Shown: in pieces, positions 1 through 46,653 of the stretch
Position numbering within the stretch: position 1 is the stretch's first letter
Layout: each line of letters begins with the position of its first letter
NCBI GenBank assembly: GCA_035624455.1
Contig: DASPRM010000047.1
Coordinates: 1-46,653, forward strand
Direction of reading: 5' to 3'
DNA: 46,653 bases
Origin: Terriglobales bacterium
Lineage (GTDB): Bacteria > Acidobacteriota > Terriglobia > Terriglobales > Acidobacteriaceae
Position numbers and translations under genes: made by a program
The notes under the pieces: model-generated
What the model was told of the DNA's origin: nothing
The model's database searches: none
What the model saw: the letters and a program-made list of their open reading frames with translations, nothing else

Positions 1-89
1 CCCCCAACTGAGGCCCGATTTGGTTCTGGTAACCATCTGAAGAAAAAGGGCCTGGAACCAGCATTCGCGTCTGATACGGCGACGGACAT

Positions 90-106
90 CTGGCTCTGCA
101 ATTGCT
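90..106 (+). promoter_or_regulatory. Putative sigma-54 (RpoN) -24/-12 promoter of the chemosensory operon
   Basis: The sequence reads C-TGGCTC-TGCAA-TTGCT. The -24 element (TGGC) and -12 element (TTGC) have exactly the GG-to-GC spacing of the RpoN consensus YTGGCACGRNNNTTGCW. The two departures are A to T and G to T in the -24 half. Transcription would start near 116-117, giving a leader of only about 13 bases that carries the GGAGA ribosome site (120-124) before the GTG at 130. RpoN-dependent control of pilus genes is known in Pseudomonas and Myxococcus. No activator site can be seen because the window begins just upstream. Confidence 0.5.
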
Positions 107-129
107 TTCCTTATTTGGTTGGAGACGCT

Positions 130-495
130 GTGTCGTTGAAAAAAGTCCTGATCGTCGACGATTCCCTGGCCGAGACCAAGGTGATGCAGGCGGTCCTAGA
201 ACAGGCCGGCTACTGGTCGGTGGCGTTAAACGATCCCACCCGCTTGGAGCAGACCATCGAGATCGAGCATCCGGGCCTGATTCTGCTGGACGTGGTTATG
301 CCCCAGCGCAACGGCTTTCAGGCCTGTCGCGAGCTGAAGTCCAGCCCGGTGTACGGGCGCATTCCGGTGGTTCTGGTGACCTCGAAAAACACCGAGAGTG
401 ACAAGTTCTGGGCGCAGCAGCAGGGCGCGGATGGTTACGTGGTGAAGCCGTTTACTCGCGATCAGTTGCTGGGAGAGATTCAGAAGTTTCTTTGA
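130..495 (+). CDS. Single-domain response regulator, PilG/PilH (CheY) type
   Basis: A 121-residue stand-alone receiver domain. The acidic pair is D10-D11, the phospho-acceptor is D54 in a LLDVVMP context, and the conserved lysine lies in YVVKPF near the C-terminus, so phosphotransfer chemistry looks intact. It should accept phosphate from the CheA encoded at 3540-6758 and, like PilG/PilH, act on the pilus motor or serve as a phosphate sink. The GTG at 130 is preferred over an in-frame TTG at 115 because GGAGA lies at 120-124 and the protein then begins directly with the first receiver strand. It is the first gene of a ten-gene operon; CheW follows after 14 bases. Confidence 0.9.
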   Translation: MSLKKVLIVDDSLAETKVMQAVLEQAGYWSVALNDPTRLEQTIEIEHPGLILLDVVMPQRNGFQACRELKSSPVYGRIPVVLVTSKNTESDKFWAQQQGADGYVVKPFTRDQLLGEIQKFL

Positions 496-509
496 GGCGA
501 ATTGGTGTG

Positions 510-1061
510 ATGCACGAAAAACAAGACGCGGCGCAAGTCGAAGCGGTGGCCCTGCCGGAGGAAGGAGCCGAGGCGGGACAGAATGAGGCACTCGACAATT
601 CTGCCTTGCCGCAGGAGCCGCTATTCGTGTGCCAGTACTGCGTGTTTCGCGCGGGTCGCGAGCGTTTTTGCCTCGAGGTGCTGAATATCGAGGAGGTAGT
701 GGAATGGCCCTTGGTGACCCCGGTGCCGCTGTCGCCGAAATTCCTGGTGGGTGTGTTCAATCTGCGCGGCAACATCGTGCCCGTGATCGACATTGCATTC
801 ACCGAGGGACGGCGCGCGGATCTTCTGCCCAAGCATGTGGTGGTGGCGCGACTGGCAGCAAGTGAGCAGAATGCTGAGGTGCGGATCGGGATCGCCTCGG
901 ACGAAGTTTTAGGCACCTACACGTCGACCGAGCCACTGCTGGTGGACGAGGCCCCAAAAGATGTGCCTCATTGCTGCGGCATGCTGCGTTACGGGCAGCA
1001 TTTGGCTCTGGCGCTCGATCTTCGCCGGCTAGTAGAGAGTTTCCCTGTGCCGATGATCTAG
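510..1061 (+). CDS. CheW-type adaptor (PilI-like)
   Basis: A 183-residue protein with one CheW-like domain (about residues 40-175) after an acidic 35-residue N-terminal tail. Typical CheW features are visible: a strand FCLEVLNIEEVVEW, then GVFNLRGNIVPVIDI. It should couple the membrane receptor encoded next to the CheA P5 domain. The ATG at 510 is chosen; the frame is open to a TTG at 492 that overlaps the stop of the preceding gene, and a GTG lies at 507. The order regulator-CheW-MCP-CheR-CheA matches pilG/H-pilI-pilJ-pilK-chpA of the Pil/Chp system. Confidence 0.88.
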   Translation: MHEKQDAAQVEAVALPEEGAEAGQNEALDNSALPQEPLFVCQYCVFRAGRERFCLEVLNIEEVVEWPLVTPVPLSPKFLVGVFNLRGNIVPVIDIAFTEGRRADLLPKHVVVARLAASEQNAEVRIGIASDEVLGTYTSTEPLLVDEAPKDVPHCCGMLRYGQHLALALDLRRLVESFPVPMI

Positions 1062-1073
1062 CGGGCATCAGGG

Positions 1074-1106
1074 GGCCTCACCCTGAGCGCAACCCAGGGT
1101 AGGGCC
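1074..1106 (+). other. Intra-operon hairpin between cheW and the MCP gene
   Basis: ACCCTG (1080-1085) pairs with CAGGGT (1095-1100), and flanking GGCC-rich segments (1074-1078 and 1102-1106) can extend the stem. There is no T tract, so it is not a standard terminator. It occupies the only sizeable gap (119 bases) inside the operon and could affect mRNA processing or partial read-through. Function is unknown. Confidence 0.35.
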
Positions 1107-1180
1107 GCAAAGCAAATGTAAGAGTTTTGAGCTGGAAGTCCGGCGCGGGAAGCGCACGGGCTAAGAGCTTGGAGGTCGTG

Positions 1181-2623
1181 ATGAAAGGTCGTTTGAGTTC
1201 GACCGTCTGGTTGACCGTAGGCATGAACGCCCTGGCGCTGTTCGGCGTGCTGGGTCTTGCCTATGTCGCCGGACAGAAGTCAGCCGCGCAAGGCGGAGGC
1301 GTCGGGATCGAGATGATGGCTGCGATTGGTGCGGCCGTCGTCATGACCGTGATTCTGGCGTCCTCGCTGAGCGGCAAGCTGATAAAGCCGGTGGAAGACT
1401 TGACCCATTTCACCGAACGCATGGCGGCTGGCGATGACAGCGTGCGCCTGGACGCCACCGTGTCCAATGAGTTCGGCCTGATTGCCCAGAACTGGAACCG
1501 TGTGGCGGACAAGATGTCGCGCGCCGGCCGCGACCAGGGGGCGCAAGACTCACTGCAGCGCAGCGTCACCGAGTTCCTGACCATCGTCAGCCAGATTGCG
1601 CGCGGCGACTTGACCCTGCGCGGCAAAGTCACCAACGACGCGCTGGGCAACGTGGTCGACTCCGTCAACTACATGCTCGACAACTTCTGCCGCGTGCTGG
1701 AGCGGGTACGCAAGGGCGCCGTCGATGTGCAATCGAGCGCCAGCGAAATCCTGGTCTCCGCAGAAGACATGGCCAGCGGCGCCAGCCAGCAGGATCAGGA
1801 GATCACCAATACGTCATCGGCGGTGGAAGAGCTAACGGTCTCCATGAAGCAGGTGTCCAACAACGCTGAGGCCAGCGCGGAAGCGGCGCGCCGGGCGCTG
1901 GATGCTGCCGAACAGGGAAACCGTTCCGTGCGCGACACCCTCGACGGCATGCAGCGCATTCGGGCCTCGGTGCAGGCTACGGCGAAGAAGATCAAGTCGC
2001 TGGGTGACCGCTCGCTGGAAATTTCCGAGATCGTTAACGTCATCAACGACATTACCGAGCAGACCAACTTGCTGGCCCTGAATGCTGCGATCGAAGCGGC
2101 GCGCGCGGGAGAGGCAGGACGTGGCTTTGCGGTTGTCGCCGACGAAGTGCGCAAGCTTGCCGAGCACTCACGCAGCGCTACCAAAGACATTGCCGGACTG
2201 ATCAAAGCCATCCAGGCGGAGACCAACGAAGCGGTGGTGGTGATGGAAGACGGCACGCGGGAGGTGGAAGTTGGCGCCAAGCTGGCCGACCAGGCGGGTA
2301 AGGCCTTGGAAGCCATCTCCAGTGTGGTGCGTCAGTCGGCAGAGTTGGTGCAGGAGATCTCGCTGGCTTCCAAACAGCAGGTGCGTGGAACGGAGGGCGT
2401 GGCCAATGCCATGCAGATCATCTCCAGCATTACGCGGCAGACATCGCAGGGAGCTCGCCAGACCACGCACACTGTGGAACGCATGGTGAAGCTCTCGGAA
2501 CAACTGAACGAAGCGCTGTTTCAGTTCAAGATCAACCAGCATCCGGCCGGTGGCGGTCCACCCGCGGCGGCCTCACCCGAAGTGGCGGTCGCAGGCCGTA
2601 ACGGAGGAGGCGTCCGCGCCTGA
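1181..2623 (+). CDS. Methyl-accepting chemotaxis protein, PilJ-like, with minimal periplasmic part
   Basis: A 480-residue receptor. Two hydrophobic segments (about 8-30 and 43-62) are separated by only about 12 residues, so there is essentially no periplasmic ligand domain. They are followed by HAMP (about 63-115), a second HAMP-like module typical of PilJ (about 130-185) and a long cytoplasmic signalling coil whose hairpin tip contains [20 protein letters not shown]. The ATG at 1181 is preceded by GGAGG (1171-1175); the frame is open upstream to 1127 but the protein would then start with an odd polar stretch. It should form arrays with CheW and CheA. PilJ of Pseudomonas has a real periplasmic domain, so the signal sensed here may be membrane-borne or cytoplasmic. 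Confidence 0.9.
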
Positions 2624-2649
2624 TTAATCTCTGCGGGAGTGGGTAGCGC

Positions 2650-3543
2650 TTGATTACCAGGCAACAAAACGTGATCCCGATGCTCAGCGAGCATGAACTC
2701 GAGGAGATTCGCGCGCTCATTGAGCGGCGCGCCGGGCTGCTCTTCGATCAATCGCGTGATCGGTTCTTCCATTCCCGTATCCGCGAGCACATGACCTGCA
2801 GAAAGCTGGTCCATGGGCAGGACTTGTTGCGCATCCTGAAGACTTCCAACCTGGAGTACGAAGCCCTACTGGAAACGCTGCTCACGCAGGAGACCTCATT
2901 TTTCCGCTATCCGCACGTCTTTGAGGCTTTGGAGAAGAGAGTTCTGCCGGAAATCCATGTGAAGAAGTTCTGGGAGAATCCGCGCACCCTGCGATTATGG
3001 TGCGCGGGCTGCGCTACCGGAGAAGAGGCATACTCCATTGCCATTACCCTGGCCGAAGCCCTGGACTTCACTGAAGGCTGGAATCTGCAGATCCTGGCTA
3101 CCGATATCAGCCGCCGTGCTCTGGAGCACGCTGAACGCGGGGTGTACTCACGGCGCGCCTTGGGCGAACTGACGCCCAAGCAGGTGGAGTCCCACTTCGC
3201 CAAGGTAGGCGACCAATTCCTGATCAAACCTCGTATCCGCAACATGGTGACTTTCGTTCCCATGAACCTGGTGGATGGCGTGTACCTGCGCCGCTACGAC
3301 GCCATCTTCTGCATGAATGTCCTCATCTATTTCTCTGATGAGCAACGCGTCGGGGTGATTCAGCGCCTGCACGATTCACTGGAGCCCGGTGGTTACATGT
3401 TTCTGGGCCACGCGGAATCGATCGCCGGTGTGAACGTCAAGTTTGAAAGCGTTGTTCATCGCGATGCCCGGCTCTACCTGAAGCCGATGAACGGCACGGT
3501 ACGCTTTGCCTCCAGTATCGGAGTTGGGGAGGAATCGGTTTGA
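2650..3543 (+). CDS. cheR: CheR-type chemoreceptor glutamate methyltransferase (PilK-like)
   Basis: A 297-residue SAM-dependent methyltransferase that adds methyl groups to receptor glutamates. Visible are the CheR N-terminal helical domain, the TSFFR motif before the catalytic domain, the SAM-binding stretch LWCAGCATGEEAYS and the NVLIYF motif near the end. The start is uncertain: TTG 2650 has a G-rich stretch upstream, while GTG 2671 and ATG 2680 are in-frame alternatives. The stop overlaps the cheA start by four bases (TTGA), indicating translational coupling. Its target should be the MCP encoded immediately upstream, opposed by CheB at 6761. Confidence 0.92.
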   Translation: MITRQQNVIPMLSEHELEEIRALIERRAGLLFDQSRDRFFHSRIREHMTCRKLVHGQDLLRILKTSNLEYEALLETLLTQETSFFRYPHVFEALEKRVLPEIHVKKFWENPRTLRLWCAGCATGEEAYSIAITLAEALDFTEGWNLQILATDISRRALEHAERGVYSRRALGELTPKQVESHFAKVGDQFLIKPRIRNMVTFVPMNLVDGVYLRRYDAIFCMNVLIYFSDEQRVGVIQRLHDSLEPGGYMFLGHAESIAGVNVKFESVVHRDARLYLKPMNGTVRFASSIGVGEESV

Positions 3544-6500
3544 GCACGTCGGGATCCGAGTTCATCGAAGTGTTTCTGGAGGAGGCTTCCCAGCATCTCC
3601 AGTACCTGCGTGAGTACTGCAACATCCTGCAGGATCCCTACCCGGTTCCGGCGGAACTCGACCGGCTCTACGTTGCTGCCCACACCCTGGTAGGCTCGTC
3701 CGCCATGTATGGGTACCCGCTGTTCTCTGAAGTGTCGAGCAAGCTGGCTCACATTTTTCAGTATGCGATGAACGCAAGCATCAGCGCGGAAGCTTCCGGT
3801 CCCCTGGTCGAGTTCATCTCCGAAGCGGTAGCGGTGCTCGAGTCCGATCTCCTGATGATCAGCAGCGATCACGCCGAGGCTCAGGATGAAATCGATGCCT
3901 TCAGGCAGAAGTATCCGTTTGCATTCCAGGGGGCAACGACCGTCAAGGCAAACGACGGCCAGGAAGAAACAGCGGCAGGTGTTTCGGCCCAAACTCATCC
4001 AGAGATAGCCGAGCCCTCAGGCGATGATCTGCTTTCGCCTGACCTGCCGCCCGATGGCGAGGTAGCGGGCGAGGTGATGGAATTCTTCGTGCCTGAGGCC
4101 GAAGAACACCTGCAAACCGTAACCGACTGCCTGCTGGCGCTCGAAGCCAACCCGCGCAGCGAAGACATTCACCGGCTCTTCCGCGCCATGCACACCATCA
4201 AGGGTTCGGCGGCGCAGGTCGGACTCCAACGCATCTCGCGTGTCGCGCATCGGGCGGAAGACCTGATTGGGCGGCTGCGGGATGGCGCCCTCGAGCCCAG
4301 TCCGGAGATCGTCGATCTCTGCCTGGAAGCAGCCGATACGCTCAAAAAGTTTCTTTACCGGCAGTGGCCCGACGAAAGCACGCTGCAGAGCTCAGTCAAA
4401 TCTCTGCTGGCACGCATCGCTCGCCTGGTCCCTGAAGAAGAACCTGAACAAGAAGAGGTAGCGGAGGGATCTCAGGCAAGTACAGCCGCCGTGGCCGAAA
4501 GCACTGGCCCGCAGGAGATTCACGCCGAAGAGCTGCACATCGACGAACCCGGATGGGAGCCGGAGGGCACAAAAGAATCGGAAGGTGAGTCTGAGGGTGA
4601 AGTGCTGGTAGCTGCCCCGTCGGCGGCCGCCACGCCTACGGCGCTCGTTCCAGCCCCGCCGACCACAGATGACGAAGATCCAACCCGTGGCTTCCGCAAC
4701 CCTGCGGCGGCGCCCGCCTCAAAATCGGTACGCATTGCACTGGAACGGCTCGATCGCATGATGAATGCGGTTGGCGAACTGGTGATCAACCGCACGCGCA
4801 TGCTGGGCCGGTTAGCAGAACTCGAGCGCCTGGCCGACGTTTTGAACTTCTCCAAGGCTCGACTAATCGACAAAATAACCGAGTTCCAGGAAAAATACGA
4901 ATTTAACCGGCTTCCCCATGGCCAGGCCTCCCGGCTTGCCGCTGGGCCGCCGATGTTTACTCCAGCAGGTGGCGACGGCAGCTTTGCCCGCTCGTTGGGC
5001 TGGCACCCCGCGGAGAGCTATCCCTTCCGCGGTGGATACTCGAGTTATTCCCGCAGCTTTGACCCTGCACTGGCCGAGTTCAGCGATCTGGAGATGGACC
5101 GCTACGACGAGTTCAACATCCTTTCCCGCTCGCTCACGGAAATCTCGGCCGACATCACCGAGGTTCTCAGCCAGCTCGACGGTTTTGTGCGCCGCGTGGA
5201 CGGTGATATCGACGAGTTCACCAAACTGGCACACCGCCTGCAGGACGAAATAACACAGGCCCGCATGGTGCCGATTGGCAACCTCTACACGCGCATCGCC
5301 CGCACGGCGCGCGATGCCGCCAAAGCGGCTAACAAACTGATCGAGTTGCAGCTGGAGGGCGCCGAGACCGAACTGGACAACAACATCATCCAGCAGATCG
5401 CAGATCCTCTGCTGCACCTGGTGCGCAACGCCGTTGCCCACGGTATCGAGCGTCCCGACGAGCGCTACGATAACGGCAAGCCTGACCACGGCAATGTCGC
5501 CGTGCGCGCCTACCATCGCGGCAACCACATCTACATCGAGGTGGAAGACGACGGCCGCGGCATCGACTACAACAAAGTGCGCAGCACCGCGGTGGAGCTG
5601 GGGCTGGTCACCTACGAACGAGCGTCCCAGCTCAGCGAACGTGAGCTGCTGGAATTGCTCTTCCATCCGGGATTCTCAACCGCGCCGCGAAAATCGGAGC
5701 TGGCGGGCCGTGGCGTCGGGCTCGATGTAGTCCGCTCGAACCTTACCGCCCTGAACGGCGAGATCGACATCGATACTCAGCAGGGTCTGGGGACACGCTT
5801 CACGTTGAAAGTGCCGCTGACGCTTATCATCTCGCAAGCCTTGTTCGTGCGCTGCGGCAATATGCAGTTCGCCTTCCCGCTCTCTTTTGTGGAGGAAATC
5901 CGGCGGCTGCGCAGCCAGGAAATCGAAGAGATTGGCGGCAAACTCCTGACCAAGGTTCGCGACGAAGTCACCGAAGTCGTCCGGCTGGACAAAGAGCTCG
6001 GCCTGGACCCGATTGAGCCGATCAACGGCTTTTTCCGCATGGTAATCGTCAGTGCAGGTGGCCGGCAGGTCGGAATCGTGGTTGAAGAAGTACTCCGCAA
6101 AGACGAGATCGTCATCAAGAGCCTGGGCGAGTATCTGCGCAACGTGAAGCTCTTCCCAGGGGTCACCATCGCGCCCGAAGGCAGCTTGATCCTGCTGATC
6201 GACCTGAACCGGCTGATCGCCGGCGAATCGATTGAGCGCAAACCGTTGATGTTGTCGGCAGCCGCAGCACGGGTCTTTGCTCCAGGTGCCATCGCAGTGG
6301 CGGCGGGAGAAATTCCGTCCGAGGTAATGGCCCCAGTGCCAGACGAGAAGATCATCGTCCTGGCCGATGACTCCATCAGCGTCCGCAAGTTCGTGGGCCG
6401 CATGCTGGAGAAGGCTGGCTATCGCGTGAAGCTGGCGGCCGATGGCCTGGAGGCTTTGGAATTAATCGCACAGGGCCGCTGCGATCTGGTCATTACCGAT

Positions 6501-6758
6501 TTGGAGATGCCGCGCACCAATGGCTACGAGTTGATGATGCATCTCCGGCAGAATCCCACGACCCAAAGCATTCCAGTGCTGGTCGTCACCTCGCGGGCTG
6601 GCGCCAAGCATCGCGAGCGTGCCATCAGCGAAGGCGCGACCGCATTTCTGGTGAAGCCGGTGCAGGAAGATCAGTTGATCAGCAGCGTGGCCCAGCTATT
6701 AGGAGCAAGTCTGACGAGTCCGGCCGAGTCATCCGAGCAGGTGCCGGCCAGCAATTAG
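3540..6758 (+). CDS. cheA: Hybrid chemotaxis histidine kinase CheA (ChpA-like) with C-terminal receiver
   Basis: 1072 residues. An N-terminal Hpt-like domain has H48 in HTLVGSS, where the usual Lys is Val. A canonical Hpt has H218 in HTIKGSA. An acidic Pro/Ala-rich linker (about 265-390) leads to an extended P3 dimerisation region (about 393-600) with a Gly/Tyr/Phe-rich insert. The P4 ATPase shows N630 in the N box, DDGRGID, and RGVGLDVV. A CheW-like P5 spans about 755-895 and a receiver about 937-1055 with acceptor D987. The TTG start is supported by GGGGAGGA at 3526-3533, six bases away. The architecture is a reduced ChpA, which in Pseudomonas carries more phosphotransfer domains. It phosphorylates the regulators of this operon and probably its own receiver. 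Confidence 0.94.
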   Translation: MSTSGSEFIEVFLEEASQHLQYLREYCNILQDPYPVPAELDRLYVAAHTLVGSSAMYGYPLFSEVSSKLAHIFQYAMNASISAEASGPLVEFISEAVAVLESDLLMISSDHAEAQDEIDAFRQKYPFAFQGATTVKANDGQEETAAGVSAQTHPEIAEPSGDDLLSPDLPPDGEVAGEVMEFFVPEAEEHLQTVTDCLLALEANPRSEDIHRLFRAMHTIKGSAAQVGLQRISRVAHRAEDLIGRLRDGALEPSPEIVDLCLEAADTLKKFLYRQWPDESTLQSSVKSLLARIARLVPEEEPEQEEVAEGSQASTAAVAESTGPQEIHAEELHIDEPGWEPEGTKESEGESEGEVLVAAPSAAATPTALVPAPPTTDDEDPTRGFRNPAAAPASKSVRIALERLDRMMNAVGELVINRTRMLGRLAELERLADVLNFSKARLIDKITEFQEKYEFNRLPHGQASRLAAGPPMFTPAGGDGSFARSLGWHPAESYPFRGGYSSYSRSFDPALAEFSDLEMDRYDEFNILSRSLTEISADITEVLSQLDGFVRRVDGDIDEFTKLAHRLQDEITQARMVPIGNLYTRIARTARDAAKAANKLIELQLEGAETELDNNIIQQIADPLLHLVRNAVAHGIERPDERYDNGKPDHGNVAVRAYHRGNHIYIEVEDDGRGIDYNKVRSTAVELGLVTYERASQLSERELLELLFHPGFSTAPRKSELAGRGVGLDVVRSNLTALNGEIDIDTQQGLGTRFTLKVPLTLIISQALFVRCGNMQFAFPLSFVEEIRRLRSQEIEEIGGKLLTKVRDEVTEVVRLDKELGLDPIEPINGFFRMVIVSAGGRQVGIVVEEVLRKDEIVIKSLGEYLRNVKLFPGVTIAPEGSLILLIDLNRLIAGESIERKPLMLSAAAARVFAPGAIAVAAGEIPSEVMAPVPDEKIIVLADDSISVRKFVGRMLEKAGYRVKLAADGLEALELIAQGRCDLVITDLEMPRTNGYELMMHLRQNPTTQSIPVLVVTSRAGAKHRERAISEGATAFLVKPVQEDQLISSVAQLLGASLTSPAESSEQVPASN

Positions 6759-6760
6759 CA

Positions 6761-7885
6761 ATGGAGCTTGGACCCAAAACTCGGGTGCTGGTTGTCGATG
6801 ACTCCACCTTCATGCGCAAGGTGTTGCAGAGCATCATCACTGCCGATCCGCAGATGGAGGTGATTGGGGAAGCCCGCGATGGGCGAGAGGCGGTGGCGAT
6901 GGCGGACTCGCTGCGTCCCGACGTGGTCAGCATGGACATCATGATGCCCCACGTCGATGGCTTGCAAGCGACGCAGATGATCATGTCGAAGAATCCGCGG
7001 CCGATCGTAATTGTCAGCTCGGAAACCAAGGAAGGCGCTGACATCACGCTCAAGGCGCTCGAACTGGGGGCCATCGATTTTGTTCCCAAGCCGGTCAGCG
7101 GCATCGATCTCGACATGCAGCATCTGCGCGACGAGCTGTGCCGGAAGCTGAAGGTTGCATCACGAGTGCGGGTTATCCGCACCATCACGCGCAGCGGCGC
7201 TAAGCCACCGGCGGCTTCTTCCTATTCGGAAGGCAAGTTCACGCCCAGCGAGGCGAGTTCGCAAGTCAGTCTTCTCGCCAGTGGAAATGCCAAATTCCCC
7301 ATCGTCGTGGTGGCGGCTTCCACTGGAGGGCCGCAGATGCTAATGCAATTCGTTCCCGCATTACCGAGAGACTTCGGGGCCGCTGTTCTTCTCGTGCAAC
7401 ACATGCCGGGAACCTTCACTGCGCAGTTTGCCAAGCAGTTGGCTGAGGTCTCCGCGGTACGTGTGAAAGAGGCGGAAAACAATGACCCGCTACAACCGGC
7501 CAGCGTCTATGTCTGCCCGGGAGCACGGCACATGAGAGTCATGGCCAATGGACGCCTGTCAATCGAGGGTGGCGAGCGGATCAACGGCTACCGACCTTGC
7601 GCCGATGTCGCCATGGAGACCGCGGCCACCTACGCCGGTCCCATGACGATAGCAGTTGTCCTGACTGGAATGGGAGCAGACGGTTCCAAAGGGGTACAGG
7701 CAGTAAAGACTGCCGGAGGGCATGTCATCGCGCAGGATGAAGTTACTTCGGTAATTTTCGGAATGCCCGCAGAGGCGATAAAAACCGGAATGGTGGATCA
7801 GGTGCTGGCCATTGACGCCATCATGCCCGCCATCGAGAAGCGCATCCTCTATTTAATGGGCGCTGCGGAAGTAGGTGTAGTGTGA
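6761..7885 (+). CDS. cheB: CheB protein-glutamate methylesterase/deamidase (ChpB-like)
   Basis: A 374-residue two-domain enzyme. The receiver (about 7-125) has D59 as phospho-acceptor. After a serine-rich linker (about 140-178) comes the methylesterase domain with the catalytic triad S187 (ASTGGP), H214 (QHMPG) and D307 (GMGADG). It removes methyl groups from the receptor when phosphorylated by CheA, opposing CheR. It starts with ATG two bases after the cheA stop and its own stop overlaps the next start (GTGA). All catalytic residues are present, so adaptation by methylation should work in this system even though the receptor has little periplasmic domain. Confidence 0.95.
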   Translation: MELGPKTRVLVVDDSTFMRKVLQSIITADPQMEVIGEARDGREAVAMADSLRPDVVSMDIMMPHVDGLQATQMIMSKNPRPIVIVSSETKEGADITLKALELGAIDFVPKPVSGIDLDMQHLRDELCRKLKVASRVRVIRTITRSGAKPPAASSYSEGKFTPSEASSQVSLLASGNAKFPIVVVAASTGGPQMLMQFVPALPRDFGAAVLLVQHMPGTFTAQFAKQLAEVSAVRVKEAENNDPLQPASVYVCPGARHMRVMANGRLSIEGGERINGYRPCADVAMETAATYAGPMTIAVVLTGMGADGSKGVQAVKTAGGHVIAQDEVTSVIFGMPAEAIKTGMVDQVLAIDAIMPAIEKRILYLMGAAEVGVV

Positions 7886-8409
7886 GGATTGGCCGGCTGC
7901 AAAGGCGGAGCCTGCTGGCTACCCATCAGGGCGAGGCCGCGATTCTGTTCTCGGTGGCTGGATACGTGTTCGCCATCTCCGCCAGCGGGGTCGCCGAAAT
8001 TCAGAGCCTGCGCGAGCTTAAGCCGCTGCCATTTGCAAGATCGAGCACACTGAATAGCAAAGTTAAATACATCCTGGAACGCGAGTGCGGGACCTATTTC
8101 GTGGTGGACGCTCATCATCACTTCCATCTTCCTCAGGCGCAAAGCACGCGCGTTCTGCTGTTGCGCGACTCGCGCGTAGCTCTGAAAGTGGACGCCATTG
8201 AGCGCATGACGGAAATCGAGACTCTGCTTCCCTTGCCAGCCGCGTTTCAAGGGCAAGAGCGCCAGTGGTATCGCGGGTTGGCGCTGATCGGCAATCAGGT
8301 CGTGCCGGCCGTCAATACCGCTTCTTTTCTAAGCCGCTTCGAGCAGAGGGCGCTGGAGCGAGCGCTGTCACCGGCGAAATCTGTCGAACGTGCGGGAGTG
8401 CTGGCATGA
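7882..8409 (+). CDS. Divergent CheW-like protein (ChpC-like position)
   Basis: A 175-residue protein with a diverged CheW-like fold: an opening strand AAILFSVAGYVFAIS and VAEIQSLRELKPLP resemble the CheW core, but the usual GxxNLRG loop is replaced by a segment rich in His (AHHHFHLP). It starts with a GTG that overlaps the cheB stop by four bases, and its stop overlaps the next ATG by four bases. In Pil/Chp systems a second CheW homologue (ChpC) follows the esterase, so this position fits. Whether it binds CheA, the receptor or another partner cannot be told from sequence. Confidence 0.72.
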   Translation: MRIGRLQRRSLLATHQGEAAILFSVAGYVFAISASGVAEIQSLRELKPLPFARSSTLNSKVKYILERECGTYFVVDAHHHFHLPQAQSTRVLLLRDSRVALKVDAIERMTEIETLLPLPAAFQGQERQWYRGLALIGNQVVPAVNTASFLSRFEQRALERALSPAKSVERAGVLA

Positions 8410-8852
8410 AAGATGCTGCCGTCACCGCCTTCGTACTGTTTCCCTTGGGAGAGAAGCGCTTTGCTTTTCCTGCGGATCAGGTGAGCGAGCTGGCGCGCGC
8501 TGACCAGTTACAGGATTTCCCTCACACCTCTCCATGGCTGACTGGCGTTCTCGTGCGACGGGGAAATGTGGTTCCGGTGTGTGACATCGCGCAGGTACTG
8601 GTGCCGGGAACTACAGCGCCACGCAGGTTCTACCTGATTGCCAAGCGGCGGTTCGGCTCAACCGAGGAGGATACTGGCATCCCGGTCAGCGGGGATTGCG
8701 AGTTGGCGGTCACAGAGATGCTGCCCGTAACCGGCAAGCTGCCCAACTACGCCGCTGGTGTGCTCTCTCTCGAGTCCGAGATCGTAGAAGTAATCGATCT
8801 GGAGAAATTATTGTCGAGCGATGCCGCAACTACTGCCGAGGTGGAGCGATGA
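8406..8852 (+). CDS. CheW-like adaptor, third copy in operon
   Basis: A 148-residue single-domain CheW homologue: FVLFPLGEKRFAFPADQVSE at the start, then a GVLVRRGNVVPVCDI loop that matches the CheW core, and a C-terminal VIDLEKLL strand. The ATG at 8406 overlaps the preceding stop (ATGA), and the next ATG overlaps its own stop (ATGA), so it is tightly coupled on both sides. With two other CheW-type proteins in the operon, different adaptors may link different receptors to one kinase, or fill CheW-only rings in the array. That division of labour is inference. Confidence 0.82.
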   Translation: MKDAAVTAFVLFPLGEKRFAFPADQVSELARADQLQDFPHTSPWLTGVLVRRGNVVPVCDIAQVLVPGTTAPRRFYLIAKRRFGSTEEDTGIPVSGDCELAVTEMLPVTGKLPNYAAGVLSLESEIVEVIDLEKLLSSDAATTAEVER

Positions 8853-9628
8853 CCACTAGTACGGCGGCGGGCATCGGAAAAATTCTAATCATCGACAGCA
8901 ACGTCTTTTTTGCCAAACGCCTGGCCCACGCGCTTGAGCAGCAGGGATTTGAGGTGCTGCACAGTCCGGACACGGCGTACGCCATGACCATGCTGGAATG
9001 GAACACGCCGGACGCCATCGTTTGCGCCACCAATATGCGCGAGCTGGGAGCCTACGAAATCGTTCCCATCCTCCACGGAGACGCCAAGACTGCCCACATT
9101 CCGATCGTCGCACTAGGTGAAAGCGGAGAGAAGAGTCTGATGGCTGCCTTCCGCGCCGGCTGCGATGACTGTGTCGACCGTAAGCTGGGTCCGGAAAATA
9201 TTGCTGCCCACCTGCGCACGTTCCTGCGCAGCCGCGAAGAAGGCTTCCACCCAACGCAGATGCTGGAAAGCTCCGTAACCGCGATGGAAGGGAGCCTCTC
9301 GCATCTCGACCTGCCTGGCGTGATCCAGATGCTGCAGCATTCGCGTCAGACAGGATCGCTGCACATCAATGCCGGCGACACGGATGGAATCATCATTTTT
9401 GATGGCGGGCAACTCACGCATGCCGAGAGCGGCGAACTCATCGGCGACGATGCCGTGCTGCAGATCGTGAAGAACTGCAATCGTGCCGAGACGGGAGTCT
9501 ACAAGTTCATTCATGGCTATGCGCCTTCTACCCGCACCGTGTTGCGATCGGCTACCGAGTTGATGCTGCAGGCGCTGCGCGAAATTGATGAAGAAGAGCA
9601 CGGCAACGAAGAAGAGGTACTGTTTTGA
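8849..9628 (+). CDS. Pseudo-receiver fused to PATAN (DUF4388) domain
   Basis: A 259-residue protein. Residues 10-130 have a CheY-like pattern but the phospho-acceptor is missing: the stretch DAIVCATNM places A60 where Asp should be, and the first acidic pair is reduced to D16-S17. Residues about 145-250 form a PATAN/DUF4388 domain, beginning GSLSHLDLPGVIQMLQHSRQ with TGSLHI following. In cyanobacteria, PATAN response regulators act in pilus-based phototaxis, which fits this operon. It probably transmits a signal by binding rather than by its own phosphorylation. The ATG at 8849 overlaps the upstream stop, and the stop overlaps the next TTG. Confidence 0.85.
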   Translation: MTTSTAAGIGKILIIDSNVFFAKRLAHALEQQGFEVLHSPDTAYAMTMLEWNTPDAIVCATNMRELGAYEIVPILHGDAKTAHIPIVALGESGEKSLMAAFRAGCDDCVDRKLGPENIAAHLRTFLRSREEGFHPTQMLESSVTAMEGSLSHLDLPGVIQMLQHSRQTGSLHINAGDTDGIIIFDGGQLTHAESGELIGDDAVLQIVKNCNRAETGVYKFIHGYAPSTRTVLRSATELMLQALREIDEEEHGNEEEVLF

Positions 9629-10476
9629 GTGCGCCCACCGTGTATTTCATCGACGATAGCGCCACCATGCGCGAGGTCATCAAGATTGCGTTCCGCCGCG
9701 AGAACATTGATGTGGTGGCCTGTCACGATGGGGATGCCGCTATCAATCAAATGCGCGAGGCGCCGCCGGATGTGGTCATCAGCGACGTGATCATGCCGGG
9801 CAAAGACGGATACGACGTCTGCCAGCTGATCAAGCAGAATCCGGCGACGGCTAACACCCCCGTCGTGCTGATGTCGGGCGTGGTGAACCGTAGCGTGGCG
9901 GAGAAGGCGTTCGCCGTTAAAGCGGACGAGTTGATTCGCAAGCCCTTCCAGCCCCAGGATCTGATTGCCCGGGTGAAGCATCTGCTGCAGCCCAAGGAGA
10001 AAGACAAGAGGACAGAACTCTCGGTCGCCGGCCGAAACGGGCAGGTGGTCGCAAACGCAGGAGCCTCGGCGGCACTCAGCAGCATCTTTGCCGGTCCCGC
10101 CAATGGCGGGAGGGCTGCGACAAGTCCTTCCGCGGCCGGGGGAGGTGTGCCGGGCACAATTTCGGCGCGCTTTGGCATTCCGGTTCCACCCGTCAGCACT
10201 CCAGCACCGGGTCCAGTCGTCGCTCCTGAGAGACCTGCAGTAGCGCCCGCAGTTGCACCTCCACCAGCAACTGTTACACCTTCGCCGCCGAGTGTTTCGG
10301 CAGCAACCGCATCCGCGCGGTCGCAGGTGTCCGCTTCGTCAGATGTAGCCAAACTGCGGATTGAGATTTTGCGGCTGGAGAATCTGGTCAAGAAGTTGCA
10401 TTCCGAATTGCAGGCCGAGCGCGAGTACGCGCGGGCCCTCGAGGAGCACGTAAAGACGTTACAAGAAACCGAGTGA
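9625..10476 (+). CDS. Response regulator with Pro/Ala-rich linker and C-terminal coiled coil
   Basis: 283 residues. The receiver (1-122) is intact: D10-D11, phospho-acceptor D54 (VISDVIMPG) and K106 (RKPF). A low-complexity linker rich in Pro, Ala, Val and Thr (about 130-235) leads to a strongly charged heptad-like coiled coil (about 240-283, LRIEILRLENLVKKLH onward). There is no DNA-binding or enzymatic output domain. TTG at 9625 overlaps the preceding stop by four bases and no better start exists. The coiled coil suggests dimerisation or docking to a filament or pole-localised partner; this is inference. It is the last gene of the operon. Confidence 0.85.
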   Translation: MSAPTVYFIDDSATMREVIKIAFRRENIDVVACHDGDAAINQMREAPPDVVISDVIMPGKDGYDVCQLIKQNPATANTPVVLMSGVVNRSVAEKAFAVKADELIRKPFQPQDLIARVKHLLQPKEKDKRTELSVAGRNGQVVANAGASAALSSIFAGPANGGRAATSPSAAGGGVPGTISARFGIPVPPVSTPAPGPVVAPERPAVAPAVAPPPATVTPSPPSVSAATASARSQVSASSDVAKLRIEILRLENLVKKLHSELQAEREYARALEEHVKTLQETE

Positions 10477-10571
10477 TATCTCCTCCGGCGGCTAGAGTTT
10501 CCCCGGGGGCGCCGATACACTCCGAAGAATGATGTATCAAGTTTGTGTCGTAGCCGTATCAGGCGACACCG

Positions 10572-10607
10572 AAAAGGCATTCTGAGCCCCGGTTCAGGGT
10601 GCCTTTT
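10572..10607 (+). terminator. Bidirectional intrinsic terminator
   Basis: A 14-bp stem (10572-10585 with 10594-10607) around an 8-base loop, allowing two T-G wobbles. The arms begin AAAAGGCA and end TGCCTTTT, so each strand gives a T run directly after the stem. It lies between the end of the chemosensory operon (10476) and the convergent transporter gene (ends at 10697) and can serve both. Confidence 0.85.
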
Positions 10608-10696
10608 GAGTTTGCTTTCGTTTTAGCTGTCTTCATTCGGACTAAGCGTGGATTTCGCTCCAGGAGCGCCCAGTTTCTCGTTGGGGACCTTGCTTT

Positions 10697-11989
10697 TCAT
10701 GGCGCTTGACCTCGCGCCCGCACCGCCAAGGCCAGCCACGCCGCCACTAGATATCCGACTACCAGAAGCATCAAGCCGGGCGTGAAGGAATGAGTTCGCG
10801 AGCTAAGATATCCAAGCGCGAAGGGTCCCACAAATCCACCCAGGTTGCCCACAGCATTAATCAGGCCTACTGAAGCTGCCGCTGCAGCATCGCTCAGCAC
10901 GGCAGTAGGCATCGCCCAAAACGCCGGGAGACTGGCTTCTATGCCACAGGCGACGAGCGTGAACAGACCAACCGTGAACCACAGCTTCGGGTTGAGCAAA
11001 CCCGCAAGAAGCAGGCCGATTCCACAAAGAAGAAGCGGAACCGCTGTATGCCAGCGGCGCTCGCCGGTGTAATCGGAATGCCACCCATTCAGCTGCATCG
11101 CAACCAGCGCCACCAGGTAGGGAATGGCGGTGAGCAGGGAAACTCTCAAGTTACTGCCTCCCGAACTCCGCTTAAGAATGGTCGGCAACCAAAAGGCGAG
11201 CGCATAGTTTCCGGCTACCAGGAAGAAATACAGCACAGTGAGAAGAATCACATCGCGATCTTTGAATGCCTGGGTGATGCTGGAAGAACGGTCCGCCTGT
11301 TTGGCTGCCTTCTCCCGTTCGAGTTCACCTGCAATCCAGGCGCTCTCCTGGGCGCTCAACCAGCTGGCCTGATGTGGCCAATCGGTCAGATAGAAGATGG
11401 TAATGATGCCAATCACGATCGCCGGAATCCCCTCCAGGATGAACAGCCAGCGCCAGCCGCTCAGGCCGAGCCAATGGAATCCCAGGATCCATCCTGCCAG
11501 TGGTGTACCGATCACGAACGAAACCGGAATGGCAGCGATAAAGTTGGCCAGTGCCTTGGCACGGTCGCGCGCGGTGAACCAGTGCGTGAGATAGACGACT
11601 ATGCCGGGAAAGAATGCCGCCTCAGCGGCTCCCAGGAGCAGACGGAGCAGGTAAAACTGAGGAGCAGTCCGGATTGCAGCCGTGAATATTGTGATCACTC
11701 CCCAGGAGATCATCATGAAGCTGATGATCCGCCTTGCGCTGCGCAACTCCACCATCAGAGCGCCCGGAATCTGCAGCACAAAATAACCAAGAAAGAAGAT
11801 GCCCGACCCCAGGCCGATCACGCGCTCATCAAAACCAAGTTCTCCCGGCATTTGCAATGCTGCCATGCCGATATTCGTGCGGTCGATGAAGGCCACGATG
11901 AAGAGCACCAGCAGAAACGGCAAGAGCCGCCAAGCTATGCGGTGGCGGGCGCTCTGAGCGATTTCAGGAAGGGCGGTTGTGCCGGCCAT
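10697..11989 (-). CDS. MFS transporter, anion:cation symporter (ACS) family
   Basis: A 430-residue integral membrane protein with twelve likely transmembrane segments, a central hydrophilic loop (about residues 195-230, ending EREKAAKQADRSS) and the family signature region DRTNIGMAALQMPGELG in the first loop. ACS-family members (ExuT, GarP, tartrate and phthalate carriers) import organic acids with protons. The substrate cannot be assigned because no catabolic genes are adjacent. The ATG at 11989 is the first start that includes the initial amphipathic stretch. A TATACT box on the minus strand (12007-12012) may be its -10. It lies 131 bases downstream of uvrB on the same strand. Confidence 0.88.
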   Translation of the reverse strand: MAGTTALPEIAQSARHRIAWRLLPFLLVLFIVAFIDRTNIGMAALQMPGELGFDERVIGLGSGIFFLGYFVLQIPGALMVELRSARRIISFMMISWGVITIFTAAIRTAPQFYLLRLLLGAAEAAFFPGIVVYLTHWFTARDRAKALANFIAAIPVSFVIGTPLAGWILGFHWLGLSGWRWLFILEGIPAIVIGIITIFYLTDWPHQASWLSAQESAWIAGELEREKAAKQADRSSSITQAFKDRDVILLTVLYFFLVAGNYALAFWLPTILKRSSGGSNLRVSLLTAIPYLVALVAMQLNGWHSDYTGERRWHTAVPLLLCGIGLLLAGLLNPKLWFTVGLFTLVACGIEASLPAFWAMPTAVLSDAAAAASVGLINAVGNLGGFVGPFALGYLSSRTHSFTPGLMLLVVGYLVAAWLALAVRARGQAP

Positions 11990-12120
11990 AATCGAAGCGG
12001 CTCGGTAGTATAGATCGCCGCAACATAAAGCAGGAGTTGCAACTGCTGGACTGAAGCGAACGGAGTGGGGCGTCTCAAGAAATCAAAGCTCGCAAAGAAT
12101 CTGTATAACTGGGTGAGAGT

Positions 12121-14109
12121 TTATGCGAAGAGGAACTCTTTCGTGCGCAGGTCCTTGATCATGTCGCGCAACTTGGCAGCTTTTTCGAATTCAAAACGCT
12201 TTGCTGCCTCGCGCATATCGCTTTCCAACTTTGCGATGTATGCGTCGAGTTCTTCCTGGTTTTTAAATTCAGGAATGCCTTCAGCCTGATCGGTAAGATC
12301 CGTGTAGTCGGCTTCAACAATGGCTGCCAGCGACATCTGTAGCGGCCGCGAAATCGACTGCGGGGTAATACCGTTTTGCTCGTTGTAGGCCTGCTGAATC
12401 GCGCGGCGGCGCTCAGTCTCGTCGATTGCTTTGCGCATGGAGTCGGTCATCGTGTCCGCGTAAAGAATCGCGCGACCGTTCAGATGCCGGGCGCAGCGCC
12501 CGATGGTCTGGATCAGTGAGCCAGAGGAGCGCAGGAATCCTTCTTTGTCGGCATCGAGAACGGCTACCAACGAAACCTCCGGTAGATCAAGACCCTCGCG
12601 CAGCAGATTGATTCCGATCAGCACGTCGAACTCGCCTTTTCGCAGATCGCGCAGAATCTTGACTCGCTCCAGAGTTTCGATTTCCGAATGCATATAGCGG
12701 CAGCGTACGCCGACCTCGCTGTAATACTCCGCCAGGTCCTCGGCCATACGCTTAGTGAGCGTTGTGACCAGCACCCGTTCCTTGCGCTGCGCGCGGTCGC
12801 GGATTTCGTGCAGCAAATCGTCAATCTGGCCTTTCACTGACCTAACTTCCACTTCTGGATCCACCAGGCCCGTAGGACGGATAATCTGCTCGACCACTTC
12901 CCCCGCTGATTTGGTCAATTCGTAAGGGCCAGGGGTCGCTGAAACATAGATCGCCTGATTCACCCGATGCTCAAATTCTTCGAATGTCAGCGGACGATTA
13001 TCCAGCGCCGAAGGTAAGCGAAAGCCGTACTCAATCAGTGTGGATTTGCGGGAGCGGTCCCCGTGCCACATTCCGTGTAACTGAGGAATGGTTTGGTGGG
13101 ATTCATCGATAAATAGCAGGTAATCGCGAGGAACATAATCCAGCAACGTCGGCGGAGGTTCGCCCGGCAGACGTCCTGTGAAGTGACGCGAATAGTTTTC
13201 AATGCCGTGGCAGTAGCCGACCGACTTGATCATCTCCAGATCGAAGCGGGTGCGCTGGTGGACACGCTGCGCTTCCACCAGCCTGCCCTGTTTTTGCAAT
13301 TCGCCTTCCCACCATGCAAGCTCTTCCAGAATGGAGTCAATGGCGCGCTTTTTGGTTTCGGGCTTCATCACGTAATGCGATTTTGGATAGATCGGCAGCC
13401 GCAGGTAGCGTTGCTTGACGGTAGCGAATAGCGGGTCGATTTGAGACAGCGACTCAACCTGATCTCCCCACAATTCGATGCGATAAGCGAAATCGTCATA
13501 GGCGGGAAAGACTTCTATCACATCACCGCGCACACGGAACGTACCGCGACGCAATTCGCCGTCTGAACGTTCATAAAGAATTTCTACCAGCTTGCGGAGA
13601 ATATCCTCGCGTTTGACCTGCTGTCCCTTTTCCAGAAAGAGCAGCATCCCGTAGTAGGCCTCGGGCGAGCCGAGGCCGTAAATGCAGGACACAGAGGCGA
13701 TGATGATGCAGTCTCGCCGCTCGAATAGCGATTTGGTTGCCGACAGACGCAGTTTGTCGAGTTCATCATTAATCGTCGCTTCCTTCTCGATGTACACATC
13801 TCCGGAAGGAATGTAGGCCTCGGGCTGGTAATAGTCGTAATAGGATACGAAATACTCCACGGCATTCCTGGGGAAGAAGCTCTTAAATTCGTGGTAGAGC
13901 TGTGCGGCAAGCGTCTTGTTGTGGGCCAGGACGAGGGCCGAACGATTCACGGCTTCGATCACCTTCGCCATGGTGTAAGTCTTACCCGAGCCCGTAACCC
14001 CAAGCAGGACCTGGTGCTTCTCGCCTTCGAGCGCGCCGCGAGTCAGGGAGGAGATGGCTTCTGCCTGATCGCCCTGCGGGCTGTAGTCGGAATGAAGCTT
14101 GAAATCCAT
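12121..14109 (-). CDS. uvrB: UvrABC system protein B, excision nuclease helicase-like subunit
   Basis: 662 residues, the normal length. It begins [15 protein letters not shown], which matches the start of other UvrB proteins, so ATG 14109 is preferred over GTG 14133. Visible: Walker [14 protein letters not shown], the Y-rich beta-hairpin region [10 protein letters not shown] used for damage verification, [10 protein letters not shown] (Walker B), the helicase motif QTIGRCARH, and the UVR domain near the C-terminus that contacts UvrC. It verifies damage loaded by UvrA and recruits UvrC in nucleotide excision repair. No uvrA or uvrC is adjacent, which is normal. No LexA-type operator was recognised upstream. 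Confidence 0.97.
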
Positions 14110-14165
14110 AAATCGGCGGTCCCGAAGTCTCACAGAAGCAAATCTCAGCCGGGGAGCAATCTTTG

Positions 14166-14171
14166 ATTATA
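14166..14171 (-). promoter_or_regulatory. Probable -10 element of uvrB
   Basis: Read on the minus strand this is TATAAT, a perfect -10 hexamer, about 57 bases upstream of the chosen uvrB ATG. No good -35 hexamer sits 16-18 bases upstream, so the call rests on the -10 box and its position between uvrB and the next gene. Confidence 0.4.
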
Positions 14172-14188
14172 ACCTTGTCCGCGCACCC

Positions 14189-14806
14189 CTAATGCCGCCG
14201 ATAACCGGTCAGGCCTGCCGTCTTGGAGCGCGCATCGAGCCGGCTGAGACGCTTTTCCTGAAACGGAGTAATCAATGGCGTGTGGGCGATCGTGCACAGA
14301 TATTCCGGGATGAACCCAACAGGCTTCTCCGTGGTCATCCAATCGAGATGGTCAAAGCGCTTGAGATTGATGGGTCGAGAAAACGCGCGCAAGGTGCGCT
14401 CGCCCAGCAGATTGTAGTAGTCGTCGAAATAACTGATGGCCAGCTCGCGCAGCGAACGATGGACCGGCTCGCGGAAACGAAGACCGGCGAAGTTCGACTT
14501 CGCGATCGCGCCCCAGTGTCCATCATAGCGATAGATGGCAAGCACGTGGTCAAAATCGCGAGTAGCCTCCAGGTCCAGAAGCAGCGGCGGGAAGCCGTTT
14601 ACCCGTAAAGCTGCCGCTGCGAATATGGCGCCTTCGAGACAATGAGCCGTCCCCTCGCACAACACGCGGCGCGGAGACCATGCAGTATTGCCAAGATGAT
14701 AGGGCAGAGCATCCAGGAATCGCTGGATTAGCTGTGGCGTGCGCAATGCGCGCAGCCGGCGCAGTTCAGCCCTGGTGAATTCGTACGTGTCCAATGCTCT
14801 TGTCAT
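14189..14806 (-). CDS. Transglutaminase-fold (papain-like) protein of unknown function
   Basis: A 205-residue cytoplasmic-looking protein without signal peptide. A plausible catalytic set can be placed: C56 in GTAHCLEGA, H87 in RDFDHVLAIY and N105 in AKSNFAGL. The C...H...N/D order and spacing fit the bacterial transglutaminase-like superfamily. The reaction and substrate are unknown. The start is ATG 14806; the codon just before it (GTG 14809) is also possible. No ribosome site is evident. It lies 79 bases upstream of uvrB's start on the same strand, with a -10-like box for uvrB in the gap, so it may be transcribed separately. Confidence 0.65.
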   Translation of the reverse strand: MTRALDTYEFTRAELRRLRALRTPQLIQRFLDALPYHLGNTAWSPRRVLCEGTAHCLEGAIFAAAALRVNGFPPLLLDLEATRDFDHVLAIYRYDGHWGAIAKSNFAGLRFREPVHRSLRELAISYFDDYYNLLGERTLRAFSRPINLKRFDHLDWMTTEKPVGFIPEYLCTIAHTPLITPFQEKRLSRLDARSKTAGLTGYRRH

Positions 14807-14885
14807 CACGAGGAAAAGGCAAGTCCGACGAGGGATCTGGAGTTCCGTTTCAGGTGAATAATCGCCAGGGAAACGGTAGCTCTAC

Positions 14886-15599
14886 TCATTCTGTCCACGG
14901 GCCCTCCGGCCCCGCCAGCAGGAGTTCGCCAAGTTCATCCGGACGATCGATGAGCACGTCTGGTGGAACCCTCTGCAGAGATTCGGGAGATAGGCCCCAA
15001 TTGAGACCAATGCTCCACATCCCGGCATTACGCGCTGTCAACACATCGTTCGCTGAGTCTCCGATCATGGCGGCTTGGCGCGATGCAGAACCTGCTTCGC
15101 GCAGCAGTTCCTGAGCACCCAGGGGGTCCGGCTTCTTCGTTGGGAAGCTGTTTCCGCCGTAGACCTGGAAAAAGAAGGGGCTCAACCCGAGCGCCTCCAG
15201 AATGGCGCGCGACGGATTCACCGGCTTGTTGCTCAGTACCGCCATCTTTATTTGGCCGTTGCGCGCTCTGCGAATGTCCTCCAGGATCTCCCGGATTCCT
15301 TCATAGACCTGGGTGTGATCCAGCTTGTGCTCCCGGTACCAGGCGAGGAAGTATTGCAGCGCCGCATTCAGGAATTCCTGGTCGTCGGGGTCGCCCAAAG
15401 CCCGCCTGACCAGCATGGGTGCACCGTCTCCGATGTAGGTCGCGATCATCTCGCAGGGCAGCTCTGGTCGGCGAAAGTTGCGCAACATGGCATTGACCGA
15501 GTTGCAGAGGTCGACACGCGAGTCGATTAGCGTTCCATCCAGATCGAAGATCAGCAGGCGCAGATCTTCCGCCGGAATGCGCCGGTGAATTCTGAGCAT
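14886..15599 (-). CDS. gph: HAD-family hydrolase, phosphoglycolate phosphatase-like
   Basis: 237 residues. HAD motif I is FDLDGTLIDS (nucleophile Asp and acid Asp), motif II lies in VLSNKP, motif III is the lysine in TKKPDP, and motif IV is GDSANDVLTARNAG. A helical cap follows motif I, as in subfamily IA enzymes such as Gph. Phosphoglycolate formed during DNA repair or oxygenation is the usual substrate, but this subfamily is broad and related phosphatases (for example pyrophosphatase PpaX) look alike. The ATG at 15599 gives the expected short lead before motif I. It shares a 250-base divergent region with the E1 dehydrogenase gene. Confidence 0.82.
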   Translation of the reverse strand: MLRIHRRIPAEDLRLLIFDLDGTLIDSRVDLCNSVNAMLRNFRRPELPCEMIATYIGDGAPMLVRRALGDPDDQEFLNAALQYFLAWYREHKLDHTQVYEGIREILEDIRRARNGQIKMAVLSNKPVNPSRAILEALGLSPFFFQVYGGNSFPTKKPDPLGAQELLREAGSASRQAAMIGDSANDVLTARNAGMWSIGLNWGLSPESLQRVPPDVLIDRPDELGELLLAGPEGPWTE

Positions 15600-15800
15600 T
15601 GCACCACGATTCTAAATGGTGCCGCGGAAGGATCGTTTCAAGGGGGATACCCAGGCTTTCACCTGCGATTACCCAAGTACCCAGGGGGCCGCTTTCCCCC
15701 ATCCACTCCAGGATAGGCGAGATCGCCCAAGTGGATTTACAATGCTGTGTCCCTGGGTTTTTCCGGGACGTAAGACAATTTCGCTGCATCTAATCTTTGG

Positions 15801-15830
15801 CCCCAAGAACGCTTCCGCAGCTTCTTGGGG
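15801..15830 (+). promoter_or_regulatory. Perfect 9-bp hairpin in the leader of the E1 gene
   Basis: CCCCAAGAA (15801-15809) is exactly complementary to TTCTTGGGG (15822-15830), with a 12-base loop. The hairpin ends 11 bases before the GGGGA ribosome site (15841-15845) and 20 bases before the ATG at 15851. There is no T tract. It may be a protein-binding operator or an RNA structure that modulates translation or stability; the function is inferred from position only. Confidence 0.4.
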
Positions 15831-15850
15831 TGAATTGTGTGGGGAAATGA

Positions 15851-18052
15851 ATGGCGACGACCAAGACGGAGCCCAGGACAGCCAAACTGGCTGAAGCGCC
15901 GGCCAGGACCTATGAGGGTCTCACCCCCGAACAGCTCATCAAAGCGTACCGCCTGATGTATACCTCGCGGCGACTCGATGACCGCGAGATACTTCTTAAA
16001 AGACAGCAGCGTATCTTCTTCCAGATTTCCGGGGCCGGCCACGAAGCTTTGATGATGGCCGCGGGTCTTGTCCTGAAACCCGCTTACGACTGGTTTTATC
16101 CGTATTATCGCGATCGCACTCTGTGCCTGGCGCTGGGCGTCACTCCCTACGATATGCTGTGCCAGGCTTTGGGCAATGCGGAGGATCCCGCATCTGGCGG
16201 GCGCCAGATGCCTTCGCACTGGGGCAGCAAGCGGCTCAACATCGTCACCCAGTCTTCTCCCACGGGAACTCAGTTCCTGCAAGCCGTGGGGTGCGCCGAA
16301 GCGGGCCGTTATTTCAACCAGCATCCGAAAGCGGCCGCCAAAGTGGCGGGTGACTACCGAGAATTCAAGGAGGTCCGGTTCGAGGCGGACGAAATCGTTT
16401 ACTGCTCGATGGGCGATGGCGCAACCAGCGAAGGCGAGTTCTGGGAGGCGATGAACACCGCAGCTAATCGCAAGTTGCCGGTGTTGTTTGTCTGCGAGGA
16501 CAATGAATACGCCATCTCGGTGCCGGTGGAAGTGCAAACCGCGGGCGCCAACATTTCCCACCTGGTCGCAAATTTTCCGAACTTCACTTTCGCCGAGGTC
16601 GACGGCTGCAATCTCCTGGAAAGTTATGGAGCGCTGAAGCGAGCCGCTGAATACGTTCGCTCGGGAAGAGGCCCTGCCTTCGTGCACGGTCACGTCGTGC
16701 GGCCGTATTCGCACTCGCTCTCTGACGACGAACGCCTCTATCGCCCTGAGAAAGAACGTCAGGACGAAGCGGAGCGTGATCCCATACAGAGCATGCAGAT
16801 GTTTCTCCTGCGAGAGGGCATTCTCGACGAAGGCACAATCACGGCGCTGGAAAAAGAAGTGGACGAAGAAGTTCAGGAAGCGACGGATCGTGCGCTGGTC
16901 ACGCCCCTGCCGCCCAAAGACTCGGTCAAGCGGTTCGTTTATTCGCCGGATCTTGATCCGTGTTCCCGGCAATTCGAAACCCAGCCCGTCTTTCCCGAAC
17001 CGAAGCCAGGTAAGGCGCCGGTCGAGAAGACCATGGCTGATCTCATCAACGCCTGCCTTAAGGACGAGATGAAGCGTGACGAACGCGTCGTCATCTTCGG
17101 GGAGGACGTTGCCGACTGCAGCCGCGAGCAATACCTGGCGGAAAAATCGGTAAAAGGGAAGGGCGGAGTATTCAAGCTGACCTCCGGCCTGCAGTGCGAT
17201 TTCGGCAGCGACCGGGTGTTCAACTCGCCGCTCGCCGAAGCGAATATCGTGGGAAGAGCGATCGGCATGGGCACGCGCGGTTTGAAGCCGGTGGTCGAAA
17301 TCCAGTTCTTCGATTACATCTGGCCGGCGATGCACCAGTTGCGCAATGAAATGCCGCTGATCCGCTGGCGTTCCAACAATGCCTTTTTCTGCCCCATGGT
17401 GGTCCGCGTAGCGATTGGTGGATACCTGACGGGAGGTGGAATTTATCACTCGCAGTCGGGCGAGAATATCTTTACCCACATCCCAGGGATGCGCGTGGTG
17501 TTTCCTTCCAATGCGCTGGATGCCAATGGACTCCTGCGCACCGCGATTCGTTGCGATGATCCCGTGATGTTCCTGGAACACAAGCGGCTCTACCGCGAGA
17601 CTTTCGGGCGGGCGCCATATCCCGGGCCGGATTACTTGATCCCATTCGGAAAGGCGCGGGTTGTCCAGCCGGGAGCGGATATGACGGTAGTGACCTATGG
17701 AGCGATCGTCCCGCGGGCGTTACAAGCGACGCAGCGCCTGGAGCGCGAGCAGGGAGTGAAGGTAGAACTTATCGATTTGCGGACTCTGAATCCCTACGAT
17801 TGGGAGGCGATCGCGACCTCAGTACACAAAACCAATCGCGTCATCGTTGCCTATGAAGACACTAAGAGCTGGGGATATGGGGCGGAGATCGCTGCGCGCA
17901 TCGCCAGCGACCTGTTCGATGAACTTGATGCCCCCGTCCGGCGCGTCGCTGCTTTGGACACGTTCGTCGCATATCAGCCGGCGCTGGAAGACGTGATTCT
18001 GCCCCAGGTCGATGACCTCTATCAAGCCATGCTCGAGATGAGCAGGTACTGA
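15851..18052 (+). CDS. Fused alpha/beta E1 component of a 2-oxo acid dehydrogenase
   Basis: 733 residues in which the E1 alpha and beta chains, usually separate, are one polypeptide. The alpha half (about 25-340) carries the thiamine diphosphate motif [15 protein letters not shown] (about 187 onward) ending in the N that binds Mg. The beta half has the transketolase pyrimidine-binding domain (about 395-570, starting [13 protein letters not shown] and IFGEDVAD) and the C-terminal domain (about 590-725). The enzyme decarboxylates a branched-chain 2-oxo acid or pyruvate and passes the acyl group to E2. No E2 or E3 gene is adjacent, so the substrate is unresolved; the alpha/beta design favours the branched-chain type. 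A GGGGA precedes the ATG. Confidence 0.88.
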
Positions 18053-18110
18053 AGCGCTGAAACTAGACTGTGCGTGAGCTAAACTGCGCACAACTCTAAA
18101 CGTTCCTATT

Positions 18111-18137
18111 GGGTCATCTGAGCGAAGCGAGGGATGT
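18111..18137 (-). repeat. Dispersed palindromic repeat family A, inverted copy
   Basis: Read on the minus strand it is CATCCCTCGCTTCGCTCAG followed by ATGACC, a member of the family with ATCCNTCG on the left and GCTC-(N)-ATGACA on the right. Other copies lie at 28174, 36027, 38611 and 42207. It sits between the convergent E1 and DoxX genes. Confidence 0.6.
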
Positions 18138-18143
18138 CTGTTT

Positions 18144-18563
18144 TTACTTCTTAACCCCACCACCTCTGCCGAATACCCAATCGAGCGAAATCGGGCCAGC
18201 CCCAGTAAAGATGAGTAAAAAAGCAATCGCGGCCAGCGCTAGCGGAAACTGGTAATTGTTCTGCCCGGTAAATCCATTCTTCCAGTGCACCTTCACGATC
18301 GCCACGACCAGATCGATGCAGACCGCCAGTCCGGCAAAGCGCGTGGCTAAGCCCAGGATCAGCAAAATTCCTCCCAGCAGCTCGGCGAAGGACGACACAT
18401 AGCCCAGCCAGCCGGGCATGCCCAGGCTATGGACAAGCTCCGCGTGCCTGTGCAGGCCACCAAAGACCTTGGGATATCCATGCGCCACCATGATGGCGCC
18501 AGCAGCAGCTCGTGCAATGAACATGCCCAAAGGCTGAAGTCGATCAAGAAAGCGCAGGTTCAA
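18144..18563 (-). CDS. DoxX family integral membrane protein
   Basis: A 139-residue protein with four likely membrane helices and the DoxX-typical openings FIARAAAGAIMVAHGYPK and a central ELLGGILLILGLATRFAG. DoxX proteins include the small subunit of thiosulfate:quinone oxidoreductase and many uncharacterised redox-linked membrane proteins, so the specific role is open. The start is TTG at 18563: on the minus strand GGGAGG lies five bases before it, a better signal than any internal ATG. It is convergent with the E1 gene and codirectional with the saccharopine dehydrogenase-like gene upstream (167-base gap). Confidence 0.85.
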   Translation of the reverse strand: MNLRFLDRLQPLGMFIARAAAGAIMVAHGYPKVFGGLHRHAELVHSLGMPGWLGYVSSFAELLGGILLILGLATRFAGLAVCIDLVVAIVKVHWKNGFTGQNNYQFPLALAAIAFLLIFTGAGPISLDWVFGRGGGVKK

Positions 18564-18729
18564 CCGAACCTCCCGGAGAACGCGAAACGTTGCAGCATTC
18601 TACGCAAAGGACGCGGATTTCCGGGAGTCGCACCGCTGGTGCACAGGCTTAGTGGAGACAAGGGATTGAGGGTTCTCCACTCGAGCGCAGCTTGGGTGGG
18701 GTTTTCAGGTTCGCGAAATGGCTGAATTC

Positions 18730-19929
18730 CTATGATGCCAGCTTCGATTCGTAGCGAATCTCGATTCCACGCCGCGCCATGGTTTCCAGGAATTCCTTCG
18801 CCGGCACATCGCGCTCCTGCAGCACCGCGCCACGTTTGGAGATAACACCGGAAGCGAGCATTTGCAGCACGATGGAGGCGGGCCAGGCAGTGGTGCGCAT
18901 CATCGAGGTCATATCCGTTTCTGGGTCATAGCGGTCTATCAGAGTGAAGCTCATCCGGCGCTGCGGTTCAGGTCGTTTGCCTAGCAGCCGCCGCAAGGCG
19001 CCCGGCCCAGGAGAATCAGCTTCCACGCGTAGCACGGTCATGTCCTGTCCATCGCCGGAGAGCTTTTCCTCCAGGAGTTTGGCCGTGACTTCGCGTGGGG
19101 AGATTTGCACACCATTGATTCTCCGTCTCTCGCTGGAAAACATCCCCAGATCGTAGAGACCCCGGATCATGGCGCAGTGGCCGGGGAACCGGAGCGTCTT
19201 CTCAAAGCACTCTCCGACCTGATCTTCAAAGGTTTCCGGGAGAGTCGAGGTCCCGCCGGAGGTGTGAAATGCTTCCAGCGTGGGCAGGCCATCGAGCTTG
19301 AACGATTCGATTTCTGTGAGCGGTTCTATGGTAGTGATTTTTCCGTGACGGAGAATCTTGGCCGGTTCTACGTACTCGTTGATCAAGCCCTCAACCGAAA
19401 ACACCATCTGGTAATTGAAGGGCGGCTTGGGCTTTACTGGCAATCCGCCGACGTAGATCTTCAGAGAGTCCGCGCGACCACCTATGCGGCGCATGAGCTC
19501 GCCCGCAAGAACCGACGCCATCCCTGGCGACAACCCGCAATCGGGTGCGATCGCTACTTCCGCTTTCTCCGCCTTGCGCGAGAGATCCAGTTCCGCGCGA
19601 ACAACACGGTTATTACCGCCCAGGTCCGCGAAGTGGCAGCCCGCATCGATCGCCGCCTTAGCCAGGCCCAGGTTGTAGAAGTATGGAACCGCCGAAAGCG
19701 CGGCATCGTGATCACGCATCAGCTTGCGAGCCGCTTTTTCGCTGCCGGCATCGATTTCGTCCGCTTCCACTTTCTTCGAGCGCGCCAGCTTGTTAATGCG
19801 TGAGGCGGCGTCTTTAGCGCGGCGGTAATCCGAGTCCGCCAAAGTCACATGCTTTACCTCAGGCGACTGTGCCATGTCGTAGGCAGCGGCCGAGCCCATC
19901 TGTCCAGCACCGATGACGAGTAGTTTCAT
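18730..19929 (-). CDS. Saccharopine dehydrogenase family protein
   Basis: 399 residues. An N-terminal Rossmann fold begins MKLLVIGAGQMGSAAAYDMA (GxGxxG) and is followed by LADSDYRRAKDA, where the acidic residue at the end of strand two favours NAD. The central part (ADLGGNNRVV, PDCGLSPGMAS) matches the saccharopine dehydrogenase/LysW-type reductase family. In bacteria such proteins act in lysine metabolism or carboxynorspermidine synthesis, or are of unknown role. No neighbouring lysine gene settles this. The start at ATG 19929 coincides with the first beta strand and is secure. Confidence 0.85.
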   Translation of the reverse strand: MKLLVIGAGQMGSAAAYDMAQSPEVKHVTLADSDYRRAKDAASRINKLARSKKVEADEIDAGSEKAARKLMRDHDAALSAVPYFYNLGLAKAAIDAGCHFADLGGNNRVVRAELDLSRKAEKAEVAIAPDCGLSPGMASVLAGELMRRIGGRADSLKIYVGGLPVKPKPPFNYQMVFSVEGLINEYVEPAKILRHGKITTIEPLTEIESFKLDGLPTLEAFHTSGGTSTLPETFEDQVGECFEKTLRFPGHCAMIRGLYDLGMFSSERRRINGVQISPREVTAKLLEEKLSGDGQDMTVLRVEADSPGPGALRRLLGKRPEPQRRMSFTLIDRYDPETDMTSMMRTTAWPASIVLQMLASGVISKRGAVLQERDVPAKEFLETMARRGIEIRYESKLAS

Positions 19930-20050
19930 GGGGAGTTACTCCAGAAGATCAGATCAGCCGAATGTAAAAGATTACCGCAAATCTCGCCATGAGGGGTTTG
20001 CAGTTAGAAGCGAAGCGAGTAGCGGCGCACCTATGGCCGAAGCATGTTGC

Positions 20051-20212
20051 TCATCCAATGCCCAGCTCATCCGGAGATTCAAGAGGTGTCCCACACACTC
20101 GGCAGATCACTGCTGAGCAGTCTCCGCAGATGAGGGGATCGATCACCTCCCGCGCGCAGTTGGGGCAGTACAGAGGTTGTGGCTCGACCGGCAGCGTCTG
20201 GGGACTCGACAT
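20051..20212 (-). CDS. 53-residue double zinc-ribbon protein
   Basis: A short reading frame with six cysteines in three CxxC pairs: C16-C19 (YCPNC), C29-C32 (CGDC) and C37-C40 (CRVCG), then a conserved-looking end PLESPDELGIG. The regular knuckles and absence of rare codons make it a convincing small gene. It has no membrane or signal segment. Such proteins are usually metal-binding accessory or nucleic-acid-contact proteins; the function is unknown. It lies 121 bases upstream of the saccharopine dehydrogenase-like gene on the same strand and could share its transcript. Confidence 0.7.
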   Translation of the reverse strand: MSSPQTLPVEPQPLYCPNCAREVIDPLICGDCSAVICRVCGTPLESPDELGIG

Positions 20213-20563
20213 TCAGGCAATCTAGCACACGCCGCGTTGCTTTTGGGCGTGACGACTGACTGCTTGCTCGTCCGCCGGTTGCGCAACGAAGGCGCAACTT
20301 TGTGGCGCGAAAGATGTGCCAGGGATTGATGAGTTAGCAGGTTGCCCGAGAATCGATTTTGAATCGGGCGTTTCCCGATTCGGGCAGCCTACGCACTAAT
20401 GTAACCCGGGTCATCGACAGAAGCCTGCTCTTGCGACAGATTGGCCTTGTCATCGGGCCACATACTTCACTCGGCCACAATCTCCCCCACGGCCCAAGTT
20501 GTGCTTGACCCAAAGCGGAAGTTATCCGACTTCCTGACCCTCGCTTTTTAACAGGAGTAGCAG
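20213..20563. other. Gene-free stretch with nested inverted repeats
   Basis: No supportable reading frame is seen here. The main structure is a perfect 8-bp hairpin, GAATCGGG (20361-20368) with CCCGATTC (20374-20381) around a 5-base loop. A third segment just upstream (TGCCCGAGAATCG, 20343-20355) can pair instead with the right arm and its extension (CGATTCGGGCA, 20376-20386). The two folds exclude each other, as in attenuators. The ribosome site AGGAG (20553-20557) of the next gene ends the stretch. Confidence 0.4.
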
Positions 20564-22597
20564 ATGAACAATTCTACGCGCGCCGCAATTCTCCTGGGTC
20601 TGGGAATCCTCGCCTGGCTTGCTTCTCCCATGCTTGTTCAGGCAGATTCGCAGGACATGCTTCAACAATTCTGGTCCAACGCCTATGGCTATGTGCCCAG
20701 TGCACCCAGTGAGTCAGCTTACTGGCGTCAGCTATTGGCCAAGGCCAAAGTTGACGAGTGCTTCTACGGACTCGGAAACGTCAACAACCTGAATTCTTTC
20801 AAATCCAAATACCCGAACGATTTCAGTGCCAGCGATATCGCTGCCTGCATCTCGGCAAACGGTCTTCCCAAGGTGAATCAAGCTTACGTTTGGGGACTCA
20901 CCAAGTACGGAGCCGAACTTTGGCTCGGGACCGTCGCCAATACTCTTTGCCTAGTGCTCGATGGGTTCTACCCGTCCGGCACGTTCCCGGCTGCTCAGAC
21001 GGATTCCTGGGAGTGCGAGATGAGCGGGAAAGACATTCGCCCACCTCGGATTTTCGTCTACAACACTTCGACGAACACACTCACAGACATGACCGGAGCG
21101 GTCCTCGGCGCGAGTCCAGCTGACGCCGCTCGCCTTGGTGGAACTGTTGGACTGCGTTCAGCGGGAAACTTCGGTGGTGTAGTATTTCTCGGCGGCATCA
21201 GTTCTAAAGGCGTTACGCTCTTTGCCTTCAATGCCGCAACCCATGGCTTCCTGGGATCGATCACTCTGGATGGCCAGAGCGGCCGGCCGGGGCCTTACAC
21301 CAACATTCGGCAGTGGCGGGTCATCCACGGACAGCTCTATACCGGGATGGCGAAACCAGGAGGAGGCAACATCCTCCGCTGGACAGGCAGCCTGGCGGAT
21401 CCCTTCCATTTCGACGTGGTGGGCAATCTCACCGGCGATCCCGCCTACCTGGTTGAACACGCGAACCGAATCTTCGTATCCACCTGGGGCATTGGTGGGG
21501 CTATCGCCGGCACCGCAATAGTGATGAGCCGCCAACTTGCCAGCAGCCAGGACATGTTGACCACGGCGGACCAAGGCGGCTGGACGGAAGTCTTTAACCT
21601 CGGGCAATACGAAGTTGAGCCTGCCGCACCTCAAGCGGGCGGTGCTCTGGCTTCGTTCGGAGGCTATCTATATTGGGGAACAATGCATGTTCCGGGCACT
21701 GGGCTGGTGTACTTCAATCAGCTCTATCCCACGGCGCCGGTCGATCTTGCTGCCTTCCTGGGTACGTATCGGCCGATCGTGATCTTCCGTGGGCGTAATT
21801 TCGGTACCGCATCGCAGCAAGTGGAGTTGTTGTACGGCTCATCCGTGCTGCCTAAGTTCGACTCTGGCAGCAGCCAGTGGCAGCTGGTGCCGAATGGTCT
21901 GGGACAGAAACCCACCTATGGCTGGGCGGGCTTCAACAACTTCTTTAACAACTACACGTGGAGCATGGATGTCTATAATAACGAGCTCTTCGTGGGAACC
22001 ATGGATTGGCTCTACCTTGCAGTCCATGGGATCTCAAGCCTCAGCAACCAGGTTCCCCCTGCAGTCCTGCAGGCGGCCCTCGGCTTTGAAGGGGCAGACC
22101 TGTGGAAGTTCTATTCCACTTCGCAACCGGCAGTTCCCGTGAGCATTACCGGGGTAGGTAACCAGAGCAGCTATGGCATTCGCACCATGTTCGCGGATGA
22201 TGCACTCTATCTCGGCATGGCCAATCCCATGAATCTGTTGACTGACAATTCTCCGGGAAAGCTGCTGGGTGGATGGGAATTGCTGAAGCTGATTCTGGAT
22301 GTCCCCACAACAACAACGATTAAATCATCGAGTCAATTCTTCAGCCCGGGACAGAAGGTGACCTTTACCGCTACGGTGACGTCTTCGCCAGCAATCGGCG
22401 CCGCCACCGGGACCATTACCTTTATCGATAGTGGTCTCTCGCAAACAGTTCTGGCGACTGTTCCTTTGTCGGGCGGGAAAGCATCTCTCACCACCGCACT
22501 TCCCGACGTTACCCAGTATGTGAAGGCGGTCTACAGCGGAGACAAGTATTACAAGGGCAGCGAATCCGGCTTTATAACTGAATGGAACATGCCGTGA
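20564..22597 (+). CDS. Large secreted protein with C-terminal Ig-like domain
   Basis: 677 residues. A clear signal peptide (hydrophobic core ILLGLGILAWLASPMLVQA, cleavage after about residue 27) indicates export. The middle (about 100-570) is rich in Gly, Trp and Tyr with recurring short strands such as LYWGTMHVPG, LFVGTMDWLY and LYLGMANPMN, suggesting a repeated beta (propeller-like) fold; I do not recognise a named family. Residues about 585-672 form a bacterial Ig-like domain (TTTIKSSSQFFSPGQKVTFT then TGTITFIDSG and VYSGD), as found in surface proteins. AGGAG lies six bases before the ATG. It is monocistronic, bounded by a terminator. Probable role: cell-surface or matrix protein. Confidence 0.72.
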   Translation: MNNSTRAAILLGLGILAWLASPMLVQADSQDMLQQFWSNAYGYVPSAPSESAYWRQLLAKAKVDECFYGLGNVNNLNSFKSKYPNDFSASDIAACISANGLPKVNQAYVWGLTKYGAELWLGTVANTLCLVLDGFYPSGTFPAAQTDSWECEMSGKDIRPPRIFVYNTSTNTLTDMTGAVLGASPADAARLGGTVGLRSAGNFGGVVFLGGISSKGVTLFAFNAATHGFLGSITLDGQSGRPGPYTNIRQWRVIHGQLYTGMAKPGGGNILRWTGSLADPFHFDVVGNLTGDPAYLVEHANRIFVSTWGIGGAIAGTAIVMSRQLASSQDMLTTADQGGWTEVFNLGQYEVEPAAPQAGGALASFGGYLYWGTMHVPGTGLVYFNQLYPTAPVDLAAFLGTYRPIVIFRGRNFGTASQQVELLYGSSVLPKFDSGSSQWQLVPNGLGQKPTYGWAGFNNFFNNYTWSMDVYNNELFVGTMDWLYLAVHGISSLSNQVPPAVLQAALGFEGADLWKFYSTSQPAVPVSITGVGNQSSYGIRTMFADDALYLGMANPMNLLTDNSPGKLLGGWELLKLILDVPTTTTIKSSSQFFSPGQKVTFTATVTSSPAIGAATGTITFIDSGLSQTVLATVPLSGGKASLTTALPDVTQYVKAVYSGDKYYKGSESGFITEWNMP

Positions 22598-22630
22598 GTC
22601 TCGGTGAGCTAACCAGCTAAAGAATTACTT

Positions 22631-22662
22631 GAGCCGTCCTCGAAACAGGGCGGCTCTTTTTT
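22631..22662 (+). terminator. Intrinsic terminator of the secreted-protein gene
   Basis: GAGCCGTCCT (22631-22640) pairs with AGGGCGGCTC (22647-22656), one T-G wobble, around the 6-base loop CGAAAC, followed directly by six T (22657-22662). It lies 34 bases after the stop at 22597 and just before the convergent end of argS. Confidence 0.92.
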
Positions 22663-22687
22663 GCCCCTGGCGAGGGAATAAGCAGAG

Positions 22688-24652
22688 CTACATGACCGGT
22701 GGCGTTGTGATCCCCATGACCGCGAGAATGCGGATCAGTTCACGCCGAACTACAGCCGCGGTAGCGAGCAGAAATTTCCTCCTCAAGGGGTCGCTTTCCG
22801 TCAGGATGCGATGCCGATGATAGAAATTGTTAAAGAGCTGCGCTAACTGAAAGGCATGCTTGGCGGCGTGCGCGGGCTCGGTGGTAAAGATGCACTGTTC
22901 GACAACGTAGGAAGTCTTGGATGAGGTCAGCCATAACTCCCAGATTTCGGTTCCACTCTCGCCTTCCAGGAAGTCGCAGAGTTCGACGGGTTCGGCCAAC
23001 ACTTGCTCCGGTGTGACACCCGCCTTGCGAAAGATGTTGCTGGCACGCACCACGGCATATTGCACGTAGGGACCAGTTTCACCTTCAAAGCTCAAGGCTT
23101 CCTTGAAGTCGAAGGCGATGACCGAGGTCTTAGTAAATTTCAGCATGAAGTAGCGCAAGGCTCCCACAGCGATTTGGGTGGCGATATCCTTGCGCTCGGC
23201 CTCGCTCAGATCAGGATGGCGAACATCCACTTCCTTCTGAGCGGTAGCGATGAGCCGGTCGATCAGGTCGTCCGCTTTCACTCCGAATCCGCGCCGTCCG
23301 GAAACCTCGATGAAGGGCTTGCCCATCTCATCTTCCGAGAGTGGATAGCCAAGTTCTTCCGCACAACGCGGCGTAAGCGCCACCATTTCGTAGGAAAAAT
23401 GTGTGTAGTGATCGGCGGCCTCGGTATAGCCCATGCCCCGCAGGGCTTCGATGACGGTGTTCTGGGCTTCGGACTGGCGCGTGTCGATTACGTTGTAGAC
23501 CGCGCTGACGTCGCCGAAGTGCGGGTGATTCGGGTCACCATGCTCGGCGGAAATCCAGCACTGCAAGCCAGTGGGATAGCGGTAGAACTTGCGATAACCG
23601 AAATCGCGGCCCAGCAACCCAAACTTCCAGAGATGGTAAGCAATGTCCTTGCCTACATAGCCAACCGTGCCGTTGGAACGCACGATCACCTTGGTATCTT
23701 CATCGGTTAGCTCTTCCGGTTTCTTGCCCATGGCAGTAGGACGCTTCATCACCCAACAGCCGGCATTCTTGCCCTGGGTTTCGTAGTAGAGAACGCTTTT
23801 CTGCTTCATCTGCTCGAACGCGAGAGCCCAGAAATTCAAATGCAGAATTTCGCTCTCCCGCGGCAGAAAGTCGTACTCGATTGCCAGGCGGTCCATGGTT
23901 TCAAGGTGGCGATGGAGGACGGCGGTCGAGATGAGGTTGGCCAACTCGGCTACGTCGTTGTTGCCTTGCTCGATGGCGTGCAGGACTTCAGCGCGCTTCT
24001 GCTGGTTAGCGCGATTCTCTTCGTACCAGGATGAGGTTCGTGCGTACACATCCCAGCAGATGTAGTCGAAACGCGGACTCTGCTCGATCAACTTCTCTAC
24101 ATCCGCGCGGCTGCGCTTCTCCAACTCGAGGAACCCGACCACCACGTCTGCGACCTGCACCCCGGTGTTGTCGATGTAGTTCTGCACGTCTACCGGGAAA
24201 TCACTGAAGCGCAGAAGACGAACGAACGTATCGCCGAGGATCGCGTTGCGCAGGTGCCCTATATGCGCCGCTTTGTTGGGATTAATGCTGCTGTGCTCGA
24301 CCAGAATCTTAAGTTTCGGTGAGGCTTCAGCAGCTGTGACGGGCTGATCGCCGCGAGCGAGCAGCGCAGCCACCTCGGTCCGTTTCAGCCGCGCATTGAT
24401 ATAGCCTGCCCCGGCCACTTCCAGGCGCTGAAATCCGGGTACATAGCCGATGCCGGACACGATCTCTTCGGCGATTTTTCGCGGCGCCTTGCGCAGCTTC
24501 TTGGCCAGTTCGAATGAAAGCGGAAGCGCATATTCCCCGAGTTCGATGCGGGGAGGCTGCTCGGTAATGATGCCTTCCAACTCGAGTTCGTATTTTTGAC
24601 GGAGAAAGTCGCGAACGCGCTCCGTCAGGATCTGCTGAAAATAACGGTACAA
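22688..24652 (-). CDS. argS: Arginyl-tRNA synthetase
   Basis: 654 residues, class I enzyme charging tRNA-Arg. The N-terminal Add1 domain recognises the tRNA D-loop. The catalytic HIGH motif is in HSSINPNKAAHIGHLRN, and as in many ArgRS there is no standard KMSKS. The C-terminal DALR anticodon-binding region ends with FNNFYHRHRIL. The start is TTG 24652 (GAGGA lies upstream on the minus strand); no nearby ATG would keep the full Add1 domain. It diverges from larC across a 171-base region with promoters facing both ways. Confidence 0.95.
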   Translation of the reverse strand: MYRYFQQILTERVRDFLRQKYELELEGIITEQPPRIELGEYALPLSFELAKKLRKAPRKIAEEIVSGIGYVPGFQRLEVAGAGYINARLKRTEVAALLARGDQPVTAAEASPKLKILVEHSSINPNKAAHIGHLRNAILGDTFVRLLRFSDFPVDVQNYIDNTGVQVADVVVGFLELEKRSRADVEKLIEQSPRFDYICWDVYARTSSWYEENRANQQKRAEVLHAIEQGNNDVAELANLISTAVLHRHLETMDRLAIEYDFLPRESEILHLNFWALAFEQMKQKSVLYYETQGKNAGCWVMKRPTAMGKKPEELTDEDTKVIVRSNGTVGYVGKDIAYHLWKFGLLGRDFGYRKFYRYPTGLQCWISAEHGDPNHPHFGDVSAVYNVIDTRQSEAQNTVIEALRGMGYTEAADHYTHFSYEMVALTPRCAEELGYPLSEDEMGKPFIEVSGRRGFGVKADDLIDRLIATAQKEVDVRHPDLSEAERKDIATQIAVGALRYFMLKFTKTSVIAFDFKEALSFEGETGPYVQYAVVRASNIFRKAGVTPEQVLAEPVELCDFLEGESGTEIWELWLTSSKTSYVVEQCIFTTEPAHAAKHAFQLAQLFNNFYHRHRILTESDPLRRKFLLATAAVVRRELIRILAVMGITTPPVM

Positions 24653-24690
24653 GCGACAGGAGTCCTCGTAAGCTGCTGAAGAAAAAAGCG

Positions 24691-24699
24691 ATTATAACA
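24691..24699 (-). promoter_or_regulatory. Extended -10 promoter of argS
   Basis: On the minus strand the sequence is TGTTATAAT, a perfect TATAAT with the TG of an extended -10 one base upstream, which can work without a strong -35. It lies 38 bases upstream of the argS TTG. Confidence 0.6.
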
Positions 24700-24719
24700 A
24701 ACGCAATGCGGCGCTCGGT

Positions 24720-24748
24720 TTGACGCAATTTGGTCGTCACCCTATGAT
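24720..24748 (+). promoter_or_regulatory. Sigma-70 promoter of larC-metG
   Basis: TTGACG (24720-24725), a 17-base spacer and TATGAT (24743-24748) match the housekeeping consensus closely. Transcription would begin near 24755, leaving a leader of about 70 bases before the larC ATG at 24824. Confidence 0.72.
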
Positions 24749-24823
24749 GAAAGTTTCCTGTGTGCGCGCATCTGCGGCCTGTAAAGGAGGGCGGCGGGTG
24801 CAAAGAACCAGGTTCTGAGGCTT

Positions 24824-26149
24824 ATGCGAATCGCCTATCTGCAGTGCTTTTCCGGCATCAGCGGCGACATGTTTCTCGGCGCGCTGGTTGACGCGGGCGT
24901 CTCGCCCAAGCTGCTGATGGATACGGTTGCAGCGCTGGGCCTGGATGCACACCTGGAGATTTCGCGGGTGGATCGCAGCGGGATCAGTGCCACAAAGGTC
25001 GATGTCTGGGTGGGCGGAGAAAAGGATCAGCCGCGTGACGACAACTGGCGCGTCCGCCGGGACAAGCAAGTGCATGCGCGAGTTCATGACCACCAGCATC
25101 CGCACCCACATGTTCATGATCTACATACTGACCCGGAACACGAGGACGATGCGCAGCATGCTCACCATGCCCATGGGCGGGCGCTCAGCGAGATTCGGCA
25201 AATCATTGAACGCGCGCCAATCAGTGAATCGGCAAAGGCCAGAGCGCTCGCCATCTTTGAAGCGCTGGGCAAGGCCGAGGCCAAGGTCCATGGCTGCAAC
25301 ATCGAGCAGGTGCATTTTCACGAAGTGGGAGCAGTGGATGCGATCGTGGACATTGTCTGCGCGGCGGTGGGCAGCGAGACTTTGGGCGTAGACGAATGGG
25401 TTTGCTCACCTCTGAATGTGGGTGGTGGCACCGTAGAGTGCGCGCATGGACGCTTTCCAGTGCCGGCGCCGGCGGTAGTCGAGTTGCTCAAAGGGGGCCC
25501 GGTCTATTCATCGGGCATCGAGAAAGAATTGGTGACGCCCACGGGGGCGGCGATTGTCAGCGTGCTGGCGACGAGATTCGGTGAGCTGCCGCCGCTGCGA
25601 GTTGAGGCCAGCGGGTACGGGGCAGGCTCGCGAGATATTCCTGGCGCTCCGAATGTTCTGCGGCTGATTGTCGGCGAGGCAGTTCAGGAATCGCGCCAGA
25701 CTGCGGACACGATCTCCGTGCTCGAGGCCAATCTCGACGATCTGAACCCGCAGGTTTTCGGCTACGTTATGGATCGCCTGCTGGCTGAGGGTGCGCTGGA
25801 TGTGTTCGCCACCCCAGCTCAGATGAAGAAGAACCGCCCGGGAACCGTGCTTACGGTGCTGGCCTTGCCGCAGGATGCGGAGCGCCTGACGCGGCTGATC
25901 TTTGCGGAGAGCACCACCCTCGGTGTGCGAATGCGGGAGGAACGGCGCGAGGTGCTGGTGCGCCGTTCCCTTCCGGTGCAAACGCCGTGGGGTGAGGTCC
26001 AGATGAAGCTCGCCAACCTCAATGGCACGGTGGTGAACTATGCGCCCGAATACGAAGATTGCCGGCGCATTGCCTCAGAGCGCGGGGTTCCGCTGAAACG
26101 CGTGATGCAGGAAGCTATCCGCGCCTACCTGGACCAGCAGAATGAGTAG
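24824..26149 (+). CDS. larC: Nickel insertion protein LarC (pyridinium-3,5-bisthiocarboxylate mononucleotide nickel chelatase)
   Basis: 441 residues (former DUF111). The N-terminus YLQCFSGISGDMFLGALVDAG is the family signature. A histidine-rich stretch (about residues 87-120, with repeated HPH and HHAH) probably stores or hands over nickel. Further conserved parts are EVGAVDAIVDIV and FPVPAPAVVELL. LarC inserts nickel into the NPN cofactor of lactate racemase and relatives. In Lactobacillus plantarum larC needs a ribosomal frameshift; here it is one continuous frame. No larA, larB or larE is adjacent, so the client enzyme is elsewhere. GAGG precedes the ATG, and its last 8 bases overlap metG. 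Confidence 0.92.
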   Translation: MRIAYLQCFSGISGDMFLGALVDAGVSPKLLMDTVAALGLDAHLEISRVDRSGISATKVDVWVGGEKDQPRDDNWRVRRDKQVHARVHDHQHPHPHVHDLHTDPEHEDDAQHAHHAHGRALSEIRQIIERAPISESAKARALAIFEALGKAEAKVHGCNIEQVHFHEVGAVDAIVDIVCAAVGSETLGVDEWVCSPLNVGGGTVECAHGRFPVPAPAVVELLKGGPVYSSGIEKELVTPTGAAIVSVLATRFGELPPLRVEASGYGAGSRDIPGAPNVLRLIVGEAVQESRQTADTISVLEANLDDLNPQVFGYVMDRLLAEGALDVFATPAQMKKNRPGTVLTVLALPQDAERLTRLIFAESTTLGVRMREERREVLVRRSLPVQTPWGEVQMKLANLNGTVVNYAPEYEDCRRIASERGVPLKRVMQEAIRAYLDQQNE

Positions 26150-28145
26150 AAAGTTCTACATTACAACTCCGATCTATTACGTGAATGCGCGCCCGCACAT
26201 TGGGCACAGCTACACCACCATTGTGTGCGACGTGATCGCCCGGCGGCAGCGCATGCTAGGTGCGGATACGTGGTTTCTTACCGGCACGGACGAACATGGC
26301 ATGAAGATTGAGCGAGCGGCCGCCGCCCGCGGAATTACTCCCAAGGCGCTCGCGGACGAAGTCTCAGGGGAGTTTCGCGGTCTATGGGAGCGGATGGGAA
26401 TTACATACGACGACTTTATCCGTACCACCGAGGACCGCCATAAACGTGGCGTACAGGAATTATTCCGGTTGCTGCAGAAGAATGGCTACATCTACAAAGG
26501 CTCGTATACCGGCCAGTACTGCGTTTTCGACGAGCTCTACGTGGATTCGGTGGGCCCGGGCGAGCCCTGCCCGGAATGCGGACGGCCGACGGAGACTGTG
26601 AGTGAGGAGAATTATTTCTTCCGGCTCTCCGCTTTCGAGGACAAGCTGCTCAAGCTGTACGCCCAGCCTGACTTCATTCGTCCGGAGACGCGCCGCAACG
26701 AAGTAGTTTCTTTTGTCAGCGGCGGACTACGCGATCTCTCGATCAGCCGCAGCACGTTCAAGTGGGGCATCCCCGTTCCTGACGACCCGCAGCAGGTCAT
26801 CTACGTCTGGCTGGATGCGCTGATCAACTACATCACCGCCATCGGCTTCGGAGCGCCCGAACCAGCCGACCAGGAGAATTTCGAAAAGTGGTGGCCGGTA
26901 GACCTGCACATGATCGGGAAGGAGATCGTGCGTTTCCACTGCGTTTACTGGCCGGCCTTTCTGATGGCAGCGGGGCTGCCGCTTCCCAGGGGCATCTTCG
27001 CGCACGGCTGGCTGTTGTTTGAAGAAAGCAAGATGTCAAAATCGCGCGGAAATATCGTTCGCGCGGAAACCATCCTCGAAGTTCTGGGTGCGGATGCGCT
27101 GCGTTATTTTCTGCTGCGGGAAATTGTCTTTGGCCAGGATGGGTCGTTCTCGTTCGATGCTTTGGTGCAGCGCTTCAATTCTGATTTGGCTAACGATCTG
27201 GGGAATCTGGCCAGTCGCACGCTCACCATGATCGCGCGCTACTTTCATGAGCAGGTTCCATATCCGTCGGCGGCAGCAGCGCGCACCGCCGGGGACAATG
27301 CGATTGCTGATCTGGCAACGCGCACCATTGCGGAGACCAACTCGCTTTTCGATCAGTACCAGTTCTCGCGCGCCCTGGAGAGTGCCTGGGGCCTGATTGG
27401 CGCGGTGAACAAGTACATCGTCGAGAATGAGCCCTGGGTGCTGGCGGAAAAGAGCGATGAAACCAGCCGGGCACGTTTGGCCACGGTTCTTTACACGTCC
27501 GCCGAGGCGCTGCGCATTGTGACGGCGCTGGTTCATCCGGTGATTCCCGATTCCACTGCCCGCATCTGGTCACAACTTGGGTTAGGCGACATACGGAAGT
27601 TTCGTTTGCCGGACCTGAAGTGGGGACAACTCGGTCTGGGCATAAGAATCGGCAAGGTGGAACCCGTATTTCCCCGCGCCGACAAATCCGCAATTGAAAG
27701 GATGCAGCAATTGGAAGAACAGGAACGTACACAAGCCCTCAGCGCGCCGGCAGCAAGCGCCACACCAGCGGCATGCGGTCCCTCTCAGCCCGCTGCTGTT
27801 CCTACAGCCGATGGCAACAAGATCAAAATCGACGACTTCATGAAAGTGGAGCTGCGGGTGGCACAGGTGAAGAGCGCGGAGAAGGTCAAGGGAGCCGATA
27901 AGCTGCTGCGACTGGAGGTTGATCTGGGTAATGAAGTGCGGCAGATCGTTGCCGGAATCGCCAAGGCATACGAGCCCGAGCAGTTGATTGGGCGCAAGAT
28001 CGTCATCGTAGCTAATCTGGAAGCCCGCAAGCTGCGCGGGCTGGAGTCAAACGGCATGCTGCTGGCGGCGTCCATCGGCGAAGAGGGAAGACCCGTGCTT
28101 GCCGGATTTCTGGAAGACGTTCCGGTAGGGGCGAGGCTGAAGTAG
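26142..28145 (+). CDS. metG: Methionyl-tRNA synthetase with C-terminal tRNA-binding domain
   Basis: 667 residues, class I enzyme. The HIGH motif is in NARPHIGHSY and the KMSKS loop in ESKMSKSRGN. The knuckle region has YCVFDE and a later CPECGRP: the second Cys pair is present, but the first pair keeps only one Cys, so zinc binding is altered or absent there. The anticodon domain follows, then a Pro/Ala-rich linker (about 520-555) and an EMAP-II/Trbp111-like OB-fold tRNA-binding domain (about 560-667) that mediates dimerisation. The ATG overlaps the end of larC (ATGAGTAG), so the two are cotranscribed and probably translationally coupled. Confidence 0.96.
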   Translation: MSRKFYITTPIYYVNARPHIGHSYTTIVCDVIARRQRMLGADTWFLTGTDEHGMKIERAAAARGITPKALADEVSGEFRGLWERMGITYDDFIRTTEDRHKRGVQELFRLLQKNGYIYKGSYTGQYCVFDELYVDSVGPGEPCPECGRPTETVSEENYFFRLSAFEDKLLKLYAQPDFIRPETRRNEVVSFVSGGLRDLSISRSTFKWGIPVPDDPQQVIYVWLDALINYITAIGFGAPEPADQENFEKWWPVDLHMIGKEIVRFHCVYWPAFLMAAGLPLPRGIFAHGWLLFEESKMSKSRGNIVRAETILEVLGADALRYFLLREIVFGQDGSFSFDALVQRFNSDLANDLGNLASRTLTMIARYFHEQVPYPSAAAARTAGDNAIADLATRTIAETNSLFDQYQFSRALESAWGLIGAVNKYIVENEPWVLAEKSDETSRARLATVLYTSAEALRIVTALVHPVIPDSTARIWSQLGLGDIRKFRLPDLKWGQLGLGIRIGKVEPVFPRADKSAIERMQQLEEQERTQALSAPAASATPAACGPSQPAAVPTADGNKIKIDDFMKVELRVAQVKSAEKVKGADKLLRLEVDLGNEVRQIVAGIAKAYEPEQLIGRKIVIVANLEARKLRGLESNGMLLAASIGEEGRPVLAGFLEDVPVGARLK

Positions 28146-28173
28146 GCGGAGAGGTTCGGTTCTAAGAAACGCA

Positions 28174-28226
28174 AGGTCCTTCGACTCGGGCAGGGAGGGT
28201 TGGCCCGGCCCTCGCTCAGGATGACA
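28174..28226 (+). repeat. Dispersed palindromic repeat family A, long copy
   Basis: Starts AGGTCCTTCGACTCGGG and ends CCCTCGCTCAGGATGACA, with a GC-rich centre that can fold back. It is the longest of five family members in the window and lies between metG and tatD. Confidence 0.65.
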
Positions 28227-28276
28227 GCTGAAATTTTGATTAGAGCGGGCTAGCTTTTCCAGTTTCACAATAGCGA

Positions 28277-29113
28277 ATGTTCGTCGATTCCCATTGCCAT
28301 CTGGATGGACCGCGATTCCAAAAGGATCGCGATCAGGTCCTAGCTCGTGCTCAAGAGGTGGGCGTCGAGGCCATGCTGGTGATCGGGAATGGCGAAGGTC
28401 CAGATGATGTGGACTGCGCGCTGAAGCTGGCGGAGTCTGTGAAGGAAGGGCCGGCAATCTACGCCACGGTCGGAATCCATCCTCATGAGGCTCGCCTGGC
28501 GAAGGAAGAGCACTACGCGCGCATGGAGCAATTGGCGCGCAATCCGAAGGTGATCGCTTGGGGAGAAATGGGGCTCGACTATTACTACGATCATTCTCCT
28601 CGCGAAATCCAGCAGCAGGTTTTTGTGCGGCAGATGGAGCTCGCGCGTGCGGCGGGGCTGCCGATCATCATTCACTGCCGGCCATCAGAAAATAGCGAGG
28701 ACTCCTGGACCGACTGTCTGCGCCTGATCCGTGAGCATTGGTCCGGAAGTGGCCTGGGTGGCGTGCTGCACTGTTTCACCGGAGAAGAGAGCCACGCCCG
28801 CACGGCATTGGTGATGGGATTTGTGATTTCATTTGCAGGGAACCTGACTTATCCGAAAGCGGAGAACATACGCAGAGTTGCTAAGGTGATTCCGATGGAC
28901 CGAATGTTTATCGAGACGGATTCGCCTTACCTGGCGCCGATACCGCATCGCGGCAAGCGCAACGAGCCGGCATTCGTGGTGGAAACCGCACGCCAGATCG
29001 GCGAATTGCGTGGAATGGATCGGGAAGAGGTTGGGCGAATGACTTCAGAAAATTTCTATCGCTTCTTCGATATAAGCCTGACAAATCCGCTGGCCGTGGA
29101 AAAGAGCCGTTAG
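28277..29113 (+). CDS. tatD: TatD family metal-dependent DNase
   Basis: 278 residues with the TatD metal-ligand motifs in order: DSHCHLD (residues 4-10), GEMGLDYYYDHSP (about 96 onward), IIIHCRPS (about 132), LHCFTGEE (about 164) and ETDSPYLAP (about 214). The fold is a TIM barrel. TatD/YcfH enzymes are 3'-5' exonucleases or deacylases for D-aminoacyl-tRNA; which activity applies cannot be told. The ATG gives the canonical MFVDSHCHLD start, although no ribosome site is evident. In many bacteria metG and tatD are neighbours, as here. Confidence 0.93.
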   Translation: MFVDSHCHLDGPRFQKDRDQVLARAQEVGVEAMLVIGNGEGPDDVDCALKLAESVKEGPAIYATVGIHPHEARLAKEEHYARMEQLARNPKVIAWGEMGLDYYYDHSPREIQQQVFVRQMELARAAGLPIIIHCRPSENSEDSWTDCLRLIREHWSGSGLGGVLHCFTGEESHARTALVMGFVISFAGNLTYPKAENIRRVAKVIPMDRMFIETDSPYLAPIPHRGKRNEPAFVVETARQIGELRGMDREEVGRMTSENFYRFFDISLTNPLAVEKSR

Positions 29114-29131
29114 CGTACACTGGAAAGAGCT

Positions 29132-29629
29132 ATGCCTGAGAACACGTTTGATATTGTCAGCAGGATCGACCTGCAGGAAGTCAGCAATGCCATTCAGAAT
29201 GCGCTGAAGGAGATCCACACCCGGTTTGATCTAAAAGGTTCGCATTCCAACATCACACTGGAAGGCAAAGAGGCGATCATTCTCGCTTCGGCAGATGACT
29301 ATAAGCTCAAAGCCGTGAACGAAGTTCTGCAGGCGAAGCTGGTGAAGAGGGGAGTTCCCCTGAAGGGATTGAGTTACGGTGCGATCGAGCCCGCTGCGGG
29401 CAGCACCGTCCGGCAGCGAATCAGCTTGCAGCAGGGAATTCCGGTGGAAAAAGCACGCGACATCGTGAAGACCATCAAGGATTCGAAGAAGAAGGTACAG
29501 GCATCGATCCAGGGGGATCTGGTGCGAGTCTCAGGAAAAGACCGCGACACCCTGCAGGAGATCATCTCGCTGCTGAAGCAGAAGGATTTCGGGATCGACA
29601 TGCAGTTTACGAATTACCGGTCGAACTGA
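29132..29629 (+). CDS. YajQ family nucleotide-binding protein
   Basis: 165 residues, full length for the UPF0234/YajQ family. The start MPENTFDIVSRIDLQEVSNA, the FDLKGS motif and the end DFGIDMQFTNYRS are all typical. It has two RNP-like domains. A Xanthomonas member binds cyclic-di-GMP and acts with a transcription factor; others bind RNA or GTP. A cyclic-di-GMP role would suit the HD-GYP and PilZ genes nearby, but that link is inference. The ATG is preceded by GGAAAGAG; the gap to tatD is 18 bases, so they are likely cotranscribed. Confidence 0.93.
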   Translation: MPENTFDIVSRIDLQEVSNAIQNALKEIHTRFDLKGSHSNITLEGKEAIILASADDYKLKAVNEVLQAKLVKRGVPLKGLSYGAIEPAAGSTVRQRISLQQGIPVEKARDIVKTIKDSKKKVQASIQGDLVRVSGKDRDTLQEIISLLKQKDFGIDMQFTNYRSN

Positions 29630-29673
29630 GCGGATACCGGCCTGCTTGGCAGCCTAGATACCATCGATAGCGG

Positions 29674-30672
29674 ATGGAAAGCTTGGGGACATCAGCTACC
29701 ACGAACGCAAAAGAAGTCTTTGATCTGCTGCGCGAGGACCTGGCGGCGATCGAGCACGAGTTCGGTTGTGACACCGTCTCGGGGGTGCCGGTCATCACCG
29801 AGATTGGAGAATACTTGCGTGCTGGCGGGGGCAAGCGCCTGCGTCCGGCTTTGCTGCTGCTTTCGGCCAAGCTCTGTAATAAGACCGGCAGCAGTCCCGT
29901 CAAGCTGGGCGCGGTGGTCGAAATCATCCACACCGCGACCCTGGTGCATGACGACATTATCGACGAAGCCCAGACCCGCCGTGGTCGCGCTGCCGCCAAT
30001 ACGCAATGGGGCAATTCCAAGTGTGTTCTGGCGGGGGATTGGCTCTACATGCAGGCCTTCAAGGTTGCGGTGCAGGAACGCAACTTCCGGGTTCTTGACG
30101 TACTGATCGAGCTCACCCAGCAGATGGTGGAGGGCGAGCTCCTGCAGATGGAGAAGCTGGGCCGCTGCATCTCACTCGACGAACACTTCGATCTCATCTA
30201 CCGCAAGACAGCTTGCCTGTTTTCAGTTTGCATGAGGCTAGGCGGGATTCTCGGTAATGCCACATCAGATCAGGAAGACCGGTTGGCGGCCTACGGACGG
30301 AATCTGGGGATGGCGTTCCAGATCGTAGATGACGTGCTCGATTTAACTGCCAGCGAGGAAGTCCTGGGAAAGCCCGTCGCCAGCGATCTGCGCGAAGGCA
30401 AAGCCACCATGGCGGTCATTCACGCCCTGGAGCGCTGCACGTCTTCGGAACGAAAAGCGATCGAGACAGTTTTGCGGGAGCGGGCGTTCAATGGCGTGTC
30501 GCATGCTGAGGTGCTGGCGATCCTGCATCGCTATGGCTCATTGGCGGACGCCATTGCTTGTGCCAATCGGTACGCGGAGGATGCGCGTAAGGCCATCTGC
30601 GGCTTTCCCGATTCAGAGATCAAGCGGGCGATGGTGTGGATCCCGGAGTTTGTGGTGGCGCGGGAGAAGTAG
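29674..30672 (+). CDS. Trans-polyprenyl diphosphate synthase (octaprenyl/heptaprenyl type)
   Basis: 332 residues. The first aspartate-rich motif is LVHDDIIDEAQTRRG and the second FQIVDDVLDLTA; GGGKRLRP binds isopentenyl diphosphate. There is no bulky aromatic pair just before the first motif, as expected for a long-chain enzyme. It should make the side chain of the respiratory quinone, probably a menaquinone. The ATG at 29674 has no strong ribosome site. It follows yajQ after 44 bases on the same strand. Confidence 0.92.
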   Translation: MESLGTSATTNAKEVFDLLREDLAAIEHEFGCDTVSGVPVITEIGEYLRAGGGKRLRPALLLLSAKLCNKTGSSPVKLGAVVEIIHTATLVHDDIIDEAQTRRGRAAANTQWGNSKCVLAGDWLYMQAFKVAVQERNFRVLDVLIELTQQMVEGELLQMEKLGRCISLDEHFDLIYRKTACLFSVCMRLGGILGNATSDQEDRLAAYGRNLGMAFQIVDDVLDLTASEEVLGKPVASDLREGKATMAVIHALERCTSSERKAIETVLRERAFNGVSHAEVLAILHRYGSLADAIACANRYAEDARKAICGFPDSEIKRAMVWIPEFVVAREK

Positions 30673-30698
30673 CGTAGTACGTTTCAATCCACTTCCCT

Positions 30699-30717
30699 GT
30701 CGAGGCTACGCCTCGAC
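30699..30717 (+). repeat. GTCGAGGC hairpin (family C copy 1)
   Basis: GTCGAGGC (30699-30706) and GCCTCGAC (30710-30717) form a perfect 8-bp stem with a 3-base loop, 27 bases after the polyprenyl synthase stop. The same stem recurs at 42303-42321 with a different loop. There is no T tract. Confidence 0.5.
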
Positions 30718-30718
30718 C

Positions 30719-30760
30719 TCCCACCCTGCCAAAAAGACGGCTAGAGTGGGGCACCCTCAG
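30719..30760 (+). repeat. Dispersed palindromic repeat family B, copy 1
   Basis: Left arm CCCACCCTGCC, centre AAAAAGACGG, right arm CTAGAGTGGGGCACCC. Five copies in the window share the pattern CCCAC-(N)-GCC, AAAGACGG centre, GTGGG-(G/C)-CACC. Confidence 0.7.
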
Positions 30761-30905
30761 ATTGCATGGTGGTTGCATTTTCGGTTCCCGCACGCCGGAA
30801 ATGGTACTTTGGTGTGCACCAAACTAAGTAACAGGGACGGCCTGATGTGTTGGCCGGGCAGCGTGGTAGGCTTCGATTGCTCTGAAGATTCTTGCTCACC
30901 ACTGA

Positions 30906-32159
30906 GTGGGCCTAAGAAACAACAACTTCCGCCGGCTGCTGATGACCTTCGAGGCTCTGTCCGACCTCGGATCATTAATGACGGCCGATCGCGATTTCCG
31001 GGAGACTGCCAGTTCCGTCCTGAGCGCCTTAATGGAAGCGGTGGACGCGGCGGAAGCCGCTCTTTTCCTTTTTCGAGACAAGCCGGCCATGCTGGCCTCG
31101 ATCGCCGCGCGTGGGTTTCAGGCGTTTCCTCCCCAGGCGGTAATTCCACTACTTCCCAAGCACGTGCATGCCTTGGTTTCCCTGCGCGGACCTCAGGCTC
31201 TGAGTGCGAAGAACTACGAGGGATTCTTAAGTCCCAACGGCAACATCGCACCGGAACTGTTCAAGTGCATTGTGCCTCTGCTGGTCAGCGGGAAGCTGGT
31301 AGGCATGCTGGCTCTGGGGCAACGAGCGACCGACGGCCCCTACAGCGACGATGAATTAGATGCCCTGCGCATGCTCTGCAACTACGTTGCGCTGGCGGTA
31401 CACAACTACACGCTGACGGAATCCCTCTCGCAGCGTGTGTCTGAACACCTTCGGCTGCTGGCCTCGGTACAGAATTTCTACGACACCGCGTTAGAGACGT
31501 TTGCCAATGCCATCGATGTTAAGCATGTCCATATACGCGGGCATTCCCTGCGGGTTGGGCGTTATGCAGCAGCAGTAGGCGAAGCGATGGGCATGGAAGC
31601 GCCAGATGTTGCCGGCCTTCGCGCCAGCGGGTATCTGCACGACATCGGCAAGGTGGCGGTCGACAAGGCGCTGTTCGGCAAGCCCAGCGCGCTCAACCCA
31701 GACGAGTTTCGCGAGATGGCCGATCACACTGTTATCGGTCATCAGATCGTCACTGGAGTGCAATTCCCCTGGCCCAAGGTTGCCGAGGTGGTGCGCAACC
31801 ATCACGAGCGAGCCGACGGCAGCGGCTATCCCGATCGTCTGCACCTGGACGAGATTGTTTTGCCTGCGCGCGTGATTGGGCTCGCGGACACATTCGACGC
31901 GATGACCAGCGAGCGTCCCTACCGGCATTCCCACAGCATCGGAGAAGCCCTCAGCGAAATCGTTCGCAATACACCCGGCAAGTTCGATCCCACCGCAGTC
32001 CAGGCGTTGCTCATCCAGGTGCGGCGAGATTCTACGGGGCGTAACAAGAGCAAGTTCCTGGATGAGCGCGTTATATGCAGCATCGGACCCACTGACGTCG
32101 ATGCCCTGGCTTCGACCCTCAACCACAAGCTGGCCAGCGGACGGGTGTACTCGGCATAA
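30906..32159 (+). CDS. GAF domain/HD-GYP cyclic-di-GMP phosphodiesterase
   Basis: About 417 residues. The N-terminal part (about 15-175) is a GAF sensor domain ending in a coiled linker. The C-terminal part is an HD-GYP domain with metal ligands in GHSLRVG, YLHDIGKVAVD, DHTVIGHQI and the signature NHHERADGSGYPD. All metal-binding residues appear present, so it should hydrolyse cyclic-di-GMP under control of whatever the GAF domain binds. The start is uncertain: GTG 30906 is the outermost, an ATG at 30942 is internal, and neither has a good ribosome site. It may link cyclic-di-GMP to the pilus and PilZ genes in this window. Confidence 0.9.
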   Translation: MGLRNNNFRRLLMTFEALSDLGSLMTADRDFRETASSVLSALMEAVDAAEAALFLFRDKPAMLASIAARGFQAFPPQAVIPLLPKHVHALVSLRGPQALSAKNYEGFLSPNGNIAPELFKCIVPLLVSGKLVGMLALGQRATDGPYSDDELDALRMLCNYVALAVHNYTLTESLSQRVSEHLRLLASVQNFYDTALETFANAIDVKHVHIRGHSLRVGRYAAAVGEAMGMEAPDVAGLRASGYLHDIGKVAVDKALFGKPSALNPDEFREMADHTVIGHQIVTGVQFPWPKVAEVVRNHHERADGSGYPDRLHLDEIVLPARVIGLADTFDAMTSERPYRHSHSIGEALSEIVRNTPGKFDPTAVQALLIQVRRDSTGRNKSKFLDERVICSIGPTDVDALASTLNHKLASGRVYSA

Positions 32160-32192
32160 AGCTCTTCCCGCTTTCACGTGAAGGACAGAATT

Positions 32193-32234
32193 CCCACCCT
32201 TCGCCAAAAGACGGCGGAAGGGTGGGGCACCCCA
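32193..32234 (+). repeat. Dispersed palindromic repeat family B, copy 2
   Basis: CCCACCCTTCGCC, then AAAAGACGG and CGGAAGGGTGGGGCACCC. The near-perfect stem of more than ten pairs differs from copy 1 in both arms together, so the pairing is kept while the sequence changes. It lies between the HD-GYP and DUF1800 genes. Confidence 0.7.
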
Positions 32235-32377
32235 TTCCTAATTTTTCATTCTTGAGTGGGCCGAAGGCTTACCCACGGCCCAAGACGACCGCGATGGCAT
32301 ATGCACTGGGGTAACGCAACAATTTTACTGGTTAAGGGTTGATAATCGCTGAGTTCCCGCGCGCCGGGTGAGGGCCT

Positions 32378-34522
32378 ATGCATTTGCCAAGGAAAGCACT
32401 TCTCGCTGGACTCCTGGTACTGAGTCTGGCGCTCTCCACATCCCTAGTCTCCGCGGGTAATAAGAAGAAGGACAAAAAGAAGGCGGCGGCTGTCCAGGCG
32501 CAGATGGATGAACGCCAGCGGGCTCTGCATGTTCTAAATCGCTTCACGTTCGGCCCGCGGCCGGGAGATGTGGATCGCGTGATGGCGATGGGCGTGGACA
32601 AATGGTTCGAGGAGCAGCTTCATCCTGACAAAATCAATGACTCTGCGCTGGAGGCTCGGCTTTCACCCTTTCGCAGTCTGAACATGGACACGCAGATGCT
32701 GGTTGAGAATTTTCCGCCGCGCCAGGCGGTGCAGGCGGTAATCAATGGCAGAGCACCGCTGCCGTCCGATCCTGTGAAGCGCGCCATCTACGAATCGCAG
32801 ATCCAGAAGATTGAGGATCAGCAGGCCCGCAAACAAGCCAAGGGTGACGGCGCGCCACAAGCGGCGAATGTCGATACGCAAACGGCAAACCCGGCAGTTT
32901 CCGGCGTGGGACAGGGGATCTCGCCAGTCGTCTCCAATTCTTCAAAGCCGCCTGATAACTCCGCCAGCAGCGATCAGGCCAATGAACAGCAGAAAGCCGC
33001 GCAGCGGGAAGCCCGCATGTATGCCGACTTGAAGTATGAAGAGTTCATGGCGATGCCGGCGGAAAAACGTATGCAGGCCATCCTCAAGATGGATGCGCAA
33101 GAGCGCGAGCGCTTCGCGCGAGCATTGCGCCCGGAAGATCGCGAACAGCTATTGGCATCGCTCACGCCCGATCAGCGCGAGACCGTCATGGCGCTGGCAA
33201 ATCCGGAACAGGTGGTGGTCGGCGAATTACAGCAGGGCAAGATATTGCGCGCTGCCTACAGTGAACGGCAACTGGACGAGGTGATGACCGACTTCTGGTT
33301 CAACCACTTCAACGTTTTTATCGGCAAGGGGCCGGATCGCTACCTCATCACTTCGTATGAGCGCGACGTGATACGTGCGCATGCGCTGGGCAAATTCAAG
33401 GACCTGCTGGTGGCTACGGCTAAGAGTCCGGCCATGCTGTGGTATCTGGACAACTGGGACAGCGTGGGTCCGAACTCGGAATTCGCAAAGTACGGTAATC
33501 ATCCTGCGCGTAACAACGCCTCGTTTCATCCGCGGCGTCCCTACTTTGGCGGGCCATTCGGCGGGAGGCCGCCGGTAGCTCGGCCGCAGGCACAACAGCA
33601 GAAAAAGCAGCAGAAAGGTCTGAACGAGAACTACGCTCGCGAACTGATGGAGCTGCACACGCTGGGCGTCGATGGCGGATATACACAGAAAGACGTGACC
33701 GAAGTAGCGCGCGTATTCACCGGTTGGACATTGCGCGAGCCGCGGCGCGGCGGCGGTTACGAATTCGACGAACGCAAGCATGAACCGGGTAACAAGACGG
33801 TCCTGGGCCAGAAGATCAAAGAGGATGGGGAGAAAGAAGGCATGAAGGTGCTGGAGATGCTAGCCCGTCATCCCTCGACGGCACGGTTTATCTCCACCAA
33901 GCTGGCCACCCGTTTTGTTTCCGATAATCCTCCGCCGACGTTGGTCGATCGCATGGCCGAAACGTTTCGGAAGAGCGACGGAGACATCCGGGAAGTACTG
34001 ATGACAATGTTCAACTCGCCGGAGTTCTGGTCACCAGCGGCCTATCGCGCCAAAGTCAAGACGCCGCTGGAGTTCGTGGTTTCCTCCATTCGTGCGACTG
34101 GAGCCGATATCAACAATGCGAGGCCCTTGGTGCAAGCGCTCAATCGCATGGGCATGCCTTTGTATGGGCAACAGCCGCCGACCGGATATCCCATGAAGGC
34201 GGAAGCGTGGGTGAATTCGTCTGCGTTGCTGAACCGCATGAACTTTGCTCTGCAATTGGGAAATGGGCGCATGCGCGGGGTGGAGTTCAATGCCTCACAA
34301 TTGTTAGCAACGTCCAGTTCATCTACCGCGGAACAGGCGGTTGGATCCCTGGAGAGTGTGCTGCTGGCAGGAGACATTTCGCAGCAGACGCACGCCACGA
34401 TCCTGAAACAGCTTGCCGATCCACAGGTCACCGGACGGGTGCTGGACGATGCGTCGCGCCCACCGAATGTGGGGGTAATTGCGGGGTTGCTCCTGGGGTC
34501 GCCGGAGTTTCAGCGGCGATGA
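32378..34522 (+). CDS. DUF1800 family exported protein
   Basis: 714 residues. A signal peptide (about 1-26, LLAGLLVLSLALSTSLVSAG) is followed by a lysine-rich patch. HVLNRFTFGPRPGDVDRVMA is the DUF1800 opening. A low-complexity Asn/Ser/Gln-rich insert (about 150-205) and a charged helical segment (about 210-285) follow. The conserved core resumes with FWFNHFNVFIGKG, the NENYARELMELHTLGV region and YTQKDVTEVARVFTGW. GTGAGGG lies just before the ATG. DUF1800 genes are nearly always followed by a DUF1501 gene, as here; the biochemical role of the pair is unknown. Confidence 0.9.
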   Translation: MHLPRKALLAGLLVLSLALSTSLVSAGNKKKDKKKAAAVQAQMDERQRALHVLNRFTFGPRPGDVDRVMAMGVDKWFEEQLHPDKINDSALEARLSPFRSLNMDTQMLVENFPPRQAVQAVINGRAPLPSDPVKRAIYESQIQKIEDQQARKQAKGDGAPQAANVDTQTANPAVSGVGQGISPVVSNSSKPPDNSASSDQANEQQKAAQREARMYADLKYEEFMAMPAEKRMQAILKMDAQERERFARALRPEDREQLLASLTPDQRETVMALANPEQVVVGELQQGKILRAAYSERQLDEVMTDFWFNHFNVFIGKGPDRYLITSYERDVIRAHALGKFKDLLVATAKSPAMLWYLDNWDSVGPNSEFAKYGNHPARNNASFHPRRPYFGGPFGGRPPVARPQAQQQKKQQKGLNENYARELMELHTLGVDGGYTQKDVTEVARVFTGWTLREPRRGGGYEFDERKHEPGNKTVLGQKIKEDGEKEGMKVLEMLARHPSTARFISTKLATRFVSDNPPPTLVDRMAETFRKSDGDIREVLMTMFNSPEFWSPAAYRAKVKTPLEFVVSSIRATGADINNARPLVQALNRMGMPLYGQQPPTGYPMKAEAWVNSSALLNRMNFALQLGNGRMRGVEFNASQLLATSSSSTAEQAVGSLESVLLAGDISQQTHATILKQLADPQVTGRVLDDASRPPNVGVIAGLLLGSPEFQRR

Positions 34523-34559
34523 ACCCTCCACCACGGCGGACATGAAGGAACACAAAGGT

Positions 34560-35804
34560 ATGTCAATTACACGCAGAGTTTTCCTGAAGGGCGGGGCCAT
34601 GGCGATCGTAGGCACCGCCGCGATTCCTGCCTTTTTGTCGCGCGCAGTTTACGCCGCGGAGGGTCTGCCCAACGGCCATAAACGGTTCGTCGTCATCTTC
34701 ATGCGGGGCGCCGCTGATGGCTTGAATATTGTCGTGCCCCACGGCGAGCCGTCGTACTACGCCATGCGGCCGAGCATTAACATCCCGCGACAACAGGTCA
34801 TCGATCTGAATGGGATGTTTGGACTCCATCCGGCACTGACGTCATTCAAGCCGCTTTGGGATCAGGGGCATCTCGCCATCGTGCACGCTGCCGGATCGCC
34901 CGATGCCACGCGCTCGCACTTTGACGCGCAGGATTACATGGAATCAGGAACTCCAGGCTACAAGAGTACGGAGGATGGCTGGCTAAATCGCTGCCTGCAC
35001 TCACCACATACGGGGGAGCATGACTCAGCGTTCCGTGCGGTGGCGTTGGGCACGCGACTGCCGCGGATTCTGGCGGGCTCGGCACCGGCGGTGGCAATCA
35101 GTAACGTTAACGACTTTGGCGTCGGCGGGAGAAATCCTGCGGCGCAACCGCTGGCGAACACGTTTGAAGCCATGTACAGCCAGTCGGTGGATACCGTGCT
35201 GCACGGCACCGGGCAGGAGACTTTCGACGCAGTAAAAATGCTCAAGGCGGCGAATCCTGACAAGTACACGCCGGCGCGCGGGGCCAACTATCCCAACGGC
35301 GGGCTGGGGCAAGCGCTTCGTCAGGTGGCGCAACTTATCAAGGCGGATCTGGGCGTAGAGGTTGCGTTCACCGACATCGGCGGATGGGACCACCACGTCA
35401 ATGAGGGAGCAGTGCAGGGGCAGATCGCGAACCGGTTGACCGAACTCTCGCAGTCGATGGCCGCATTCTGGACCGACCTCGGCGACCTGGCGGAAAGCAC
35501 GGTGGTGGTGACGATGTCGGAGTTCGGGCGCACGGCTCGAGAAAACGGCAACCGCGGCACCGACCACGGCCACGCCAACGTGATGTTCATCATGGGTGGC
35601 CCGGTGAAGGGCGGGCGCGTCTATGGACGCTGGCCCGGCCTGACGCCCGAGCAACTCTACGAGGGGCGAGATCTCGCGCTGACGACGGACTTTCGCAGGG
35701 TCCTGGGCGAGGTCGTGTACCGGCACATGGGAGTGCGGGACCTGAACGCCGTGTTTCCGAATTTTGAAAACGATCCCAGGGGATTTCTGAGATTCCTGGG
35801 GTGA
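34560..35804 (+). CDS. DUF1501 family protein with Tat signal
   Basis: 414 residues from ATG 34560. The N-terminus MSITRRVFLKGGAMAIVG has the twin-arginine motif (TRRVFLK) and a moderately hydrophobic core up to SRAVYAAE, so folded export by Tat is likely. The body has the family features VVIFMRGAADGLNIVVPHG, HSHFDAQDYME-like (RSHFDAQDYM) and TVVVTMSEFGRT, resembling sulfatase/phosphatase-like folds. An ATG at 34542 is in frame and would add six residues. It starts 37 bases after the DUF1800 stop and is probably in the same operon. The function is unknown. Confidence 0.9.
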   Translation: MSITRRVFLKGGAMAIVGTAAIPAFLSRAVYAAEGLPNGHKRFVVIFMRGAADGLNIVVPHGEPSYYAMRPSINIPRQQVIDLNGMFGLHPALTSFKPLWDQGHLAIVHAAGSPDATRSHFDAQDYMESGTPGYKSTEDGWLNRCLHSPHTGEHDSAFRAVALGTRLPRILAGSAPAVAISNVNDFGVGGRNPAAQPLANTFEAMYSQSVDTVLHGTGQETFDAVKMLKAANPDKYTPARGANYPNGGLGQALRQVAQLIKADLGVEVAFTDIGGWDHHVNEGAVQGQIANRLTELSQSMAAFWTDLGDLAESTVVVTMSEFGRTARENGNRGTDHGHANVMFIMGGPVKGGRVYGRWPGLTPEQLYEGRDLALTTDFRRVLGEVVYRHMGVRDLNAVFPNFENDPRGFLRFLG

Positions 35805-36270
35805 ATCGAAGCTTCGAGGCGCGCAGGTTCGCCTACCGTACTTGCAAAAATCTACTGTTTTCAGATGATTGGCGCGAGAGGCGCTGCAAAATCCAACAAT
35901 CCAATCGGCTTAAGTCTCAAACTATTGAAAACAAAGGGCTAGCGTTTGTGTTTTGAGACCACACTTCCTCCGCCTGGGGCTGATACAGCACGACGCCTTA
36001 ATGCTTGCTGGTGGCGGGAATGAGTGCAGATCCTTCGCTCGCTTTGCTCGCTCGTGATGACAAATCGTTTTAGGACTCGTTGTGGGATCGAAGATTACTG
36101 CGCTGATGTCCCGCGTTCGCCAGCAGCTCTTGATCAATGTCCCTAATTCCAGCTTAGCAAATCGGGATAGGCAAATGGGACATTGGGAGCGGCGATTTAT
36201 TTACTCGTGCAACATGGGGATAGGAGAAAAGAGGAGGACCGAGGGGCTTGACAGAAATCGAAGGTGTCGG
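35805..36270. other. 466-base gene-free stretch with two inverted repeats
   Basis: No gene is supported. Inverted repeat one: GTCTCAAA (35914-35921) with TTTGAGAC (35952-35959), an inner ACAAA/TTTGT pair extending the fold; it could end DUF1501 transcription. Inverted repeat two: CAATGTCCC (36135-36143) with GGGACATTG (36177-36185), perfect over 9 bp. A family A repeat lies between them (36027-36064). Confidence 0.5.
36027..36064 (+). repeat. Dispersed palindromic repeat family A
   Basis: CAGATCCTTCGCTCGC, then TTTGCTCGCTCGTGATGACA. Same ends as the copies at 38611 and 42207. Confidence 0.65.
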
Positions 36271-36582
36271 CTACCCCACCTCTACCAGAACTTCCTCGCC
36301 TTCGATTTTGATGGGATAGACCGCGACCTTGAGGGCGGGATTCTCGGCAGGGACGCCGGTCTTGGGATCGTATTGCCAGCCGTGCCAGGGACAGATGATC
36401 TTGCCATCGGCGACCACGCCTTGAGCTAAAGGACCGCCGCGGTGGACGCAGACGTTATCCATCGCGCAATAGTTGCCGTCAACGTTGGCGATGCAGATCG
36501 TCTTGTCGCCCAGGGGAAATTCGCGGGCTTCACCTTCCTCGGGGAGATCGGGCTTCGAAGCTAGTCTGACGAAATCGGACAT
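36271..36582 (-). CDS. Rieske [2Fe-2S] ferredoxin-like protein (NirD/small subunit type)
   Basis: 103 residues, a soluble single-domain Rieske protein without membrane anchor. The cluster ligands are in CVHRGGPL (Cys and His) and CPWHGWQYD (Cys and His). Length and lack of signal peptide fit ferredoxins of oxygenases or NirD-like subunits; no oxygenase or nitrite reductase gene is adjacent. The start at 36582 (MSDFVRLASKPDL) is chosen over a frame open to 36753 because the extra part reads as repeat-derived sequence. A 9-base tandem repeat lies just upstream. Confidence 0.88.
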   Translation of the reverse strand: MSDFVRLASKPDLPEEGEAREFPLGDKTICIANVDGNYCAMDNVCVHRGGPLAQGVVADGKIICPWHGWQYDPKTGVPAENPALKVAVYPIKIEGEEVLVEVG

Positions 36583-36611
36583 GCAGGGGAACTGTAAATT
36601 GCAAATGGGAA

Positions 36612-36638
36612 ATTGAAAACTGGGAAAACTGGGAAAAC
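36612..36638 (+). repeat. Short tandem repeat, 9-base unit
   Basis: Two exact units TGGGAAAAC (36621-36638) preceded by a diverged one (ATTGAAAAC, 36612-36620), in the upstream region of the Rieske gene. It may be slippage-prone. Confidence 0.6.
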
Positions 36639-36644
36639 TGAATA

Positions 36645-36684
36645 TCCCACTCAAGCCAAAAGACGGATTGAGTGGGCCACCTGA
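36645..36684 (+). repeat. Dispersed palindromic repeat family B, copy 3
   Basis: TCCCACTCAAGCC, AAAAGACGG, ATTGAGTGGGCCACC. Arms CCCACTCAA and TTGAGTGGG are exactly complementary. A second shared segment (CTTGGTCGGGAT onward) follows at about 36755, as it does after copy 5. Confidence 0.72.
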
Positions 36685-36801
36685 ACTCCCGGAGGCGATG
36701 AGGCAAAAGCAGGTCCCTCCACGCGCGATAAAATCGCCCGCAAGCGATCCCATCGCTTGGTCGGGATAACAATCAGGCTGGGATTACGGGACAGGGGCCG
36801 G

Positions 36802-37362
36802 CTATTTCGGCTGCAGGGTTTGCGCGATCATGACCTGGCGCTTGAAGTTTTCCACCATGTTCTCTTCCAGGCGGACTTCAGTAGGTTTCCTGGCGACCGA
36901 CATCTGGTCAATTTTGTCCTGCAGTTTGAGCAGCGCGTAGAAGAGATTTTCCGGGCGCGGCGGACAGCCGATTACGTACACGTCAACGGGGACGATACGA
37001 TCGACGCCCTGCAAGACAGCGTAAGTGTTGAATGGCCCACCAACGGATGAGCATGCGCCCATGGAGATTACCCACTTGGGGTCAGGCATCTGGTCGTAGA
37101 TTCGCTTCACGACCGGCGCCATTTTCAGGGTTACGGTGCCGGAGACGATCATAAGATCGCTCTGCCGCGGGCTGGGGCGAAAGACTTCGGACCCGAAGCG
37201 TGCGATATCGAAGCGGGCGGTAGAGGAGGCGATCATCTCGATGGCGCAGCAGGCCAGACCGAAGGTCATGGGCCAGAGCGCAGATTTGCGCGCCCAGTTG
37301 AAGACGTAGTCAACCGTGGTGATCAGAAAGTTCTTTTCGAACTTGTTCTGCAACCAGGACAT
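36802..37362 (-). CDS. nuoB: NADH-quinone oxidoreductase subunit B
   Basis: 186 residues, full length. The four ligands of cluster N2 are visible: the adjacent pair in [17 protein letters not shown] and IGCPPRPE. It carries the last iron-sulfur cluster of complex I before quinone. No other nuo gene is adjacent, unlike the usual nuoA-N operon, so this is a stand-alone copy or complex I genes are dispersed. The ATG at 37362 gives the standard short N-terminus. The C-terminal extension after about residue 160 is charged. Confidence 0.93.
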
Positions 37363-37555
37363 TTATTCCCCCATGGACCTGAGCCTCGAAGCTATTCATC
37401 CTATACGAACCGGGATAGGATAACGGCGGCAGGCCGAACGGCAATCATGTGACTACGGTCACAAAGAACTCGGATGCCGCGATTGAGGCCAGTCTAGGCC
37501 GGGCGAGGCGGGGGCGTCAATTGCGGGTGGGTGGCAGATGCGGCCAAAAGCAACT

Positions 37556-37600
37556 ACCCCACACTAGCCAAAAGACGGCTAGAGTAGGGCACCCTCAGGG
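37556..37600 (+). repeat. Dispersed palindromic repeat family B, copy 4
   Basis: TACCCCACACTAGCC, AAAAGACGG, CTAGAGTAGGGCACCC. It ends only about ten bases before the ATG of the macro-domain gene, so it must be part of that gene's leader or lie over its promoter. Confidence 0.68.
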
Positions 37601-37609
37601 TTCGTTGCT

Positions 37610-38164
37610 ATGCACATTGATATTCGTCAGGGTGACCTCACCGAGCAGCCTGATCTGGACGCGATCGTGAACGCTGCGAACACTGACCTCGCGCTGGGGT
37701 CAGGTGTGGCGGGAGCGATCCGCAGGAAGGGCGGCAATGAGATCGATGAAGAAGCGCAGGCACAAGGGCCGATTGCGCTAGGTGAGGCGGTTGTCACCGT
37801 CGGCGGACAGTTGCCGAACAAATTCGTGATTCATGCTGCGGCAATGGGTTATCGGCCAGAAGATCATCGCGTGCCCAAGCGGCCGGGATCACTTTCCAGC
37901 GCTCCCATCATTCGTAACGCAACACTCAACAGCCTGCGCCTCGCAGAAGAGAAGAAGCTCGCGAGTATTGGGTTTCCAGCGCTGGCCACCGGAGTCGCGG
38001 GATTTCCCGTGGACGAATGTGCTGAGGTCATGCTGGGAGCGGTGCGTGAATATGCGATCGAACACCCAGCAAGCGGTGTGAAGCTGGTTGCGTTCGTGTT
38101 GTTCGGGAAATCCGATTACGATACCTTCCGCCAGGTCTTCAATCGCCAGCCTGAACTGCCCTGA
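37610..38164 (+). CDS. Macro domain protein (ADP-ribose/O-acetyl-ADP-ribose hydrolase type)
   Basis: 184 residues, a single macro domain. The nucleotide-binding loop VNAANTDLALGSGVAGAIRR and the second loop FPALATGVAGFPVDECAEVM are typical of MacroD/YmdB-type proteins, which bind ADP-ribose and remove it from proteins or deacetylate O-acetyl-ADP-ribose. The catalytic-loop Asn (NAAN) is present. No partner ADP-ribosyltransferase is seen nearby. The ATG at 37610 fits the first strand MHIDIRQGDLT. No ribosome site is evident, perhaps because a palindromic repeat lies directly upstream. Confidence 0.9.
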   Translation: MHIDIRQGDLTEQPDLDAIVNAANTDLALGSGVAGAIRRKGGNEIDEEAQAQGPIALGEAVVTVGGQLPNKFVIHAAAMGYRPEDHRVPKRPGSLSSAPIIRNATLNSLRLAEEKKLASIGFPALATGVAGFPVDECAEVMLGAVREYAIEHPASGVKLVAFVLFGKSDYDTFRQVFNRQPELP

Positions 38165-38213
38165 TAACAAATCAGAGCCTGCCGCGTCTATCAGAGTGAA
38201 CTGAGAAAACGTA

Positions 38214-38393
38214 ATGAAGCAGAAAATCTCAACTATCGCGGGACTGATCCTGGGGACGATCGCAGCGTTGGTGCTAGCTGATGTTCGCGATAATAGCCGT
38301 TATACGTCTCATATGGTGACGGCGTCCGCGATAGTTGAGAAGGTGGCCATGACAAGCTCCAGCGGGAGGGTGGTCCCTTCAACACGCCCCTGA
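38214..38393 (+). CDS. Possible 59-residue membrane or secreted peptide
   Basis: An ATG frame MKQKISTIAGLILGTIAALV followed by LADVRDN: a lysine-rich start, a hydrophobic core and an LA-D cleavage-like site look like a signal peptide or single membrane helix. The rest (about 35 residues) is Ser/Thr/Val-rich without recognisable motif. It starts 49 bases after the macro gene. Against it: no ribosome site, and 15-bp inverted repeats (38227-38241 and 38326-38340) run through the frame, so the segment may be a structured RNA or small mobile element instead. Confidence 0.35.
   Translation: MKQKISTIAGLILGTIAALVLADVRDNSRYTSHMVTASAIVEKVAMTSSSGRVVPSTRP
38227..38340. repeat. 114-bp element bounded by 15-bp perfect inverted repeats
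   Basis: TCTCAACTATCGCGG at 38227-38241 is the exact reverse complement of CCGCGATAGTTGAGA at 38326-38340. Between them lie 84 bases. No target-site duplication was recognised. It could fold as a long hairpin or be a miniature element. Confidence 0.6.
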
Positions 38394-38423
38394 TACCACC
38401 TTCTCCGCTTGGGGGTGCTGATA

Positions 38424-38443
38424 GGCGGGCTGCAAAGCCCGCC
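38424..38443 (+). terminator. GCAA-tetraloop hairpin, probable terminator
   Basis: GGCGGGCT (38424-38431) and AGCCCGCC (38436-38443) form a perfect 8-bp stem closed by a GCAA tetraloop, followed by TTAGTTATTTG. The T tract is interrupted, so efficiency is uncertain. It would end transcripts of the macro gene and the possible small frame after it. Confidence 0.6.
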
Positions 38444-38610
38444 TTAGTTATTTGTTACCAAGGGACACAAAGGAAAATTAACCACAGAGAGCAGAGAGGA
38501 GAAAGGAGGGCGGCTCGCCTTCAAGTGTGTGGGTGAGGGCGCTGACGGCATTTTGTTCTACTCGGCTAATCCTGGATTACCGGTGTGGACGTGAGCACAG
38601 TAAACCAACT

Positions 38611-38649
38611 GCAGATCCCTCGCCCGCGCCGCCGGCTCGTGATGACAAA
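38611..38649 (+). repeat. Dispersed palindromic repeat family A
   Basis: GCAGATCCCTCGCCCGCGC, then CGCCGGCTCGTGATGACA. The left end CAGATCC and right end CTCGTGATGACA match the copy at 36027. Confidence 0.65.
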
Positions 38650-38700
38650 CATACGCGATGTCAGCGGCCGTGCCGTGAGAGCATCCGGGGCGGACCCTTA

Positions 38701-39435
38701 TTAGTAGATCTGAATTGCGGGGGCCATGGTGCGCACGTTGGGCTTGCGTGCGGTCAACAGCAGCGCGCCGATGCGCTTAAAGTCGCGCAGTTCCTCCGCA
38801 TTGCGGAACCACTTGCCGGAGTATTCGTTCGGCGTTGGAGTCTCGTCGGGAATACGAAAGGCTTCGACATCTTCGAAGGCATGTGCTTTTAGCAGCTGCA
38901 CGTATTCCGCTTCTGACCGCACCCGCACAGGGACTTTCAATTCATCGACCCAGCGCAGAGAGTAGTGGTTGTCGCGGTAGAGGTTGATGAGCAGGAACAT
39001 GTGTCCATTGGGCGCCATGACGCGGAACAACTCAGCCAGTGTGCGGTCCTGGTCGGGGTAGTAGTAAAACGATTCGACGGACAACACCTTCTCGAAGAAA
39101 TTTTCTTCCCAGGGAATGCGGTCCGACGAGCCCTGGATGAACATGATGTTTTCGAATTCAGGGGACTGCTTGCGGGCCTGGCGGATCATTTCATCGGAGA
39201 TGTCGAGCCCTACGACCTGGCCGAAGCCTTCCAGGCCCTCGCCTACGAGGCGGGCAAGCAGGCGAGTAGCCCATCCCGTGCCGCAACCGAGATTGAGAAT
39301 CCGCTCACCGGCGCGCAGTTCCATGTGACGGATTGCCTCCTCGGTAATGTAGAGGTGATGCTTCTCCATCTCCGGGCCGCGGCCGTCCTCGGCCCAACGA
39401 TTGAACTCCAGGCGGAGGATTTCTTCGGGGGTCAT
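38701..39435 (-). CDS. Class I SAM-dependent methyltransferase
   Basis: 244 residues. SAM motif I is ILNLGCGTGWATRLLA, motif II region VVGLDISDEMIRQAR, and a later VLSVESFYYYPDQ (motif post-II). It belongs to the Methyltransf_11/UbiE-like group; the tyrosine-rich FYYYPD segment and RVMAPNGHMFLL are common in small-molecule methyltransferases. The substrate is unknown; neighbours give no pathway. The ATG at 39435 begins MTPEEILRLEFNRWA. It is codirectional with, but 78 bases downstream of, the PilZ gene. Confidence 0.87.
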   Translation of the reverse strand: MTPEEILRLEFNRWAEDGRGPEMEKHHLYITEEAIRHMELRAGERILNLGCGTGWATRLLARLVGEGLEGFGQVVGLDISDEMIRQARKQSPEFENIMFIQGSSDRIPWEENFFEKVLSVESFYYYPDQDRTLAELFRVMAPNGHMFLLINLYRDNHYSLRWVDELKVPVRVRSEAEYVQLLKAHAFEDVEAFRIPDETPTPNEYSGKWFRNAEELRDFKRIGALLLTARKPNVRTMAPAIQIY

Positions 39436-39513
39436 AGGACGATTTTACTGCCGGGTGGGGATGCTGGGCGAAATGTGCTTAGGGTGCGTTCGCCAAGAGG
39501 GCTCGAGCTACGC

Positions 39514-39876
39514 TTACTCCACCAGGGGCAGGAATGCGGCGCAGAAGCTGCGAATGAGATTGCGCTGATCGGCGCTATCGCTGAGAAATTCGAAGCCATG
39601 GAGCCGATGTTGCGAGTAGCGCACGCAGGCCAAGATGCGCAGCGACTGACTTCGTCCCGGCAGGCTGAAAGCCAGCCAGACCTGCTGACCCAGGGGAAGA
39701 CTCAGGGGGAGATTGCAACGCAGCCCGCCGAGGCCAAGGTCCAGTATGCGACCCTCGGTGATCGGGTTCATAGAGCCGGGTTGAAGGATGCTGAGGTGGA
39801 GACTGACGGCAAAACGGGCAAAACGCCGCTGGGTGTTCCAGCGCGGCTTTGACGGGTGTGGGCTCGCGGCGCTCAA
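39514..39876 (-). CDS. PilZ domain protein
   Basis: About 120 residues from a TTG at 39876; the frame remains open to a GTG at 40035 but the extra sequence is proline-rich and unlike the family. The cyclic-di-GMP motif RxxxR appears in RRFARFAV, and the second motif (D/N)xSxxG appears as DLGLGG, with Gly in place of Ser. The rest has the beta-barrel pattern LPLGQQVWLAFSLPG and LHGFEFL. It probably senses cyclic-di-GMP, with affinity possibly changed by the Ser loss. It may act on pili, whose chemosensory operon lies in this window; that link is inference. Confidence 0.75.
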   Translation of the reverse strand: MSAASPHPSKPRWNTQRRFARFAVSLHLSILQPGSMNPITEGRILDLGLGGLRCNLPLSLPLGQQVWLAFSLPGRSQSLRILACVRYSQHRLHGFEFLSDSADQRNLIRSFCAAFLPLVE

Positions 39877-40106
39877 AAGCTGGTCTGAAGCTCTGCCTCC
39901 ACATAATGGTAGGCGAGTCGGTATCGCACTGCTAATGACTGACGTAACCCTAGCTGGTGACGGGCGGCATGGGTTCCGCAGGTGGTTCGCCTCGCCGGAG
40001 TCTGTTGGTTCGTTCGGACAAGGGCCTTCTCGCACCTCGGTAATTGACGATTCGGTTAGTTCCAGGCCGACGCGGCGAAAGCGTTTGTAAGATTTGTTCG
40101 ACCCTT

Positions 40107-40514
40107 ATGCTGCGCCCAAAATGGAAGTACCGCCACGTAGTTGTGTCTCCCAAGTACTTCGACCAACTGCTCGAACAGGGAGCTCTGGCCTGCTCCAAAT
40201 GCGGGGTGAATCTCGTTGCGCATGGGAAGCGTTGCATGAGAAGCCGTGCAGTGTTGGGCCGCCTGTCGGAACAGCCGAAATCACCGCTGGCAGAAGTATT
40301 GCTCAGGTATGGGTACAAACAGATCCTGCATGAGGAGATGTCCGGGGTAAGTTCGGATCTGTACGTGCGCGCTTGTCAGGGCGTTCATCGCGCGCAGATC
40401 TCGCATAACGGAAATCAGGTTAGCGTGCTGATGCCGGGTCATTATGAGGTGTACAAAGATCCTATTGCACTGGAGGGGGCGTTGTGGGCGATGTTCGGGC
40501 CGCTGGAGAATTAG
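40107..40514 (+). CDS. Unrecognised cysteine-bearing protein
   Basis: 135 residues from ATG 40107, MLRPKWKYRHVVVSPKYFDQ onward. C29-xx-C32 (ACSKCG) and C43 look like half of a zinc ribbon. If translation began at the in-frame TTG 40044, a further CKIC pair 35 residues earlier would complete a four-Cys site. The middle LGRLSEQPKSPLAEVLLRYG is well structured. I cannot assign a family. It has no signal or membrane segment, no clear ribosome site at either start, and diverges from the PilZ gene. Codon use looks normal, so it is probably real. Confidence 0.6.
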   Translation: MLRPKWKYRHVVVSPKYFDQLLEQGALACSKCGVNLVAHGKRCMRSRAVLGRLSEQPKSPLAEVLLRYGYKQILHEEMSGVSSDLYVRACQGVHRAQISHNGNQVSVLMPGHYEVYKDPIALEGALWAMFGPLEN

Positions 40515-40546
40515 GCTGGTCGCGTCGAAGCCGGGGTATCCTCCTA

Positions 40547-40584
40547 TCCCACTCAAGCCAACGGAGGGCTTGAGTGGGCCACCC
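40547..40584 (+). repeat. Dispersed palindromic repeat family B, copy 5
   Basis: TCCCACTCAAGCC, AACGGAGGG, CTTGAGTGGGCCACCC. The centre departs from AAAGACGG but the arms CCCACTCAAG and CTTGAGTGGG remain exactly complementary. A shared trailing segment lies at 40608-40626. Confidence 0.7.
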
Positions 40585-40650
40585 GACGGTTATCGAATCA
40601 GACCAGCACTTGGTCGGGATGGCAATCCTGAAATTGTGGAGCTTCCAGGT

Positions 40651-42147
40651 CTAGGATCCGAGGTCGCGGGCAAACTCCACGATCGAACGCACGGCGATTC
40701 CTGAAGGGCCTTTGGCGATCCAACCCTTACTGTCTTCCACCCAAGCAGTGCCGGCGATGTCGAGATGGAGCCAGGGCGTGTCACCGACGAATTCCTTCAG
40801 GAACATGGCGGCGGTGACTGCGCCGCCCCAGCGGCCGCCGCTGTTCACGATGTCGGCAATGTTGGATTTGATCATCTCCTGGTACTCGGAATCGAGCGGC
40901 AGACGCCACATTTTTTCTCCCGCACGCTCGAGTGCCTGGCGGAAGCGGTCGTACATGGCGTCATCGTTGGCGAAGATGCCGGCGTTGACGTAACCGAGCG
41001 CCACGACAACTGCGCCAGTCAGCGTGGCGGCATCGATCAGGTGAGTAACGCCGAGTTGGCGCGCGTAGTGCAGTCCATCGGCGAGGACGAGGCGACCCTC
41101 AGCGTCGGTGTTGATGATCTCGATGGACTTGCCCGACATGGCGATCTGCACGTCGCCCGGCTTCTGTGCTTTGCCGGAAGGCATGTTCTCAGTGGCCAGC
41201 ACAATTGCGATCACTTTCACCTTCGGCCTAAGCAGGGCGATGGCGCGCATCGCGCCGAGCATGGCCGCGCCGCCGGCCATGTCGTATTTCATCTTTTCCA
41301 TACCGTCGGCAGGCTTGATGGAGATGCCGCCGCTATCGAACGTGATTCCCTTTCCGATCAGGCCTAACACGGGTTTGTCGGGCGCGCCTGCCGGTTCGTA
41401 GCGGAGAATGATGAGTGCAGGAGGCTCATCGGAACCCTGGGCCACACTCCAGAAAGCGCCCATTTTGAGTTCTTTGATTTTGTCGGCGCCGTAGGTTTCG
41501 CACTTGAGGCCGACTTCCTCGGCCATTTTGCGGGCGCGATCGGCGAGTACTGTGGGAGTCATACGGTTGCCGGGCTCATTGACGAGGGTGCGAGTGAAGT
41601 TCTGTGACTCCCCGATAATTCGGCCCTCGTTTACTGCGGCTTCGAGGGCGGGGCTCTGCAGAATGGTGGGAACGATCGTGAGTTCGTCGATGTGCTGATC
41701 CTTGCGGTCGCTCTTGTAAAAGTCGGAGTCGAAGTTGCCGACGAAAGCGCCTTCCACGGTAGCCTTTACGGCATCGGTAGGGCCGGAGGGGATTTCTGGT
41801 TCGGCAAAAGCAAAGCTGCGCAGGCCGCGAGACTTCAGGAAGCGAACCGCAGTGCCGGCGAGTTTGCGAAGTTCGTAAGAATTGAAGCTTTTAGCTTTGC
41901 CGCCACCGAGGAGCAGCAGGCGGCGCGCCTTCAGGCCAGCTGGCTTATGCAGGAGAGTGGTCTCGCCGGATTTTCCGGTGACCTCGCCGGTAGCGATGAG
42001 ATCCTGGGCGGCTGCGGGGATGGCGGGATCGCTGGTGGCGACCCGGGGAGAAGGCTTGTTGTTATTGTCGGAATGGTCGAGGACGGTGGCTACCAGGCAT
42101 TCAGTTTCAATTTGGGCAAGCGGGCTAGAAGAGAGCAGTATTTTCAT
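40651..42147 (-). CDS. pepA: Leucyl aminopeptidase PepA (M17)
   Basis: 498 residues from ATG 42147 (MKILLSSSPLAQIETECLVA); the frame is open further but an M17 protein starts here. Metal ligands and catalytic residues are visible in GKGITFDSGGISIKP (Lys and Asp), YDMAGGAA (Asp) and the signature NTDAEGRLVLADGL (Asp, Glu, Arg). The N-terminal macro-like domain is present. It removes N-terminal Leu and other residues from peptides using two metal ions, in a hexamer. Some PepA proteins also bind DNA in plasmid resolution and gene regulation. It is transcribed after smpB on the same strand, with a 207-base repeat-bearing gap. Confidence 0.95.
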   Translation of the reverse strand: MKILLSSSPLAQIETECLVATVLDHSDNNNKPSPRVATSDPAIPAAAQDLIATGEVTGKSGETTLLHKPAGLKARRLLLLGGGKAKSFNSYELRKLAGTAVRFLKSRGLRSFAFAEPEIPSGPTDAVKATVEGAFVGNFDSDFYKSDRKDQHIDELTIVPTILQSPALEAAVNEGRIIGESQNFTRTLVNEPGNRMTPTVLADRARKMAEEVGLKCETYGADKIKELKMGAFWSVAQGSDEPPALIILRYEPAGAPDKPVLGLIGKGITFDSGGISIKPADGMEKMKYDMAGGAAMLGAMRAIALLRPKVKVIAIVLATENMPSGKAQKPGDVQIAMSGKSIEIINTDAEGRLVLADGLHYARQLGVTHLIDAATLTGAVVVALGYVNAGIFANDDAMYDRFRQALERAGEKMWRLPLDSEYQEMIKSNIADIVNSGGRWGGAVTAAMFLKEFVGDTPWLHLDIAGTAWVEDSKGWIAKGPSGIAVRSIVEFARDLGS

Positions 42148-42206
42148 AGCGAGAGAAATAATAAATGAAGGACAAGTATGAGGTTTGATCGGGGAAGCAA
42201 ATACAT

Positions 42207-42241
42207 AGATGCTTCGCCCGCTCGGCGGGCTCAGCATGACC
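42207..42241 (+). repeat. Dispersed palindromic repeat family A
   Basis: AGATGCTTCGCCCGCTCGGC, then GGGCTCAGCATGAC. The arms CCCGC and GCGGG form a short stem. It lies between smpB and pepA. Confidence 0.6.
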
Positions 42242-42302
42242 CCTCAAGGGTTTGCTGGCATTCGGTTGCCGGGGGAGTGAGAAAAGATAGAGGCGCGGAA
42301 GA

Positions 42303-42321
42303 GTCGAGGCTGTGCCTCGAC
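42303..42321 (+). repeat. GTCGAGGC hairpin (family C copy 2)
   Basis: GTCGAGGC (42303-42310), loop TGT, GCCTCGAC (42314-42321). The same 8-bp stem occurs at 30699-30717 with loop TAC. Here it lies 34 bases after the smpB stop. Confidence 0.5.
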
Positions 42322-42354
42322 CTGAGCGGACGAGACGTTCGCTCTTATGTACGG

Positions 42355-42885
42355 CTAGCCGGCCTTGCGGGCGCGCTGCATGGCTTCGCGGGCCTCGCGG
42401 TCGGCGGTGCGGCGGCGCTCGGTTTCCCGCTTGTCCCAAAGTTGTTTGCCCTTGGCCAAGGCAACCTCCACCTTCACGCGTCCATTCTTAAAGTAGAGGC
42501 GGGTAGGAATGAGGGTAAGCCCCCTCTGCTGGGTTTTTCCGATCAACCGACGAATTTCGTCTTTGTGAACCAGTAACTTGCGGGTGCGCAGAGCTTCATG
42601 GTTGCTGTAACTGCCATGCTCGTAGGGGGAGATGTGCGCGTTCAGAAGCCAGAGTTCAGAGTCCTTGACGATAGCGTAGGCGTCTTTGAGGTTGGCACGA
42701 CCGGAGCGGATCGACTTGACCTCGGTTCCGGTCAGGGCGATGCCAGCCTCGAACTTTTCCAACAAGAAGTAGTTGTGGGAGGCGGCGCGGTTGACCGCTG
42801 CGTCCTTTTCCCCGGAAGCGGTAGGCTGGCGCCGGGGGGACTTTTCCGGATTCGGCTTTGTCTGATGGGATTGCTGACGGGGCAT
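42355..42885 (-). CDS. smpB: SsrA-binding protein SmpB
   Basis: 176 residues from ATG 42885; a TTG at 42894 is an in-frame alternative. After a basic, Gln/Pro-rich extension of about 35 residues that is longer than usual, the core begins NRAASHNYFLLEKFEAGIAL, with the typical GTEVKSIRSGRANLKDAY, then RKLLVHKDEI and the C-terminal basic tail KGKQLWDKRETERRR that enters the decoding centre. With tmRNA it rescues ribosomes stalled on broken mRNAs. No ssrA gene was recognised in the 300 bases upstream or elsewhere in the window. Confidence 0.96.
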   Translation of the reverse strand: MPRQQSHQTKPNPEKSPRRQPTASGEKDAAVNRAASHNYFLLEKFEAGIALTGTEVKSIRSGRANLKDAYAIVKDSELWLLNAHISPYEHGSYSNHEALRTRKLLVHKDEIRRLIGKTQQRGLTLIPTRLYFKNGRVKVEVALAKGKQLWDKRETERRRTADREAREAMQRARKAG

Positions 42886-43185
42886 AGTGGTCAATCACGT
42901 GCACTGGGGTCTCATGCTAGCACGTGGAAAACTTAGAGGGACGAAAGTTCGGGTCGATTCTGTGGCAGGGTGGGATATACTTTGCGCGCAAGGCGAGCAG
43001 TTAATTCACGTTCTAATAACGACTAAGGACCTGGTAACGCTCCGTAGTAACTCTCCCCCAAAGAGTTAGTGGATTGGTGTTTCGAGGGTGAGTGCTATAA
43101 TCCGGCTCTCCCTAACTGCACGACTGGCAATAGCTTCCACGTAGTTGGCGGTTATTTTGAAGAACAGGTTTGCCCAGGGGACACG
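42886..43185. other. 300-base divergent region between smpB and the secretin gene
   Basis: No gene is supported. It holds the sigma-70 promoter at 43074-43101 and the leader of the secretin gene. A weaker TATACT (42976-42981) lacks a matching -35. I looked for tmRNA ends here (the usual 5' GGGG and 3' TTCGATTCC features) and did not find them. Confidence 0.45.
43074..43101 (+). promoter_or_regulatory. Sigma-70 promoter of the secretin/pseudopilin cluster
   Basis: TTGGTG (43074-43079), a 16-base spacer and a perfect TATAAT (43096-43101). Transcription would begin near 43108, giving a leader of about 78 bases to the ATG at 43186. Confidence 0.62.
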
Positions 43186-45636
43186 ATGAGACCACAGGGA
43201 GCCCTGGCTGTCTTGATTATCGTCATGGCAGCCGTTTCGCCCCTCCATGCCGACAAGGCATACTCTGCTTACAAGCAGGGGGTTGATGCCGAGGCGCGTG
43301 AGAAATATGACGAGGCTTTAGCAGACTACAAGCAGGCTTACGACCTCAAACCTGCCGACATAAGATACAAAGCTGCATACACGCGAATGCGGTTCTACGC
43401 TTCTACGGCCCATGTGCATCAGGGTCAGTTGCTACACGAACAGGGCAAGCTAACGGAAGCGCTGGCCGAATTCCAGCGTGCGGCGGAAATCGATCCCTCC
43501 AGCTTCATAGCCCAGCAGGAAATTCGCAAGACGAAGGCAGAGATCGAGTCGGGTAAGACAGCACCCGCTCCGCCTCCAGCGCCGCCACCCCAGTCTTCCC
43601 TGGAGCGTATCGTGCAGGAGGCTGAAGGACCGGTCGAGCTGAAGCCGATCTCCAACGCACCCATCAATCTGCGAATGACCGAAGATACCAAGGTCATTTA
43701 CACCACGATTGGTAAGCTGGCGGGAATCAATGTGTTGTTTGATCCTGACTACACTTCGCGCCGCATCACGATTGAACTGAATAACGTAACCCTGAACCAG
43801 GCGCTGCAGATCGTGGCACTGGAGTCGAAGACATTCTGGCGGCCGGTCACATCCAATACGATTTTCATCGCCTCCGATACTCAGGCCAAGCGTAAGGAGT
43901 TGGAACAGAGCGTCATCAAGACGATCTATCTCTCTAACGTGTCCACTCCCAATGATCTGCAGGATATGGTGAACGCAATCCGTACCATTCTGGATGTGCG
44001 GCAGGTGCAGCAGATCGCGTCGCAAAATGCCATCGTTCTGCGCGGCACCCCGGATCAGGTGGCGGTGGCGGAAAAACTGGTCTCCGACATCGATAAAGCT
44101 AAGCCCGAGGTATTGGTGGAAGTGGCGGTCATGCAGGTGAGCCGGAACCTGACACGCACTCTGGGTATCAATCCCCCGACGTCGGCGACCGTACAGTTGC
44201 AATCGAACGTGACCACTACTACCAACACGACGACTGCATCTTCGCAGGGAAGCACAACAACTCCGGCCACAATCACCTCCGGCACAAGCACGAATCTTAC
44301 GCTCAACGATCTTGCCAATCTGAATGCCAAGAACTTTGCGGTGACGATACCGCCGGCGACAATTTCGTTCCTGCTGACGGATGCCCATACGAAAATCATC
44401 CAGAATCCTCAAATTCGCGCCCTGGACAATCAGAAAGCCACACTCAAGATTGGCGATCGTGTGCCAGTAGCGACGGGATCGTTCCAGCCGGGCATCGGGG
44501 GTGTCGGAATCAACCCCCTGGTCAACACGCAGTTCCAGTATTTGGATGTCGGGGTGAATGTGGACATCACGCCGCATATCCATGCCGGCAGAGAAGTGAC
44601 GCTGAAGATGACGCTGGAAATCTCGTCGGTGACGGGAAGTTCGAATATTGGCGGAATTCAGCAGCCCACGATCGGGCAGCGCAAGATCGAGCACGAGATC
44701 CGGCTGCGAGAGGGAGAGACCAACCTGATCAGCGGGTTTCTGGAAGATTCCGACGTGACTTCGCTGAGCGGCTATCCCTGGCTGTCGAAGATTCCGATCC
44801 TGAAATACTTCTTTGCGCAGGACCAGAAGACGCGGCAGGAGAATGAGATTGTTTTTGCGGTTACACCACACATCGTTCGCGCCCAGGATGTGAGCGAGCT
44901 GAACCTGCGGCCACTGGATGTAGGCACGGCGAATTTCATCGGCTTGAGGCACGCATCGGCGCCGCCGCCGCCGTCGCCGACCGGACAACAACCCGGAGGA
45001 GGGGCGGCGACGAGCGCCAATCATAATGGGGTGGCGCCGTCCGCGGCTCCGCAACCCCCGGCTCCTCCACAACCCGCAGCGGCTCCGCAGACTCCTCCGC
45101 CAGCGGCGACCGCGCCACCCCCGGCGCAAAACAACCAGGCGGTCGCACCTTCGACTACGGTCGCGGCTGCGACGCCGACGGTACCCCCCAACGGTTCAGC
45201 CCCGGCGAGTCTCTCCACGGGAAGTGCAGTGATGAGCTTCCAGCCAGCCAACATCTCGGCTAACTCTGGCCGGACGTTTATGGTGAATGTCAGCATGAGC
45301 GGGGCGGAGAATGTTTACGCCGTGCCGGCACAAATCACCTACGATCCAAAATTGCTGCAGCTGGTGAATATCTCGAGCGGCGATTTCCTGAGCAAGGACG
45401 GGCAGGCAGTGGCGCTGGTGCATCGTGATGATGCCACATCGGGGACGGTACAGGTGACGGCTACACGTCCGCCTGGTTCAGGAGGAGTAGGTGGCACCGG
45501 GGCGGTGTTTACGTTGACGTTCATGGCGCGCGGGCCGGGGCAGGCAGTATTGAACATCAACAGAGTGCAGGCACGCGATCCGAATAACCAGGCGATCCCA
45601 GTAGTGGGCGGTCAGGCAATGGTGAGCGTCCGGTGA
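43186..45636 (+). CDS. Secretin (GspD/PilQ-like) with N-terminal TPR and C-terminal cohesin domain
   Basis: 816 residues. Signal peptide 1-22 (ALAVLIIVMAAVSPLHA). Two to three TPR units (about 25-110). An STN/secretin N0 domain (about 160-232, INLRMTEDTKVIYTTIGKLA). An N1/NolW domain (about 240-310). The secretin channel domain (about 400-575) contains the VPV gate region and ends SGYPWLSKIPILKYFF. A Pro/Ala/Gln-rich linker (about 590-680) joins a cohesin-type domain (about 681-816, SFQPANISANSGRTFMVNVS). AGGGG precedes the ATG by five bases. It forms an outer-membrane pore for a type II secretion or type IV pilus-like system; the cohesin end is an unusual extra that could bind partners. Confidence 0.9.
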   Translation: MRPQGALAVLIIVMAAVSPLHADKAYSAYKQGVDAEAREKYDEALADYKQAYDLKPADIRYKAAYTRMRFYASTAHVHQGQLLHEQGKLTEALAEFQRAAEIDPSSFIAQQEIRKTKAEIESGKTAPAPPPAPPPQSSLERIVQEAEGPVELKPISNAPINLRMTEDTKVIYTTIGKLAGINVLFDPDYTSRRITIELNNVTLNQALQIVALESKTFWRPVTSNTIFIASDTQAKRKELEQSVIKTIYLSNVSTPNDLQDMVNAIRTILDVRQVQQIASQNAIVLRGTPDQVAVAEKLVSDIDKAKPEVLVEVAVMQVSRNLTRTLGINPPTSATVQLQSNVTTTTNTTTASSQGSTTTPATITSGTSTNLTLNDLANLNAKNFAVTIPPATISFLLTDAHTKIIQNPQIRALDNQKATLKIGDRVPVATGSFQPGIGGVGINPLVNTQFQYLDVGVNVDITPHIHAGREVTLKMTLEISSVTGSSNIGGIQQPTIGQRKIEHEIRLREGETNLISGFLEDSDVTSLSGYPWLSKIPILKYFFAQDQKTRQENEIVFAVTPHIVRAQDVSELNLRPLDVGTANFIGLRHASAPPPPSPTGQQPGGGAATSANHNGVAPSAAPQPPAPPQPAAAPQTPPPAATAPPPAQNNQAVAPSTTVAAATPTVPPNGSAPASLSTGSAVMSFQPANISANSGRTFMVNVSMSGAENVYAVPAQITYDPKLLQLVNISSGDFLSKDGQAVALVHRDDATSGTVQVTATRPPGSGGVGGTGAVFTLTFMARGPGQAVLNINRVQARDPNNQAIPVVGGQAMVSVR

Positions 45637-45670
45637 TGTACGAAGGCTCACCAAAGGCTAAAATGTTTGT

Positions 45671-46135
45671 ATGAGGAGATCAGCAGCAAGGGGCGGGGAA
45701 AGCGGGCTGACTCTGGTTGAGCTGATCGTCGCGATCACGATCCTGATGGTCCTTACCGGAGCAGCGTTGCCGCTCGCGCGAGTGACGGTTCGCCGGGATA
45801 AGGAACGGGAGCTGCGGCGGGATCTGTGGCAGCTACGGGACGGTATTGACCGTTACAAGGACGCCGGTGATCGGGGTATGTTCCAGGTCAAGCTCGGGAC
45901 AGAGGGCTACCCGCCAGATCTGGAAACACTGGTAAAGGGCGTGGACGTTGGTGGGAAGAAGGTTCGATTTTTGCGCAGCATCCCGGTAGATCCCATGACG
46001 GGCAAGGCAGAGTGGGGATTGCGCTCGATGCAGGACGATCCTAAGAGTGATTCCTGGGGCGGACAAAACGTCTTTGACGTCTACAGCAAGTCTGAGGATA
46101 CCGCTCTGGATGGGACGCGATACTCGGAATGGTAA
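45671..46135 (+). CDS. GspG-like pseudopilin 1
   Basis: 154 residues. A type III prepilin signal is present: basic leader ending GGESG, then LTLVELIVAITILMVLTGAA. Position +1 is Leu instead of the common Phe and the conserved E5 is present, so cleavage and methylation by PilD-type peptidase are expected after G12. The C-terminal part (IPVDPMTGKAEWGLRSM, SWGGQNVFDVYS) follows the GspG pattern. It starts 34 bases after the secretin stop and its last 7 bases overlap the next gene. It should build the pseudopilus that works with the secretin. Confidence 0.9.
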   Translation: MRRSAARGGESGLTLVELIVAITILMVLTGAALPLARVTVRRDKERELRRDLWQLRDGIDRYKDAGDRGMFQVKLGTEGYPPDLETLVKGVDVGGKKVRFLRSIPVDPMTGKAEWGLRSMQDDPKSDSWGGQNVFDVYSKSEDTALDGTRYSEW

Positions 46136-46560
46136 AGCGGAATAAAAATCGCAAGGGTAGTGTCGGCGCGCACGCGCGCCAGCGTGGCTTCACGCTTATC
46201 GAATTGATGGTGGTAATCAGCATCATTCTGATCCTCATTTCAGTGGCTGTTCCCATCTACAATCAGTCCATCGTTCATGCGCGAGAAGCGGTGCTGAAGC
46301 AAAATCTATTCACCCTGCGCAGTTGCATCGACCAGTACTCGCTGGATAAGCAAAAAGCGCCACAATCGCTCGATGACCTGGTGCAGGCGGGATACCTGAA
46401 AGAAATTCCTATGGATCCGTTTACCAACGCGCGCGACACCTGGCAAGTGGACCAGGAAGATGTGCTGCTGAGCGTGGATCAGAGCCAGCCCGGCATTACG
46501 GACGTGCATAGCGGGTCTAGTGCCACCGGCACGGACGGAACCGCATATAACACCTGGTAG
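46129..46560 (+). CDS. GspG-like pseudopilin 2
   Basis: 143 residues. Prepilin leader ends QRG, followed by FTLIELMVVISIILILISVA with F at +1 and E at +5. The globular end is IPMDPFTNARDTWQVDQED, close in plan to the first pseudopilin, so the pair probably arose by duplication. The ATG overlaps the end of the upstream gene by 7 bases (ATGGTAA), indicating coupling. Having two GspG-like proteins suggests a mixed pseudopilus or one acting as a minor pilin. The cluster may continue beyond the window. Confidence 0.9.
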   Translation: MVKRNKNRKGSVGAHARQRGFTLIELMVVISIILILISVAVPIYNQSIVHAREAVLKQNLFTLRSCIDQYSLDKQKAPQSLDDLVQAGYLKEIPMDPFTNARDTWQVDQEDVLLSVDQSQPGITDVHSGSSATGTDGTAYNTW

Positions 46561-46610
46561 CGGCCTCTACCTCGGCTAGAATCCCCAACAACTTGTGACC
46601 TTGGAAGACT

Positions 46611-46653
46611 GAGAGCCGGAAAGCTCTCCTCGGGGAGAGAGTATTTAAGCTCT
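46611..46653 (+). other. Self-complementary stretch after the pseudopilin genes
   Basis: GAGAGC (46611-46616) pairs with GCTCTC (46623-46628); CTCTCC (46624-46629) can instead pair with GGAGAG (46634-46639); AGAG (46637-46640) can pair with the final CTCT. The folds exclude each other. The window ends here, so it may be a terminator, a leader or the edge of an RNA. Confidence 0.35.

Follow-up and report, generated by a model that had tools for sequence, protein, structure and literature searches.

A cohesin domain on a T2SS-like secretin of Acidobacteriota as a candidate tethered docking arm

Dockerins are the usual partners of cohesins in cellulosomes, although not of every cohesin, and a cellulosomal scaffoldin carries several cohesins together with a carbohydrate-binding module or a wall anchor. 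To our knowledge, how T2SS machines recognize folded substrates is still an open question. Here, we ask what a single cohesin does at the end of a secretin encoded by a Terriglobales bacterium (Acidobacteriota). The window, that is, the whole stretch of DNA analyzed (46,653 nucleotides), is an entire contig that ends 93 bases past the second of two pseudopilin genes, PP1 and PP2, so that genes farther downstream are visible in relatives only. The 816-aa secretin frame is open throughout (43186 to 45633, with the stop reaching 45636; Table 1), the PP1 and PP2 genes overlap by 7 bases, and the gene spacing makes a common transcript for secretin and pseudopilins likely.

Table 1. Features of the cohesin-secretin cassette (positions in the window)
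Feature	Position	Strand	Basis
TPR-secretin-cohesin gene, 816 aa	43186..45636	+	open frame, Pfam, AF2 model
Sec signal peptide, residues 1-22, without lipobox	43186..43251	+	by eye from sequence
TPR helices, residues 24-124	43255..43557	+	Pfam TPR; helices in AF2 model
N0-like domain, residues ~158-232	43657..43881	+	alpha/beta pattern in model, by eye
N1 domain (Secretin_N), residues ~240-307	43903..44106	+	Pfam below cut-off; model; GspD alignments from residue 241
Secretin pore domain, residues ~308-566	44107..44883	+	Pfam Secretin 398-565; GspD 5zdh fold match
Disordered Pro/Ala-rich linker, residues ~592-677	44959..45216	+	low pLDDT; composition
Cohesin domain, residues 681-816	45226..45633	+	Pfam, AF2 model, fold searches, profile
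Pseudopilin PP1, 154 aa, N_methyl, weakly GspG-like	45671..46135	+	profile matches; kept in relatives
Pseudopilin PP2, 143 aa, N_methyl, GspG-like	46129..46560	+	profile matches; kept in relatives

An initial annotation, made from the letters alone, had described a TPR-secretin joined through a Pro/Ala linker to a cohesin, and both Pfam and the AF2 model agree with that layout. In the pore protein, Pfam recognizes TPRs (best E 7.6e-10) and Secretin (E 1.3e-39, 136 bits versus a cut-off of 27.5), scores Secretin_N below its cut-off (E 2.4e-5, 24.9 bits versus 28.2), and matches neither N0 nor STN; the N0-like unit was recognized by eye in the model. A T2SS pore is expected to show domains N0-N1-N2-N3 and a GspD equivalog score. 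The model here has one N0-like and one N1-type domain, versus the N0-N1-N2-N3 of GspD, and the GspD profile scores below its equivalog cut-off (E 2.7e-43, 148.3 bits versus 351.35), as does PilQ below its own (121.8 bits versus 284.35). The nearest solved pores by sequence are GspDs; by fold, GspD 5zdh of ETEC (Z 16.5, 4.0 Å over 244 residues) is tied with phage pIV 7ofh (Z 15.7, 3.8 Å over 228 residues). The TPR units had also been taken to replace a pilotin or an AMIN domain. AMIN indeed has no Pfam match in this protein; the pilotin half is doubtful, since the TPRs are N-terminal and the known pilotins in the portions of PMC6532946 and PMC10499894 bearing on this bind the secretin C terminus.

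The C-terminal 136 residues are predicted to form a beta-sandwich (AF2 pLDDT 97.3), and Pfam places Cohesin (PF00963) at residues 688 to 785 with E 2.3e-10 and 41.3 bits versus a cut-off of 24.1. The best 50 Foldseek matches listed for the model were all cohesins or cohesin complexes. In VIA comparisons the best match was 2vo8 (Z 17.8, 1.8 Å over 126 residues), and 2xdh gave Z 17.2 and 1.8 Å over 123 residues, with sequence identities to such cohesins of 12 to 15%. A phmmer search of PDB sequences with this one cohesin returned nothing meaningful; unlike it, a profile of 110 cohesin rows did find matches there. Structure prediction of residues 681 to 816, suggested as a check on the cohesin call, thus gave a cohesin and no other fold, with the proviso that the fold-match lists contain cohesins and secretins and that the absence of other folds from them does not exclude those folds. 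By the model, this is a genuine cohesin.

Conservation in relatives was another check on the fusion, and it bore the fusion out: the cohesin is present in 111 of 118 unique homologues and missing in six (L108, L109, L111, L112, L143, and L159). Alignment A1 comprises 109 of the 118, leaving out those six, L039 (whose frame continues into PP1), L084 (with a longer tail), and L098 (interrupted by a contig end); the cohesin was found in both L039 and L084. All 110 aligned domains (the window plus 109 relatives) match Cohesin at E 0.01. L55, R81, G90, G92, and G105 are invariant among them, and D58, Q60, R67, P82, and P83 are kept in 103 to 106. Cohesin and secretin distances are correlated (Mantel r 0.925; largest of 200 shuffles, 0.226). 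The matches in all 109 aligned relatives and this correlation argue that the fusion is no chance event. The intervening linker, with pLDDT below 50 across most of its length, holds 21 Pro and 21 Ala in the 83 residues 598 to 680. Among the 109 relatives the linker region (570 to 680) ranges from 44 to 168 aa versus 133 to 159 aa for the cohesin, and such variable length beside a near-constant domain is as for a tether.

Across the phylum, a cohesin-fusion profile has matches in 95 of 149 genomes, and by sequence the fusion is an old, phylum-wide trait of Acidobacteriota. Of the six peptide patterns used to find loci L033 to L112, one came from the cohesin, and a cohesin match was the ground for picking 20 phylum loci, so that these sets are unable to measure how often the cohesin is absent. 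Twelve further loci were picked for absence of a profile match. Eleven of the tails were tested (all but that of L255), and seven gave a Cohesin match with an E of 0.1 or better, a single one passing the cut-off; the L248 tail had a sub-threshold match, and that of L249 had none at E 0.01. Separate genes in relatives had been named as a finding that would count against the fusion. No standalone cohesin gene was seen beside the pore, which favors it, while the six homologues without the domain do not.

Both pseudopilins carry N_methyl motifs over the Pfam cut-off, which upholds the reading of two pilins after the secretin. Their likeness to GspG is weak in PP1, at 18.3 bits, and moderate in PP2, at 46.1 bits, with both scores below the equivalog cut-off of 88.85. 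The window's lineage supplied 109 loci, or 101 unique ones after removal of 8 repeats; 31 of these exceed 20 kb, and the rest are short or at contig ends, where genes may be missed. PP1 is matched in 90 and PP2 in 89 of the 101. L082, L084, and L089 keep the cohesin tail with no PP1 match adjoining. A third pseudopilin-like protein, PP3, is conserved in the operons, and the copies tested had no N_methyl or pseudopilin profile match.

Which ATPase serves this pore was also asked at the outset, and the answer came from deeper relatives. ATPase queries had no match in the 101 unique lineage loci. Of the 20 phylum loci, 18 have GspE close to the cohesin-secretin, 16 have PP1, and 14 have PP2, usually in the order GspF-GspE-PilM-PilN...secretin-pseudopilins; L238 showed no platform gene within 20 kb, and the contig of L225 begins partway through the operon. 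L143, from the window's own class, has everything in one run (secretin-PP1-PP2-GspF-GspE-PilM-PilN-PilO/GspM-PilP-PP3). T2SSE and T2SSF are over the Pfam cut-off, and NCBIfam scores are 546 bits for GspE versus a cut-off of 630.25 and 308.2 for GspF versus 424. The window's genome carries a matching platform on contig C136, whose PilM-like gene is matched in 56 of 61 genomes, including all 46 of the good ones. From synteny in relatives, we infer that the operon has split in the window's lineage and that the pore cassette and the C136 platform belong together; a second GspF/GspE pair (contig C63) and a second TPR-secretin (contig C102) in this genome count against that pairing. The components by which a T2SS is recognized (secretin, GspE-type ATPase, GspF-type platform, and GspG-like pseudopilin) are all present, here on two contigs. 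As a separate observation, the cohesin is dispensable, which speaks against a docking arm: the complete operon of L143 includes a pore without a cohesin match, and five other homologues likewise lack the domain. Conversely, the tails of L082, L084, and L089 with no adjoining PP1 match also count against it.

A cellulosome-like role fits poorly. The initial annotation had suggested that the cohesin could hold dockerin-bearing enzymes. In the window's genome (97.7% complete), the best dockerin match has an E of 0.81 and none passes the cut-off; dockerins do so in 2 of 61 genomes, in one case adjoining a separate cohesin (G059:C117). We therefore reject a dockerin as the partner. Scaffoldin features are likewise missing from the pore protein: it holds the only cohesin of its genome, with no carbohydrate-binding module or wall anchor. 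With the usual partner missing, the cohesin probably docks something else; a divergent dockerin-like partner is possible.

We lean toward a T2SS-like pore whose tethered cohesin serves in the periplasm as a docking arm for a putative non-dockerin partner. The TPR-N0-N1-secretin protein would form the outer-membrane pore, and PP1 and PP2, with the GspF/GspE/PilM/N/O/P platform and a third pseudopilin-like protein from C136, would assemble a short pseudopilus in the periplasm to drive substrates through that pore. Suspended from the pore's C terminus by its long flexible linker, the cohesin would hang on the periplasmic side and capture a specific partner through its conserved surface, most likely a substrate or a protein of the system that resides in the periplasm or the outer membrane, and would not bind a classical dockerin. 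The periplasmic placement is a transfer from distant relatives, made because the C terminus of solved T2SS secretins lies on that side; in the relevant part of PMC6532946, pilotins bind the C-terminal S-domain, and the beta-lip and AHL are the sole parts thought to enter the membrane.

Secretion is suggested by what adjoins paralogous pores. Multicopper oxidases lie beside four of them (L111, L089, L108, and L112), and according to the section concerned of PMC3543383, Geobacteraceae need their T2SS, with pseudopilins PulG, OxpG, and TklG, to secrete OmpB, itself a multicopper oxidase. That Pul/OxpG system is, by description, the closest in outline, given two pseudopilins here plus a third pseudopilin-like protein. 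It differs in that no multicopper oxidase or other known substrate gene adjoins the window's cassette. A multicopper oxidase was rejected as the substrate of the window's system: a strict search (E 1e-40), using one such oxidase as query, gave a match in 1 of 61 genomes, which is not this one but G009, on the contig of L089. A bolder and tentative extension makes the cohesin a dockerin-free receptor that would recognize the machine's own substrates by a non-dockerin signal, throughout the phylum, with C-terminal loss or replacement in paralogues re-aiming cargo. If so, a whole phylum has used cohesins as receptors for secretion, and paralogous pores with a lost or replaced module, some beside multicopper oxidases, are aimed at other cargo.

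A rather unlikely alternative is that the cohesin assembles or anchors the pore, to peptidoglycan, the outer membrane, or an operon-encoded Ig-like lipoprotein, and so does the job of a pilotin or GspB/OutB. The C termini of secretins are where pilotins bind in the passages concerned of PMC6532946 and PMC10499894, a small Big_1/PKD lipoprotein-like gene follows PP2 in several phylum operons, and the window and its close relatives lack the lipobox of several deep relatives and would need another targeting aid. However, those deep relatives (L142, L145, L147, and L148) have lipobox and cohesin both. PP3 directly follows PP2, with no lipoprotein between, in L237, which has the cohesin, and in L248, with its sub-threshold tail. 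Six lipoprotein queries, which found each other only partly, had no match in the 109 lineage loci, L134, or the window. The Ig-like lipoprotein is not accepted as ligand, as its distribution over the loci does not follow that of the cohesin.

That the pore serves a type IV pilus-like surface filament rather than secretion is less probable still. In its favor, some of the platform genes resemble PilN/PilO, pili can be built by machines of this sort, and PilB- and PilT-like genes directly follow the operon in L233; yet a separate PilQ-type secretin with AMIN is encoded in the genome, along with PilN, PilO, PilB-/PilT-like ATPases, and N_methyl pilins, which favors secretion for the pore studied here, and the pseudopilins are GspG-like. 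Near the family's pores, PilT matches turned up in L159 and L233 only; the scan of the 20 phylum loci dropped pilus matches below 60 bits. A passive spacer with no specific ligand would suit the six homologues that do without the domain but is very improbable given polar residues kept (R81 in 110 of 110, D58 in 106, R67 in 104) beside a freely varying linker. Surface display of dockerin-bearing enzymes has a true cohesin fold in its favor and is scarcely credible, given the dockerin counts and the expected periplasmic position.

If the docking-arm reading is right, a conserved single-copy docking domain carried covalently on the pore gives a handle on T2SS substrate recognition, with a ligand retrievable by one recombinant domain. 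The cohesin fold would have moved from an enzyme-scaffold context into a secretion machine, and this throughout a large phylum of soil bacteria in which secretion has received little study. Our literature search found nothing uniting cohesin domain, secretin, and Acidobacteria, although an earlier mention of the fusion is possible and the architecture may already be listed in domain databases. A 2009 survey reportedly treated non-cellulosomal cohesins. Those of Archaeoglobus (2xdh) and of C. perfringens glycoside hydrolases (2vo8 and 2w1n), and the cohesin-like 2jh2, share the fold; they differ in sequence, as given above, and ours sits on a secretin in genomes mostly without dockerins. GspD/PulD shares the secretin domain, N1, and the 5zdh fold match but has no N-terminal TPR and ends in an S-domain where our protein has linker and cohesin. 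Type IVa PilQ shares the secretin and N0-N1 core, with partners that are partly PilN/PilO-like here, and differs by its AMIN domain and the PilQ score.

The C-terminal domain of the 816-aa pore protein is, on its predicted structure, a cohesin, as the initial annotation had proposed. Modeled alone from 110 sequences, the domain reached a pLDDT of 97.3 and a pTM of 0.88 (pLDDT 96 to 98 within the full-length model), and the best 50 rows of a Foldseek search with it consisted entirely of cohesins or their complexes (best E, 2.6e-12). In VIA comparisons, the model matched 2vo8 with Z 17.8 (1.8 Å, 126 residues) and the Archaeoglobus cohesin 2xdh with Z 17.2 (1.8 Å, 123 residues), and at the sequence level a 110-row profile of the domain retrieved cohesins from the PDB (best E, 3.9e-7). 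The pairing of the fused secretin with two pseudopilins, PP1 and PP2, also stands; the three genes are the last of the window, which is the whole of contig C47 from a 4.39-Mb genome (estimated completeness, 97.7%). At the other end (positions 1 to 10476), translations read by eye resemble a chemotaxis-type signaling cluster.

Features of the pore protein and adjacent pseudopilins
Feature	Position	Strand	Basis
Pore protein (816 aa)	43186-45636	+	Pfam TPRs, Secretin_N (below cut-off), Secretin, Cohesin
PP1 pseudopilin	45671-46135	+	Pfam N_methyl
PP2 pseudopilin	46129-46560	+	Pfam N_methyl
Pore protein, helices	residues 24-124		Full-length predicted model
Pore protein, N0-like unit	residues about 160-230		Full-length model, assigned by eye
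Pore protein, N1	residues 243-307		Full-length model
Pore protein, secretin pore region	residues about 308-566		Full-length model
Pore protein, low-confidence stretch (linker)	residues about 592-677		Full-length model

Conservation of the fusion in relatives held for 111 of 118 unique homologues read from their loci (109 aligned, plus L084 and L039) and failed for six with no cohesin match (L111, L108, L109, L112, L143, and L159); another, L098, is truncated at the edge of its contig. Every tail in the 110-row alignment (the window plus 109 relatives) has a Cohesin match at E 0.01, and cohesin and secretin distances are correlated across these sequences (r = 0.925; at most 0.226 in 200 shuffles). 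PF00963 matches at E 0.001 occur in 52 of 61 relatives' genomes, the source genome included (51 over cut-off), and in 1 of 14 control genomes. Phylum-wide, the cohesin profile matches 95 of 149 genomes, mostly within open frames of about 700 to 1,100 aa, and the secretin part alone matches 121 of 149 at E 1e-30, some of these being a shorter paralogue. Among 11 tails from profile-negative genomes, seven retain a Cohesin match with E no worse than 0.1, and one of these exceeds the cut-off. Our search of largely open-access literature found no published account of this fusion. In L039 (4968-7640), secretin, cohesin, and PP1 share a single open frame, through sequencing error or real fusion. The profile also matches short open frames (about 190 to 440 aa) on G065:C13, G184:C31 and C104, G126:C38, G146:C610, G157:C113, G128:C23, and G148:C17, among others.

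The window holds half of a T2SS-like operon that is split in this genome, because a putative platform lies on a second contig of the same genome, C136, and the operon is undivided in L143, a same-class relative, and in loci elsewhere in the phylum. C136 carries a GspF end, GspE, PilM-, PilN-, PilO-, and PilP-like genes (PilM_2 and PilN matches below cut-off), and a third, pseudopilin-like gene, PP3; synteny in relatives suggests that it matches the window's pore. Matches to the PilM-like gene of C136 were present in 56 of 61 genomes and in all 46 good ones. Within the window's lineage, the cassette runs smpB (on the opposite strand), secretin, PP1, PP2; SmpB was matched in 88, PP1 in 90, and PP2 in 89 of 101 unique loci. 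An ATPase gene following the pseudopilins, as envisaged initially, is not seen there (GspE, PilB, and PilT queries, like those for GspF and PilM, matched 0 of 101 loci) but does occur in L143, where secretin-PP1-PP2-GspF-GspE-PilM-PilN-PilO/GspM-PilP-PP3 form one run. In 20 loci from elsewhere in the phylum, the genes near the cohesin-secretin include GspE in 18, PP1 in 16, and PP2 in 14. Of the two GspE-less loci, L225 opens within the operon because its contig starts there, and L238 showed PP1 alone. In L143, T2SSF, T2SSE, and PilN exceed Pfam cut-offs, NCBIfam GspE, GspF, and GspM models match but under equivalog cut-offs, and PilM, PilP, and PP3 are named from likeness to C136 genes. The machine's gene set can be complete without the cohesin, as in the L143 operon, whose pore has none.

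The source genome also has a separate pilus set: on C124, PilN and PilO adjoin a secretin whose AMIN, N0, and Secretin_N matches exceed the cut-off; C33 has two T2SSE ATPases, PilB- and PilT-like; and C63 has two N_methyl pilins. C63 additionally bears a second GspF/GspE pair at its end (11124-13450; L135). A second TPR-secretin (C102:23677-25527; L132:8678-10528) has 616 aa and no cohesin; by eye it adjoins an NAD synthase-like gene, as does its counterpart in L095. Some paralogous pores (L082, L084, and L089) have a cohesin without neighboring pseudopilins.

By sequence, the solved pores nearest the window's secretin are T2SS GspDs; by fold, GspD 5zdh (Z 16.5; 4.0 Å, 244 residues) and phage pIV 7ofh (Z 15.7; 3.8 Å, 228 residues) are level. 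In T2SS secretins (PMC6532946), pilotins bind the C-terminal S-domain and membrane entry is thought limited to the beta-lip and an amphipathic loop. By analogy, the linker would begin on the periplasmic side, and we infer that the cohesin is a tethered periplasmic arm. Among relatives, the length of the linker region ranges between 44 and 168 residues, compared with 133 to 159 for the cohesin. Lipobox-like signal peptides occur on the secretins of deep relatives (L142, L145, L147, and L148 by pattern among 118; L143 and L146 by eye), whereas the window's is ordinary.

All 110 rows share cohesin residues L55, R81, G90, G92, and G105, and 99 to 106 of them keep D58, G59, Q60, R67, D69, P82, and P83; from strand order, this patch presumably lies on or near the sheet with which type I cohesins bind dockerin. 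The suggestion that the cohesin serves dockerin-bearing proteins fared poorly: no dockerin exceeded cut-off in the source genome, and 2 of 61 genomes have one. Because this usual ligand is missing, the cohesin most likely docks another partner, either a substrate or a machine component. A possible candidate is a lipoprotein-like Big_1/PKD protein, which had no match in the window's lineage. Its gene lies in several operons elsewhere in the phylum, 3' of PP2 in L221, L225, L226, L231, and L234 and in reverse orientation in L239. Adjacent cohesin and dockerin matches occur at G059:C117:8336-8887 (L163, L138; open frame of 625 aa given for both), with no secretin link.

Clues to cargo come from four loci in which a second TPR-secretin neighbors a gene for a multicopper oxidase; of these pores, that of L089 carries a cohesin, whereas those of L111, L108, and L112 lack one and end in a short Cys-containing tail. 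The Geobacteraceae Pul system, with the pseudopilins PulG, OxpG, and TklG, is needed for secretion of the multicopper oxidase OmpB (PMC3543383). The comparison supports protein secretion as a probable function of the pore family. At a strict threshold, no multicopper oxidase matched in the source genome. Large secreted-looking proteins also adjoin the paralogous TPR-secretin in L111 (2-9493, minus strand), L112, L108, and L089.
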